Origin: Sthenelais limicola
Lineage: Eukaryota; Annelida; Polychaeta; Phyllodocida; Sigalionidae
Reading direction: 5' to 3'
Assembly: GCA_942159475.1 (NCBI GenBank)
Contig: OW804096.1
Span: 103,018,194 to 103,082,193, forward strand
DNA length: 64,000 nucleotides
Shown: positions 1 to 64,000 of the stretch, in pieces
Position numbering within the stretch: position 1 is the first letter of the stretch
Layout: each line of letters opens with the position of its first letter
Translations under genes and position numbers: made by a program
Notes under the pieces: generated by a model
The model's input: the letters and a program-made list of their open reading frames with translations, nothing else
Databases searched by the model: none
Told to the model about the DNA's origin: nothing

Positions 1-204
1 TTACTCGATTTGTAGGTTCAGTAGATTTGCATTAAAAATGCTACACTCCGAACCCTATGTTGGGAGTCTAATATGAGAATCGACAATTCCAGTTTTGAAA
101 AACACATTAAAAAAGGCCATTTTTACAATACAGTACAAAAATACGTTGCTTGTGTAAAAAGCTAACAATAATATAAAAATAAATAAATGATATATTATAT
201 ATAA

Positions 205-242
205 ATATATATATAATGGTCAAAAGTAAAAAAAATGGAGCA
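205..242. repeat. Left terminal inverted repeat of an iteron-bearing element
   Basis: TGGTCAAAAGTAAAAAAAAT followed by GGAGCA, preceded by an AT dinucleotide run. It is inverted relative to the copies at 2936-2973 and 5308-5344. Confidence 0.7.
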
Positions 243-2924
243 ATTCATCCTCAGAATCAACTTTATCAAATTTTCTTCAATCAAATTCATACTTTGGTGG
301 TGTATTATATCACTATTTGTGCTCTTAATCCCGAAGAGTGCCCCCCAAAAAATCTCAATATTTTCCACATAGTGATGAATTGAATTATATGACTTTATAC
401 TAGAGGTACCAACGTGTACACCCCTATATAATGAGTATATTCATTATTTTGTGGTTTTTTTCTTCTATATTTTCCACTTTTCACAGCTGATTTTCAAAGA
501 AGAGACTATAACGTTCACATCTAGCCATTGATACAAAATTTCCCCATGTTAGAAAAGAAGTTATGTATATCTAACCATTTAACAAGTATACAGCATTTTC
601 CGTCTTTATTATCCCATATCTCTATCTTCACGTATAACTTTACAGCCCTAGATTTAAACTGTACCAGAATTCATCACGTTAGTGAGGCATATGTTTTCTT
701 TAACTGTGTAAAATCCCAAGGCTATAATTATGTTGATAACTTTGGGAGATATACATTTTTGAATGTGTATCACGTTGGTATCTCTGTAATTGCAATCTGT
801 GCATTTAATGTATTTTGAAGTCCAGTAGTTTAATTACATTATTGTTGCTCTGGCTCAACATGAATACCCATTCTCAGTTTATTGTGGGTCTGGTGCCTTC
901 AGTACTACCATAAGTACTAATAATTACACAATATTCTATTCTGGAAACACGTTTTATTTTAGGGTGGAAATAATAATTAAAACCCTAAATTTAACAGTTA
1001 AGGAGAAAAGGCTTAATTTTGGCTAAATACATCAGTATTGCACTGGATTACATCTAACTAGGTGTTGAGCTCCATATCAAAATAACTTTTTCGCAATTTT
1101 CTTTTGTTTTATTGAAGATTTAGGCCTCATTATCACATGTACACGTGGGTATCCCTGTACACGTTGGTATCTCAGGCATGGTAATTAACTGTATTTCTTT
1201 CAAAAAAAATATTTTAGACATAGAATAGTTTTCTATTTTGCAATTCCTTCTATTGTCTTAACCGATTGGCACATTTCAGGAAATTATAATTTAATATGTA
1301 CTCTCATTTTTATGATTATTGAATTATCTGTCTTACTATAATTAATTTAAATCTTCTTTACTTAAGATCTAAAATCAGGAAAAAATTGTTGACACTCAGA
1401 ATTACTTGTAATATGTATAATGAATCAATTGAGCATTAAAACAGAATCATTTGCATTTTTTTAATGAATTATGAGTGTCCCATTGGTGTATCACGTGGGT
1501 ATTGCATGTACACGTGGGTATCACAATCCTGATAATTATTGTTAGTTCTTTCCCAAAAATATCTCTGTGATAGAATATTTCCCAATTTTGCATTTCTTTC
1601 TACTGTTCTAGCTAACAGGTACATTATGGAAGTTATTCATATGCCCTGCATCTTTACCATTCATTTAATTATGTTATTCTTTTTGTAGTCAATGTAAACC
1701 TAAAAAGAGCTATGAAAACATTTTGGGCAAGGGTCCTTGTAGATAAATAACTATGAATAATATAAATTTTACGACTTGTGACTCATTGTCCTGTAACACA
1801 TCATATGTCTTAATGATAATGTCTATGTTAATGTCAATAAGCAGAAAACGTTGGGAGATTGATAATCTTTTCTGATGTCCTTTTACACTAGAGTACTTCT
1901 TCAATCATATGAATATATATTCCCCTAAACAACTGTTATGATTGATATAGAATTGAAAAAGCAATATCTAGGCAAACACATGGTATACCTAGGATTAACT
2001 ATTACATACCTATCAAAAAATATACATGTATATGATATTCAAATTAGTCTAAAGTCGTGAAGATGATATTTTTCAAATGTTTGTTCCATATGAACTAGTC
2101 ATGCAAATACTGTCTTTTTTGGGGGTGTTTAAATCTCATTCCTGTTTCAACATGTGTACCATATTTCAAGACTGTATATTTATCATGAATATTAATAATT
2201 AATAATAATTAATTAATAATATTTATTATGAATCCGCATTTAAAAAATCGTCCTAATATGTAAGTTTAACTAGGCCTACATTACCAGTGGTTGCTCATCC
2301 ACACATATCAGAAATTATTTTGCAAACATACATAGATATAAAAGTATTTATTAGATATGTTATAATGGTTAATACCCTAATCTCAGCCTAATCCCATCTT
2401 TTAAAATATGATGGTAGCATCATAATCTTTTCATTTGCTGCTGGAGACTAATTTATCTGTGACACATCACATAATATTATAAAGCAAATATGACATTATA
2501 AAGAAGGATTAGTCTAATATATTTCAAGGTGAGACCTGTTAATGATAAAAGATTAAATTGATGAAAAAGCCCTTGATATGTGTAATCAGTTATCCGAAAT
2601 ACCATTCAGTCCAAAACCCATCATGTATCTAACAATAAATATTAAATTCTGCAAAAATATCCCAGCTAAACTAGACAACATGATACCAACCTCTAAATCT
2701 GATACCAACATGTACGTGCAATAAACATATAAAAATACCTTTGAAAATGCAGAAAATAACCTGATAGATTATGATTTAGATGCACAGATTCATTACCAAC
2801 ATAGTTTGGTAGGATTAATATGTTGACCTCTTACACAAAATTAATAGTCAATTGTTTGGCTGGAATTTAAAAAAAAAAAAAAAAAATGTATCATTCAATA
2901 AGACAAAATAAAACTGTTTTAAGT
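243..2924. other. AT-rich, no gene
   Basis: Interior of the iteron-bearing element. Apart from the CACGT(T/G)GGTATC motifs and a poly(A) run at about 2868-2886, I see nothing interpretable. Confidence 0.6.
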
Positions 2925-3029
2925 TTGCAAAAAAGTGCTCCATTTTTTTTTACTTTTGACCATATATATATATTTGTAAATCAAGTTTGTAATAATCTTC
3001 AAATCAAAACAAAAACTGAAAAACCTCAT
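2925..3029 (+). repeat. 95-105 bp direct repeat, copy 1
   Basis: Runs from AAAAAAGTGCTCCATTTT through TTTGTAAATCAAGTTTGTAA to AAAAACCTCATA. It matches 5301-5401 with about one substitution and one length difference in the T run. Confidence 0.9.
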
Positions 3030-3573
3030 ATATGTATGCCAGATCCTGTTGCATGACTATGTCGTTTACATGTGGCCATGTTGCGGCTCTGTATGCTGCG
3101 AGATCGTATGGCGAAGGAACCTCGTTGTCTGGTACTTTTCCGGGTTTTGTCTGGCATATGGTCCTTATACTACTAAAATCCACATGTGGATACACATTAT
3201 GTACATTGTTCAACGGTTCATGGTTGCCCTGCCGGTCATATTCATAGTTTTCACGTGAACATCAGTCGTGCGATACGTCCAATCCATATGTTTTTGTTTC
3301 CTTCATGGGCGCCGCCATTTTGTGCCCTGTGTCTAGGCTGGTGGTTGGCTGTTTGGGCCGTGGCCGCGTATCGTGGCTTCTCATTGGCTGTTGCTCTCCT
3401 TGGAGGTTGGTGGTATTTCCGGTTCCTCCTTTCTGTTGTGATGGTGGGCGTGACCATTCCTCGTTGCACTCGTATATATACAGTTCATCATAATAGGGCA
3501 CATAGTCGTCGTCCGATTTAAAACATTCAACATCAACAAGTTTATAATTATTTTGCGGTGTATTCATACTCAC
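3004..3573 (-). pseudogene. Start of the pol region downstream of the minus-strand gag, truncated
   Basis: Two short open segments on the minus strand (3262-3573 and 3004-3213) follow the gag. The position matches the start of the pol ORF in the Ngaro element at 9813, but I see no RT motif. The reading frame runs straight into the direct repeat near 3029, showing an abrupt break. Confidence 0.35.
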
Positions 3574-3620
3574 TGTCCCTGCACAGAGATGGGAATCCCG
3601 CGAGAGGCCACTCGCGGGGC

Positions 3621-4796
3621 CTACGAGTTTTTTGAGTATGGAGTGTACTGGGTTTGTTGTTGTCCAGTGGGTGGGCGTGGCACATAGTGGCTTGCTTGCT
3701 GTTGGTGCTGGGGCGGTGCTACAGGTGGTGGGAACATGTAGTGTGATCCGATTGGGCTCGGGTCTCGGCTAGTTGGATTCTTTGCACGTTGTTTTTTCAT
3801 GCACTCAGACTGGGGATGGGTGTGTCTGTTCTGTACATTCATGGCGTAGCAAAAGGCGCAGATGTGGTTTGCTATCATTGGTTCCAGGCTGTGTCCGTCT
3901 TTTTCTGTACACGTTCCTTTCACATTGTATATAGGACATGGTATACTCTGTTTTTCAATGTTGCTGATTGTTGTTGGGGCCAGTGACATTCGCATTCGAT
4001 CGTACTGAATCTGATCTGTGCTGCTCCATGTGATGTCCCCTCTTTCGATCCTATCATAGGTGTAATTTGACCAGCGGAGTATGTTTTTCCATGGGCGCTC
4101 CCTGGCATCTTGCGCCACTTGGTGTAGATGTAATAGCATTGGATGCTTGTCCTCCGGTCGCACCATATTGACGTCGAGAAGCATGGCGGTATATGCATGT
4201 ATATATTCAGGATATGTTAGTGATTCCTTGGCTTCCATTTTATCTCTAACCGAAATGATGCCTTCTCTCTCCATGTACAGGTGAGGTTTAACTATTTTTC
4301 TTGTTACTCTAGGGTCGAAAACAGTCAAACCTTTTATGTCTCCTGTTGCGAAGATTGGGTTGCCGAGTTCCAGTTGAGAGTCTATGTACATTCGTGACAT
4401 CTGATCTGCCATGAGTTCCCGTGGACGAGGGTAGTAGCCAAAATCTGGGCGGTTGTTTACCGGTGTAGCGTCCCTATAATTCGGTAGTGGGTTCGGCTTC
4501 TCGGTGTGGGTGTCCGCCTCGGAGGTTGATGGTGTGGCCTCTTTCTGACTCTGTGTGGTAGTGTCCGGTTCTTTGGGTTTTAGTTGCTCCGGTTCATTGA
4601 GTTTTAGTTGCCCCAAGGCCTGGGATATCGCATCTGTTATTGATGACTTCATGGTACTTTCCAAATTGTTGATGGTGCCTTCTATGGCTGTCATCCTCTC
4701 CTCTATTTTCTGTGCGTCCGGTTTTGGTGGCATTGTTTCGACACTCTGTGTTGCCGGTAATGTCAATATGGCGTCCAATGCTTTGTGCGGTGACAC
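3621..4796 (-). CDS. Ngaro-like gag protein fragment (minus strand)
   Basis: 391 aa, open throughout. The N terminus has a short coiled coil (KIEERMTAIEGTINNLESTM), then a Pro/Glu/Thr-rich linker. The core includes MEREGIISVRDKMEAKESLT and ARERPWKNILRWSNYTYDRI, which aligns with SREGVTTIKQKLDARSTMSG and ALERPWPAVRRWTQFIWDEI of the gag at 8383. The C terminus repeats the C...C...HICAFC...H...C pattern and ends Gln/Pro-rich. It belongs to a different, diverged family. No RT or recombinase follows before the repeat at 3029, so the element is truncated. Confidence 0.78.
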   Translation of the reverse strand: MSPHKALDAILTLPATQSVETMPPKPDAQKIEERMTAIEGTINNLESTMKSSITDAISQALGQLKLNEPEQLKPKEPDTTTQSQKEATPSTSEADTHTEKPNPLPNYRDATPVNNRPDFGYYPRPRELMADQMSRMYIDSQLELGNPIFATGDIKGLTVFDPRVTRKIVKPHLYMEREGIISVRDKMEAKESLTYPEYIHAYTAMLLDVNMVRPEDKHPMLLHLHQVAQDARERPWKNILRWSNYTYDRIERGDITWSSTDQIQYDRMRMSLAPTTISNIEKQSIPCPIYNVKGTCTEKDGHSLEPMIANHICAFCYAMNVQNRHTHPQSECMKKQRAKNPTSRDPSPIGSHYMFPPPVAPPQHQQQASHYVPRPPTGQQQTQYTPYSKNS

Positions 4797-5300
4797 TCAG
4801 AAAAATACACAGTGTCTAAAATCGTAAATCCTAACTTCTGTCTCTTTGCTGTTTTGGTATTTTCACATATACTGGTGGTATAGTCCTATCAGTATTTGGT
4901 ATTCCTCCTTTGTTTAGTCATTTTTAAAAGTAACTTGGTTTGTGAGAGCTTAGAGCAGAAGGAAGAGAAAGGGTTTGTGGGAGGAGTAGTGTACCGGTAG
5001 GAGGGCAGGGGGCAGCACCAATGCCTAGGAATCTTAGATGCCTGCAACATTGCGATGCTAAGAGTCAACATGAATGAATTATTTCTGTCAGTTTTTTATA
5101 GACCAATTTTTATCACGTTGGTATCGCATCAATTCTTCAGTTATTAAAACCTCCATAACTTTTTTTAAAAATTGACCCGACGTATATGAATAGCACCCGA
5201 TCTTCCCAAGGTATGGGACAACACCTCGGGCGAAAATAAAAAGAATCGGACAAACAGTTTCTGTTCTATGAACGCTTAAAGTCAAAAACGCTGAAAATCA

Positions 5301-5401
5301 AAAAAAGTGCTCCATTTTTTTTACTTTTGACCATATATATATATTTGTAAATCAAGTTTGTAATAATCTTCAAATCAAAACGAAAACTGAAAAACCTCAT
5401 A
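5301..5401 (+). repeat. 95-105 bp direct repeat, copy 2
   Basis: Second copy of the repeat at 2925-3029. The two copies bracket the Ngaro-like fragment exactly. Confidence 0.9.
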
Positions 5402-6021
5402 AAAATTGCAATCTAGGTAGCACCGTTCTCTCCTTATTTATGAAGTACACATATAAAGCTGCGGATTCTACTTGGTACCATGCATATGCAATTCCAATAT
5501 CCATATCTTTGCAAATTAACACATTTAACTTAAAACACATACACGTACAATTTAAGTTGGCTCCTATTCAAGATTATAAACAAGCTATCTCTCTTTTTTC
5601 CCCAAATATATTTATAATAATTATCAAGGTTACTAGAATAATGCTGTGAACATGCACGGGAATTATTAGACAGTTGTCCATAACAATGGAACTAAATGCG
5701 AAGATGTTCTTGCCACCTTCTTATTAGCACGGAGCTTTTGACTGCGCCATTGTAAATATTATCTTTCCTAACTAACGCCACCCTTCTGAAAAGGTTATAC
5801 CTTAGGCATTATTATTATGATGATCAAGGTCAATACAAAATGAGAGTGAAGAACAAAATCTTATGACATAATTATATCCTAAGTGCCAAATTACTTTTTA
5901 TGATATCCAGGCCATCCTTTTATGATATTGTTATGCAATGATGCGTCAGGACACCGTGTGACTCGTGGGCATTGAAGTCATGGTTAAAGGGTCCATATGT
6001 AGTGATTTCCGCCTAGTAATA

Positions 6022-6540
6022 CTAGTTCACTAACCAAGTTCGAATCTTATCAATCTCAACGAAGGGGAAGTAAAACCAGTAACATAGTGCATGCTTTAGT
6101 ATCTCAGGCTTTATTCCACCACACAGACCCATTCCAGCAGTTAATCTCAGACCCAGCTTAGGTCCAAACGACTCAGCAAGAGTGAGCAATGACTCAAGAC
6201 AAGAGTAACAAGGTATAGCAGATTCAGGAACGAGGCAACTTTGGTACACAGTCAATGAAGGTGTTTCAGGTAAAAGGAAGGTAAAAGAAGGTCTAGTGTA
6301 ATAACAGGTTATGGTACATAAAAGGAATCTCGCCGGAACATCCGGAAAAAACAACACACTAATTGTGGTATAAAGTACAGTTAGATAAGAGTAACCTGTA
6401 ATATAGGAATCAATGAATATGACCCATGTAAGTTTTGGTGGGAATCCGAAAGGCCTGTTTTCACCAGCACAGCAAAGGCACATGCAGCCAATTCTAGCAG
6501 TACTGGTCCAGATATGGTCAGTTGGTAAACAAACACTCAA
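6022..6540 (-). other. Unidentified 172-codon open frame
   Basis: The predicted product is Cys/Leu/Phe-rich with several hydrophobic segments and no motif I recognise. Codon use is not clearly coding and no splice or promoter context supports it. It may be chance or a remnant of an unknown repeat. Confidence 0.15.
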
Positions 6541-7359
6541 GCCCCAATCAACGCTTGATTGGTATACCCATATTCACTACACATATACATAGTATTCACA
6601 TAGTATTCACCAGGTGGGCGCTGGGGGTGCAAAGTCTTGGGTTATTTACGTTCATAGATAAATAAATAAATAAAGATTGTTTTTGTCGATTAACACTATC
6701 AACACCCCACCTGCTTCCCTCCCCCCTATGGCATCTCCCGACGCATTGAAATCCGTTCGTTTTTTTAGCTTTTTATCGTGCGAGAACCATCGCCCATATA
6801 AGCGATGCTTCTCACACATATATAGGCCTATAGCTTTGTTTCTGGGTGTTTGGCTGGCCTGCTGGTGGCGCTACCTCATGGGAGGGTGTGAAACCATTTT
6901 TTTGACTTCCTGTTAGTTTACCACATTACCACGAGGTGTACACCACAATAGTGAAGCCACTAATGTCTGATTTTGAGTTCTCCATGCAGATAAAGGGTCA
7001 ACGCGAGAGGTCTGTCACGCCTTAATTATACCATTAAGAGCTAAATTTATTTGGTCAAATCTCTCCCTAAGGCTCTAACTTAGGCACTCAGCTAAGTTTT
7101 GGGTCTTGGACAATGAGAAATAGAGGGGGTTTCCCGATCATGGAGGAAGTTGTACAGTACAATTGCATCTCCGAAGGAGTAATGGCGAATGTTCTTGCTT
7201 TGGTGTTATGTGTTACATAATTATTTAGTTATGCCATTTTCGCCAGCTAGTCAAGCTTTGTAAACGTTAGCTGGACATGTGTGCTCCAAGCCTCGAAAAT
7301 GCTGTTTTCCGGCCGTTTTTACCTCCGAAGGTTTGAGCAAATTGATATAAAGTATGCTA

Positions 7360-7404
7360 ACAGGTTCAATGGTAATTCTTTGACAGGTTCAATGGTAATT
7401 CTTT
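7360..7404 (+). repeat. Tandem duplication CAGGTTCAATGGTAATTCTT
   Basis: Two adjacent copies of about 23 bp in the gene-free stretch upstream of the Ngaro element. Confidence 0.9.
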
Positions 7405-8097
7405 AGTGTGTCATGGCGGGGAAATAAGTATAATATCCCTCGGAATGGGAAAAGCCTGCCGATCTGTAGCTTCCCGCTCTCTGTGTGGCCACACAGTATG
7501 GCTGCCAGTGAGGATAGCCGCTGACTGGGGTGACGTCATGTGAATACTATGTATACTCCAAAGGCTGTAATTTCCTATACTTATATAGGTGTAGTTATAC
7601 AACAGACTATGTATCCTTTATCTAATTGTCCCTTATGCTATTGTCCCTTACCTTATTGTGCTAGGTCCGATGGTCTGGTCGTGCCTGCTTTTTATCCTAA
7701 TGATCAGTAATATTTGTCATTTCTGATTATCATGCTTTAACCTGAAATTGTTCCAATTTGCGGTAGGGGTTAGGTAAAGTAATGTCTAAAATTATTTTAC
7801 TAATATAACACTTTGCAACGATACTTGGCGGTATTAGCCTAATCATGCTTGTCGTGTACATCATCAAAAAAGGTACGGTAGGCTACATTCGGCAGCTCTA
7901 CACATTTAGTAAATATCTTCTAAGTGAAGCTGGACAATCATGAATGCAATGACCTAGCTATAGGTATATCTGAGTATATTTGGTAATCGGTAAAGTTATA
8001 TCTACTGGAAATGCACCCATCCTCGGATAGTGATTCCTGATTCCAGGCCGAAGGTTTCAATGTATAGGAATTTCCCTCAGACGTGCTGCTCTGTAGT

Positions 8098-8263
8098 AAT
8101 GGTGAGTGCATTGCCGCTTGGCGATGCGCGGTCATTGAAGCTAGGGGTACTAAACACTCCCACTAACAACCCACGTGACCTGGTCACGCAACAACCCAAA
8201 CCACCCACCAAACCATTCACTTCACTTCCAACTTCCAACCACACCACTGGTTCAATTTTAACC
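8098..8263 (+). repeat. Ngaro split direct repeat A1
   Basis: 166 bp, nearly identical to A2 at 12226-12391 (for example GCATTGCCGCTTGGCGATGC in both). Confidence 0.95.
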
Positions 8264-8382
8264 TTGGCAGTGAAGCCCAAATGCACGGTGCTCGCAGTAC
8301 CGGCGCACATACATTTAGGCTCTCTAATAGACGGAAGCTAAGACAGTCAGACACAAGACTAGTCACTAAACGCAATTCTATC

Positions 8383-9672
8383 ATGGCAAATAGAAAGAGG
8401 GGCAGGAAGCCAAAACCAGTCACTACCCCGGATACCGGCCCAGAGACTGACCAAACCGCCGTACCGCCGGCGGGACCAGAGGACGGGCCCCCAGAGGTAG
8501 AACTGATAGGGCCGGAGGACGAGAGTTCAGACTCAGAATCGCTCCCCCCGCCTCCAAAGAGTATAGTGAAGAAGAAAGTGAAACGAGTGACCACCCAAGA
8601 GCTGGACGGTGAAATGAAATCGATGAAAGCCACGGTTAAGGGCATTCAAGGGTGCGTCGAAAAGATGGCCACACAGATGGCCCAAGTGGCGAGGTGTGTG
8701 GCGCAAAAGAAGAAATCCAAAACCAGGGCACCTGAGACAGAGTCCGAGGATGAGACCGAGGAGTCAGAATCAGAGTCCGAAGACGAAGACGAGAGCACCC
8801 CTTCGCCTCCACCTACCCGTAGGTCAGGCCGACGGCGCCGTGTCTCCCCACCACCAGTCCTCAAAAGGCAAATGGACGCTGACAGATATCTCGAGAAGGA
8901 GATGGAAAGGGAGAAACGGTCGGCTGGCCTACAGGGTAAGAAGCAATATATTTCTGACATTCATTCTCTAAATATTCAGTCGAAACCATACATGTATGTG
9001 TCGAGGGAGGGTGTTACAACTATTAAGCAAAAGCTAGACGCGAGAAGCACTATGTCCGGAATGGAATACGTGGATGCTTTTCTGTCACTATTGGAGGACC
9101 CCAGGGCATTTAAGCATAGAGACTATCATCATATGTTAACACACCTAAGAAAGGTTACCAGAGATGCCCTCGAGCGTCCCTGGCCCGCCGTCCGACGTTG
9201 GACGCAGTTCATATGGGATGAAATTGAAAATGGGGCTCTTGCATGGAGTGATCGTGTGGGAATACAGGAGGAGCGTGTGAGGCTATGCTTGGCCGCACCA
9301 GTCAGTATGGGCTCTCACCCGGGCCCCCAATATAACTCATCTAGCGGGGGAAGTAGAGTCACGTTCAATAACAGGGGAAATAACGCTCAACAAGAAATAG
9401 TGTGCCAAGCTTACAATGCAAAGAGCGGGTGTAGACATTTGTATAATCATAATGAAGGTACAGTGCTAGCTCTACATATATGCGCATACTGTGATTCGGT
9501 GGGGAGGTCATGCAAGCATTCTATGAGCGAGTGTAACAGACGGGTAGCGCACGCCAACTCAACGGGTGACGTCACAGGTGGCCGCTCCCAAAGCTATAGC
9601 AATGTAAACAGTGCAGCCCCGGGTCAACAGGGCCAGGGCTTTGGTGTCTCAACACAGTCAAAAAATGATTAG
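8383..9672 (+). CDS. Ngaro-like gag protein with cysteine/histidine-rich C terminus
   Basis: 429 aa from the MANRKRGRKPK start, which I prefer to the in-frame ATG at 8281; that one lies only 18 bp past repeat A1. The N terminus is basic and AT-hook-like (RKRGRKPK), then acidic (SESESEDEDE). The middle holds SREGVTTIKQKLDARSTMSG and RDALERPWPAVRRWTQFIWD. The C terminus has a C-x8-C ... HICAYC ... C-x2-H ... C pattern likely to bind zinc and nucleic acid. The fragment at 3621-4796 encodes a diverged relative with the same plan. A structural role for the RNA is inferred from position. Confidence 0.85.
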   Translation: MANRKRGRKPKPVTTPDTGPETDQTAVPPAGPEDGPPEVELIGPEDESSDSESLPPPPKSIVKKKVKRVTTQELDGEMKSMKATVKGIQGCVEKMATQMAQVARCVAQKKKSKTRAPETESEDETEESESESEDEDESTPSPPPTRRSGRRRRVSPPPVLKRQMDADRYLEKEMEREKRSAGLQGKKQYISDIHSLNIQSKPYMYVSREGVTTIKQKLDARSTMSGMEYVDAFLSLLEDPRAFKHRDYHHMLTHLRKVTRDALERPWPAVRRWTQFIWDEIENGALAWSDRVGIQEERVRLCLAAPVSMGSHPGPQYNSSSGGSRVTFNNRGNNAQQEIVCQAYNAKSGCRHLYNHNEGTVLALHICAYCDSVGRSCKHSMSECNRRVAHANSTGDVTGGRSQSYSNVNSAAPGQQGQGFGVSTQSKND

Positions 9673-9812
9673 AAGGGGCCCCAGCACAATTAAACCCATG
9701 GGCGCCCCCGTTTGTTACTAAATCTGATCACCAATCTCATGCAAATGTTTTAAGTTCTCGTTCAATACAGGATACAGAGCCACCGCCCACAAGCAGACGC
9801 CATCACCAGCTC

Positions 9813-11209
9813 TTGCACGAAGTCTCGCCCTGCGAGATAAACAAGAAAGATGGCGGCCGTGACACCCAAGTGTCACTACATGCACCAAGCACACACATGT
9901 CTACGTCCAGCACACAGGCTAGTGACAGCTTCTCCGCTCAAAGTCAGGTGGATGCAAACATAGTAGGTCGACCTATCATATTCTCTCATGTTAAACAAAT
10001 ATGGGAAGGCAAGGCAGATAAACTGGACACTGATCTCGGACCGCACACGTTCGCGGCTGACAGGCGCACACGATGGCCTCAGTGCACCATAGACCGATCT
10101 CACCCCACTCACAGTCTCATATACAGCGCGGTACGCAAATCCGGCCTGCCTAACTCTCTAGACGCTAAGATAACTCTCCCCACCGAGGTTAAATCTTAAA
10201 GCATGGGACAAGTATTTATCTGATACCAATGACCATAAACAATTGAGGGATTTTGTAAGGTATGGGTTCCCGATGGGGTATCTTGGGCCCACATCTCACA
10301 ACGACACGGGCAAAAATCACAGCAGCGCCGATCAGTTCCAGCCTAAGATCGACAAGTTCATAGAAAAAGAAATTAGGCTTGGGGGGGTTGGTGGGGCTAT
10401 TCGACACTGCTCCTTTCCGCGAATGGTACCACTGCCCCCCCATCATGTCACGCGAAAAGAGAGATAGCGAAGATAGGCGAGTGATTGTTGATTTGAGTTA
10501 TCCCCAGGACGCCTCTGTCAATGCATACCTCAGAAAGAACAGTGTGTGGGGAGAGGAGAGGAGCCACTCCCTCCCCACCGTGGAGGGCCTAGTACAAGAA
10601 CTGGTAAAGATGGGAAATTCTGCATTTATGTCCACAATAGATATATCAAGGGCATATAAAAATTTCAAAACTGACCCCCTGGATTGGCCCCTTCTTTGTT
10701 TAAATTGGGACAATAAATTTTACCTAGATGTCACCATGCCCTTCGGCGCCCGCACCTCGTCCTGCCACATGCAGAGAATAGCTGATGCTATCGTAGGCAT
10801 ACTCGCTCGTGATGGTATAGTGGCAAAAATGTACTTAGACGACTTAATCATACTCTCCCCTGATAAGGAAACAGCTACTCGACAATACGATAAAGCTATC
10901 GCACTATTCGAGGAACTCGGACTCCCCGAGGCGGCCGATAAGAGGCAACCACCAGCCCAGCTCGTTAGGTGGCTGGGTATAAATATCGACGCGAACAAAA
11001 TGTGTCTGAGCATCCCTCACGACAAAGTGGCCGAGACAAGAGAACACGTGGAACGCTACACTAAACGCAGATCCATGTCTAAGCGCGAATTACAGTCGCT
11101 CATACAGTCGATAATAACAAGAGGTCATGGGCCTGTGACCATCAAAATAGTCACAGGGAGCGGAGCTTATTTATTGTGGGTGGGCGGTAGGCCAGAGATA
11201 GATAAATAG
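9813..11209 (+). pseudogene. Ngaro-like reverse transcriptase, frameshifted
   Basis: The pol reading frame is recoverable in three pieces: 9813-10199, about 10195-10380 (AWDKYLSDTNDHKQLRDFVR), and about 10380-11209. It shifts near 10195 and inside the G tract at 10380-10387. The RT shows RRVIVDLSYPQDASVN, motif A STIDISRAYKNF, MPFGARTSSCHMQRIADAI and the motif C YLDD (residues coded near 10842). The RNase H that normally follows is absent, cut off at the microsatellite at 11200. Two shifts and the truncation make it non-functional. Confidence 0.88.
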
Positions 11210-11224
11210 ATAGATAGGAGAAAG

Positions 11225-11282
<58 letters not shown>

Positions 11283-11402
11283 TGAGTGAGTGAGTGGGAG
11301 AGAGAGAGTGAGTGTGTGTGTGTGTGGGGGGGGGGGGGCGGCAGACATGAGAGGGGATTTTAGTGACATTTGCTGTTTGGACAGACAGACAGACAGAGAG
11401 AT
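11198..11402 (+). repeat. Compound GATA/GA/GACA/GT/G microsatellite
   Basis: AGATAGATAAATAGATAG, then GAGA and GACA runs, GTGT, poly-G (about 11327-11338) and another GACA run. It sits exactly where the RNase H and N-terminal recombinase coding region of the Ngaro element should be. Confidence 0.95.
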
Positions 11403-11836
11403 ATTACAATTACACAACTGTCCTTGTAAATATGCAGTCGGCATATCACAGCAAGAAAGTAAAGTTAAAGTCCTCCAACGATGAGGATATGTGTATTGTC
11501 AAAGCTATGTCGAGGGTATTAGGCCATACCCCCACGACAAACCGACAAGACCCGGCATTTATGTTCCCTAACACCAGGAAACCCATGCCCACATCATTTG
11601 TGGCACGAAGGTGGAAAGAGCTCCTCATACAGCAGAGAGCCGATCACACTAAGTACTCACTCCACAGCCTGCGTAAAGCGGCTGCGACCAATGCATTCAA
11701 AAATGGTTGCTCCGAATTACAAATCCAAGCTTACGGCGGGTGGCGCTCTGACGCCTTCCGCGCCTACATAGACTCAGGCACCACAGGAGTGAACAGGGCC
11801 ATAAGAAGGGCCATTGCAAATCCCCCTGCATCCTAG
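11363..11836 (+). pseudogene. Ngaro-like tyrosine recombinase, C-terminal fragment
   Basis: Roughly 115 recognisable residues from MSRVLGHTPTT to the stop. They contain the catalytic HSLRKAAATNAF (H-x2-R) and GGWRSDAFRAYID with the nucleophile Tyr. The N-terminal part with the first catalytic Arg is missing, replaced by GA/GACA simple repeat that keeps an artificial ORF open. The enzyme would integrate the circular cDNA through the split repeats. Confidence 0.85.
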
Positions 11837-11944
11837 TATACCACAAAGACTACTCGCTCACGAGCTCATAAAACACCCCCCCCCCCCAATCACCCAAAAA
11901 ATATCTATCATCTCTACATAACTTAGCCATTAGGCTCCCATATA

Positions 11945-12009
11945 GACTGTCCGCTCACGGCTAAAAAAGACTGTCCGCTTTCGGCCTACAAAGACTGTCC
12001 GCTTACGGC
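11945..12009 (+). repeat. Three tandem GACTGTCCGCTNNCGGC units
   Basis: Copies at 11945, 11969 and 11993 with a 24 bp period, in the 3' UTR of the Ngaro element. The core TGTCCGCTCACGG also forms the TIR of the MITEs at about 14760 and 27975. Confidence 0.9.
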
Positions 12010-12144
12010 CAAAACAGACAATGCATTTACATGCAAAACCATTTTACCTATACCCATTCAGGGTTTTACCCTTATTTTTAGAATTACAACCTACCCATAC
12101 CCATTATCTTCCCCTCCAAAATTGGCAGTTTTGGCTAATTATCT

Positions 12145-12229
12145 CATATTTCAATTAAAATAAAAAATTTTAATTTCCCAAGACTGCCTCACTATCTTAT
12201 CATTCAATCACCCTGTTTATGCGTCAATG
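12145..12229 (+). repeat. Ngaro split direct repeat B1
   Basis: 85 bp, with one visible difference from B2 (CCCTG versus CCCCG). It overlaps the start of A2 by the AATG core. Confidence 0.95.
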
Positions 12230-12391
12230 GTGAGTGCATTGCCGCTTGGCGATGCGCAGTCATTGAAACGAGGGGTACTAAACACTCCCACTAACAACCC
12301 ACGTGACCTGGTCACGCAACAACCCAAACCACCCACCAAACCATTCACTTCACTTCCAACTTCCAACCACACCACTGGTTCAATTTTAACC
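12226..12391 (+). repeat. Ngaro split direct repeat A2
   Basis: Second copy of A1, placed between B1 and B2. The few differences (GCGCAG for GCGCGG, AACGAG for AGCTAG) indicate moderate age. Confidence 0.95.
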
Positions 12392-12553
12392 CACCCACCC
12401 ACACCTTTTTCTAATATATAAAATTCCCTCATACTAATTATCTCATAAAATCTTCAATTTTACTACTTCTTCATACCTTTATATACAAACCTTCAATTTT
12501 ATATAAATCTATTTCACCAATTTTACACAATTTTACCTATTTATATTATAAAA

Positions 12554-12638
12554 CATATTTCAATTAAAATAAAAAATTTTAATTTCCCAAGACTGCCTCA
12601 CTATCTTATCATTCAATCACCCCGTTTATGCGTCAATG
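12554..12638 (+). repeat. Ngaro split direct repeat B2 (3' end)
   Basis: Second copy of B1; it ends GCGTCAATG, the outer boundary of the element. Confidence 0.95.
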
Positions 12639-13539
12639 TCCTTCATTCTTTCCTCCTAGTTCAACATGAAAAGAGCTCAAACTAATTAGGTGTTTTTAGC
12701 CTATGTAATACCTTAGGATTTAAATTTTATTGAGAAACTATGTCGATAAGCAAACATAGGCCTATCTGTTATAATTACTTTATCTCTGCTCCTTAGATGA
12801 TTTTTTTGCTCATTAGTAACATAATTCGAATGACCCTGGCCTGGGTAGAAAAACAATGTGCCTAAGGCGGGACTCCTACCATTGACTTGAGTGGTTCATT
12901 TTAACATCATTGGTGGAAAAAGACCGGAAAAAGACCAGCAACACTTGGGGCGGGGGTTCACTCACCCAAGTGTTTTATTATAAGCCTATATTGCATTAGT
13001 TGTTTCTTAATTATTAGAGTAAAACACTCTAAGATTGTTCTCTCTAGAATACCTATAAATAGCTCTGATGCTGGGAAGGAAAAGTTATTGGAAAATTCCC
13101 AGTGAAACATAGTAGGCCTATAGGGCCTACTAGCTGAAACTATATGGGCCCCAATGGATTTAGCCTACTTATGAACAGCTATTCGTCCTTGCTTATAGCA
13201 GTTAGTTAGGAAAGTTGAAGGAAACACACTTTTCATATACGGTAGTTTACGGGGAAGGAGGGACAGTGTGCATGTAAGAAAGGCAATGATAAATATGTGG
13301 ATCCGCAATTTCCTTTCCCTTTCCATGTCTCTGGCTCTGCCAGACTCTTCGGTCTTCCTAGCTCTTTCCGTTTCTCGTGCTCTCTAAATATCACTCTCTT
13401 ATCTGCCTGCACTTTCTGACTCCTCTATTCTCCCTAAATCTATTCCCTCTATTCCTCGACCTACCTCGTTATGCCAACCATACTATACGATTCGTTTAGT
13501 AGTTTTAGGTATTTTTGATTATGCCCAAATTCTTTGCCA
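12639..13539. other. Intergenic, no gene seen
   Basis: Lies between the Ngaro 3' end and the PARP upstream region. Contains CT-rich runs and TAGGCCTA-type words only. Confidence 0.5.
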
Positions 13540-13943
13540 AATCCTGATACTTCATCGAGGCGGGAGCATTAGGCTGTGGGCGACATCTATCGTACCGCTT
13601 ACTCAGCAACAGCGTTCTACTGGCGCCCTCTTGTGTCTGAATGCTGGCGATGCAACCCGGAACAGGAAATGCAGACATGTCCGCTGCTTAAGCACTCCGA
13701 GAGATAACATCCTACACACTAGTGTAGTTTGATGTGCTGTTGCACAAGTACATGTGATGTCATTTTCCGTATTAGGCTGTATTACATAGGCCGTGTTGAC
13801 ACCGGAAGACAGGCATTCCCATTCTCCTACCAGTGCAATCTTTTATCGGAATCTAGAGTTGAAACTCGTCTCATGTTTTCATTTTGCCTTGTGGGCGCCA
13901 CTGTTTTAGCTACACACCATTGATAACTAACTATCGGGGGACC
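13540..13943 (+). promoter_or_regulatory. Putative promoter and 5' UTR region of the PARP6/8 gene
   Basis: This stretch is richer in CpG than its surroundings and lies directly upstream of the start codon. It has no TATA box at a usable position. It contains Ets-like CCGGAA (about 13657) and a CTCF-like GGCGCCCTCTTGTG (about 13623). A TATA-less initiator promoter is the simplest reading; the transcription start is not visible. Confidence 0.35.
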
Positions 13944-14031
13944 ATGTCTGCAGGTCGCCTCAAACTGCTTCAGGCGGATATCAAAAGTGTGAAGGAAGCT
14001 TGTGACATTTGCGTGGACTGCCCTTTCAAAG
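13944..14031 (+). CDS. PARP6/8: PARP6/8 exon 1 (start codon)
   Basis: Encodes MSAGRLKLLQADIKSVKEAC and a few more residues, 29 codons plus one base (phase 1), ending before GTACAT. The context ACCATGT fits a Kozak start. It aligns with the PARP8 N-terminal helix (QKDIDVV... in human). No TATA box is visible just upstream. Confidence 0.8.
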
Positions 14032-17000
14032 GTACATCAGTAATAATATGGGATGGTTGAACCCTTTATTCTATCTTGTGCTTATTTGTAGGGAGGCATG
14101 ATTTGTTTACAGTTGGAATTTGGATTTGTGTAATGCATGATCATCATCATCACCGGGCATCATCATCATTCATTATAGTACCGTAGCCCTAGTATCGCCT
14201 ACTATCGGTAGCTTGGAAGCGTGATAGACTATAGGCCTACTATATTCCTCCTGGTTGATTGTAGTAAATTCAGTCTCTTACACCGATTCCCTGACCGTGT
14301 CCAAATCTAATCTGAAGACGGGATTGACGGAGTGTTGTAATGGTTAAAGTCATCAACTCGAAACCAAGAGGTTCTTGCTTTGATTTGATTGAGAGTGGGT
14401 CTCTTTAAATTTAAGTGGATACAATTAATATTCCAAATATTCCTCGCCAGTTATTACCGGTAGGCTACTCTAGGGGTTGGCAACGCCACGAGTTGCCTCG
14501 GATTTTTTAAAAAAATTCCTGATGGCTAGTGGCAGTAGGCTACTGCAGTAGTGGTCTATGCCACAAAATTGCAGTTGCTATTCAAAATGGTAGGCCTATA
14601 ACTATTTCTCGAAACCAAATAAAACCCCCATTCACCACTTAATTCACAAGATATTTGTATAATCAACAAGTCAGTAATCCTCACCTTTTTCATCATCTCT
14701 CATCATTACCACTCTACTTAATCCAAATTTTCTTGCCTTTTAATAACCAGAAATAGTATTGTGCTATAGCAAGAACAGTATAGTATCGCGTATGAGGGGG
14801 GCTATATTCTCCGAGTATACAAGGAGAATATAGACTCCCAAAGACGCGATACTTTGCTATTCTTGCTTTTATTCCATGATTCTTAACTTAAAACAACTTT
14901 ATTTGCATTAATTTCATCAAACTGTGTTGTCCGCATAGCTCACCGATAGTCTCAAACGGTCGTGACGTCACTGTACAATACACAGAGTTTATATTGTCCA
15001 CCTTGTGAGCGGCAAGTATATCGATTATATTGTACGCTCACGGCCAAATCATGGAATAAAGGCCTATATGGTACTACTATAAGTAAAGTTAATCAACAGC
15101 CTAGCCTACCTGTAACCCCGCACCACATGAAATAAGCTATGGTTAATATCAGGACACAAAAAAAACACGTTAAACTTAAAGATGGACAAAAATCGGAATG
15201 AGAATTTTAACTTTTGAAAATAATCCTTTTTTAGATTTCATTTGTTTTTAATTTGACAACATTTGGAATACAAAGTGTGGAATTTGGGGGAGATTTGACA
15301 TTTTTGGATGTTTTTTAAAATACTGATTTTAGTATTTTAAGTACTGGCCTACATTGCATTTAGTTTGAACCTTGACTTTGCGCAACTGACCCGCCCCTTA
15401 GAGGGCGGAATTAGACCACTTCTAAACTTCCTTACGTTGCTCAAATACCCCTGGTCTTTCTCACTTATACAGGAATCGTACTCCTGGCCCTGTTTTCTAC
15501 GTATTCCCATGTAAATGGGCACCAATTACATCGTCTGTAAGGCAAGTCGTGTTCCTCCTGATGCCTTTTTATGGGACGACTTATGTATAATATGGTACAG
15601 GAAAGTTGCAATTTTAAATATAAAAATTTGTTTACTTTGACTCCCACCCCTGTCGGACCTCTCACACACACTGCACCTTCACTCACTCACATAGTTTCAC
15701 ACACCCCAGTACCACTGATAAGTATGGATCTGTATGGGTATTGAGTTTATGTCTTAATATGATCCTGAAAGGCATTACATAACACCACACACTGCCCCTG
15801 CCGCTGCCTCTTGCTGCCTGCCACTGCCTGCCACTAGTGTGTGTGTAGCCTTGAGGCAAGGCTACATACAGGTATCAAACACTAACACATGGATTCTAAT
15901 GTGACGGGAGGAGTGAAGGATGGGTGGGTGGTGGGCATGCAGTGTCATTCAAGGTGAGAAAAACAACAACTATAAGAACAAAAACAGACAATAAAATAAG
16001 TACAGCAAGCAAAAGTACTAGCAGGTAAAATTTCTGGATGATACTAGGTTCATGACCCATCACTCACATGATTATAGACCGTGTTCCACCTACAAGGCAA
16101 CCAACAAACTACCAGAGATCACCGACAATCGTGCATGTGGATACCGGGTCACCAACAATCGGTCGCCAGGTCACGATTGTCGGTGATCTGTCGTAGACCC
16201 CTCCCGACAAGTTCTAAAATTTTAGAACTTGTCGGGAGGGATGACCGATTGTCAGGACCCTAAATTTTTGTCGGGACCCTAAATTAATTGTTTTTTCTGT
16301 TTTTTTGGCCAAACCAAAGGTGCTTATGATCTTGATGAGCCTCCTGTTCATTCCTCTTCACTTCTGTGAAGTTTAGAGTATATTTGTACATTTATTTTTA
16401 TCGTTTAAATTGATTTATATAGCATTATTGCCATTTTTACTGAATATTTTGATTGCTGCATGGTTTGCAGGTCCCTGATTTTGGTGAATATTTTGGTGTT
16501 GATTTGTACATTTATTTTTTATCATTTCTATTGATTTATAATTATTTATTGGTAATATAGTGGATTTGAATGTTCTTTATTTAACTTTGGGTTTATTCTC
16601 ACTGTGGAAATACGCATGCTTGTCATTTTTATTCATTTATCGAGTTTTAGACATTAAATGCTATAATATTTGTATAATTATGCTTAGAGTTGGTGATATA
16701 ATTATTGAGGCCAGATGGAGAAATAATGTCATGTCGAGAAATAAGAAATAAAATGGTATAAGGTGGTCATTTTTAGACAGAGCTAGACAGAGTAGAAAGA
16801 TTTCCCTCCGTTGGAGGCTTTTAAATGAGATCTCGTGGAGAAAATCAAAATTGTTGCTTCTCAGACCTACCAGCCCCCCCCCCCCCCCCCACACATTACC
16901 TTTTCAGAAACTCATCGTTTTTAGCGCTTTCAGACAAAGAGTGGCCGTCACAGCCAACTAGTGGCTCTATATATCACTGCTCTAAATACATTGCATCAAC

Positions 17001-20000
17001 GTACTCCAACGAATGAGACCCTATTTAAATATAAACATGGCAAAAATGATTGTGAAAATATATTCGTTCTCTCTTGGAGTACGGTATAATTCTTCCATCT
17101 ATGGCTTCTAAACAAGCAAATAATAAAATTCAGAACATCATTTATAGAGCAGTGAAGATCATATTTAATTATGATCCTAGACCAAAAGATGAATTGTGTC
17201 AGTTGTGTAACATAGATCACTATATCAAACGTAGGCAGATTTTTTTTAATTAACATAATGTTCAAGAGACAGCTGGATATGGAGAATTAAAAAGATATAA
17301 CCAGACAAACCCGCTTTAATGCAGGCAACGTGATAATTGTGGAAAGACCTTCCCTTGAAAATGTTAAAAATTCCCCACATTATATTGGACCCGTAACATG
17401 GAATAAATTACCTGTTTACATAAGATCTCAATCATGGCCTTGTTTAAAGTGTTATTTAAAAAACAACAATGACTGGTATCTTTGATTGCTGATGACTGTA
17501 GAATGTTTGCTTGCCACTATAATTCATTACTTCCTCTGTAAAAGAGGCCTGGATATAGTATATGAATTTTTGACTGACTCGATGTTGATTTTATTATTCG
17601 TATAGCTATTATTATCATTGTCTAAGGAGGAAAAATTGATGAAAAAAACCTGTTGTATATATTGTAATGAAGCAGATGTAATTTGATATTATGTCTAATA
17701 GTACTTCTCATTGTCTAATTGTTCGAATATGTCATACATGCTTAAAAATTTAAATACCTCTTATATACTTGTAACAAATGCAGAAATTTTCAATGGGTTC
17801 TACGAGAATAGCATGAATTTGTAATTTGACCCAATAAAATTTAGGGATATCATCACTGCATTCGGGCTATACAGGCTCCTGTACTTCAGTGACGAAACTG
17901 GATTTATTTGTGAGACTTTTCTTATATTGTTGCTATTATTCCTGATCGATCTCCATATTATTTATTATTGATATTTACCTTCACCACGATAATTAGTTAA
18001 ATCATTAATCCAAATAGATCACACATTTAGTGTGTTAGAGCAGAGCTATCCCGGGTAGTACTCACACGTTGGAAACTTATTTAATATAGACAATGTCTTG
18101 AATGATATAGACATTATTATTACATAAACTGAGACAATAGCTTGATTGGTTGATGCAAGACAATAGAAATATATATTATATATATTAACAAGAAAATACT
18201 TGGAAAAATCTATGTTAAACAGCCTTTTCAGGCATCTAAAATTATTCTTTCATTTATAAAGGTGTCGTTAACAATGGTATTTGAGGTTATAATAGTTTAC
18301 TTTACTTGATACAACATATATTGTCACACAGCAACCTGTGTCACCGCCTCCTTGTCACGATTGTTGTACATGTGGATACCAGGGACCGACAATCGGTCAC
18401 CTAGGACCCTAGGGGACTGACAATTGGTGACCAAATGCGCATTTTTTGTCGTGCGTGTAAATACTGGGGACCGACAATCAGTACCCTGCCATTGTCGGTC
18501 ACTGCTGTTGGTTCTCCTGTGTCCCTTTTGTCGGTCGTCTCTTGTTGGTCGTTTGCCTTGTATGTGGAAGCCCTATTTATGTAGCCTAGGCCCTATGGTA
18601 GGTATATCATATAAATGTACAGGCTACGGCTTTTAATACAGGGTTTACGGTACCATAGGTGTGTTTATTGTTATCCAGAAATTGCCCCCCCCCCGCCCCC
18701 TCTCACTCAATTTCAAGTCTCATTTCTCTTGTCACTACCAAGAAACAGTAATTGTTATTTGTCACTCGCAAAGACAATTCTTTTGCCGTTTGTCACTTGG
18801 TTTACTCTTTAAAAATGGGTCTAAAGAAGCTTTCTGGAAAACATGCTTATATGCAGATTATTGTATCCGTTTCTGATGTAATTATTTTATCAGAATAAAA
18901 ATCTTAAAAAATGTTATAAAGAGGAGGCCGATTTCAAGATCGTTCTCGCTTCTATTAATCAAGGGGATGGGAATTATGTTGCCAAGCAGCGTGTTATTAT
19001 CAGCTAGTTTCTTCTAAGGTGAGGGATGATGACGACCATGACATGTGTTGGATATCGGTACTGGTATATTGACAAGAGTGATTTCGTGGCTAGGGTGTAG
19101 GCCTACCTGTGTGTTGACACCTGGCACCTTTGCAATTACATTATAATATTACTGGCGACCCCCGATGTGGTCTTATATATATGGGAAGTGTTTACTAGTC
19201 AACTCATCACTGGTCTCAACAAATAGCTACGTCATGCTTTATAAATATGTTGAATAAAAAAAGAAAAACTTGTAGACTTGTATGGTATGCCAAGTATATT
19301 AAGTATGCCCCCCCCCCCACACACACACATACACACACAAACCAGCCGAAATACAAAGGGTTTGCCTTGCCCTGATGCCTTATTAAGTTTGGTTGTTTCC
19401 AGAGGCTAATCCAAGATTGTACCAATCCATATAGATAACACCATGTTCTTTAGGTGGGTACCCCATTACCCTACCTACACTGGGACTGGTAGTCTATATC
19501 CGCCTCCTAGTAACGAAAGACACCAAAGACTTAACAAACACCTTTAGACTTGTTATCAAATATGTTATAAGTATTCAACCATGTTTTGTTCCACGTATTT
19601 AGTATATATCTGACAAAGTCCTTTTTTAAATACAGATTTCCATCATGGAGAGCAGTCATTTGGATTCTCATACGTCGATGAAAAAGGTCCTCTTCGACAT
19701 GTATCAATAATATTTTCGGAAGATTATCCAGGTAAGAGGGAATGCTGCTAATTTCAGCTGTGTATACATTTATGTGAAGCTATTTAAGACGGTCAAAAGA
19801 ATGGTCCAGCTTATCTGTGTAGAAATTGTTTGCATCCCTCAAGTTGACTCGTAGTACCGATTCCACTAGGTCTTTTATAATCGCGTAGATCGTTAGTGTA
19901 TTATTTTTATAGAGTGTGCATTATCAGAAGGGATAATTTTCTCATATGACAGTATTTTCGACTACGTGTTCATAGATTCAATAAGACATGTTTATAAGTG

Positions 20001-23000
20001 ATATTATATCTTCATAGTTTGTGAGTGTCCATTTATTTAATTTAATTGAAATGTAAGTGATATTTGTCCATTCATTTAATTCAATTGAAAAGTAAGTGAT
20101 ATTTGCTGTAACCAGTTCTGGTAAAAAAATAAAGATGTTTGTGGTATACGATATAATATTTGTGGTATACGGTATAATATGCTATACTAACAGATCAGAC
20201 TGCCATCGCCTGGACGGATGACCCAGACAACCAGGAAGTATCACGGGACAGGCTCCCAGTTATATTCAACAAAATTGCTGAAGGTTAGTATCAGACGAGC
20301 ATTTTTACAATAAGGTCAGTTTGCGTTCGTTAATTGGCATATATGTTGTATGGGATGGAGATACACTGTTAAATGTAAGGTATGCATTCTACAATTTCTT
20401 TGTGGAATGTATTCTCAATGAACCATGCCGTCAACAGCCATGAGATCTATACATCCAACAGTAAAAGAGTCGCATTATTATGTGCATACATAGCATTGGC
20501 ACTGCCACGTAATGAGGACGGAACCGCAAGGCTTCTTCTAAAATAAAAATCCTTTACATTGGAACTCGAGCTATACGTGTCATATTTTCTCCGCATTTAG
20601 TGTAGGGATGTAATGTCAGGCTCCAATATTATTGATGACATATACTACATTACATTATTTCAAAATTATAATAATTATCAATACTAAAATAAATGTGCAA
20701 ATAGATATTCACACGACAATGCTATAGTATACATATTAATCTATCAACCACTATCGAATTCCCTGGAAATATTTATCTTGTTTAGCGATATGAGGCTAGA
20801 ATTATCTGGCCACGTAATTGTAATTGTCTACCAGCACAAGGAACTCAGACGCTGGCAATGTTCAGCATGCTATTCTACAATTGTCTAGAATATATGTAGC
20901 ATACTCCACAGTTGTACATATTAAATGCGACATATATATTTTACAGGAATATATTGACTAATTTTGTTTGAGAAGTATATCGATGTAATGGAGTAATTGC
21001 AATATTTTTGGCGTATTCCTAGCTCCTAAAACATACATAGATTCATACATGCTAAAAAGTAGTAAAGTCGAATTTATTTCGGGTTTATCCTCCTACTTTC
21101 CTCATCATACATTCATACAATCATGTATGTATATTATATGCGTGTGATAAATCGTATGAATGCATGCATGCATGTATGCAAGTTAACATGCATACACACA
21201 TGCTACTATTATATTATAAATTATGTATTCGTATATAGTTGTTTCAGCAAACTGTCTGATTGCTGAGTAATATTTCAAGAGTGATCCCTTGAACTGGGCG
21301 TGGCCTGTATTATTATATTGGATCCTATTTATAGCATTGAACTCATTCCGACTATCCTATTTATGTAACGTCTTACATGTTCTTCTCTTATTCTCCCAAT
21401 ACTTAAAAGTCCTTTCCCGGAATAACTAACGTGGAAGGATATTAGTACTTTTAATTGTAATAATACTTCCCTTTGTTTAATGGTTGCAGTGCTAGGCAGT
21501 TCTGTTCGTGTTCCTGTACCAACTTGGGCTGCTTGTAGTCCAATGGATGTAGGTAAAGAAAACGAGGAAATGATGGACCGATCTCCCAGTAGCTCTTCCC
21601 ATTATTCGGATTGTCAGTCTGACGTTGACTCTGATGACAATGACTATGATGACGAAGATGATTATTACAAGGAAAAGGTAATTATCGTCTCAACCATCGT
21701 TCTGTAATGAATTTCGAATGAAGATAGGTTATCAACCGACTGAGTTCTCGGCCTATACAGTAGTTTCCTAATGTTACCTCAAGTTTTTCTGATATTAAGA
21801 ACTTGGTGACGGTGATTGCTGGGGAATCATTATAAATAAAGTTCAGTTAAAATCCAATAAAAAGTGTAAAAATCAACTCCACAACTCTCTTTTTCAACCA
21901 AGTCATATGCTAAAAAGAAGATGAAATTCAGACGATTGGCAGCACCCCTCCCAACATCATTATAAATAATGAATTCGGAAAATGTCATGTAAAGTAAATC
22001 TTCCTCCAACACTTTCATAGATCAATTGTTTTTTTCATATCATGACTTTTGTTTTTTCCGCGCTTTTCTTATTCAGGATTCGGAGGAGGAGGAATTACAC
22101 ATGCATCCTCTTCTCTCCGCGGATATGGATTCTGTTCGAACTATTTTCGGTGATAAAAGCATCTCCTTCAGGTAATATTGAAACTCTAATAGCCATATTC
22201 AACCTTGTCTTATAATTTGAATTAATTAGGAGTAATCCATGATAGTGAATAGCGATCATCGATGCCGAAAAGAGACCCCTTTAAACTTTATTTTAGCTAT
22301 TCAGATGAAAGTTCTTTTGGGTTTAAAAAAACGCATCCACTGGAAGCTGATGTACTCCAGTGACTTATGCTAACCTTGTCATGCCCCCTCCGCCCAACCC
22401 CGGCATTATTCTTGCCGTGTGAGGAGGGACAGCTACCTCACAAAGTGGTCTCATTTCCAACTTAAAAGTAGTAATGCATCTGCCCTGGGCAGAATCGCCT
22501 CTCCCTGATAACCCCGATTCTTATTGACCAGAAAATGATACGGATTCATTGTTTCATTCGATTACCCATAAAAGCCAAGTCTTACTTTCTACTTTCAGAC
22601 TCTTCGGTACTATAGATGATATCGATGTTGAATTACTTCTTGGCCTATCCTTTCTAGATGTAAGTGGTCTTTCGAATTTATGAAATCCTCAGCGTTAACT
22701 TCCGTCTAAATATCAATTTATCAACCGACTACTCAGTCGGCCTTTCTCGGCCTATACAGTAGTTTCCTAATGTTACCTCAAGTTATCAACTATGTTATCT
22801 ATGTAGTGCCCATTGATGATGGTTTGTGATGCATCTGAAATATTATGATCCAACTTTAATGTATCGTATGCACTCTTCGAAACTTAATTGTAGGCACCGT
22901 CAGTATGTAGTATGAACAGCGAAGTCCATTTCAACTGTTCTTATGTTGATGACAAGCTCGAACTACAGAATTCCCAAGAAATATATGTAAAACCCCCTCG

Positions 23001-26000
23001 TAGCATTATTTGACAGGCTAAGTATCAACAATTCCGTCGATCCCGGAAAACGTGAAGTTATTTCGCCCATTTCTCACGCCCTAGCAATGACGGATATCGT
23101 CTGTCCATAGTTGAGGTAGCTCTTGGTTAAGTCCCAAACACACCCCACTCGATCCCTGTATTTTCCCTCTGCTGAATACCACCCTTTTCCTTTACACAGC
23201 CTGTGATCGCTAGTGCATGGAAATTAATCTGTGATGAGCCTATCGTAGTACGCCTACATCTTTCCTTATCACGTTACCTCGATGCCACAGGTGGGTGCTT
23301 GATAGAACTTGGTAGAAAGTCGTACCAACATTTTAATATTATTTCTAATTCATTTGTTAGGCTTTGTGTAGTAAAATCCGGAATTAAGGGAAGGAAGTTA
23401 CTCCTTCGATTATTGTGTTGATCATTCGCCTGTCTTTTCTACCAATTATTGTTACTCTTTTCTCGCGCACCATTATAGTTATTTTGTATTATATACACCC
23501 TTCTATGAGCTATTTTGCTTGTAAGAAACTGTTGGCTAGCATATCTTAAATATTCATTAATTTGTTTGGCACACTTTTTTCAGAACCAAAGGTTGAAGTG
23601 TTCCAGCCTTCACAGAAAGAATGTTTTGGAATTGGAAGTCAACTTAGAAAGTAAGTGGTCTGAATTTCGCTTCGAGTAAAAACTACTCTTAATATTGATC
23701 AGATACGATTTTGTTTATCACTTACACACACACAAATAGTTGCTGGGATTGTAAAGAATAATCACTTCGATCATGTCATCTTGTTTTGTTATTGTTCCCT
23801 CACGTTCACCGCTTACCATTTTTGATTTGCAGAATTTTGGAACAGTTTATTTCTGAAAGATGGAAACATTTAACTAATGATATTGTTGAAGCTGAACGAG
23901 CCAAGTCCGTCCGTCTCCGGAAAGCGGGTTCTTCTATTAAAAAAAGAGTGCCTGCGCCAGTTACGAGGTGAGAATCAATGTACTTACATGTTATCTAGCC
24001 TGTCTCTTACTTTAAGAGGATGAATTAGAATTGATATAGGAATTCTGAACCAATGAATCCTTGACAAAGTAGAATCACCACATTGCAAAATAATATTAAT
24101 AGTCCATTAACTGTTCATATATTCTATGGTCAATCTTTGACTGAGGTTCATATCAAAGTCAAATTAAATACTAGTTCAGAAATTTTTTAGTGTGGTCCAC
24201 GTGGTTGCCATGTTCCAAAATGGTCCATCCAAACCAATCTAACAAATCTTAAATGAAGTACGCTCGTTATTGTTCTAACCAAACGTGGCGTGATCATTGT
24301 GAGGACAGCATGAAGATTTGCATGGGTGTACGAATCGTTGTGCATCAAGTATAGTTGTTAATCTGAGTCAAATCAGGGAGGTATAACTTCCTGATCAAAT
24401 AAAGAAAGCAGATACATTTTGTCGCGAGATAAAGAAAGGCCACTTTTCTAATAATCCTTTTATTGTTCAGCATGCTCGGTTCAATGAAGGACAAAATACG
24501 TAAATTGGTGTCGTTCGAGTAAGTAAAATCAAAATGGAGGGTTTTTTTTAAATCCTTCTGCATGGTTTGCACTTTCACAGACCCTATGTCCCATGAGTAA
24601 GGCAAGATTTCCTTGCTTTCACGTCTATTGGCATGGAAAAACTGCGTTTGTTTTTGCAATCCTAGATTGGTCAAATCTGTCCTGAATATATTGAATAGGA
24701 AAAGCTTGGTTCATCTGTGCCTTCTAGCAGTCGATATTTTTGTTAATGAATTTACCTTAGACTGATCTATTTATTTACGGGGTAATTGTACAATACTAAG
24801 GTATAAAAACGTGGCTTATATTTTCTTGTTTGATTTTTCAAATAACTTTTGGAAAAAATCTCTCTCCCCGCCCCCGGTCTCTTTAAATCGGGCGAATCTG
24901 ATTTATTTATATTCTGCTTCTGATTGTGGAGGGTAATTTTTTTTTGTGTAAGATAAATTCCTAAAAAGTGGTATAAATATACCATTGATTTAAACCATGA
25001 TTTAAATCAGTCTATGGTGGTGGGCATAACGCTGAAGAGAAACGCAACCTTGTAACCCTGATTAAGAAGATAAGTCATATTTATGTGTTTCGATACAATG
25101 TACATTTTTATATTAATGAAAAATGCCTTTCATGTACATCCACAGGAATACCAATAACCATGAAAATAATTTAAATTGAAGACAATTGTGAAAGTGAAAA
25201 CCTCCCAGTCAGTAACCCATCCAATATGAGATCCGTCAAATAAATTGCACTCATTAAAATTTAATACCAACCCAGTCTCTTTGCTTCTGTTACTAACTTA
25301 ATTTCCAACATTCACATTCTCTAATATCCAAAAACATGCAAATGCACCCACGGAATTCTTTCGTCTGCTGGTGCTAATGTAATACTCTTTGATCACAGTG
25401 TATTTTTCCCTACCTGACATTTTGTGTGATTTTCAGTTGGATGGAAACCGTTTACAAATAATATGATCATTCTAATTTGAGAGTGACTGCGTTCATGACA
25501 CGTATATATTGATAGTGTCCATGTTCAGTTTTTACATGATGTGTCCTATGTTCAGACTAATAACAAATTCATTCTGAGCTTACTGCATACCTTTCCTATG
25601 TCCACGACCTTCTTGATTAATGTGTTGTTTGGGTTTAAGGTCATATAGTTGTCCAGCTTTAGTTACAAATGTCTACGTGGTAGACTGTTATATAGTACTT
25701 AATGCTTTCCTTTGGGCTTTCATAAAACCTATGGGTATAGTATAATATATTAAATGAATGCAACCAAAGATACTACGATGTTCAGTTTCAGTATTCTTAT
25801 ATGTTACTCTCCTAGAATCTCTCCAAATTATTGTATTTTGATAAGACATCACCAGTATTCTTCATTTTGTATACACACGCGTTTGTAGCCAGTAGAGGTT
25901 GATTTTAATGGCAGGATATTTCTACTGTAGTGAGAATGCAGACCGACCTTCAGACAATAGTGTTGAAGATGTTGCTCTGGCTCAGATCATTGGCATGGGC

Positions 26001-29000
26001 TTCAGCGTTGAGATGTCACGCAATGCCCTTATTATAACCAGGGGTAACATCGAAGAGGCTTTAAACCTCTTACTCTCCAGTCCAGAAAGGTGAGCTACGC
26101 TAAACTTATCAGCTCAGTACACAGTTCACCGCATCAATTTTGAAGTGTAAATATATATGAAGGAAAATAATTTACTTAGACCGAGCTTTTAATTTTGATT
26201 AAAGAAAAACAATCAGAATGTTTTCCTCGATTTTATCATTGATTCACCCAATTCTGTTAAGATGGTCTTAATATGCGTTAATTGTAAGTTAACTCTAATG
26301 GTTAAACAATTGAGTTGATGGCTTGAATCTTAGTGTTGATCTCGTGCTGCAATTTACTGTCCTTTATCGCGCAACTCTTTAATGCATGCTGTGGTACGGT
26401 GCACGAGGGGACATGCCGTTAAGGAGCACTGCTTTACTTTTTAAAATTATTATTATTGATATCTTTTGATTTTCAAAATGAAAGATAGGGCAAATATAGA
26501 TCTCGGGGTACAACATTACAGTACCCTAATGTACATTGTATTATGACTTACTTTCAATAACCTTTAGTTTATATAGCTTTTGTAAGCAACCTGACAATGC
26601 GATAAGGATACATTACTAAGCCCAGGAAAAATCATTTCTTAGTTTGGAAGGAATATTTTTCCATTACATTTTCAAATGATTGCCCAGTGATAAGACCGTT
26701 ATTTCATTATTTGAAACCATCATCCTGAACCTCCAAATACTCTTTGAAAGGATAATCCTCTAAAAGCAGTATTTGCAAAACATACAGATAATTTAGAATA
26801 TTTTTAAAGTTAGAGAGAAAGATCATTTCATATAGTATGACTCCATTTGGTGGTGACTGGGTATGTTGAAAACATCAAATCATAAAATGTCTTCGGAAGT
26901 ACACCAAGTAATTTGTTTAAATTTGGCGCAGCCCGCTCATATTACTTTGGCGAGAAGAAATTGTTTTGGCTGCCGAGTAAATGTTAATATTTTTTCATAT
27001 GTTCATGAAATCGGAGAAACGGTCGGATAGAAACAAGTCTTTGCTCGTAGGGAATTGTCTGCCCCCTCAACATTTCATTGAAGATATTTCCCTTCTCTCA
27101 TTTTCTTATCACAAAATTGAAATGAAATATAATGATATTGAAGTTTTTATGCAAGAGTTGCAGTTGAACACATTTTCTTACACAAAATTATTATCATTTA
27201 ATACATTCTTGAGTTATCATATAACATAATATTACTGCCGAAATAAAACAATTTAAAAAAAAATAAAAAAATGTGATGTCTCTTGTCCTTGATACAGTTG
27301 TATTATGACTAGTGAAGACCAAGCTTCCAGCGTTTCCGCAGCCACTTCAGCCGCTTCGGCTCCAAAGACTAGGAACCCGAAAGCCCCCCTCCCACCTCTC
27401 CCTTCATCCAAAGCCAAGGTTAAAGGGCGATCAAAAGCAAGTGGCGTGAGCGCATCAGAGGGAAGCTCCGTTGATGGCCCCAATAATGGCTCCATTGACG
27501 AGCTCAATTTGTATCCATCCAGTACCAAGAAAGGGAAGAATGCTAAACAGATTCCCGATCAAACCAACGGCTTTTTATCTCAGGTAGTCCTTGTGGTTTT
27601 AATAAGATTATCCAATTTCAATATGATTATTTGTTCATTTACAAATGATATTCATCATATTGGTAATTAAATATTGATAGTTTAATATATATCAAATGGT
27701 AGCCATTGATTCTCATATCATTGCCATTGCTCTTGATTTTAGGTTATGCAGTACACGAGACAGCGGTTACCCACACTCAATGAGTACTGTGTTGTTTGTG
27801 ACGAGCCTCATGTCTTTCAAAATGGTGCTATGCTTAAGGTGAGTTGTGTGTACACGTTTTATCAATCAACATGTCGTTTTCAGTTTCTCTCCTTGAATCC
27901 AATTGTTTCTGAGAAATACAGGTCGTGAGATCTTACTATTATAATTAATGTTCATGTAACTTGTCATTTGTTTTTTATTCCATAATTTGGCTGTGAGCGG
28001 ACAATATATTATATTAAGATTACCATAGCCTCAAGTACAAGGTGGATTATATTCGCCGAGTAAGCCCAGATGCTTCTGGGCTTACAAGGTGAATATTGCC
28101 CACCAAGGACTTGACACTGTGGTCATCTTAATTTTATTCCCAGATTTCAAGCAAAATTACTAAAGAAATTACATTTTTTGCTACTTTTCATACTATGCTA
28201 ATACAGCCCCGGTTATATTTGTCAGTCCGTGAATGGCACGTATTGCCATTATATATATTGTCCGCTCACAACCGAATCAGGGAATAAATAATATCAAAAG
28301 TAGGTCTAGAAATGACGTCATGATCTGTCCGGTCTCCCGCGTAGCTTTCGAGTGAGCAGATTGGAAAGTTAATTTATCGATTGTGAATTTTTTATTATTA
28401 ATTCAGACCCATCTACTAGAAATAATTAGTCACAATGCTTAAATGTGTCCATTTCACAACAGGTCCAGTTCCAGAGAAAAAAATGCTAAATTGTCTGATT
28501 TTTTTTGCATTGAATCATGGAATACGCGATATTCTTCCTATAGTAGCTTGTGTGTACTATATATGTTTCTGATCAGTACCAAGGCCATTAAACAAGTTGT
28601 GAATTACCACCAAATTCACGATTTCACCTGACCGCTTTATTTATAGAACTAGAGCCCACCTCCTCCCCTCACACACACACTTACACAGGTATTATAGTAA
28701 GATCTCCAACTCAAGTACTTAGTTACATCTAATATGCTGAAGTGATGTCCTGTAGTCCTGATGTAAACACATAGCCCATCATTTGACCTATATTTTCTAA
28801 CCCGTCACAAGTTTCTGAGAGCACCCAGAGCAACTCATTGCGCAGGCGCGAAAATACGGTGTATACAAATTTTCCGACGTTCCGCAATAATGCACCCACA
28901 TCATGTGGCACATGGTTAGGACCCCTTCCATACGGCATACATCACATATGTGTGCATAAACTATAGAATAGGAAATTAGAATAATTAATAAACCCCCTCC

Positions 29001-32000
29001 CCTCTATCCCCTGGAATGGCTGGTGATGCTCGTGCTGACATCGAAACTGGGTGCTTGTGAAACTGGGGATTTCCCCCCGAGCCCGCGTGAAACGCGGTTC
29101 TGGTTTGTTTAGTTGGGACGTAACGCCTGGAATCCACATTGAAATAGCTTCAAAATCACCTCCCTTCCAAAAATTATTTAGAAGAAGCTAATACCCAGAC
29201 AAAAGTAAGCCACCTTGAAAGTTATAGCACATGCTCCGAGTAAAACGCCTTTTATTATGAGGGTCGTTATTCTTAGATGGATAAGACTGATTAGAATGTA
29301 TATAGAATCTATCAAATCCCTCATTATGCTCTCACTACTCAGGCGGACAGTCCGGTATTCCACGTCAATGTTTACCAATATGCAGGGCGGTACTCTTTGA
29401 TGTATGGCTATGGAATGTTGTGGGGTCTGGAATTTGCCCCCCATTATGTGTTATAGCATTATTACCCCGAGGTTTGGTGGTTTGTTGTGCTCTGGGTGGT
29501 CATAGACACTCGAGGGCTTGCCCGAGAGTGTCTATGACCACCCAGAGCACAACAAACCACCAAACTGAGGGTAATAATGCTTTTAGACGCGATTTGATCA
29601 GATCAACTTATTAATACCAAAATAGAAGGTTTACCAACCTGTACAATTATTCATTTTAATCAAATATGCCTTGCGAAATAGGTATTAAGTGCGCCGGATG
29701 TTTACCCACTTAACTCCGCCAAGTACTATAGGTGGCGCCACCCTCTATGGCGTTTTAACACTGCCGTTCTATAGTCCACACTTCAGGGACTTCCGTCGAT
29801 ACAAATGTGGTCTATAGGCAAGAAAATACCTCCCAGAATCTGATCAAATCGCGTCTAATGTACCATAAACCACCCACTGTGCCTATGTCAGCAGTTCTAT
29901 GACAGCTGCAGAACTAAGAGTACAAAGTAAATGTGCCAAGAGGGCAGGCTAATTGAATAAAGATATTTCAGAAAGGGTAATTGAATAAAAGTAAATTTTA
30001 AAAAAAATATATATCTAAATTTAAAAAAAAAAAAAGTACAAACTATTTCAAATTGTAAATTTTCTTACCACTTTTTTTAAAGACAAACTTTTTTTAAAGA
30101 CAAACTTTTTTTAAAGACAAACTTTTTTTTAAAGACAAACTTTTTTTAAAGACAAACTTTTTTTAAAGACAAACTTTTTTTTATACTAGTTGTGTATTCA
30201 TTATTAATACAAATATAATTGGTGTAGTGAGACCCAGTTTGTTTGGCAGTTGCCTAGTTACCAGTACCAAGCCGTCACCCTCAAGCTATGATTCGAATCA
30301 GCCAGATGTGTTTTGGCCGCACGAAAATCTTTAAATAAAGGGCGGCCACATGGTCGCAGATTTCCAATCGGCACCCCCGTGTTTGAGTTATATTTATTTT
30401 CCTATTCGTCATCGGAACTAACTATACATAAATTTCTCCATCTCTCATGAATACTCATATTTTGTACTCAAAATAATTTGGAATTTTTAAAGGTCTTGAA
30501 GACTGAAAGTATCTGATTACTCCAGGGGACTCATGCACCGTGAATGTATAGGACTGCACTTGGTATTAGTTCTTGTTACTAAACCGATACTGATAGAGTG
30601 ATATCACTGCAGCTGGTATGGCCGACCTGATTGGGTCAGTAGACATGATAAAGTGACACATGCCACTGAGCTCCCGATTTTGGGAAAGTTTGCCTGAATT
30701 TCAACTATGTTCTAGACGAAGCGTGGCCCGTGCGAAAACCCTTTTCGCCGAAAATAAACACAAGCTTACGACCGCCACCCATGCCTCTATAACAGAGAAC
30801 CTATATATCTCCAAACCCTATCCAATGGACTTTACTCCCTTAATTCGATCTTAGTCTCTCTAATTATTGTGCGTCGCCACCTCGCTAGGTGGCAGCACAC
30901 ATGAGATGGGACAGCTCTTCTCGCGCCACTTTTACGGATTACGCTTGACCAGGCATGACGCTATACCGGGGACGGCTCATCGTATTTCTTCTAAATAACA
31001 CCGCAGTTGGAATTTCTTCTAGAAACTTTTGTCCTCTCTCGTTCTACGATAGCCCACCTTTTTGTCTTCCCTTTGAGGTTCGTTGAGTGACAATTAAGGT
31101 TGTTTTTTCGCGTTGAGAACACAGCAAACGGGCTCGAGATGTCGGACGCTGACAAACTGGGACCTCATGGTGATGGGGTGAAGGAAACTTCCCCAGCATC
31201 AGTTGACCAGGAAAAGGACGAGCAGCAGGTAGATGCTCCTACTTTAACCCACTTGATCGACAGTTTTCATGCTTTTGAGCATAAGTTCGGTTAAAGACTC
31301 ACGGCAATAGAACAGTATCAGAATGATGACTACTATTCCAAACAGTCTCGCTCGTGGCATGGCTACCCCTCCGGCCACCCGCTCAGCCACCCTAGCTCAG
31401 GCTATGATTACCATGGATTACAGGATTATGATTATTACGCCAAATCCAGGGATTATGCAGATTACTATAACCGCCATTATTCCCATCGTCATTCGAGGGA
31501 CAGAAGGAGACGTTCCCGAGAGAGATCGACCCATAGGAGACGTTCTCACTCTCGTTGAAGACATAGGTCGAGATCACCATTAATTACGGCGCCTTCCTTC
31601 AGTCGCCATTCTTCACCCCTCATGGCCCACTCCATTCCACTCTGTTAATGCTAGTCACCAGCCAGCGAGTCCAAACCCTTCGCACACTCAAGTGTGAAGA
31701 CATCAAATTCAGTTCGAAGTACAAAGCCTCAATCCTCCTTTCAGAGGTCATCAAGACCAGCTCTGTGAGGCGCAGTCTAAGAATGTTATCCCTAGAAGCT
31801 TTCCCAGATAATAAGAGCATCTGCATTTTAACCTGCCTACGCCATTATCTATTCAGAACCAAGAACTTCCGTCCTGAGGATGAGCAGGGCAACGTCCCCG
31901 GCCCTTTATTCATTAGCCATTGTGCTCCTTTCAAGCCTGTAGCAAATACTACCATTGCAAAGTACATCAGGTGCACCTTAGCTGCAAGTGGCCTCAACAC

Positions 32001-35000
32001 CGACACCTATAAAGCCCACAGTGTGCGGTCGGCCACCGCTTCCAAGTTAGCGGTTTTACAGGTTCCCATAAAGCAAATTATGGATAGAGCCATTTGGAGG
32101 GGTGAAAACACCTTCAGGCGTTTTTATCAGAAACCGATCAATGTGACGGTCTCTACCGCAACGCATCTTCTTTCAGATCACTCAGGAAAGAAGAGGAAGC
32201 GCTCTAAGTGATTTGAATCACTTCTTCGCTGTACATATGTTGGGGAGAAATCAGTGTATTGGATTTCCTCCCCCTGCATGTGTTTATCTACACCATTAGG
32301 ATAGTTGTGTACCTTAATTAGAACTATATATATGTAGTTTGTCCAACATATATGGTTGTTAGTTCCATTCATCATGACAAATTCTTCATCATTCTGCAAG
32401 ATCTACAACTTCAGAGTGAATCAAGAGCCATGTGTGCACTATGTAAGTGTCTGCGGGGAATTGCTAGTTAAAGTCTCACGTGTGCTGCCACCTAGCGAGG
32501 TGGCGACGCACAATAATTAGTAAAATCTGCTAACCTCACTACATTCGCTGACGTAGATTCGTGATTATTGGAGGAGACAGGTGCACAGGCCCGCCCTCCT
32601 CTCCCTATTTGTTAGGGTGGCTGTCTCTGTGTTTGTCTCCAATATCACATCCATCGTCTACTTCTCAGGATTCATCTCTGGCAATTCCCCCTGTGGCTAC
32701 ATCCCCGGTTAAAAGTCTGCCGTGAGAAGAGTTGTCCCATCTCCTGTGCACCACCACCAGCGGCTGTCTCCTCCAATAACAACAAATCTACGTCACCGAA
32801 CGTAGTGAGGTTAGCAGATTCTACTAATTCTTTCACCAATCGAAAGGGAATTGCATCAATAACTACATGTGTGAGTTTAAAAGAAATCCGAGTCCCAGAG
32901 GTGAAAATATTAGTGAAATTAAAAAATAAAATGAGACGAATGTACAATGGCTGGCTACTCTGGGATTTGAACCCCCAATGTGCTGATTGGGAGTCCAGCA
33001 TCTTACCCCTAGACTATAGATTGGTTGTATGGAAATGCATATAAACACTAGACATATGCCACCCATTGATGTATCACATTTTAGCTTTACTTTAATCTGC
33101 CATTCTTCTCATGGGGAATGAGGAGAATGGGGAAAATAAATTATCTATGAAGTTCCCTGTGTTGGCCACAGGCGATTTAAGGATTCAAATTATCATAAAA
33201 GAATATCTTGGGTTCCGGTTTACCCTGATAGAGAGAGAAACGTGGAGCGCTTAGCTCCCTTAAATTCTTCTTTTTTTTCAGCAAGGCGGAAAAGAGCAGT
33301 TCACCAAAAGTGAACATAGGGCTGTACAAACAGACAAAGCAACCATTGGAATTGTTAAAAGTGAAGATAATCAAGACTTTCATGAATATCTGGACAATAT
33401 TACCAATCGATTGAACCAGTGGGTCCCAACCGCCATTTTGGCAACCGCGTACCTATTGTCGCTCAACACAGACTCTCGGAGAAGCTCCTAGCAGCTCATC
33501 TAAAATTACACAAAGGACATTGCGACTCTCATATACGAGGAAAAAGTATATGTACCACGTCGAGCAGCAAAAGAAAATATTAGAGCAGTTTGGTAGGGAC
33601 AAATCTAGGATTTCCATCCAACCACGTGTGAATAAAAATGGCGCCTGGAGGAACCTTAGCCTAACCGTGGAGCAATAAAATACCGTAGGTGAACAAGTGG
33701 AGCATCAGTACAATACTGAATTAATTATCAAAAGTGATTTTTAACATATGGCAGGACTTTTCCCATGGTGGGAAGCATTGAACAGTAAGTAAAATCGCTA
33801 AAAAATATATGATCGACTGGCCGCTGGCCCAGTTCAGCATCAGTAGAAGCTAAGCGGCAATACCGCCGCCATCTTACCGACAACCTCCAACCGTCGAAGG
33901 TAGACTTTGAAAAAGCTGAATCTAGACCAACAAGGTGGTATTTGCTTTATTCAAAACCAAAGTTGAGTGTTAGCTATATAGGAAATGACAACAAAAGACT
34001 TATTAGCTAAATCAAATCGTTAAATTAATAAATTGAGGACTTTTACCAAAATACAAAAGCTCGAATCGAAGAAACCGGAAGTGTCTTCCGCCATCTTGGA
34101 ATCTGAACGAAAATAACAAAACATCAGTGGGTTAGTACGGTACTGAGCCGGCCTATACCCGTGGCAACGCAGGTTTGCCGCCAAGGCCATGAGCGAAGTA
34201 GATATCGCTGGCGAGAAGCGTAAGAGGCTAATGGAAGATCCTTGTGACACAGTAAATTCCCCTAGTAAAGTGCAGAGAGGTATCTCTGATAAGAATAAAA
34301 GCATGACGAAGGAAACAGCCAACAATAAGCTTAAAACTAAGCCCAAAAATGCAACAGCAAACTCAGTAGGAAAGGATGAAAATAAGTCGGGGCAGAATGA
34401 AATTCTAAAGATAGAGTCGAAAGAAGTCAACCTAGCGATGCTTGTACAGAAGATGGCCAGAGGTCAGAAAGAAGATGCTCTGACTCTGGCTAAAGAGACC
34501 GAGGAGAGGAATAAAGAAACCCAGAAAAATTTCGAAGCATTGTTTGAAGGCTTAAATCAGCTCGAAGGCATGAAAACAAGGGTAGATAAAGTGGAAAAAA
34601 ACTGGGAAACAAATCAAGAGGAAAATATCATCAGAGATAAAGAAAGAGATGAACTCAGAAAGAGAGTGCGCATACAAGAAGATCAAATGAAGGCAGTCCA
34701 AAGAGTAATTAACACAACAAAAGATACTGATTTCCAGAGAAGTGCACGAGAAGAACAGAAAGCTGACGATGAATTTATTAAAGAAGAAACAAAAAAACTA
34801 GAAAAAAATCTTCTTATCCTCGGCCTAAAATCTGGGGAAGGGGAGATAGAAGACGAGGAAGAATTAGACGAAAAGGTGCAAAGCTTCCTGAATGATAACC
34901 TGGATCTTCAGGATATCAAGACCAAGAGAACCTTTAGAGTCAGCTGGAAGGCAGATGGACCTGTAAAGGTCGAGTTCAATACGGTAGAAGCCAGGGAAAC

Positions 35001-38000
35001 CGTATGGAAAGCCAGATTTAAATTACCAAAGTGGATACCAGGGCAGCCAAAAGGGTTGGGCTTAATCAGGGACACGCCTTTAGTTCTCAGACAACGAAAA
35101 GCTAAGGTAAAAATGATTGCTGAAGCAGCAGAAGAAATGCATTACAAAACCAAAGTCGCCGGAGCAAGTATCTACATAAATGGTACCAGGTTCAGACATA
35201 ACCAACTCGCAGGTGTTCCTACTGAATTGCTCTTATCACAACTATCTAAGAGACAAAATGAGGAGGCAACTGTCTTCTTCACAGCACAGAACCCATTGTC
35301 AAACCACTTCAGGGCACCATTCATCCTTGATCAAAACAGGTACGAAACTGTTGAACAATATCTCTTATATCACAGAGCCAAAATCGGTGATGATCCAGAA
35401 AAACCTACCCTGGCCTTGAATACTCAAGACCCAGCACAATGCAAGAAATACATGTCGCAAATCCATAGGAATCATGACCAATGGATACAACAGAGGGAGG
35501 AAATAATCAAGAGAGCATTGAGGGCCAAAGTAAGGGCACACGATGAGGTTAGAGATTATCTTATGATGACTGGGAACAGGAAGATAGGAGAAGCCTCGCC
35601 TTCAAATAAAGATTGGGGAATAGGTAAGGGTTTAAAGCACCCAGAGGTATTAGACTATTCTCAATGGCCATCCCAAGGCAACGTATTGGGAAAATGCTGG
35701 ATGGCGGTTAGAGCAACACTAATCAGGCAGGAAAAATCCAAGGCCAAACAAGAGGAAAGTGAAGAGGAGGAGGACGAGGAGGAGGAAGATGAAGAGGAAG
35801 AGGTTCCAAATGATGATGTGTCGGACATGGAACAAGGTCTGGAGGAGGAAGAAGAAGGCAGAGATGGATAGTCTCCCTTAAAGTGACTGAAGATTATACA
35901 TAGACATTTGTAATCACCAATGGAGCAAACATGGGAAAAAGATAAGACAATCCCATTGAAAATAATTACTTTAAATATAAACGGACTAAATAACTCGACC
36001 AAACGAAAAGCTATTTTTGAACAATTCAAAGATGAACAGAATACGATCATAGCTCTACAAGAAACGCATTCCACCGAAAAGACAGAAAAGATCTGGAAGA
36101 TGCAATGGAGGGGAGAATCTCTTTTCTCACATGGCTCTTCCGCATCGAAAGGTGTCATGTTTTTAATCTCAAAAGACCTAAAAAGTTCAATACAAAATCA
36201 TGGTGGAGATAAGAATGGAAGAATTCAATATGTTAAAATACAGGTTGATAATTCTGATATATGTATAATTAATGTGTATGCCCCAACGGCAGATAAAGGT
36301 AAAGAACAAGAAGAAAATCTTAAAAATATCGAAGAAATGGTAGAAAATGTCAAATGTGATAAGCTGATTATTGCTGGTGACTTTAATGCTGATCTATACT
36401 ATAAACCTGTTTCTCACGCCTCTTCTGCATTAAATCTGTGTATAAACAAAATGCAACTGAGTGATATTGTTAGAGCGAAGAGCAATGGTAACCCAGCTTA
36501 TACATGGTTCAGAAAAGACCAAGAGTCGAGAATTGACTATATTTTTGTGTCAAATAATATCGTAAGTAAAATTATAAATACTGAGGTGAAGTATAACTCC
36601 CATTCTGACCATAAAGAGGTGAATCTAGAATTACAAACTAACAGAATCACTAGAGGTAAAGGGTACTGGAAATTAAATACAATGTTGTTAAGAGATGAAA
36701 GATTTAACAATGAAGTGGAGAATATATGTGATGAAGTAAAAAATATAAACTTGTCTCACAAAATGAGATGGGAATTCCTCAAGTTACAAATTAGACAAGT
36801 GGCTATAAAAATAGCTGGCCAAAATACTAGGCAAAGAAATGCCAAAGAGAAAAAATGGAATGAAAGGTTAAATGTTCTCTCTAGTAAGAAAAGATTAAAG
36901 ATAGAAGAAATAACCGAAAGAAATGTTTTAATGCAAAATATAAAAGAATCGGATCTCAAAAGGGCTGAAGGTGCCCTTATCCGGTCAAGAGCTAAATGGA
37001 GCATCGACGGAGAAAAATGTTCCAAATATTTCTGTTCCTTAGAGAAATTCAGGGCAGAGAGTAAAGTTATTAGCTCGTTGAATATCAATGGAAAATTAAC
37101 CAACAATCCCTCAGAAATTCTCAATGAAGGAGAAAACTTTTATTCCAAACTATATAAAAAAGGGTATAGCTGCCCCATAGCAACAGATGTTTTTACGAAC
37201 CAATCTCAGAGTGTTATGTTAGATGAAATCGAAAATGATTTTATTACCAGAGAAATATCAGAAGAAGAAATAAAAAATATTATATGTGGCATGAAGAAAA
37301 TCAAATCGCCTGGATGCGATGGGTTTAATGTGGAATTTTATCAGCATTTTTGGGAAAAATTGAAAATCTTCTTTATTCCAATGATGCGACAATGCCTTGC
37401 AGATGGCCAAATGACAGATGATCAGAAGAGAGGAATTGTATCGGTTATCCCTAAAAAAGATAATGATCCAAGTCTAATAAAAAACTGGCGACCGATAACA
37501 TTACTCAATGTTGACTACAAAATCATATCAAAGATCTTGGCTTCAAGACTCTCAGAATTTTTACCCCAAATAATAGACGGTGACCAGTTCGGATTTGTAA
37601 AAAATAGATTTATAGGCTCTGCAGTGAGAAAATTAGATGATGTTATCTCCTTATTGGAATATTCAGGGGAACAAGGTATTGTCGTATCATTGGATTTCTC
37701 TAAGGCATACGATTCCATTGAGTGGCCCTTTCTGAGGAAAGCTTTGGAGGCTCATGGAGTTAAAAATGTCTTTATTGGTTGGATTGAAACCTTAATGTTT
37801 GACTCAAAAGCAGTATTTACCAACAATGGTAGATCGTCAAGATGGTTCAACGTAGAAAAGGGCATGAAACAAGGGGATCCCCTATCATCTGTATTGTTCA
37901 CTATTGTTATTGAAAAGTTGGCAACCCAGATAAGGAAATCCGAGAATATAAAAGGTATAAAAACAGCAGATGTAGAGGCTAAGATCACCCAATTCGCGGA

Positions 38001-41000
38001 TGACTTAACTTTAACAGTAAAAGATGAGAAATCGCTGGTAAATACCATTAAGATTATAAAAAAATTCACTGATGCTTCCGGACTAAAACTTAACGAAGCA
38101 AAGTCTAAGGGATTTAATGTTGGAGGTATACATATCTCACATGAATCTTTAAGTCAGATCGAATGGGTGACCCAAATGAAAATTCTCGGAATTACCTTGG
38201 TTTGCCCAAGAAATGAGAAACTATTATATAAGATTAACAGTGAAGAGCTAATATGCAAAGTTAATAATGTAGTCAATGACTGGGGAAACAGATTCCTTAC
38301 CTTGAAAGGACGTATATTAATATGTAATGTTTTCTTACTACCAATTTTCCAACATACTATGTCTTGTATATCATTTGATGACTCCTTGTTGAAGAAAATC
38401 AACAAAATTATGCTAGACTTTGTGTACAAAGGCCCAGGTAGGCCGATCAGTGTTGGTTTCCTGTCACAAAAAATTGAAAATGGTGGCTTAGGGTTAAGGT
38501 TGATCGAAGAGATTAATATAACGAACAAAATAATGTGGGTGAAGAGATTCCTAGGCAACGGGGAACAAAAATGGTGGAAATCTCTAGAACAGTTCGAAGG
38601 TAAAACTCTAGACCATGTCTTTCTAGCGAGAAGCACCCCGAGTAGATTTTTGAATGAATTTTACAAAGATTTATTTAAAATTTGGAACAAGGTATATACC
38701 AAGCATGAGCCTCAAGAGGCGTATCAGATCAAAAAAGAACGATTATGGTATAATAAGCATATAACCCACAAGAAAAAAATGATTTATAGATCCGACTGGG
38801 AAGAAGCTGGCATAACATCTGTGGGAGATATATTATATGAAAATGGGAATATTATGACGTATAGGGACATCGCTCTATCCTATCATTTCAGACCATCCTA
38901 TTATCATAGGCAAGAAATTGCCTTAGCAATTCCAAAAAAATGGTTAAATGTTGTTAAAAAAAGTGGATGTACGATAGGTAAACACTCTGTAGATTTCTAC
39001 ATAGGGGACAAATGCATAAACCTCATAGAATGCTCAGCTAAAGATATATATCAGAGTTTAATTATAAACAAAAAGGTGAACAGAGAAAAATTCGATAAAT
39101 GGCAATATATTCTTAAACTGAATGATAGTCAATTCGAAAAAATAGACTGGAAAATGTTTTTCTGCCTCCCTTATAAAGTTACACCGGAGACCAGAATCCA
39201 GGTAATGCAATACAAAATTTTGCACAAAACTCTGCCCTGTAATAAATATCTAAAAGAAAAAGACATCAAGAACAGTACCAGATGTGATTATTGTACTAAG
39301 AGCGACGATTTATTACACTTTCTGGTCGAATGTAGAAATACCAAAAGTATTTGGAAATTTTTACTAAAATGGATCTATGAGAGTGGACATCTAAACAGCG
39401 ATTACAAAAAAGAAAATATATTCCACATGAAAGCAAATGTTATACAAATAAACCCAGTAGAGATTATCCTTGGTCTGCCTGTGTCAAACCTGAACACGAA
39501 AATTATTAATTGGTTGATATTACAAACAAAAGCCTTTGTGTATAGACAAAAATTGTTTGGTGAAGGAATATTAACGAATATAATGTTACTGTATGACTTA
39601 AGATCGAGATGTGCAACAAATATATTCTCACAAAGTTTAAAATCAACTAGCAAAGAGGAGAAAACATTATGGAGAAGAGTAAAAGCAGACCTAGACGAGC
39701 AGATCAACATGTTAAAATAAAATATAAATTTAAGTTATGTATAGGGACCCAACCCTAAGGGAAAGGCTGCTAGGTTAAATATGAATATAAATATGAGAGT
39801 GTGTTGAATCTATCTGATTCTTATAGAGTCGCCACCTGGTGGCAAAATTGTATATCTATCAGTAGAACGATAGACGTAATGTACCCATACTGAGTCACCA
39901 CCTGGCGGAACATGCGAATAACACTAAGGCAGTAAGGCTTAGAATGTTGTATGAATGATATTTTTAGAAAAGTTTAAAAATTTTACTTTATTAAAGAAAG
40001 CAAATAGAAAATGAAGAGTAATAATAAATTCCTTTTCAGAGCTCATCAAACCAGAACTTCAACGAAACAGTATTAGAATTGTAAAAGCCAAGATGGCAGG
40101 ATAAGGGAAAATAAAGATTTTTAAAAAACAAAAAAAAAAGAATATCTTGCATCTGCAATATATTTCTATAATATGCCAATGGAGGGCTTCTTGCACTGCA
40201 TGCTTCTCTGGATTAGTATATTTGTAATGAATACCCAGGAGCATTAATGTATTAAATATGTATATCTCGAGTATGTAAGAGTTTAAAACTTCAATTTCGA
40301 AAGATGCCACCGGCCGGTTGTGCCTCACAGACAACAGTCAGTCCCGAGTCTGTTGGTTAGGGAAAGTCCCCGACGCCTCTTGTCATAATTAGTTAAGGGA
40401 TAACACCTGGATGGGATAGGGTATATATGTCAGTATGTACCTCCTGCCTTGCTTGTACTTTACATCCCTTCACCATGCAGCACCCTATGGTCAAGTTACT
40501 TCTCTCTCAGATTTGAATTCCCCAATGGAATCTCTGCCACATTCTTCATTAACAAATATCAATTTATCTAAGGAATATGTAGCGTTGGTATTTCACTCAA
40601 ATTTTCTTACTTGTGCAGGTCATCAAAAGCAACAAACACATTTCTAAATGACATATAGTCAAAATAGTGATCTTAAAGTGTGCAGCCTTGAGTGTCACAC
40701 ATTGGGAGACGAGGACCTCCGGCTCTTGATTCCTCAGTCCCTCCCTCTCCCACTATAATTAACTTTCTTTTATTTCCAAAACATGTATTAAACCAATGTC
40801 TTCATTCTAAGTAGGCCTACAATGATTTTACTCGTCCTTGCACAAATGGACCCACATGTTAGACTTATGACCTACTTATATTTAATCGTTGTTTTTGACC
40901 TGTGGGTTTGAGGTCAAGCTGCACAATGTAGGTCAACTCACTACCGCAAAGCAGCCACTACCGCAAAGCGGGCCGCCAATTACGACATATGTGCTACATT

Positions 41001-44000
41001 GCGACAATGACGTCACACCGTTTAGGGGACTTGCACAAATGCCAATCTTCCCCCATAGGCCTGTGCAACACCCCTGACCCCTCAACGATCTCCACCAGAG
41101 GTTGTGCCACAGTACACAGAGGGATTTAAGCTGTCTCTCTCTCCCTCTCTCTCTCTTTCAAGTTCAGGGTGGTAATCATGGTGTTTCATAATGAATGGTA
41201 GTACATAGCCTCAAATATTGGACCCAATAGTGCCCCCCCCCCCCATCAAATGTTTTTTTAACATAATTTTATTGAATGAATTCTCACAAAGTGATGTCAC
41301 CCCTCTACTTCTGTGAACTTCTCTCTCTCTGTCTCTCCCTCTCTATCTCTCTAAACTCATATCCTCCTCCTCCTCCTCCTCCACCCCATCCTACTACCTC
41401 ACTACCATACCTGTTACAAACCCCTCCTTCTCCTCCATCTCTCTCCCTACTCCTGCCCCACCTCAAACCTCCTCCTGGGGGAGGGCGGATGGGTTGCTTT
41501 ACACCCTTATCAACACATTTAATATGGTTATATCAAGGGGAGGAGGATGAGGAGCGCGGATGAGGAGCGCAGGAGGAAGAAGAGGTGTAGGTGTGTGTGT
41601 GTGGGGGGGGGGGGGGGGGGGAAGAGGATGAGGACAGGAAGGTAGGAATGGGAGGAAGAAGAAGGAAGGGATCGAAGCGGTGGAGGAAGGAGAGGAGAGG
41701 TGAAGGAGGGGGGGGGGGATAAAAGGGGAGGAAGGTAGTCGGAGAGGGGGAGGAAAAAGGGAGGAGAAGGAAAATTGATAGATGTATAGGTGTGTGTGTG
41801 GGGGGGGGGGGGGGGTGCAAGTTTTTTTCCATGAAACCCTCTTATATCTGTCATTCTCATCTCTCCTCTCCCTCTCTTCTCCTCTCTCTCTCTCTCTCTC
41901 TCTCTGTCCCTCCTCCTCTCTCTCTCTGTCCCTCCCTCCCTCCCCCCCCTCCCTCTCTCTCTCTCTCTCTCTCTCAGAGAAAGAATGTACCTGTCCACAC
42001 ATTACTCATTATCATTAAGGAGGGGGGAATAAAAGGGGAGGGAGAGCAAGGGAGGTAGTTGGGGAGGGGGAGGAGAAGGAAAATAGATAGATGTATAGGT
42101 GTGTGGGGGGTACATTTTTTTCCCCATGAAACCCTCATATATCAATCATTCTCATCTCTCCTCCCCCTCTCTTCTCCTCCCCCTCTCTCTCTGTCCCTCC
42201 CTCCTAGACCTTAGGCCTACTACCCCGACTTTGGCCCCCTGTGATTTTAGCCATTTTTGGCAATCAAATTAATATCTGCAAATTAAAATTAACGTCCAGT
42301 AAATTCAGGGTAGGGAATACCTTTTCGGGAACCGGGATTTGAGCTATTTTGAGGGCGGGATTCGGGATTCAAGGGGGGGGGGGGGGGGGAAATGGGAAAC
42401 GGGAAAGGTTTTCAGAGCAAAACCTACGGGAATGTGATTTTGTGACCTGCGTGAATGGGGAAATGTGGCTTATGAAAAACGGGACACGGTACTCAAAGGG
42501 AGGTGTTCTCTGCCCTGTAAATTGTTGGATTCCTATAAGAAGTAGAAACACAACAGACTCTACAATCCAAGTGCCGAAGGCACTTGTCTATCCATATTAT
42601 GCTACTCCCCCTCTCTCCGTTCCTCGGTCCCCCTCCCACTCGAGATCTTGCTCTGCCTTCTCCCTCCCCTCTATGTTTCTCCTCGCTATTTCTCCTTTGC
42701 TCCCCCCCCCCCCTCGCTCTCTATCTCTCATTCCCTTCCTCCCCGCCCCCTAGGCTCGCTCTCTTTCCCCTCTCTCCCTTTCCCTTTTTGCATGTATGTC
42801 AGGTTTGTTCGCGGCGCTCGACTGCATGACTGCACTCCCCTGCGCCTCTGGCTCTGATCCCCTATGTAATCCGTGATTCCAGAACTTTTTGTCCCTCTCT
42901 CCCCCTCCACGGAAAATCGGTTTTCTGACCGTGTCGCGATCAGTTTGAAACCGAACATAGGGTCATTTGCTTCTAACCCTTTTCACCTCAGCAACAGGAT
43001 ATGCTGTAAACGTAGACCTATTAATGTTCGCTCAGTATTTATTTCTGCTATCTTAGCGCACCTACCTGTGTGCGTGAAAATAAAATAAATCCTGCGGGAA
43101 AGGTATACTTATTGCATAAACAGGGTGTTAGGCTTCATTGCTGCGCGAATTTAAATCCGAGCGAAAAGGTGTCAAATTACATAGTGCGCAGAGATTTATC
43201 TGCGCAAAAATAAATACGTTTACAGTACCGGTATCTATACCCCCCTTTCATCGACTCGTAACCATTTATTGACGAATCTCTGCCCACAAGAGAAGATTTA
43301 CCTCTCACCTAACATTAGCTGGAAATGCAGCTTACGAGGTGGCGAGTGTTTAGTGTTTGTGGAGAGATGTCGCCACATCTTGTCAAACACGGCCTGTTCA
43401 CGTAAGTCCTAGTCATTCACAAGAGGTGGCAGGTCTGCTGCTCAACTCTACCCAATAACGGAGTAGTCCATGAACCTGGACCCTCGCTCCGCAGAGACCA
43501 CTAAGCCGTAGTGTGGGGCTGTACTAGAGTCTAATAACGGAGATGTGACATTCCCCTCGTTTATGGGACTGTTCGTCGCTTCTAGCCATGTGGAGGCTAC
43601 ATCCCCAACTGTCACCATGACATAGTCACCCCGGCACAGACACACACTAATGAATTGTGTTTGACCTTTTATTTCCTTGTCATCCTGATGAATACCCTTA
43701 TAGTATTCACTCCTGACCTTATGCTTACCAATATATATCCTATAATTTCGGACTTAGATATTATTTGTTTCAATGGGGACTGGATAGAAAACACTTAATA
43801 CAGTTCCCTATTTCAAATACAATGCTTAAGTATCCCTTTATTTTCACTAGTTTGGCTTATCAATTCAATGATTAGTTTTGGTAGTCAATATCAAATTTCG
43901 ACATGACGCAATAATACATAAAAGCTGATTTAAAGCATTTGGTAAGCTATTGTCTCTTAAATAACACAATAAACATTTTTTTAAATAGAATGTTTCGTAA

Positions 44001-45680
44001 TCAAAGCTTTAGATCCCAACATCTCTGGTCAATTTAACTGGTAACGCAAAACCATCAAACGCTTATTCGATATCTGATACAAGCTAGCTTCTATTCTTGG
44101 CCTTCACGTTATCCTTGCCGCAACAATATGTTCCTGCCGTTTAATACTCTGTATTGTAGCGTGCCCGATGGCATTTATTATGTATAGAATTAAAACATGT
44201 GTTCTACTCCCTGTAATGCTATACGTCAAACAGTGTATAACTGAACGTTTTTACAAACTCCCATGTCATACTGTTTCATCCCCATGGGACCTGCTTGGGA
44301 AAATCCCACCCTTATATTATGTGCAGAGAGGTTCTAATAAGGTCCATTATCTTTAAAGGGCGATTAAATGAGGGTTAATGCCAGGTGAATCACCATGCAC
44401 CAAATACCCATTAAACGGTTTTAAAATTCACAGAACCAGATGATCAGTGAGTTATGTTTTTTATTCCATATTTCTATTTGCAGCCGGCCGTTTGTGCTCG
44501 TGAACTTTGTGTCTTTGGATTCCAAACGTTGGGCGTCATGTCGGACGCAGCTGAGGACATTGCCACTGGTGCTGAAGTGGTGGACCTGCTAATTGCCATG
44601 GCAATAGCCGCATGTCGTGCCAGTCGGCGGGATGTCATCTTTGAGCCATATCCAACTATAGTGGACCCCACTAATAAAACAGAGCTAGCATTAACTCCCA
44701 AGGCAAGTATAATTTCTTCTTCTTCTTCTTCTTCTTCTTCTTCTTCTTCTTCTTCTTCTTCTTCTTCTTCTTCTTCTTCTTCTTCTTCTTTTCCTCCTCT
44801 TCTTCTTCTTCTTCTTCTTCTTCTTCTTCTTCTTCTTCTTCTTCTTCTTCTTCTTCTTCTTCTTCTTCTTCTTCTTCTTCTTCTGACGCTCACTCTATAG
44901 TTAAACTTAATAATGTTAATAAACCTGTCATCATTCAATTTCACGTAAGTTGTGGGTCAATTCATTCCACCCTTTGGGGCCCTGGTATTAGAGGTTAACT
45001 CTCTGTTTGAAGAAGGATCATGGATTATAGCCTATTTACTTTATGCTGTCTCGGACAAACTGATAAAGATAACCAACAAAAGAAATGCAAATCAGGATAC
45101 CAATATTACACTATCTACTAATGAATTGCATACAATGACAAAAATAACCAGAAAAACGAAACCAAAAAAAGCCCAATGACTGTTAATAAAAGAATGAACT
45201 TCAATCATCATCATTTATAACATATTATGTTAAACTAATGGGATATTCCTTTAAATTCATTGATGTAAAACTCCACAAAAGTAGAATTAGTTCAGGCCAC
45301 AATGAAAACCGCGAGGTCGATTCATAGATATAACCTAATGAGAATGTGGTACAAGGGACACTATTGCACTGTCCAAGATGTTGGTTTTTTTCGTGGCCCA
45401 CGAGCCGATTGGCGAGTGGGTTACAAAAAACAACCATCAAGGACAGTGCAATAGTGTCCCGAGTACCACATTCGAATTTAGGTTCTATATTTACTCCCAC
45501 GTTGCTATGTATAAGTATATATTTACTGGGGGTGGGGGTGGGGGTGGGGGCTTTCTCATATATTGTTCAATCCCTTCTGTCATACATTAATTTCAGGATT
45601 GCTAAATCTTCCCTCCACTACATCTCTTCCATGAGCAATAAGTAAACTTTGGGGAAATATATAGATTGGGCTTTTGTCCT

Positions 45681-45714
<34 letters not shown>

Positions 45715-48700
45715 CATACTGCCTTCAATCTTTATGTCAGAGCTTAGCACTAACTTATTCTCATCTGGAGTTTTTAGTCCTCGGTGCTACCACTCATGTT
45801 GACGAGTATACTTGAAAGTCCTAATGTCAGCATTGATCATTCTAAGATTGGACATGCCTGGATCTACTATACTGATCCTTCTATCGCTATCATAATGCCC
45901 TCAAACCATCTCCTTAGTATAAGCTCTCCCCTCTCTCTCATAAGTCATTTGCCCTTACCAAATGCCAGTGTGCCTAGGAAGCGCCTCCTAGAGTCACCTG
46001 TTTCTCTGGCAGAATAGTCCCATTCTACAGACTAAATTAGGTCTTTTGTTCCCCTTGCCAGCATGACAGAGACACTCGCAGATATTGGCGAGGCGTTTGA
46101 CTACCGTATTACTCTCAGAGCCTGTCGTAATTGGTTCCTATTGCTAAACGTCAAGAACTAGCCTTGCAGTAGGCTGGCCTTAGTGATCTTCCGAGGTGTC
46201 TTTAAGCCGCCTCGTCTGTTTGTTTTCTGGGTACTGCCAACTTATGCGCTGGAAACAAAACATACTTTACAGAATTCTATCAAAGAACATTAGTTTATTT
46301 ACCCTCCATACGTTGGCATGTGTTTACATACATGTCCATCTATCTGTATGTTTGAATATTTAACAACAATCTCACCTGATGAAGGGCACCTAAAACCCGA
46401 AAGCTTGTGCATAATAAACACATTACAACAACTATATTACTACTCTACAAGCTCCATCATTTTTAAGAACGGCCCCAACCGATATATAGCGATTTAACCC
46501 CCTCTACCATGAATATTTAATTGTAATAAAGAAATGTGCATAAAATTGTAAAAAAATATAAAAAAAATATGTGCATTGATGTTTAAGATAACTCTTGAAG
46601 ATGTGTTAATGGGTTTGGGTTTGGGACTGGCCATTGGCAAGAGTGGTGATGGATGTTTACTACCCTGACATCATCGCCGCCAATCATGTCACATCAGTCA
46701 ACACGTTGGGAACGGCGGGCGCTTATTAGGGTGAAAACTTGCAGCCAATTCTTAGGCAAAAATAATGTTTAGCGCACCGGTTAATATGGCCATTACGGTA
46801 ACGGTTATTCCTAGAAATATGATAAACTTCGCAATAATGGCTCCCCAACAATGAGCTTTTTCTTTTCGCTGGCAATTGACATTTTCGTCTACTGAATGCC
46901 ATGAAACCTAATTTTTCGTCCCAAAGGTGCCTTATCTCAAGGCGACAGATACCCTTCCGTGTAAGAGAATATGGGCATTATGGCAGCAACATCTTTTCTA
47001 AGGTCTGTTGCAAGATTTGAGTTCTTGGATTTCATCTTTCTTGATATTTTTCAACACCCCCTCCACATTAATTATGGATGCATTATGGAATAATTTGCCG
47101 CAATTGTTAAATCCTACCTAAGGGGGGAAAATCCTGCCTAAGCCAAAAATCTCGTTCACAATTCATTATTCATCATCTAAAATAAAAAATATCTGCCTCA
47201 TATAGGCCTATTATATCAAATTCATCTTTGATTGCACGTAATCTATGCACATAAGGACCGTCATTTTGATGGGCAAAGGCAATTTTTTTTAAATGCGGGG
47301 AACGTTAATGACAACACAGTATTTAATCAGGGTCTCCTTGGGGCCCACCCCCGGACGTTAGGGCCCACCCCCTATCGGACGTTAGGGCCCACTCTAGAAT
47401 CAGCCTGGGCCCTAACGTCTGAAGGTGGGTGGGGCCTAACGTCTGGACATTGAGCCCTAACGTCCGAGGTTGCTGGAGCCCTATACATCCCAGCTACTGG
47501 AGTACTGTATGCAATTTATTATATCCCGTACGTTATGTCCCAATACCAGGTTAATTGTATAAGACTGTTTGAATAATGGCAACAGATACCTCATAAAAAA
47601 ACTTATTATGCAGCTATTAAGTTCATAAAGACAAATTTATCGGCCATCATTGAAAATTAAATTGAATATGTAGTATAATTCCTCGTCCGCGATGTTCAAT
47701 AAACCTCCAGATGCTAGAGGGGAGTTGCCCTTCACTATTTTAATGTTCAAATCATCCAGGGATTGTTCTGTGCAGCGTTCGTGACGGGCAATTTAGTTTC
47801 CGTCAATTAAACCCTTCGACAGGAGGTATCTTTGACTTCGTTTAAGCCTCGATATGTGCTCGCGTGTATATAACTCTTGTAAAAATAGTAAGACAGATGA
47901 GACAGAACAGTAGAAGGCGTGTCTTGAATTAGATTTAAGTGTGTTCGTGGCTACCTTATGATACCTTACGATTACAAAATAGTAGGTTGGACAAATGGAA
48001 TTATGTGGGCACAAAGAGCCTCATATAGAATAGAGGAGCAACTTGGGAAAAAATGCTTGAACTACATAATGAAAGGGAGATAGCACAGATATTTCTGAGT
48101 AGAAGCATACCGACTCACGAATCATATGAATTATAAGAAGTTTTTACCTTATGGAATAGGGTGTACTATAAAGCCGTGTAGCAAAAACAACCGGACAAAA
48201 TCGTCCAAAATGTTGGTCAAATAACTTCTAGATGTCTGAATCGCAAGAGGTAAGAAATAGAGGAAATTGGGGCGGTTGGTTACAAATGACTTTTAAACCA
48301 CCAAAAATGTTAGGTTTCAGTCCCTTTTAAAGTTTTAAAGATTATACTTGGTTAAAATGGCGATGCAGGGAGAGTAGCATGATTCACTATAATAATATAC
48401 ATCTCTCGTATCCAAATCCTATGTACAAAGTGTCAGTTTGGCCACAATGACATCCATTTTAAAGAGTTTACTTCAGAACTAAAGAACAGATTAAGAGGGA
48501 TGATGTATAACGCCAAATGCATCTTGCAGTAATGATACTGATTTATGGAAAATGATTTATAAATGTCTGTAAGTTACAGGCACTGATAGGTAGTAGTGTA
48601 CACACTATGTTAAAAAATAAACAAAGTTATTACCAGGTAAACATAAAGAAAGAGCTTGTGGAAATCTAGATGTACGAAACGCCGGGAAGAACCACTGTAC

Positions 48701-51700
48701 CAGAAAATAAAGTCCTTATTAAAAAAGTAGTGGCATTCGGGAAGTCTTGCAAAATACAGCGTTTTGTAGAAGTAGTAGCTGCTGGTTGTCGTGGAGGCTA
48801 TTCTCTGTTTATATTTCGTGTGTTATTCCCGCTACTCATTGCCATATCGCATGCCGCAAGTTTGTGCTATTGGTGGTCTTAAGACGCCTAATGGGTTGGA
48901 AACGCAACACCCCCCCTCCCCCCGATGCCATTCCCACGGCTGGACATCACGTCCCTTCCCACTTAAGAGGTCGGGTATGGATGTTCCTAATAGTCCTGTC
49001 TCGTCCAGCGTGGGGAGAAATCCTCCTATGTGATGTGGCTGGGTTGACAGCGAATCTCAGGTAATTGAGAGGTTTACTTTAAGTTGAAGTTTTTCCTGGA
49101 AATAGGTGTGGTACTAAATCGCAGGTGCTAACTGGAAACCAAGTTATAACACAAGTAGGGTCTTCGCATAAAGATAGTGACTTACTGATAATCAGATTTA
49201 GTGATCGGATGTTAGATTTCGGTCGCATTTGAGTTAATGCTATAAGTTTTTCTAATAGTGGTATATATACAGGTGAACTAACTCGTTGGTTTCAGTCGCT
49301 TAGAATATTGCACCAGTTAGTTAACAGATTCATTATGTATGCTTTCAATCTTTGAAATTGAAAAAAATCGAGTAAAAAATTTGAATTTCGTCGGTAATCT
49401 TAGTCGAAAAACAGATTAGTTGCCATGACAACCCCACATAACTCACTAGTGAAATACGCACTATGCGTAACTCACTCTAAATTCGTTGTTTCAGAGCAAT
49501 GCGTGTATAATAAAATACTAATGATTGAGATACTATTGTTTTCTATTGGGGCAGTATCTGCTGAAATATACATGATGGATAAATGGATACAATGGTTACA
49601 TTTTTTAATCAGACCTTCGACGTTGAAAGTATCAGTTTTCAACTTTTGCTGGGCCCAGGTCCTAGACGTCCCACTCAGAAAAAAACAACTAGAGTAGAGT
49701 CCCGCTTAGACCACCTTTGGGACTGAGCGACTTTTGGTTGCATAGCGGGATGTTCACCTTACCCGGCATCACATCTCATTGTAGCCTCTTTTGGGGGCGG
49801 TTCATCGCAATACCGAGATGGTCGTTATGCATGACTCTACTGTATAGGGTTCAGAGTCAATTTGAGCTGGTGACCTGACTCTAGGATCTATAATTGTTTT
49901 GGTACATACATGTACTGATCCTTTTCAGGTGTATACATATGTAGTGTCGGTGTTGGTGTTTGATGTGGACTGGAGCTTTCGTTTGGAAGTGGGCAGATTC
50001 TGTTTTATTTAAGCAGGAGAAAGGACAGAATATAGCTGGGCAAACAGGGATCAGGGATTATGCCCTGTTTTTCACCCTGTTCATAGTAACATATATTTGC
50101 AAGGTAACATTGGGTTATGTTATAAGAAAGTGGAATAATATGAGGTGTTCTTATAGATCAATTATCGATTGACGAAACCTATTATAACATCCAATCATGG
50201 CCTTGGAATTGTTGACATTGGCATTCTTAAAGATTTTCGCATTACCCTGGTGATTAAATTATAATCATGAATGAGTGGCCTCCAAGCCAGCATGGCTATA
50301 AACATGGATGTTCTCTTAAATTTCATTCAGGGGACAATGTTTGCCAGAAGGTGAAATGTAGGTTTCTCGCCACACGAGTCCTATCAGTTCCTCTAAAGCT
50401 CTAGCTTATCTTAGCTGGAACCGGGCGCCTTTAAGAGATCTTGACTGAGGGTGTTTCCCATCGACCTATTGCCCCGGGTCTGATGGCCACAGTAGCTCTG
50501 TTGCCAATGGTTCCTCTCCACAGCTTCCCAATTCATTCATTCCAGTCAAACACTACACCCATGTTCAACAACACCCTGCCCCTGAGTATGTGAGTCTACT
50601 GATGCCTTGTCACCCTTTTCCAGTTTTATGTCTTATTTTGGAAAGGACCCATTACATTTGAGTGTCTGTTACTATCATGTTGGTCATATTTACCAAAATA
50701 AAATACATTCCATTCGTTAAAAAACATGTTATTCCACCCGCTTCCTCTAAGATTCCTTCAAAGTTATGTAAGAAGCAATATTCAGAAAACAATAAGTTCC
50801 TGAGTGGGATGGATGAACGAAATTCCTTGCCCAGATTGTAGCTACATTGGTAAAAATGGACCTCTTCATATGTTTATATTATATTTCGGGGGTGAATTAG
50901 CAATTGCAAAAGTAAAATGTATGCAGTATTTCTCGCTGAATAAGACGTAAAAGAAAATATCAATTGGAAAATTGTTCCTATGGTGACGTCAAAACTAGAC
51001 AATTCTACTTTTACCTTGCAACATGTAGAGCAGAAAATGTAGGTTTACCTCAAATCCACTCCATACACATAAGATTTGTTACGGTAAAATGGTGGGCAAC
51101 TGATTATGAGACATTGTCCTGATTTTTTTCACCACACGGCTGCGGGTTTAGAGATGGTCCATCTCCTTTTGAAATATTTACCCAGACTAAGCAGTTGGGC
51201 ACAACATTTTACTTTGAAAAATGACCCGCCGTCCTTAGTGGGTTTTAAAGGCGTTGATTTAGGTGAAATCGCGACAGTTTAAGTCTTATACCTGGGGGTG
51301 CTCCTATGCGCAGTCTCTTCATTCGTCACCTACAAATAAGGTCGGAAGGCAAGTAGTATATGAAAATGGCGATTTTAGGCTTGGATGAGGGTGTTAACAA
51401 GCAATTTGCGGCTCGTTCTAGCCCTTCTCTGTAAGGGGACGGAGGAGCGTGCCTATACTAGTTCGAGGCTTTAAAACTTCTCAGCCTCAGGCACTGCTTT
51501 CTAAGACCCGCCACGTCCAAGGATAGAAAGGTTTCTGGCTAATATTGAACGCGAATTACTTGTGATTTTAAATTGCATTTTCTTTCTTCTTTTGTTTTAC
51601 ATTTTTTATCAAGACTAGATCACCTCAATGGTTGTCTTCCTCTAGTACCTGGGAAGAGGAGGTGAAATTATAGACACGCCCGGGTTCGAACCCACATGCT

Positions 51701-54700
51701 ACTCATACCACTGAGCTGACACGGCACCGTAGTGACTCGGCCACCCCCACATCCTGCTTTCTCTTAATTACTACATACTTGAAGAGTTGAAGACCTTTAT
51801 GCGGGCCATATACCCATCAAAGGTCAAAAAAGCAGAGCGATATATGTTAGCCTCATTTTGTCAAATATTCGCAAAATTCTAATACCATGATCTGGCAAAA
51901 ATGTATCTTAATTCTCTATATAATTTTAGAGAAATATAGACTTATGCATGGCTGATAGCCCTTGCGGTTTTGTGCGGCAGGCGGCTCCACTGGTTTGAAG
52001 TATTTCTGATTGGACTGGGTTGTAACCGTTGGTATATGATTTATACTAAATTGATTTTTTTCAACATCGCCAGCCTCTGTACACAAAAAGGAACAACCCA
52101 TAAATGGGGCTTCCACATACATGGCAAACGACCGACACAAGACGACCGACAAAAGGGACACGGGGGGACCGACAGAAGTGACCGACAATGGCAGGTTACC
52201 GATTGTTGGTCCCCGGTATTTACATGCACGACAAAATATGCGCATTTGGTCACCGATTGTCGGTCACCTAGGGGTGACCGATTGGTATCCACATGTACAA
52301 CAATCATGACCAGGAGGCGGCGATACAGGTTGCTGTGTAAAGTAAACTATTATAACCTCAAATACCATTGTTAACAACACCTTTATAAATGAAAGAATAA
52401 TTTTAGATCTGAAAAGGCTGTTTAACATAGATTTATCAAAGTATTTTCTTGTTAATATATATATTTCTATCGCCTTGCATCGATGAAAATATCAAGTATC
52501 AATAATAATCAAGTTATAATTATGAGATATCAAGACATCAATTATCATAGATCAAATATAAACTTAGCAGATATTATCATTGTCCTGTACAAATCCTGAT
52601 TAAATTTATAGATGGAAAACTCAAACTCTAATTCAAATTGACAAGTTATCTCCCCCACATTACATAATTTCAACACCCCTCAAACTCTTTCAATTGTCAC
52701 ATAGTTTTTGACATAGTCCTTTCAGACACATCATCAAGTTCACAGTAGCTATCATTAATGATTTAACTAATTATCGTTGTGACGGTAAATATCAATGTTA
52801 AATAATATGGAGATCTTCATTCAGACACTCTTTATGTTGTCTGGGAAATAGCATAGACCAATATCATTTCTATTCTATATTTCAATACTTTTATGGGTTA
52901 TGAGATAAAACGGTAATCAATAATATGTTTATTTTACCAATGGTACCATATGTAATTCTGTGCATATAATAAAGGTGCTAAAGAATTAGCCTCACCCAGC
53001 GCTAAGCCTCTTGGTAATACATATACACAATATGGCTACTATACCTCTGTATGTATGTATATATACATGTTCTTTGTGTATAGTGATATAACTAATTATT
53101 TGGTGAAGGTAAATATCAATGTTGAATAATATGGAGATCGATCAAAGGATAAATAATATAAGTAAAGTCAAGCAACTAATATAAGTAAAGTCTCACAAAT
53201 AAATCCAGTTTCGGCACAGAAGTACAAGAGCCTGTGTAGCCTGAATGCAGTGATATACCTATAAACTAGTGATATACCTATAAACTAGTGATATACCTAT
53301 AAACTAGTGATATACCTATAAACTAGTGATATACCTATAAACTAGTGATATACCTATAAACTAGTGATATACCTATAAACTAGTGATATACCTATAAACT
53401 AGTGATATACCTATAAACTAGTGATATACCTATAAAGCCGGACGGCCGCTCTTATGTCTGAAAACGCTAAGTTTCTGAATAGGTAATATGGGGGGGGGGG
53501 GGTCTGGTAGGTCTGAGAAGCAACAATTTATTATTGAAAATCATTCTATTCTATCTTAAACTGACCACCTCATACCATTTTTATTTCTTATTTCTCGACA
53601 TGACTATTCCTATAATAGAAACGATTCCATATCTCAAATATATCACTATGAAAATCATTCAGACCATCGTTAGGCTTATTTCTACCAAGAAATATTTTAA
53701 CAATATCCATATTATCCATATTGTTATATTATGCGTAAAGAACATGTGTGTAAATATAGTAAAACCTATATTCGGTATATCTAATTAAAGGAATATTAAG
53801 TTAAATAATAATGCTACAACGTGGTGTAACATACTAATAAATAATTATAATACATAATAGAAATAGTAAAAATAAATGTACAAGTTAACTCCACACTATT
53901 CACTAAAATCAGGGACCCGCAAACCACGCAGCAATCGAAATATTTGGTAAAAATTGCAATAATTCTATATAAATCAATTTAAACGATAAAAATAAATGTA
54001 CTAATATACTCTAAACTTCACAGAAGTGAAGGGCAATGAACAGGAGGCTCATCAAGATCATAAGCACCTTTGGTTTGGAAAAAAAAACAACAAAAAAACA
54101 ATTAATTTAGGGTCCCAACAATCTGTCACCCCTCCTGAAAAGTTCTAAAATTTTAGAACTTGTCGGGAGGGGTCTACGACAGGTCACCGACAAGCCACCA
54201 ACAATTGTGACCTGGTGACCGACTGTCGGTGACCCGGTATCTACATGCACAATTGTCGGTGACCTCTGGTGACCGATTGTCGGTGCCCGCTAGTTTGTCG
54301 TTTGCCTTGTAGGTGGAACACAGGCTTTACACACAAATATGTGAACACACAAGCTACACAGCCGGCTCGATTTAATCCATAAATTAACTTAAATATTCCT
54401 GAATGTATGTTCATATCCTCGCTGTCTCAAGAGCTCGACCTAGCAAAACCATGTTGTGCCAAACACTACACTAGCAGAGGAAGGAGTGAATTCTGATCTT
54501 GGTTATAACCTTTCTGGTTCTCCCAAATATGGTTGATCGCCAGAATATTTTGTATTTAAATAATTTTATTTAGCCAAAACATTATATGCAGTGCACAATA
54601 TACTCAATCAGAGCTAAACAATACAAAATAGAAATTTCATCTTTCTTAAAGATTTACATAATACCATAATCAGCCTACCTACAACTCTATAATCAGCTAA

Positions 54701-57700
54701 GTAATACATAGAGTAAGAAGAGATATGAAAAACATAAAAATAAAAACAAGTTCAGATGTGTAGAGTATCAATACCAGATCACAACCAGAATAATGTTTGG
54801 GCAAAAAGTATCACAATTTCAACATACTTTCCAAGTAGATCATATGTAATATAGATTACTAGGTGAATCCCTCAACATTCTGCCTTAAGGGATCCATCAT
54901 CAGGGGGCCACAGCCTCATGGACAAGAGCACCCCTTGACAACGCCCACAAGCGTTGCCAAGGGTCTATAGAAGTATTCGATACCCGTCACTGAACGACGT
55001 CCTATGACGTCATACTTCAGAAGCATGGTAGCACAGAGAGGGAAGGAGCGACAAACCCATGTCTAAATTATACTAAATTGATATTCGTAAAGGTAAATAT
55101 AGCAACACACAACAATGGAAACTAGGTGAAAGAAAACTACTCTTGAATGCTAGATCTCCTTGTTTAATTGGGTCACATGCTATAATGAGACAAGGTAGCC
55201 TCGAAAAATCCTTACTCTACCTAACGAACCTGATAAACAGTAAAAAGTAAATTTCTCTTGTTTAAAAATAAATAATTGTCACGCAGCCAACACCCCACGG
55301 GAAAAGTCATACGGAATAAGTGAGTGAAGGGCCGAAGTAAATCGAGTGGCTTGATAAATGAACGACTCCTGGTAGTTTAACAACATTCGCTGACATCAAC
55401 CTTTAGGGAAGTTCTTTATTCGACTTCATTATATTGGGTCTGAATGTGATGTACTCTACATTTCATATTCCCTTACTAGGTTTCAGGCCTGACCCTGTAT
55501 GATATCCTAATGTGGCTCTACATTTGGGTTTGCCCATGTTAAAGGTGGACAGTTAAATGTAGATTACCTTCCTGGGCAGCTCTTATTTCTCGCTGCGGTC
55601 AGGGATACAAGCTTTAGCCTTGCCCCCTCAGGGCAGCGGACCCAACAGTGTCACTCGTCCTACGTTTAAATAGTCTAACCTCCCCGCCCATCTACACATC
55701 AGCTTTGGCTCAGGCGAACATATCCCCCCAAGAGATTTCTACACAACACCAATCTCACTCACGTCCGTAAACCAAGGTGACTGTTACCAGTGTATTGATG
55801 AATATCGGTATTGGCCCTGGTAGGAGATAAAATCATTTGTAATTGGAAAGAAAGGAATGGAAATGTGGGAAAATGTGCCTTTCCGGATTGTTTTATTGTT
55901 TGATTGTGTTGGGAAAAAAGTCTTTGTGGAATTGGAAAAGTCAATACCACTTGGCATGTGCATGCATAGTGAATGGACATAATGGAGCTTTTGCTCCGAT
56001 TTGTTAGGCAAACATGAAGATTTTTCTAATAGAGGGTCGAAAATCTATGGCTGTCTTTATCTGACGTTATAAAATACGAGTGCTGAAATAAGATGAAAGA
56101 ATTCGATTTCATTATGCGTATTAAGTTTCTGGAATGCTTTGAAAGACATGCCTCCCGGATAAATCGACTTAAAATTTGCCTCTGTGAATGTTATTGTATT
56201 CACTATAAATCAATATTAACATGAGAACCTTGAGAACCACCCTCGTGTGAACCTGTCTGTGAAATAAAACATTTCTGCAAAAATATGAAAAACGAAAAAG
56301 ACATCACATTAACACCCTCGTTACGGTACTGCATTTGCCCAATCATCTTTCTACATTGGATACTGACTGACTTTCAGTATTGATAGGAGCTTGTAGAGCA
56401 CTCAATTTGTTTGATATATATTTTTCTTTTCTTAATTACATCAAGTTTTATGATACTTCGATAGAACTTAAGAAGGAAGTCAATCCAACCCCGAGTTAAG
56501 TTTTTTCTTATTCTTGTTTCTACTTGGAAATGGAAGAAAATCGCCAGCTATTTTCCTGGCAGGCCTACCAAACCGTGTTTTTTTCTGAACGTAGACCTAC
56601 CAAATCGTGAGGTGTCCGCATGGCGCAATGATTAACCCCCTCACCCCCACTGGCAACAATTTTTGCCTGTCCCACTTGGACAAATCTTGCCCATTTTTCT
56701 GTGCTTTTGGGGTCGCAGATATATGCATGGCTTGTCAGCCGGCCTTGATAGATTTGGAATGTCTCTGGCCGTTTTGGATCGGCCACATACCCCTCCATCG
56801 CGCCAACAGCTTACTTTCAGTTTCTGATGTCATTTTTATGATAAGTTCACCTTTGCCGGACCGATGGTCTTGTGGGTCCCTGCCTCACCATCCTCAGGCT
56901 CTGCCCGGTCTCTCTGGTGACACTTCACTGGGCGCAGTGATGCCACCTATCCAGAAAATTGACCGCACAAGGATAGGAGAGCTTAGGAGCGTTTTGTAGG
57001 GTCAGTTTAGTAAGATTAAGGTTATTATTTCGACGGAAATACAACCCATCCACCGGCCCTGCCTCTCTCTTCCCTCCTACGCAAAATATCCATTTGATTT
57101 TGTGGTAAATACCGTAGACCTACACACCACTACCGTGCTGTGTATGCTATGCCACCCGCCCTTTAAACTTATCAACACAACCATTATCCATTTTGAATAT
57201 ATCTTATTTGCCGGTTACGTTGCTCCAAACACCACTTCCGGGTATGGAACGAATAAGGAATGGTCACGCGATATTGCCGATAATGAATGTTTTCAAATCG
57301 GGGTTTGTCTACCATAAATGATATACTTCCTCCCACAAAAAGGCCACCTAACTACAGCAAGTTTCCATTCAGCCTATATGACTCAGTGTTAGAGACTGAG
57401 TGTGAGTGTCAGAAGTGCGACAGTGAGCTGTGAATGCCAGGTGAGGGTGCAGTGCCAGGTATTGTGGCCTGTTAAGATTGTTAAGGTTATACAGAGAAAT
57501 ATCTGAGATTCTTAAATAAATACAATATGCTCAATGGACCCGATTTATAAATGAGATTCTAATGCTCCCAACGATGCACTACTAACCAGGTGTAAACCAT
57601 GCAGTTATAATGTACTCATTTTCCCGTGACACGTCACATATGGGATATGCAGTAAAGGCCCAAACATTCTTTCATCAATACAAATATTTACGTGTTCATC

Positions 57701-60657
57701 ACTTGATAAATAATTCAACTGCATGCAGCTTGTGTATTTAAACCTGATTTAGATACATAACTTTTATATGCATTTTGAATGGTACCAGATGATGCACGTT
57801 TCACCAGGTGCAGAACCGCTTTTTTGGGAGGATTGCACTTTTGTGACTGGTCAGTGACACTTTTGCATGCACTGGTGGATTTTTCAATGCACATCGGGTA
57901 ACTACAACTTGCAAATTACATGGGAAAACATGGAAAACACGGCCATAAATCCGGGTCGTTCTTAGATGGGAGATGACGCTGATGGGTTGGGCGATGTAAG
58001 GAATTTCGGAGGTGGGCTTATCCGCCTCTTCACAGAGGGCGGGTCGGTCGCCTCTCGTCGAGCAGCTGTGGTATTGGTGGAAATTTTCCCATTCTCAGCT
58101 GGGATTTGAACCCTTTTACCCATAGCCTATGGCATATAGGCCAGCACTTTAGACCGCTCCGCTACAATGAACCATACACACTGCACCCACTCTTCCTACC
58201 ATATGCTGGAACATAGAAACCCCGAGATATAAATTGGTCAACGCAAAACAGTCTCTATGCTCGTATCAGGCCACATTACCAGGATAAAGTTTGAATTATG
58301 ACAGATTTCCTGGGTTTTTTTCAAATAAATGCTTTACATCAGCTAGAAATTTTTGTATTTGATATCTAAAGCAATTTCCACGTCCCCTCTTGCAACGGGT
58401 TTCTGCGAATGCATCTGAACAATGTGTAGCAAGGCATGGTGTTGACATAGCTTCCAAGATATATTCACCGATTTTATTAAATAATCGCTGTAGAACTGGT
58501 TGAATCAATTTTGTATTCATAATTTTGACAGCTGTGCGTATGACTGGCTGGCTATAGTATTTATTTTGTCACTGACACTGTCAGCAAGGCAAGGCAAGGA
58601 TTTTGCATGATTTTTGAAGAAAACTTTTCGGTCTGTACGAGCAGAGGGGGGCTGTTTCACTTTCAAAATGGCTTCCTTAAGATGTACCATAATCATATTC
58701 AACTTTTATTACAGGAATTTCATTTTACATTTAGTTTTCACGAGATTTAGGCGATTTTAAAATAGCATTTTGCTAAAAAAAAAATATTTTATTTCAACGA
58801 CTGGAAAATTGTGCTTTTCAAGTTATATTTTTATTCAATATCACTATATTATAGAAGGTTTTTTTAGATTTAACAAAAAGTTGATTGATTATTACACCAA
58901 TAGCCACAAAGCGCAGAATTACAGTGCGTGTACACCCGTAACTGTTACTTGTTTTAATATTTAGGCAAATTTGAGATAGTTATTATGAGAGTCGATATGT
59001 TAATATAGATATGACTGTTATTAATGTAAATAAAATGTATCGAAACCCTCATTATGTAGTCACTTTACAGGTGGACAATGCTCCCATACACGTGTCAATG
59101 TTTACCAAAATGCAGGGCGGTACATCTCTGATGTCGCGTGTGTTTCCTCTCTCGGCCTGAAATGACCAAATAGACATAGGTTAGCAAATAAATCTCCCTG
59201 CTCCCTCCCGCTGTACCAAATCGTGCTGGAGTAGCTCGTCCCTGATTGGTCATTTTTCTCTGACGTCAGCAACAACAACCATCTTGACCAATCGTAGATA
59301 TGGTTGCATCGGCAACCACGCATTATATTTATTGCATACATTGAAAATCAATAAGGTTATTCAATGCCTATATTTTCCCCGCTTACAGGGAATAGTCCAA
59401 TTCAGTCACAGTAAATGACTTATTTCAACCCTCTTTCAGTATACCTTGATAAAAACACACTATATACCTCTTTTCACATGCAATTCAGTTTTACTCCCAG
59501 TTCTCATACCCTCTTTAGTACTTTACTGTCTTGTTCACTTAATTTACAAGACTGGACCTATACTTCATCAGCGTCAACTTACTAATATATATTGAAGAAC
59601 TTGCCAACAACTAACAACCATCCATTATGTTTTAATGGTCTCCATTTTCCTTGGGGTGAAGCCGTCTTGATCACCTTACTTCCATTTAGTACCACCCCGG
59701 AAAGGTGAAATGGCGGATGATTAGATTAGATTAGAAAACATTTTATTCAATCATTTGATTGCATCAAGCGGGCATTTCTCCGGCTAGTAGAAGGTTTTCA
59801 AGCCCACTGTTTCCCACAGATTTTAGTACTCGACAAAGTCACCTAGGCCCTTTGTATTGATTTTACAGTATATATTTTCTGACGTACAGTTTTTACAATT
59901 TCATATTTTGCTCTCTGATTTAAACACTTGTTAGTCTATAAAGTTCTCATCTCACCAGATTGAATACTTCCTGGCATATATGATTTAAATGCCTTGGGGT
60001 CAAAGATTTGGTGGGCCACAGTCTGTAGCCTATTCCACGAATACGTGATTCTATTGATTTGTTTTAATATTTTCTTACCTTGAGCGAAATTTCTTGTATC
60101 TATGCTTCTCAAATCGAGATTTCTGGGATCTTGCGACAGGCGGTGGCCCACCATATATATGCTGTCTTCTTCTGAATTTCAATGGCAATAAATACTAATT
60201 GATCTCTTTTATGCAGCTCATGTACATTGGCTCTTGATGGTAACCTATATAATTCTTAGTATCTTATTTGGTATATTTGAAGTCTGTTTTTGTTGTTCAA
60301 ATAGTTTTATTCAAGTTAATATATACAGTGTATGCAAGTAATTTTCCTTGTATCCTGAGTATCATTATAACTTATTCAGGTAGTGGGGGTTACATGTGGG
60401 TTGTGTGGTAGGTTTATATAATTTATATTCACGCAAAGCTATTGATATTCATAATATGATGATGATAGATGAGATGAGAAATGTTGATATAAACTCATTC
60501 CTATTGTTTATTTTGTTTTGCAGAAAAAGGATTATAAGCGTGTAGAAAAAGCGCTGGACAACTTTTTGGAGATGAAGGAGATGATGAGCCTCGTTGGATC
60601 GGATCTCAAAAAAGAAATGGACAAACAAGATCAACTATCATATCCCCTTTTACAGTG
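13944..60657 (+). CDS. PARP6/8: PARP6/PARP8-type mono-ADP-ribosyltransferase, 5' 14 exons (3' end outside window)
   Basis: Fourteen exons join in phase (1805 coding bases, 601 complete codons) into the non-catalytic part of a PARP6/PARP8 (ARTD16/17) homologue. What I see: an N-terminal block ending in SEDYP as in PARP8; an acidic Ser/Asp-rich stretch (residues about 105-155); the HPLLSADMDSVRTIFG and GTIDDIDVEL blocks; a UBA domain (about 315-355); a basic Ser/Pro-rich linker (357-452); and the near-invariant block NEYCVVCDEPHVFQNG followed by the ELCVF.FQTLGVM, VVDLL and IFEPYP segments. Known for the family: these proteins attach single ADP-ribose units from NAD+ to targets, using a C-terminal ART domain. 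That domain follows the PLLQW motif where the visible exons stop, so it is expected downstream of 64000. The start ATG has A at -3 and aligns with the PARP8 N terminus. Large introns 12 and 13 host most of the transposons. Confidence 0.93.
14331..14390 (+). mobile_element. Possible degraded tRNA-like SINE head
   Basis: TGTTGTAATGGTTAAAGTCA resembles an A box and ACTCGAAACCAAGAGGTTC a Ser/Leu-type anticodon region, but the B box is poor. Weak call. Confidence 0.25.
14760..15060. mobile_element. Hairpin MITE, copy 1 (intron 1)
   Basis: A near-perfect hairpin at about 14770-14868 (arms read AGCAAGAACAGTATAGTATC and its complement) is centred on ATATTCTCCGAGTATAC. It is followed by TTATTCCATGATT at 14869, and the element ends TGTACGCTCACGGCCAAATC at about 15034-15053, then ATGGAATAAA. 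It has the same layout as the element at 27975-28287. Confidence 0.7.
16070..18585. mobile_element. Non-autonomous DNA transposon, copy 1 (intron 1), with LINE insertion
   Basis: Ends TTCCACCTACAAGGCAACC (16084) and, inverted, TTCCACATACAAGGCAAACG (up to 18569). Similarity to copy 2 goes a little further out, so the edges are approximate. Subterminal zones are packed with ACCGACAATCGGT-type palindromes, and a perfect palindrome spans 16209-16241 (TTCTAAAATTTTAGAA core). No transposase. A second copy lies inverted at 52095-54335. Confidence 0.82.
16981..17851 (+). mobile_element. 5'-truncated CR1/L2-like LINE inside the DNA transposon
   Basis: Flanked by ATCACTGC on both sides (16973-16980 and 17852-17859). 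Frameshifted coding remnants read LLEYGIILPSMASKQANNKI then QNIIYRAVKIIF, and later NAGNVIIVERPSLENV, GPVTWNKLP, typical of the C terminus of CR1/L2/Jockey-type ORF2. It ends AAATTTAGGGATATC without poly(A). The inverted copy of the host transposon lacks it. Confidence 0.65.
19636..19731 (+). CDS. PARP6/8: PARP6/8 exon 2
   Basis: Acceptor AATACAG, donor G|GTAAGA, phase 1 in and out. It encodes the FGFSYVDEKGP...SEDYP stretch, matching the FTFTYV...SEDYP part of PARP8. This supports a long N terminus of PARP8 type rather than the shorter PARP6 form. Confidence 0.85.
20030..20183 (+). repeat. Two small tandem duplications in intron 2
   Basis: ATTTAATT(T/C)AATTGAAA(T/A)GTAAG occurs twice (about 20035-20110), then TTTGTGGTATACGATATAAT twice (about 20140-20180), ending just before the exon 3 acceptor. 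Confidence 0.85.
20194..20283 (+). CDS. PARP6/8: PARP6/8 exon 3
   Basis: Acceptor CTAACAG, donor G|GTTAGT, phase 1 in and out. It ends in LPVIFNKIAE, matching IPVIFHRIATE of PARP8. Confidence 0.85.
20284..21489 (+). other. Intron 3 of PARP6/8
   Basis: 1.2 kb, AT-rich, with ATGCATGCATGCATG near 21160-21180 and no repeat family recognised. Introns 4, 5 and 6 (21678-22076, 22172-22598, 22660-23199) likewise hold nothing apart from the shared 58 bp repeat. Confidence 0.7.
21490..21677 (+). CDS. PARP6/8: PARP6/8 exon 4, acidic region
   Basis: Acceptor GGTTGCAG, donor AAG|GTAATT, phase 1 to 0. The second half is a Ser then Asp/Tyr-rich acidic run (DVDSDDNDYDDEDDYY), equivalent to the EDSEGDNDSEEF acidic patch of PARP8 but longer. 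It is probably disordered. Confidence 0.85.
21730..21787 (+). repeat. Short repeat, copy 1 (partner 22716-22780)
   Basis: TATCAACCGACT, then CTCGGCCTATACAGTAGTTT and CCTAATGTTACCTCAAGTT; shared with intron 6. Confidence 0.85.
22077..22171 (+). CDS. PARP6/8: PARP6/8 exon 5
   Basis: Acceptor TTATTCAG, donor AG|GTAATA, phase 0 to 2. It encodes HMHPLLSADMDSVRTIFG, matching HPQLEADLSAVREIYG of PARP8. Confidence 0.9.
22599..22659 (+). CDS. PARP6/8: PARP6/8 exon 6
   Basis: Acceptor ACTTTCAG, donor GAT|GTAAGT, phase 2 to 0. It encodes LFGTIDDIDVELLLGLSFLD, matching EYGTIDDVDIDLHINISFLD of PARP6. Confidence 0.92.
22716..22780 (+). repeat. Short repeat, copy 2 (partner 21730-21787)
   Basis: Same words as in intron 4 with a small insertion (ACTCAGTCGGC). 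Probably part of an unclassified short element. Confidence 0.85.
23200..23290 (+). CDS. PARP6/8: PARP6/8 exon 7
   Basis: Acceptor TTACACAG, donor G|GTGGGT, phase 0 to 1. It encodes IASAWKLICDEPIVVRLHLS, matching IAVAWEVIRTEPIIVRLHCS of PARP8. Confidence 0.92.
23584..23650 (+). CDS. PARP6/8: PARP6/8 exon 8
   Basis: Acceptor TTTTTTCAG, donor AA|GTAAGT, phase 1 to 2. It encodes PKVEVFQPSQKECFGIGSQL, matching PSIEVFQPSNKEGFGLGLQL of PARP6. Confidence 0.92.
23833..23967 (+). CDS. PARP6/8: PARP6/8 exon 9
   Basis: Acceptor TTGCAG, donor AG|GTGAGA, phase 2 to 2. It begins ILEQFISERWKHLTND, matching ILGMFTSQQWKHLSND of PARP6, and then becomes basic and less conserved (IKKRVPAPVT). Confidence 0.9.
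23968..25930 (+). other. Intron 9 of PARP6/8
   Basis: 2.0 kb without a recognisable element. The 109-codon minus frame at 24345-24674 has no motif and is probably chance. Confidence 0.7.
25931..26089 (+). CDS. PARP6/8: PARP6/8 exon 10, UBA domain
   Basis: The acceptor TTTCTACTGTAG|T is the only one nearby that keeps phase 2 without a stop; the donor is AG|GTGAGC. The exon encodes a UBA-type three-helix signature: LAQIIGMGFSVEMSRNALI then ITRGNIEEALNLLLSSPE, with the MGF loop and the N.E.A...LL third helix. Known UBA domains bind ubiquitin. In the human PARP6/PARP8 sequences as I recall them, this position is a Ser-rich linker without a UBA, so the domain is either an invertebrate feature or lost in vertebrates. 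Confidence 0.8.
26090..27297 (+). other. Intron 10 of PARP6/8
   Basis: 1.2 kb, AT-rich, nothing recognised. Confidence 0.7.
27298..27583 (+). CDS. PARP6/8: PARP6/8 exon 11, Ser/Ala/Lys-rich linker
   Basis: Acceptor CTTGATACAG, donor CAG|GTAGTC, phase 2 to 0. It is low-complexity, with runs of Ala/Ser, the Pro-rich APLPPLPSSK and Lys-rich segments. It ends in NGFLSQ, matching the (Y/R)GFLVQ that opens the conserved block in PARP6/8. The middle is presumably disordered. Confidence 0.85.
27743..27838 (+). CDS. PARP6/8: PARP6/8 exon 12, CVVC block
   Basis: Acceptor TTGATTTTAG, donor AAG|GTGAGT, phase 0 to 0. It encodes RQRLPTLNEYCVVCDEPHVF and QNGAMLK, almost identical to PARP6/8. Together with the two cysteines opening exon 13, C-x2-C plus C-x4-C could form a zinc site; that is my inference. 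Confidence 0.96.
27975..28287. mobile_element. Hairpin MITE, copy 2 (intron 12)
   Basis: TIRs TTATTCCATAATTTGGCTGT (27975) and GTCCGCTCACAACCGAATCA (from about 28260) flank a central hairpin AAGCCCAGATGCTTCTGGGCTT. 313 bp, no ORF. It starts about 135 bp after PARP exon 12. Confidence 0.8.
29322..29402 (+). repeat. Dispersed repeat, copy 1 (partner at 59050-59134)
   Basis: CATTATG..CTCACT then CAATGTTTACCAATATGCAG and GGCGGTAC match the block in intron 13 with some substitutions. Confidence 0.75.
29456..29580. repeat. 125 bp near-perfect palindrome (intron 12)
   Basis: Arms of about 58 bp (GCATTATTACCC ... CATAGACACTCG and complement) around a short GGGCTTGCCC centre. The arms differ at a single position (CCGAGG versus TGAGGG region). 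As RNA it would form one long hairpin. Confidence 0.93.
29584..29858. mobile_element. 275 bp MITE with TTAGACGCGATTTGATCAG inverted ends
   Basis: TIRs of about 21 bp at 29584-29604 and 29838-29858, no ORF. It lies immediately downstream of the palindrome at 29456-29580, and the two may form one composite. Confidence 0.75.
30071..30182 (+). repeat. 17 bp minisatellite CTTTTTTTAAAGACAAA, six units
   Basis: Tandem units differing only in T-run length, in intron 12. Confidence 0.95.
30861..30906 (+). repeat. DIRS inverted terminal repeat, left
   Basis: TAATTATTGTGCGTCGCCAC and onward to CATGAGA. It contains its own hairpin GCCACCTCGCTAGGTGGC. Confidence 0.92.
31139..31642 (+). pseudogene. DIRS gag-like remnant with RS-rich tail
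   Basis: Begins MSDADKLGPHGDG and stays in one frame through two stops (TAA at 31292, TGA at 31556). It includes a Tyr/Asp-rich segment (DYDYYAKSRDYADYY) and a basic Arg/Ser segment (RDRRRRSRERSTHRRRSHSR). RS/RY-rich gag-like proteins are plausible for DIRS elements; the identification rests on position and on the recombinase that follows. Confidence 0.5.
31648..32211 (+). CDS. DIRS tyrosine recombinase (C-terminal catalytic domain)
   Basis: About 187 aa. It keeps the catalytic set expected of tyrosine recombinases: Arg in TSQRVQTLRTL, H-x2-R in AHSVRSATASKL, a Trp in AIWRGENTF, and the nucleophile Tyr in FRRFY. It ends in a basic KKRKRSK that may act as a nuclear signal. The N-terminal core-binding region is missing because of the internal deletion, so it may be inactive alone. 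Confidence 0.82.
   Translation: MLVTSQRVQTLRTLKCEDIKFSSKYKASILLSEVIKTSSVRRSLRMLSLEAFPDNKSICILTCLRHYLFRTKNFRPEDEQGNVPGPLFISHCAPFKPVANTTIAKYIRCTLAASGLNTDTYKAHSVRSATASKLAVLQVPIKQIMDRAIWRGENTFRRFYQKPINVTVSTATHLLSDHSGKKRKRSK
32474..32519 (-). repeat. DIRS inverted terminal repeat, right
   Basis: Reverse complement of 30861-30906 except for one base (CACG versus CATG). Confidence 0.92.
32515..32829. mobile_element. Foldback element with 66 bp inverted repeats, abutting the DIRS element
   Basis: Arms 32515-32580 and 32764-32829 (GCTAACCTCACTACATTCGC versus its complement) with few mismatches around a 183 bp centre. Near the right arm GAGAAGAGTTGTCCCATCTC (32723-32742) is the complement of GAGATGGGACAGCTCTTCTC next to the left DIRS repeat. 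It is probably a non-autonomous derivative of a related DIRS family in minus orientation, or an internal complementary region. Confidence 0.7.
32890..33025 (-). mobile_element. tRNA-derived SINE or tRNA pseudogene
   Basis: On the minus strand, TAGTCTAGGGGTAAGATGC resembles a polymerase III A box and GGGGGTTCAAATCCC a B box, about the right distance apart. The anticodon-loop position reads CTCCCAA. Acceptor and T stems do not pair fully, so it is not a working tRNA; an A/T-rich tail follows on the minus strand. Confidence 0.6.
33197..33210 (+). repeat. Target-site duplication of the LINE, left copy
   Basis: AAAAGAATATCTTG, identical to the sequence at the 3' end of the element. Confidence 0.88.
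33211..34188 (+). promoter_or_regulatory. LINE 5' UTR with YY1-like sites
   Basis: The untranslated leader has no convincing ORF. It holds three CCGCCAT(T/C)TT motifs at 33430, 33866 and 34088, the reverse complement of the AARATGGCGG core bound by YY1. Human L1 has a YY1 site at its 5' end that sets transcription start, so these may be an internal promoter. The insertion begins GGTTCCGG right after the target-site duplication. Confidence 0.5.
34189..35871 (+). CDS. LINE ORF1 protein: coiled coil, RRM, CTD, C-terminal NADAR domain
   Basis: 560 aa. Residues 1-80 are basic and Ser/Lys-rich. About 80-200 is a charged heptad-rich coiled coil. About 205-285 is an L1-ORF1p-like RRM (EKNLLILGL ... 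VKVEFNTVEARETVWKAR), and about 286-360 an L1-type CTD (RQRKAKVKMIAEAAEEMHYK). Residues 363-511 match the NADAR/YbiA fold: FFTAQNPLSNHFRAPF, YETVEQYLLYHRAK (E389), EASPSNKDWGIG (468-479) and GNVLGKCWMAVR (497-508). The tail (520-560) is almost all Glu/Asp. L1 ORF1p is an RNA-binding trimer that chaperones LINE RNA. NADAR proteins act on ADP-ribose-linked N-glycosidic bonds, including ADP-ribosylated guanine in bacterial members. Two usually conserved positions differ: Lys after the EHY motif is R396, and the Asp three residues before the WG motif is N473. Activity is therefore open. ORF2 follows 48 bp downstream. Confidence 0.88.
   Translation: MSEVDIAGEKRKRLMEDPCDTVNSPSKVQRGISDKNKSMTKETANNKLKTKPKNATANSVGKDENKSGQNEILKIESKEVNLAMLVQKMARGQKEDALTLAKETEERNKETQKNFEALFEGLNQLEGMKTRVDKVEKNWETNQEENIIRDKERDELRKRVRIQEDQMKAVQRVINTTKDTDFQRSAREEQKADDEFIKEETKKLEKNLLILGLKSGEGEIEDEEELDEKVQSFLNDNLDLQDIKTKRTFRVSWKADGPVKVEFNTVEARETVWKARFKLPKWIPGQPKGLGLIRDTPLVLRQRKAKVKMIAEAAEEMHYKTKVAGASIYINGTRFRHNQLAGVPTELLLSQLSKRQNEEATVFFTAQNPLSNHFRAPFILDQNRYETVEQYLLYHRAKIGDDPEKPTLALNTQDPAQCKKYMSQIHRNHDQWIQQREEIIKRALRAKVRAHDEVRDYLMMTGNRKIGEASPSNKDWGIGKGLKHPEVLDYSQWPSQGNVLGKCWMAVRATLIRQEKSKAKQEESEEEEDEEEEDEEEEVPNDDVSDMEQGLEEEEEGRDG
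35920..39720 (+). CDS. LINE ORF2: APE endonuclease, reverse transcriptase, C-terminal zinc knuckle
   Basis: 1266 aa, typical for L1/Tx1-group ORF2. The N-terminal exonuclease-endonuclease-phosphatase domain (1-235) shows QETHS (E48), AGDFNAD (D154, N156) and SDHKEV (D230, H231). The reverse transcriptase (about 430-720) has WRPITLLNVDYKI, the motif A SLDFSKAYDS (D592), QGDPLSS (651-657) and FADD (692-695). The C terminus carries C-x2-C-x7-H-x4-C (C1122, C1125, H1133, C1138) as in L1. It nicks target DNA and copies the LINE RNA by target-primed reverse transcription. All catalytic residues visible to me are intact. Confidence 0.95.
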   Translation: MEQTWEKDKTIPLKIITLNINGLNNSTKRKAIFEQFKDEQNTIIALQETHSTEKTEKIWKMQWRGESLFSHGSSASKGVMFLISKDLKSSIQNHGGDKNGRIQYVKIQVDNSDICIINVYAPTADKGKEQEENLKNIEEMVENVKCDKLIIAGDFNADLYYKPVSHASSALNLCINKMQLSDIVRAKSNGNPAYTWFRKDQESRIDYIFVSNNIVSKIINTEVKYNSHSDHKEVNLELQTNRITRGKGYWKLNTMLLRDERFNNEVENICDEVKNINLSHKMRWEFLKLQIRQVAIKIAGQNTRQRNAKEKKWNERLNVLSSKKRLKIEEITERNVLMQNIKESDLKRAEGALIRSRAKWSIDGEKCSKYFCSLEKFRAESKVISSLNINGKLTNNPSEILNEGENFYSKLYKKGYSCPIATDVFTNQSQSVMLDEIENDFITREISEEEIKNIICGMKKIKSPGCDGFNVEFYQHFWEKLKIFFIPMMRQCLADGQMTDDQKRGIVSVIPKKDNDPSLIKNWRPITLLNVDYKIISKILASRLSEFLPQIIDGDQFGFVKNRFIGSAVRKLDDVISLLEYSGEQGIVVSLDFSKAYDSIEWPFLRKALEAHGVKNVFIGWIETLMFDSKAVFTNNGRSSRWFNVEKGMKQGDPLSSVLFTIVIEKLATQIRKSENIKGIKTADVEAKITQFADDLTLTVKDEKSLVNTIKIIKKFTDASGLKLNEAKSKGFNVGGIHISHESLSQIEWVTQMKILGITLVCPRNEKLLYKINSEELICKVNNVVNDWGNRFLTLKGRILICNVFLLPIFQHTMSCISFDDSLLKKINKIMLDFVYKGPGRPISVGFLSQKIENGGLGLRLIEEINITNKIMWVKRFLGNGEQKWWKSLEQFEGKTLDHVFLARSTPSRFLNEFYKDLFKIWNKVYTKHEPQEAYQIKKERLWYNKHITHKKKMIYRSDWEEAGITSVGDILYENGNIMTYRDIALSYHFRPSYYHRQEIALAIPKKWLNVVKKSGCTIGKHSVDFYIGDKCINLIECSAKDIYQSLIINKKVNREKFDKWQYILKLNDSQFEKIDWKMFFCLPYKVTPETRIQVMQYKILHKTLPCNKYLKEKDIKNSTRCDYCTKSDDLLHFLVECRNTKSIWKFLLKWIYESGHLNSDYKKENIFHMKANVIQINPVEIILGLPVSNLNTKIINWLILQTKAFVYRQKLFGEGILTNIMLLYDLRSRCATNIFSQSLKSTSKEEKTLWRRVKADLDEQINMLK
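39721..40139 (+). other. LINE 3' UTR with hairpins and poly(A) signal
   Basis: Contains the perfect palindrome GCCACCTGGTGGC (39831-39843) and a related ACCACCTGGCGG (39897-39908), each preceded by GAGTC. AATAAA lies at 40110-40115, then an A-rich tail. AAGATGGC at 40090 is another YY1-like core. Confidence 0.7.
40136..40149 (+). repeat. Target-site duplication of the LINE, right copy
   Basis: AAAAGAATATCTTG, directly after the poly(A) tail; the four A bases cannot be separated from the tail. Confidence 0.88.
41580..42200. repeat. Purine/pyrimidine-rich low-complexity block with a ~320 bp duplication
   Basis: The segment 41700-41890 (GATAAAAGGGGAGG ... GATAGATGTATAGGTGTGTG ... CATGAAACCCTC) recurs at 42015-42170. 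GA, GT, poly-G and CT runs fill the rest. All ORFs here are low-complexity artefacts. Confidence 0.85.
44484..44702 (+). CDS. PARP6/8: PARP6/8 exon 13
   Basis: Acceptor TTTGCAG, 73 codons, phase 0 to 0. It contains ARELCVFGFQTLGVMSDAAE, VVDLLIAMA and IFEPYPTIVDP, all strongly conserved in PARP6/8. The exon ends CCCAAG followed by GCAAGT, so the donor is GC rather than GT. The reading frame and the human boundary (NPK|KKNY) support this position. Confidence 0.95.
44703..44708 (+). other. Non-canonical GC 5' splice site of intron 13
   Basis: The exon ends AAG and the intron begins GCAAGT. This is the strong AG|GCAAGT consensus of the GC-AG intron class, and the partner acceptor at 60521-60523 is TTTTGCAG. 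Coding phase and alignment leave no GT alternative within several bases. Confidence 0.85.
44717..44882 (+). repeat. (TTC)n triplet tract in intron 13
   Basis: About 55 units of TTC, interrupted once near 44790-44797 (TTTTCCTCCTC), starting some 15 bases after the GC splice donor. It makes the flanking frames look open on both strands (poly-Ser/Leu and poly-Arg/Glu), which is an artefact. GAA.TTC tracts of this length are known to form triplex DNA. Confidence 0.95.
45328..45490. repeat. Foldback repeat with ~64 bp arms (intron 13)
   Basis: GGGACACTATTGCACTGTCC and its flanks on both sides pair across a centre of about 32 bases (45392-45423). Small differences occur in the arms. Possibly a MITE. 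Confidence 0.88.
46376..46420 (+). ncRNA. Hammerhead-like core (CTGATGA...GAAA) of a Penelope-type remnant
   Basis: CTGATGA (46376-46382), a GGG/CCC stem, then GAAA (46399-46402) followed by GCTTGTGC. This order matches the hammerhead ribozyme core, and similar motifs are known at the ends of Penelope-like elements. Stem III closure is imperfect and no Penelope ORF is nearby, so cleavage activity is doubtful. Confidence 0.4.
47341..47470. repeat. Inverted array of GGACGTTAGGGCCCA units
   Basis: Direct units at 47353 and 47377 and inverted units at 47406, 47431 and 47452 (TGGGCCCTAACGTC). The array is roughly symmetric around 47398. Confidence 0.9.
47975..48260 (+). pseudogene. Decayed L1-like ORF2 fragment
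   Basis: Frameshifted translation gives TNGIMWAQR, then SRSIPTHESYEL and TLWNRVYYKA. These align in order with TNKIMWVKR, ARSTPSRFLNEF and KIWNKVYTKH of ORF2 at 35920. It is an old relative of the intact LINE. Confidence 0.5.
51671..51730 (-). mobile_element. Truncated tRNA-like SINE head
   Basis: Minus strand TGTCAGCTCAGTGGTATGAG followed by GTGGGTTCGAACCCGGGCG. A and B boxes are clear, but the anticodon arm between them is shortened. Confidence 0.5.
52095..54335. mobile_element. Non-autonomous DNA transposon, copy 2 (intron 13), inverted
   Basis: Reverse-complement counterpart of 16070-18585. The terminal zones, poly-G/C tract, TTCTAAAATTTTAGAA palindrome and the segment around 52380-52470 all match. 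It lacks the CR1/L2-like insertion but has gained a 19 bp minisatellite at the same place and an internal duplication (52763-52813 and 53090-53141). Confidence 0.82.
53245..53440 (+). repeat. 19 bp minisatellite TAGTGATATACCTATAAAC, about 10 units
   Basis: Nearly perfect tandem units directly after GAATGCAGTGATA, which corresponds to the insertion target of the LINE in copy 1. Confidence 0.95.
58080..58176 (-). mobile_element. tRNA-like SINE head
   Basis: The minus strand reads GTAGCGGAGCGGTCTAAAGT (A-box-like) and GGGTTCAAATCCC (B-box-like) with about 40 bases between. The flanking acceptor arms do not pair. Confidence 0.5.
59050..59134 (+). repeat. Dispersed repeat, copy 2 (partner at 29322-29402)
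   Basis: Shares TCAATGTTTACCAAAATGCA GGGCGGTAC and flanks with the block in intron 12. Unclassified. Confidence 0.75.
60524..60657 (+). CDS. PARP6/8: PARP6/8 exon 14 (last visible exon)
   Basis: Acceptor TTTTGTTTTGCAG, donor TG|GTAAGT, phase 0 to 2. It encodes KKDYKRVEKALD... and ends KKEMDKQDQLSYPLLQ(W), matching KKQMDKQDPLAHPLLQW of PARP8. In the family the ART catalytic domain starts shortly after, with the ISSNRSHIVKLP segment; I could not find that segment before 64000. Confidence 0.93.
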
Positions 60658-63600
60658 GTAAGTTTCTCCGTACAGTATTAGCTAGAGGGCCTATTTTGGG
60701 GTTTAGTCATAAACATCTATAGCTGCTATGATATGAGACGCATATGCCTTTCCATTTCCAGAAGGGTTCTAAGGATGAAAAAACCTTCGACTTAAGTGTG
60801 TTGTTGAGAGCTATGCCAACAATGCGCCCCAAGAATCCATTGGGGGTTGATCTAGGCTTGATCACCGTAGTCTATAAACCTCCAGTTTTGTCAAAGCGGG
60901 CTTCCCTGGTACTAAAACTTCTCATCTCAGTTGATTGGTTTGCTTGTAAGCTTTTTGTTCCATTAAGCCGGATGGATCTCTTTAAAATGCGCCACCCGTC
61001 GTATGAAAACAATGTTGAGCTATGATTTCTCCCTTGTTTCTACTCTGTTGATGTGTAATAAGTTACAGTTGTCAGATTCTTATACATATTACTATTTTAA
61101 GTAGTACGGAGCGCCCCAAAACCTTCCAATGAAATGAATCAAATAAAGAATTTTAAAAAAAACTTATTCAGGCAGAATTATATATATCATGTGCATGGTA
61201 TAGTGTTCGGGTAGGTCCCGATCTTCCGCCCCCTGTCGAGTTTACATAACATTTGAACAAGTAACATATATAATATGGGAATAAATAAAAGGAACATCTA
61301 AAATTTCAAATCGTCATTCTTCCACAGTCTACCAAACATTCACGTGGCCCCTCTACTTTACCAGTTAGTAGTGAAAAATCCCCATTCAAGTAACATATAT
61401 GATTAGTATGTTGGACCTAGTAGATTAATGAGAGTCATGATTTCGTTTCAAGTACTAGTACAGTAAGGGGTATTGAAAAGCGTGCGTGGCATTGTTAATG
61501 TAATAGGAAGTTCAATAAACTAGTGAGGCCTGAACAAAACAACAATTCATTTCTCAAACAGATAAAGTGTCAGTATAATTTATGCTGACGACAGTTTCTC
61601 TTATCTTACCGCATCCAAATAAATAACACTAAAATATCATTGGGAGGGATTACTCTCAGACGAATACGTCCTCAGTGTGTGTTCACCACATTGCTCAGTC
61701 AGTTCTTGTATATTAGTTGCTTTCGTAGAGAATACAACTAAAAGTTAAAGTATGATAGTATGAAGTGATCAAACTGATATGATGAAAAGAAAAAATAAGA
61801 GATTATACTGTGACGCTGACATGATCTTCTCTTGTGTCACTCTCAATTCTTTGGAAACATTCAGATCCATTTCTATATAGAAGATTAATTGCTCCTGTCT
61901 TTCAATTTCGTTCGGACGACTCTTCTCCGATCCCCATTCACTAGGAACGTCCCCAAGTTCTGCCTCTGCTGGTGTTGTTTTTTTTCTTGATCCAAATTGT
62001 TCCACCTTTTTATTCGCCAAGCCCAGATGCTCTGGGGCTATGATTCTATTGATTAGGATTGGCAAAATGGGAGCGTGGTTATGAGACGGAACTGGGGAAT
62101 AAATAAAGTTGGCGATAGAGCCATTATACAGACTAAGTGTCATGCCATCGGAGGGGGCAGGCGATCGATACCTGACCCTAGAAGAATCAGCATTCCGAGA
62201 CTATTCGTCCCATACATATATATATCCATGTCATCTATCATGATGTGATGTGCTGCACCCTGGAAAACCTTATCATGTAATCCCTTATTGGTAGCAAGGC
62301 CGCCCAGGTTGCTAAATAATGTACCTGTCATGCCTTCTGTATGATTTCACATCCTGAAGTATATATAAAATGTAATGGAATATCCATCAAACCTCCTTTA
62401 TATAGCTTAGTCCCAGGGAATACTTTTAAACAAGACTGATCACCTAATCATCTATCTAAATCTTACCGTATCTATTGAAGTTGGGAGAAGAAGAAAAATA
62501 ATGATGCCACTACAAAAACAAGGTTTGTCTTGCATTTGATACGAACATGTCGATGGGAGTTGATGAGTACTTGGTATTTTTCACTCTGGCTGATCTCCAT
62601 GAAGCGTACATGCCTGACGTGAACGAGCCTAAAGATTATCACTCTGCTGCGTGACTTGAGCTACACATGTGCCCGTATGATCTGCAGCGGAAAATCGCCA
62701 TGTCAGCTTAAAGGCCGCGTTACATCCTCAGGATGAAAAGTGTGCCGGGCAATTTCCACTGGTTGACATATTAATGCAAGTTTAGGCGAATCCTTTCACG
62801 GCCTCTATAAAATAATAGCAACCAATACTGCCTCCCCCTTTACCTCCCTCCTCCTGCGGTCTGTGATAGCTTCTTTTTCATTTCACATGTCATTATTGGC
62901 GTCAAAACTTAGAAACTAGAAACATTCTCTTTCATAAATCTTCATTTTCATTAAAGTGAGCTTAAAGATATCCTGTTATGAATCGTCGGTGATCCTTCTT
63001 GTTCTTCATAGAAAGTGTCAGTTCCCGTCATTTATAAATACGTTTGCACGTTCTTTATCAAACATGGGCGGGCGTATTTGCAAGATCACTGTTTTTCTCG
63101 TTCATGAGACAATCGGATCAACTGTATGGGCCCTAGCATTTGATTGCGCTTTCTGTTGAATTCAGTGTTCCTAATTATAATATTTGCGCCGAGCTTTTTG
63201 TGAAGCCAGACCCATTGTAAGATTTAAACTATCAACAGATGGGCGACATCCAGCATATAAAAAAAATGATTCGTCATTTCTTTTCTCAACACAAGAATTC
63301 CAGATTGAAATCCGCTGTTTTGGTAGCTTACGACGAACATTTCATTTAACTTAAAACTTCGATCCAAACTCATCACAAGCATTAACGTAGCTGGCTCATG
63401 TGAAATATTCTACATGTTTTGCTAACCCCGAAAATTCGGTTTCCTGTGCTTGAAATTTAAAATTATTTGGCCATAGTTGGCATGCGTTTTGATTGGTTTA
63501 ACTGTGACATTAATATCATAAAGTATAATTCCCTCCGTATACAAAATAATAATTAATTGTATACATTATTAACTTTACTTCTATTTGTTGACATAAATAA

Positions 63601-64000
63601 ATACTGAAAAAGGCGTCTGTCCTATCTCAGGAGTTCAACCACACTTCTTGCATCTTGATTTCACAAAATTATTTTCCACCAATTCTGATAACATAAAATG
63701 TTACCCATAGACGCTTTCTTCGGATATATTTTTTTTTTATCCTTTCCATGGAAACTCGTAAATCATGTATCCTCCGCTCGTCTAAATCCGTAACGACCCT
63801 GCTTACATTCGTTGACGAATGTCTCGCAAATTCCACCTCTATTATAATATGCGGTGCCCAAGAAAGATGTATGCGCTCCAGTCTCTATGTGTTTTTCATT
63901 TAAAAAATCCTGGAATATACCCGCAAATGAAGCATGAAATTGCTTGGTCCTCGGAGGAGAAGAAGCAAATCAGTATTGATGGTTGGTGTCAGGGCGGCCT
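60658..64000 (+). other. Intron 14 of PARP6/8, incomplete
   Basis: No further PARP exon found. An open frame at 60744-61025 ends PLSRMDLFKMRHPSYE, faintly like the PLSRLKFMHTSHQF of PARP6, but no acceptor gives the required phase. AAATAAAG plus an A run occurs at 61141-61161. Confidence 0.6.
61769..62331 (-). other. Two adjoining minus-strand open frames, possible exon or pseudogene
   Basis: 62140-62331 and 61769-62143 overlap at ATGA. The first includes GAAHHIMIDDMDIYMYGTNS, faintly kelch-like; the second has a charged run (SEWGSEKSRPNEIERQEQ). I do not recognise either. They could be an exon of a minus-strand gene nested in PARP intron 14 or retroposed debris. Confidence 0.2.

Follow-up and report, generated by a model that had tools for sequence, protein, structure and literature searches.

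The locus described here raises the question of whether a NADAR domain, a type of domain linked to ADP-ribose, truly belongs to a retrotransposon protein and, if so, what it could be doing there. We analyzed a 64,000-nucleotide stretch of the Sthenelais limicola genome (hereafter, the window; C3:103018194-103082193) and searched the 1.13 Gb genome for related sequences. The domain lies within a full-length L1-type LINE with two open reading frames (ORFs), which occupies positions 33211-40135 of the window and is laid out as follows:

33197..33210, + strand: target-site duplication, 5' copy, AAAAGAATATCTTG (14/14 identical to 40136-40149)
33211..34188, + strand: 5' untranslated region of the LINE, its start deduced from the duplication
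34189..35871, + strand: ORF1, 560 aa, open
34426..34794, + strand: long helix in the predicted structure, ORF1 residues 80-202, where L1 has its coiled coil
34801..35037, + strand: RRM, ORF1 residues about 205-283 (2ykq_C alignment; borders are our own assignment)
35038..35244, + strand: CTD, ORF1 residues about 284-352 (2ykq_C alignment; borders are our own assignment)
35263..35727, + strand: NADAR domain, ORF1 residues 359-513 (Pfam match 367-511)
35728..35868, + strand: Glu/Asp-rich C-terminal tail, residues 514-560 (pLDDT <50 from residue 528)
35872..35919, + strand: spacer of 48 bases from the ORF1 stop to the ORF2 start
35920..39720, + strand: ORF2, 1266 aa, open, with endonuclease and reverse transcriptase
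35965..36612, + strand: ORF2 endonuclease (Exo_endo_phos), residues 16-231
37447..38199, + strand: ORF2 reverse transcriptase (RVT_1), residues 510-760
39721..40135, + strand: 3' untranslated region and A-rich tail (the border between tail and duplication is ambiguous by a few A)
40136..40149, + strand: target-site duplication, 3' copy

Several L1-type features are present: ORF1 has a predicted coiled-coil helix followed by an RRM and a CTD, ORF2 joins an APE-type endonuclease to a reverse transcriptase (RT), and the element has an A-rich 3' end and a 14-bp target-site duplication. Human L1 ORF2p aligns with residues 13-860 of the window's ORF2 (E 3.8e-91, 309.5 bits), and the endonuclease chain named LTX (2v0r), which we take to be the Tx1L endonuclease, matches the same frame with E 3.2e-19. 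The perfect 14-bp duplication and the open frames suggest that the insertion is fairly recent.

An initial annotation, based on the letters of the window, had proposed that this ORF1 ends in a NADAR domain and had asked for a search with the Pfam profile and a structure comparison. Both gave matches: PF08719 scores 82.7 bits on ORF1 against a curated cut-off of 35.1 bits, and the model of the domain is predicted to adopt the NADAR/YbiA fold. The domain also sits where the annotation had placed it, directly after the L1-type helix, RRM and CTD, of which the helix is predicted and the other two were aligned to 2ykq_C. Human LINE-1 (ORF1p 2yko/2ykq, ORF2p 8sxt) shares the long helix, RRM and CTD in ORF1 and the endonuclease and RT in ORF2. 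To our knowledge, human ORF1p has neither a NADAR domain nor an acidic tail.

The annotation named no earlier description of such an architecture, a claim of novelty that has to be given up. One sentence, based on a Repbase query, notes NADAR-like (YbiA-family) domains in the ORF1s of several Crassostrea gigas Tx1 LINE families (PMC12477816), and the same paper reports an Ectocarpus Gypsy element whose Pol carries NADAR; the architecture is therefore known in outline. The C. gigas proteins are likewise LINE ORF1s with a NADAR-like domain, compared here by description only; the relevant passages of the text contain no selection, structure or residue analysis. In Ectocarpus, where the authors suggest processing of RNA intermediates, NADAR is also fused to a retrotransposon, but the element is an LTR element and the fusion is to Pol rather than ORF1. 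Certain invertebrate RNA viruses resemble the LINE in being RNA-based elements with a proposed counter to host ADP-ribosylation, and differ in that their NADAR is part of a viral polyprotein rather than of a LINE RNA chaperone (PMC9503650). The literature that we searched yielded no study of the function, structure or selection of a LINE ORF1-NADAR protein, and the main texts of PMC10294476 and PMC11203168 mention neither NADAR nor YbiA.

The domain is widespread in this genome. At least 150 NADAR matches lie over the cut-off: out of 5561 first-look candidates 150 were scored, and all of them passed (control genomes were positive in 3 of 14 cases). Of the 150 scored, 148 are without an internal stop, 140 lie in frames of at least 300 aa and 110 in frames of at least 500 aa. 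Around such matches we drew 20 eight-kb loci, 19 of which have an ORF1-type frame of 382-827 aa at the NADAR, the exception being a 162-aa frame (L032), and 17 of which have an ORF2-like frame. Pfam placed NADAR above the cut-off in all 10 of the 19 ORF1 frames submitted to it and found RVT_1 in 6/6 ORF2 frames. A genome search with the whole ORF1 (78 of 8644 candidates scored, giving 80 matches) returned a family of near copies together with fragments among the matches listed. Fifty-four of the listed matches are less than 60% identical to the query, and all 54 extend to query residue 511 or further, as read off a listing whose ranking favours NADAR-carrying copies. Among the listed members of the window's own family, four, counting the window itself, have both ORFs stop-free, which would point, indirectly, to a capability for retrotransposition.

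Had the domain been a one-off capture, as the annotation allowed, related copies should lack it. We paired 35 of the 42 matches from an ORF2 genome search (37 of 18169 candidates scored) with ORF1 matches, the seven left out being second pieces or fragments. An ORF1 match lies at most 1.5 kb upstream of 21 of the 35 listed ORF2 matches, one of them stopping inside NADAR at residue 381. Upstream of 11 of the other 14 we found eight full-length NADAR domains, two partial ones and, at L065, 181 bp of element sequence; the last three look truncated because they begin inside ORF2 (residues 134, 404 and 346). A query free of NADAR (ORF1 residues 1-355; 114 of 2590 candidates scored) led to 20 of the 114 places, 13 of them chosen for short frames. 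NADAR lies immediately downstream at 18 of the 20, several with frame breaks, and the other two are disrupted: as read from the frames, L068 has an interruption at the NADAR start and L085 a deletion that fuses ORF1 to ORF2-tail sequence. No intact member without NADAR was seen among these 20 places and the fetched upstream regions of the ORF2 matches.

Selection on the domain, another point raised by the annotation, is borne out. Nei-Gojobori counts between the window and a copy 89% identical to it (L037) give 52 synonymous and 1 nonsynonymous changes over 155 NADAR codons (dS 0.974, dN 0.003) and 45.5 and 22.5 over 146 codons of RRM+CTD (dS 0.756, dN 0.069; Fisher p 9.9e-6), with a dS near 1 being close to saturation. 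A copy 86% identical (L038) gives 53 and 3 for NADAR and 46.5 and 23.5 for RRM+CTD (p 5.9e-5); the two comparisons are not independent. Within the window's own family, diverged copies thus encode nearly the same NADAR protein sequence. Among the window and the database ORF1s P0003, P0004 and P0007, NADAR identity is at least that of every other domain in 6/6 pairs. In five pairs from other subfamilies, with members in common between pairs, dN/dS is 0.043-0.123 for NADAR and 0-0.061 for RRM+CTD; three further pairs are saturated in NADAR. The domain is therefore under purifying selection in the other subfamilies, though not more tightly than the RRM+CTD core, and because its dN/dS is the higher in 5/5 of these pairs, the extreme constraint is demonstrated only for the window's own family.

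NADAR-carrying LINEs in this genome fall into two deep groups. RT-core identity between the window's ORF2 and 17 compared elements of the second group is only 22-27%, and two of these 17 score 63.9 and 50.5 bits against human L1 ORF2p, versus 309.5 bits for the window. NADAR and RT seem to have been passed on as a unit, since their tree distances correlate across 18 elements, near copies included (0.886; 0/5000 permutations as high). AU tests on 35 rows gave p 0.0601 for a single clade of all LINE NADARs and p 0.0503 for this genome's two groups together. A simpler-model tree had grouped the NADAR of a Polinton-like element with P0003 and the window's group (99% bootstrap); this placement was dropped as a mixture-model tree disagreed. 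L053 and L054, returned as relatives, show no NADAR by eye in the frames drawn from them; they were included in the simpler-model tree and left out of the 35-row tree.

NADAR frames also occur outside such LINEs. In the stretch 2420-5480 (- strand) of L032 (G000:C1:94850254-94858279), the standalone 162-aa NADAR frame (Pfam E 3.2e-31) adjoins frames that read, by eye rather than by profile, as protein-primed DNA polymerase B-like and packaging ATPase-like, giving a Polinton/adintovirus-like setting; contig C1 has three matches with a 162-aa frame among the matches listed. At 1-1620 and 6288-7757 of the same locus, on the + strand, we read a Penelope-like RT whose end is GIY-YIG-like, and a 489-aa L1-like ORF1 ending in NADAR. 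P0009, an 881-aa database protein, combines RNase H1, a PHD finger, NADAR and a GDSL-type hydrolase, although PHD and GDSL score under the curated cut-offs; it resembles other retroelement ORF1 parts and has C at the E125 position. Four loci came out of the A1 scan of viral contigs, three with ORFs listed, and in these three NADAR stands as a separate gene on a phage-looking contig with no LINE frame visible. Neither the A1 scan of bacterial and archaeal genomes nor the L026-NADAR scan of viral contigs found a relative, and a region search with ORF1 residues 355-515 found no match. The molluscan hemocyanin family PF14830 matched neither this genome nor any control genome, and so is uninformative about the host.

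Whether the domain could work depends on its active site. Aligned to the P. nicotianae NADAR (8bau), with which it shares the predicted fold, the window keeps E43 (E389), K75 (K419), W89 (W432), R93 (R436), E125 (E468) and W133 (W476), and differs in having R396 for K50, S423 for R79, N473 for D130, H429 for D86 and a gap at Y84. The codons of most interest are:

35353..35355, + strand: E389, equivalent to E43 (invariant in 21/21 and 18/18 rows)
35374..35376, + strand: R396, equivalent to K50 (R or K in relatives)
35590..35592, + strand: E468, equivalent to E125 (invariant in 21/21 and 18/18 rows)
35605..35607, + strand: N473, equivalent to D130 (varies among N, D, S and C within the window's group; always D in the second)

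The distal ribose is held by E43 and by E125, the second of which marks the YbiA subfamily, and both glutamates are present here; in an E. coli C7 NADAR, a change at the E125 equivalent abolished efficient hydrolysis, while at the E43 position E88A had a minor effect in vitro and E88Q was inactive (PMC11543638). The fold is predicted to be common to E. coli YbiA (2b3w) as well, which itself differs at K75 and R93 and is reported to be active though without Y84 and D86 (activity: PMC11833690). In a survey of 20 fetched relatives and the window (21 rows, near copies included), the invariant residues include E389, Q390, K419, W432, K447, E468, W476, G477, G479, G501 and R508. These rows, which form the window's group, have R at position 396 in 14 cases and K in the other 7. 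Here, D473 occurs only with K396 (six of the seven K rows, the seventh having S), and the R rows have N, S or C in 14/14; in the second group, D473 is found in 17/17, with K396 in nine and R396 in eight.

The annotation had pointed out that R396 and N473 replace a usual Lys and Asp and feared a binding-only domain. The replacements are real, and the fear is weakened. R396 is no bar to NADAR membership, since K50 is largely, not strictly, conserved in the superfamily and the corresponding Lys-to-Arg change in the C7 enzyme (K95R) hydrolyses in vitro, though it did not rescue cells from DarT1; since, in addition, D130 makes a water-mediated contact, the two replacements by themselves do not mean that catalysis is lost (PMC11543638).

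Our preferred reading, whose chances we judge to be evenly balanced, is that this full-length L1-type LINE, with a NADAR domain ending ORF1 and both catalytic glutamates kept, encodes a guanine-ADP-ribose hydrolase that acts on the element's own RNA or cDNA within its ribonucleoprotein. We infer the steps as follows. An ORF1 trimer would use its coiled coil, RRM and CTD to coat the LINE RNA, bringing several NADAR copies to the RNA and cDNA; an ADP-ribosyltransferase of the host or of an invader would mark guanine on RNA or single-stranded cDNA; and NADAR would strip the mark, so that reverse transcription could continue and template or product would be protected. NADARs are reported to take ADP-ribose off guanine in DNA and to be the only one of the hydrolase families tested that does so in RNA (PMC11833690). 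A guanine writer exists in some invertebrates, because guanine ADP-ribosylation of DNA has been reported in six edible clams, along with pierisin/CARP-type enzymes in clams (PMC11209040). Against hydrolysis of this mark stand R396 in 14/21 rows of the window's group, given the failed rescue by K95R; the contacts R79, Y84 and D86, which are not kept; the minor in vitro effect of E88A (PMC11543638); the higher NADAR dN/dS in the other-subfamily pairs; and the lack of any match in the genome to DarT (PF14487), the one writer family sought (1 of 14 control genomes positive). The counts at positions 396 and 473 in both groups and the five-pair dN/dS do not shift our estimate, because E389 and E468 are still invariant and the own-family dN/dS contrast holds.

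The lack of DarT would instead suit a working glycosidase with another substrate in ordinary retrotransposition, such as a small molecule or LINE RNA whose ends or intermediates are linked to NAD or ADP-ribose. Riboflavin intermediates are substrates of YbiA (PMC11543638), SNA-3, a nematode NADAR protein without a known substrate, has its role in RNA processing (PMC9303266), and RNA-intermediate processing is what was suggested for Ectocarpus (PMC12477816). We nevertheless think this somewhat unlikely: the NADAR enzymes tested were inactive on phosphate-end ADP-ribosylation of RNA (PMC11833690), and the reported presence of NADARs in phages, giant viruses and RNA viruses favours conflict. A reader that binds ADP-ribose (e.g., poly-ADP-ribose attached to host proteins or present at nicked target DNA) and holds the LINE particle there without hydrolysis would account for R396 and N473 departing from characterised NADARs, and for the window's group having left the usual K/D pair together; it is quite unlikely, however, given that neither catalytic glutamate varies in any LINE row checked, that R at the K50 position permits hydrolysis in vitro, and that the second group's pairing of R396 with D473 (8/17 rows) means that R alone is no mark of a dead site. 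The position of NADAR on an RNA-binding protein, and the lowered protein level that a NADAR-domain mutation caused in SNA-3 (PMC9303266), might instead suggest an add-on captured for stability or RNA contact, with the enzymatic side incidental. This is highly improbable, as own-family constraint on NADAR exceeds that on RRM+CTD, the RNA-binding core, and the active-site glutamates and tryptophans are invariant. Neutral one-off capture or an annotation artefact is refuted, with next to no probability left to it, by the genome-wide matches, the dN/dS far below 1 and the structural match.

If, in line with the preferred hydrolase reading, the domain is active, a retrotransposon would bring its own nucleic-acid de-ADP-ribosylase, host use of guanine ADP-ribosylation against mobile elements would become directly testable, and the system would be a eukaryotic counterpart to the bacterial DarT-NADAR conflict. 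It is possible but doubtful that two deep LINE lineages of this genome use an eraser of guanine ADP-ribosylation, borne by their particles, for counter-defence; if true, it would imply an undiscovered host immunity against retrotransposons based on nucleic-acid ADP-ribosylation.

The window also contains other mobile-element sequences. A DIRS/Ngaro-like element at 8179-11836 (+ strand) consists of a frame that reads as gag-like, an RT frame (E 1.2e-12) and a tyrosine recombinase frame (E 1.8e-8), and a second gag-like frame, again by reading, lies at 3621-4796 (- strand). Upstream of the LINE, at 31567-32211 (+ strand), is a second tyrosine-recombinase frame (Phage_integrase E 1.7e-7), and a short ORF2-related stretch of 39 residues occurs at 53579-53695 (- strand; 41% identity, E 3.7e-5).
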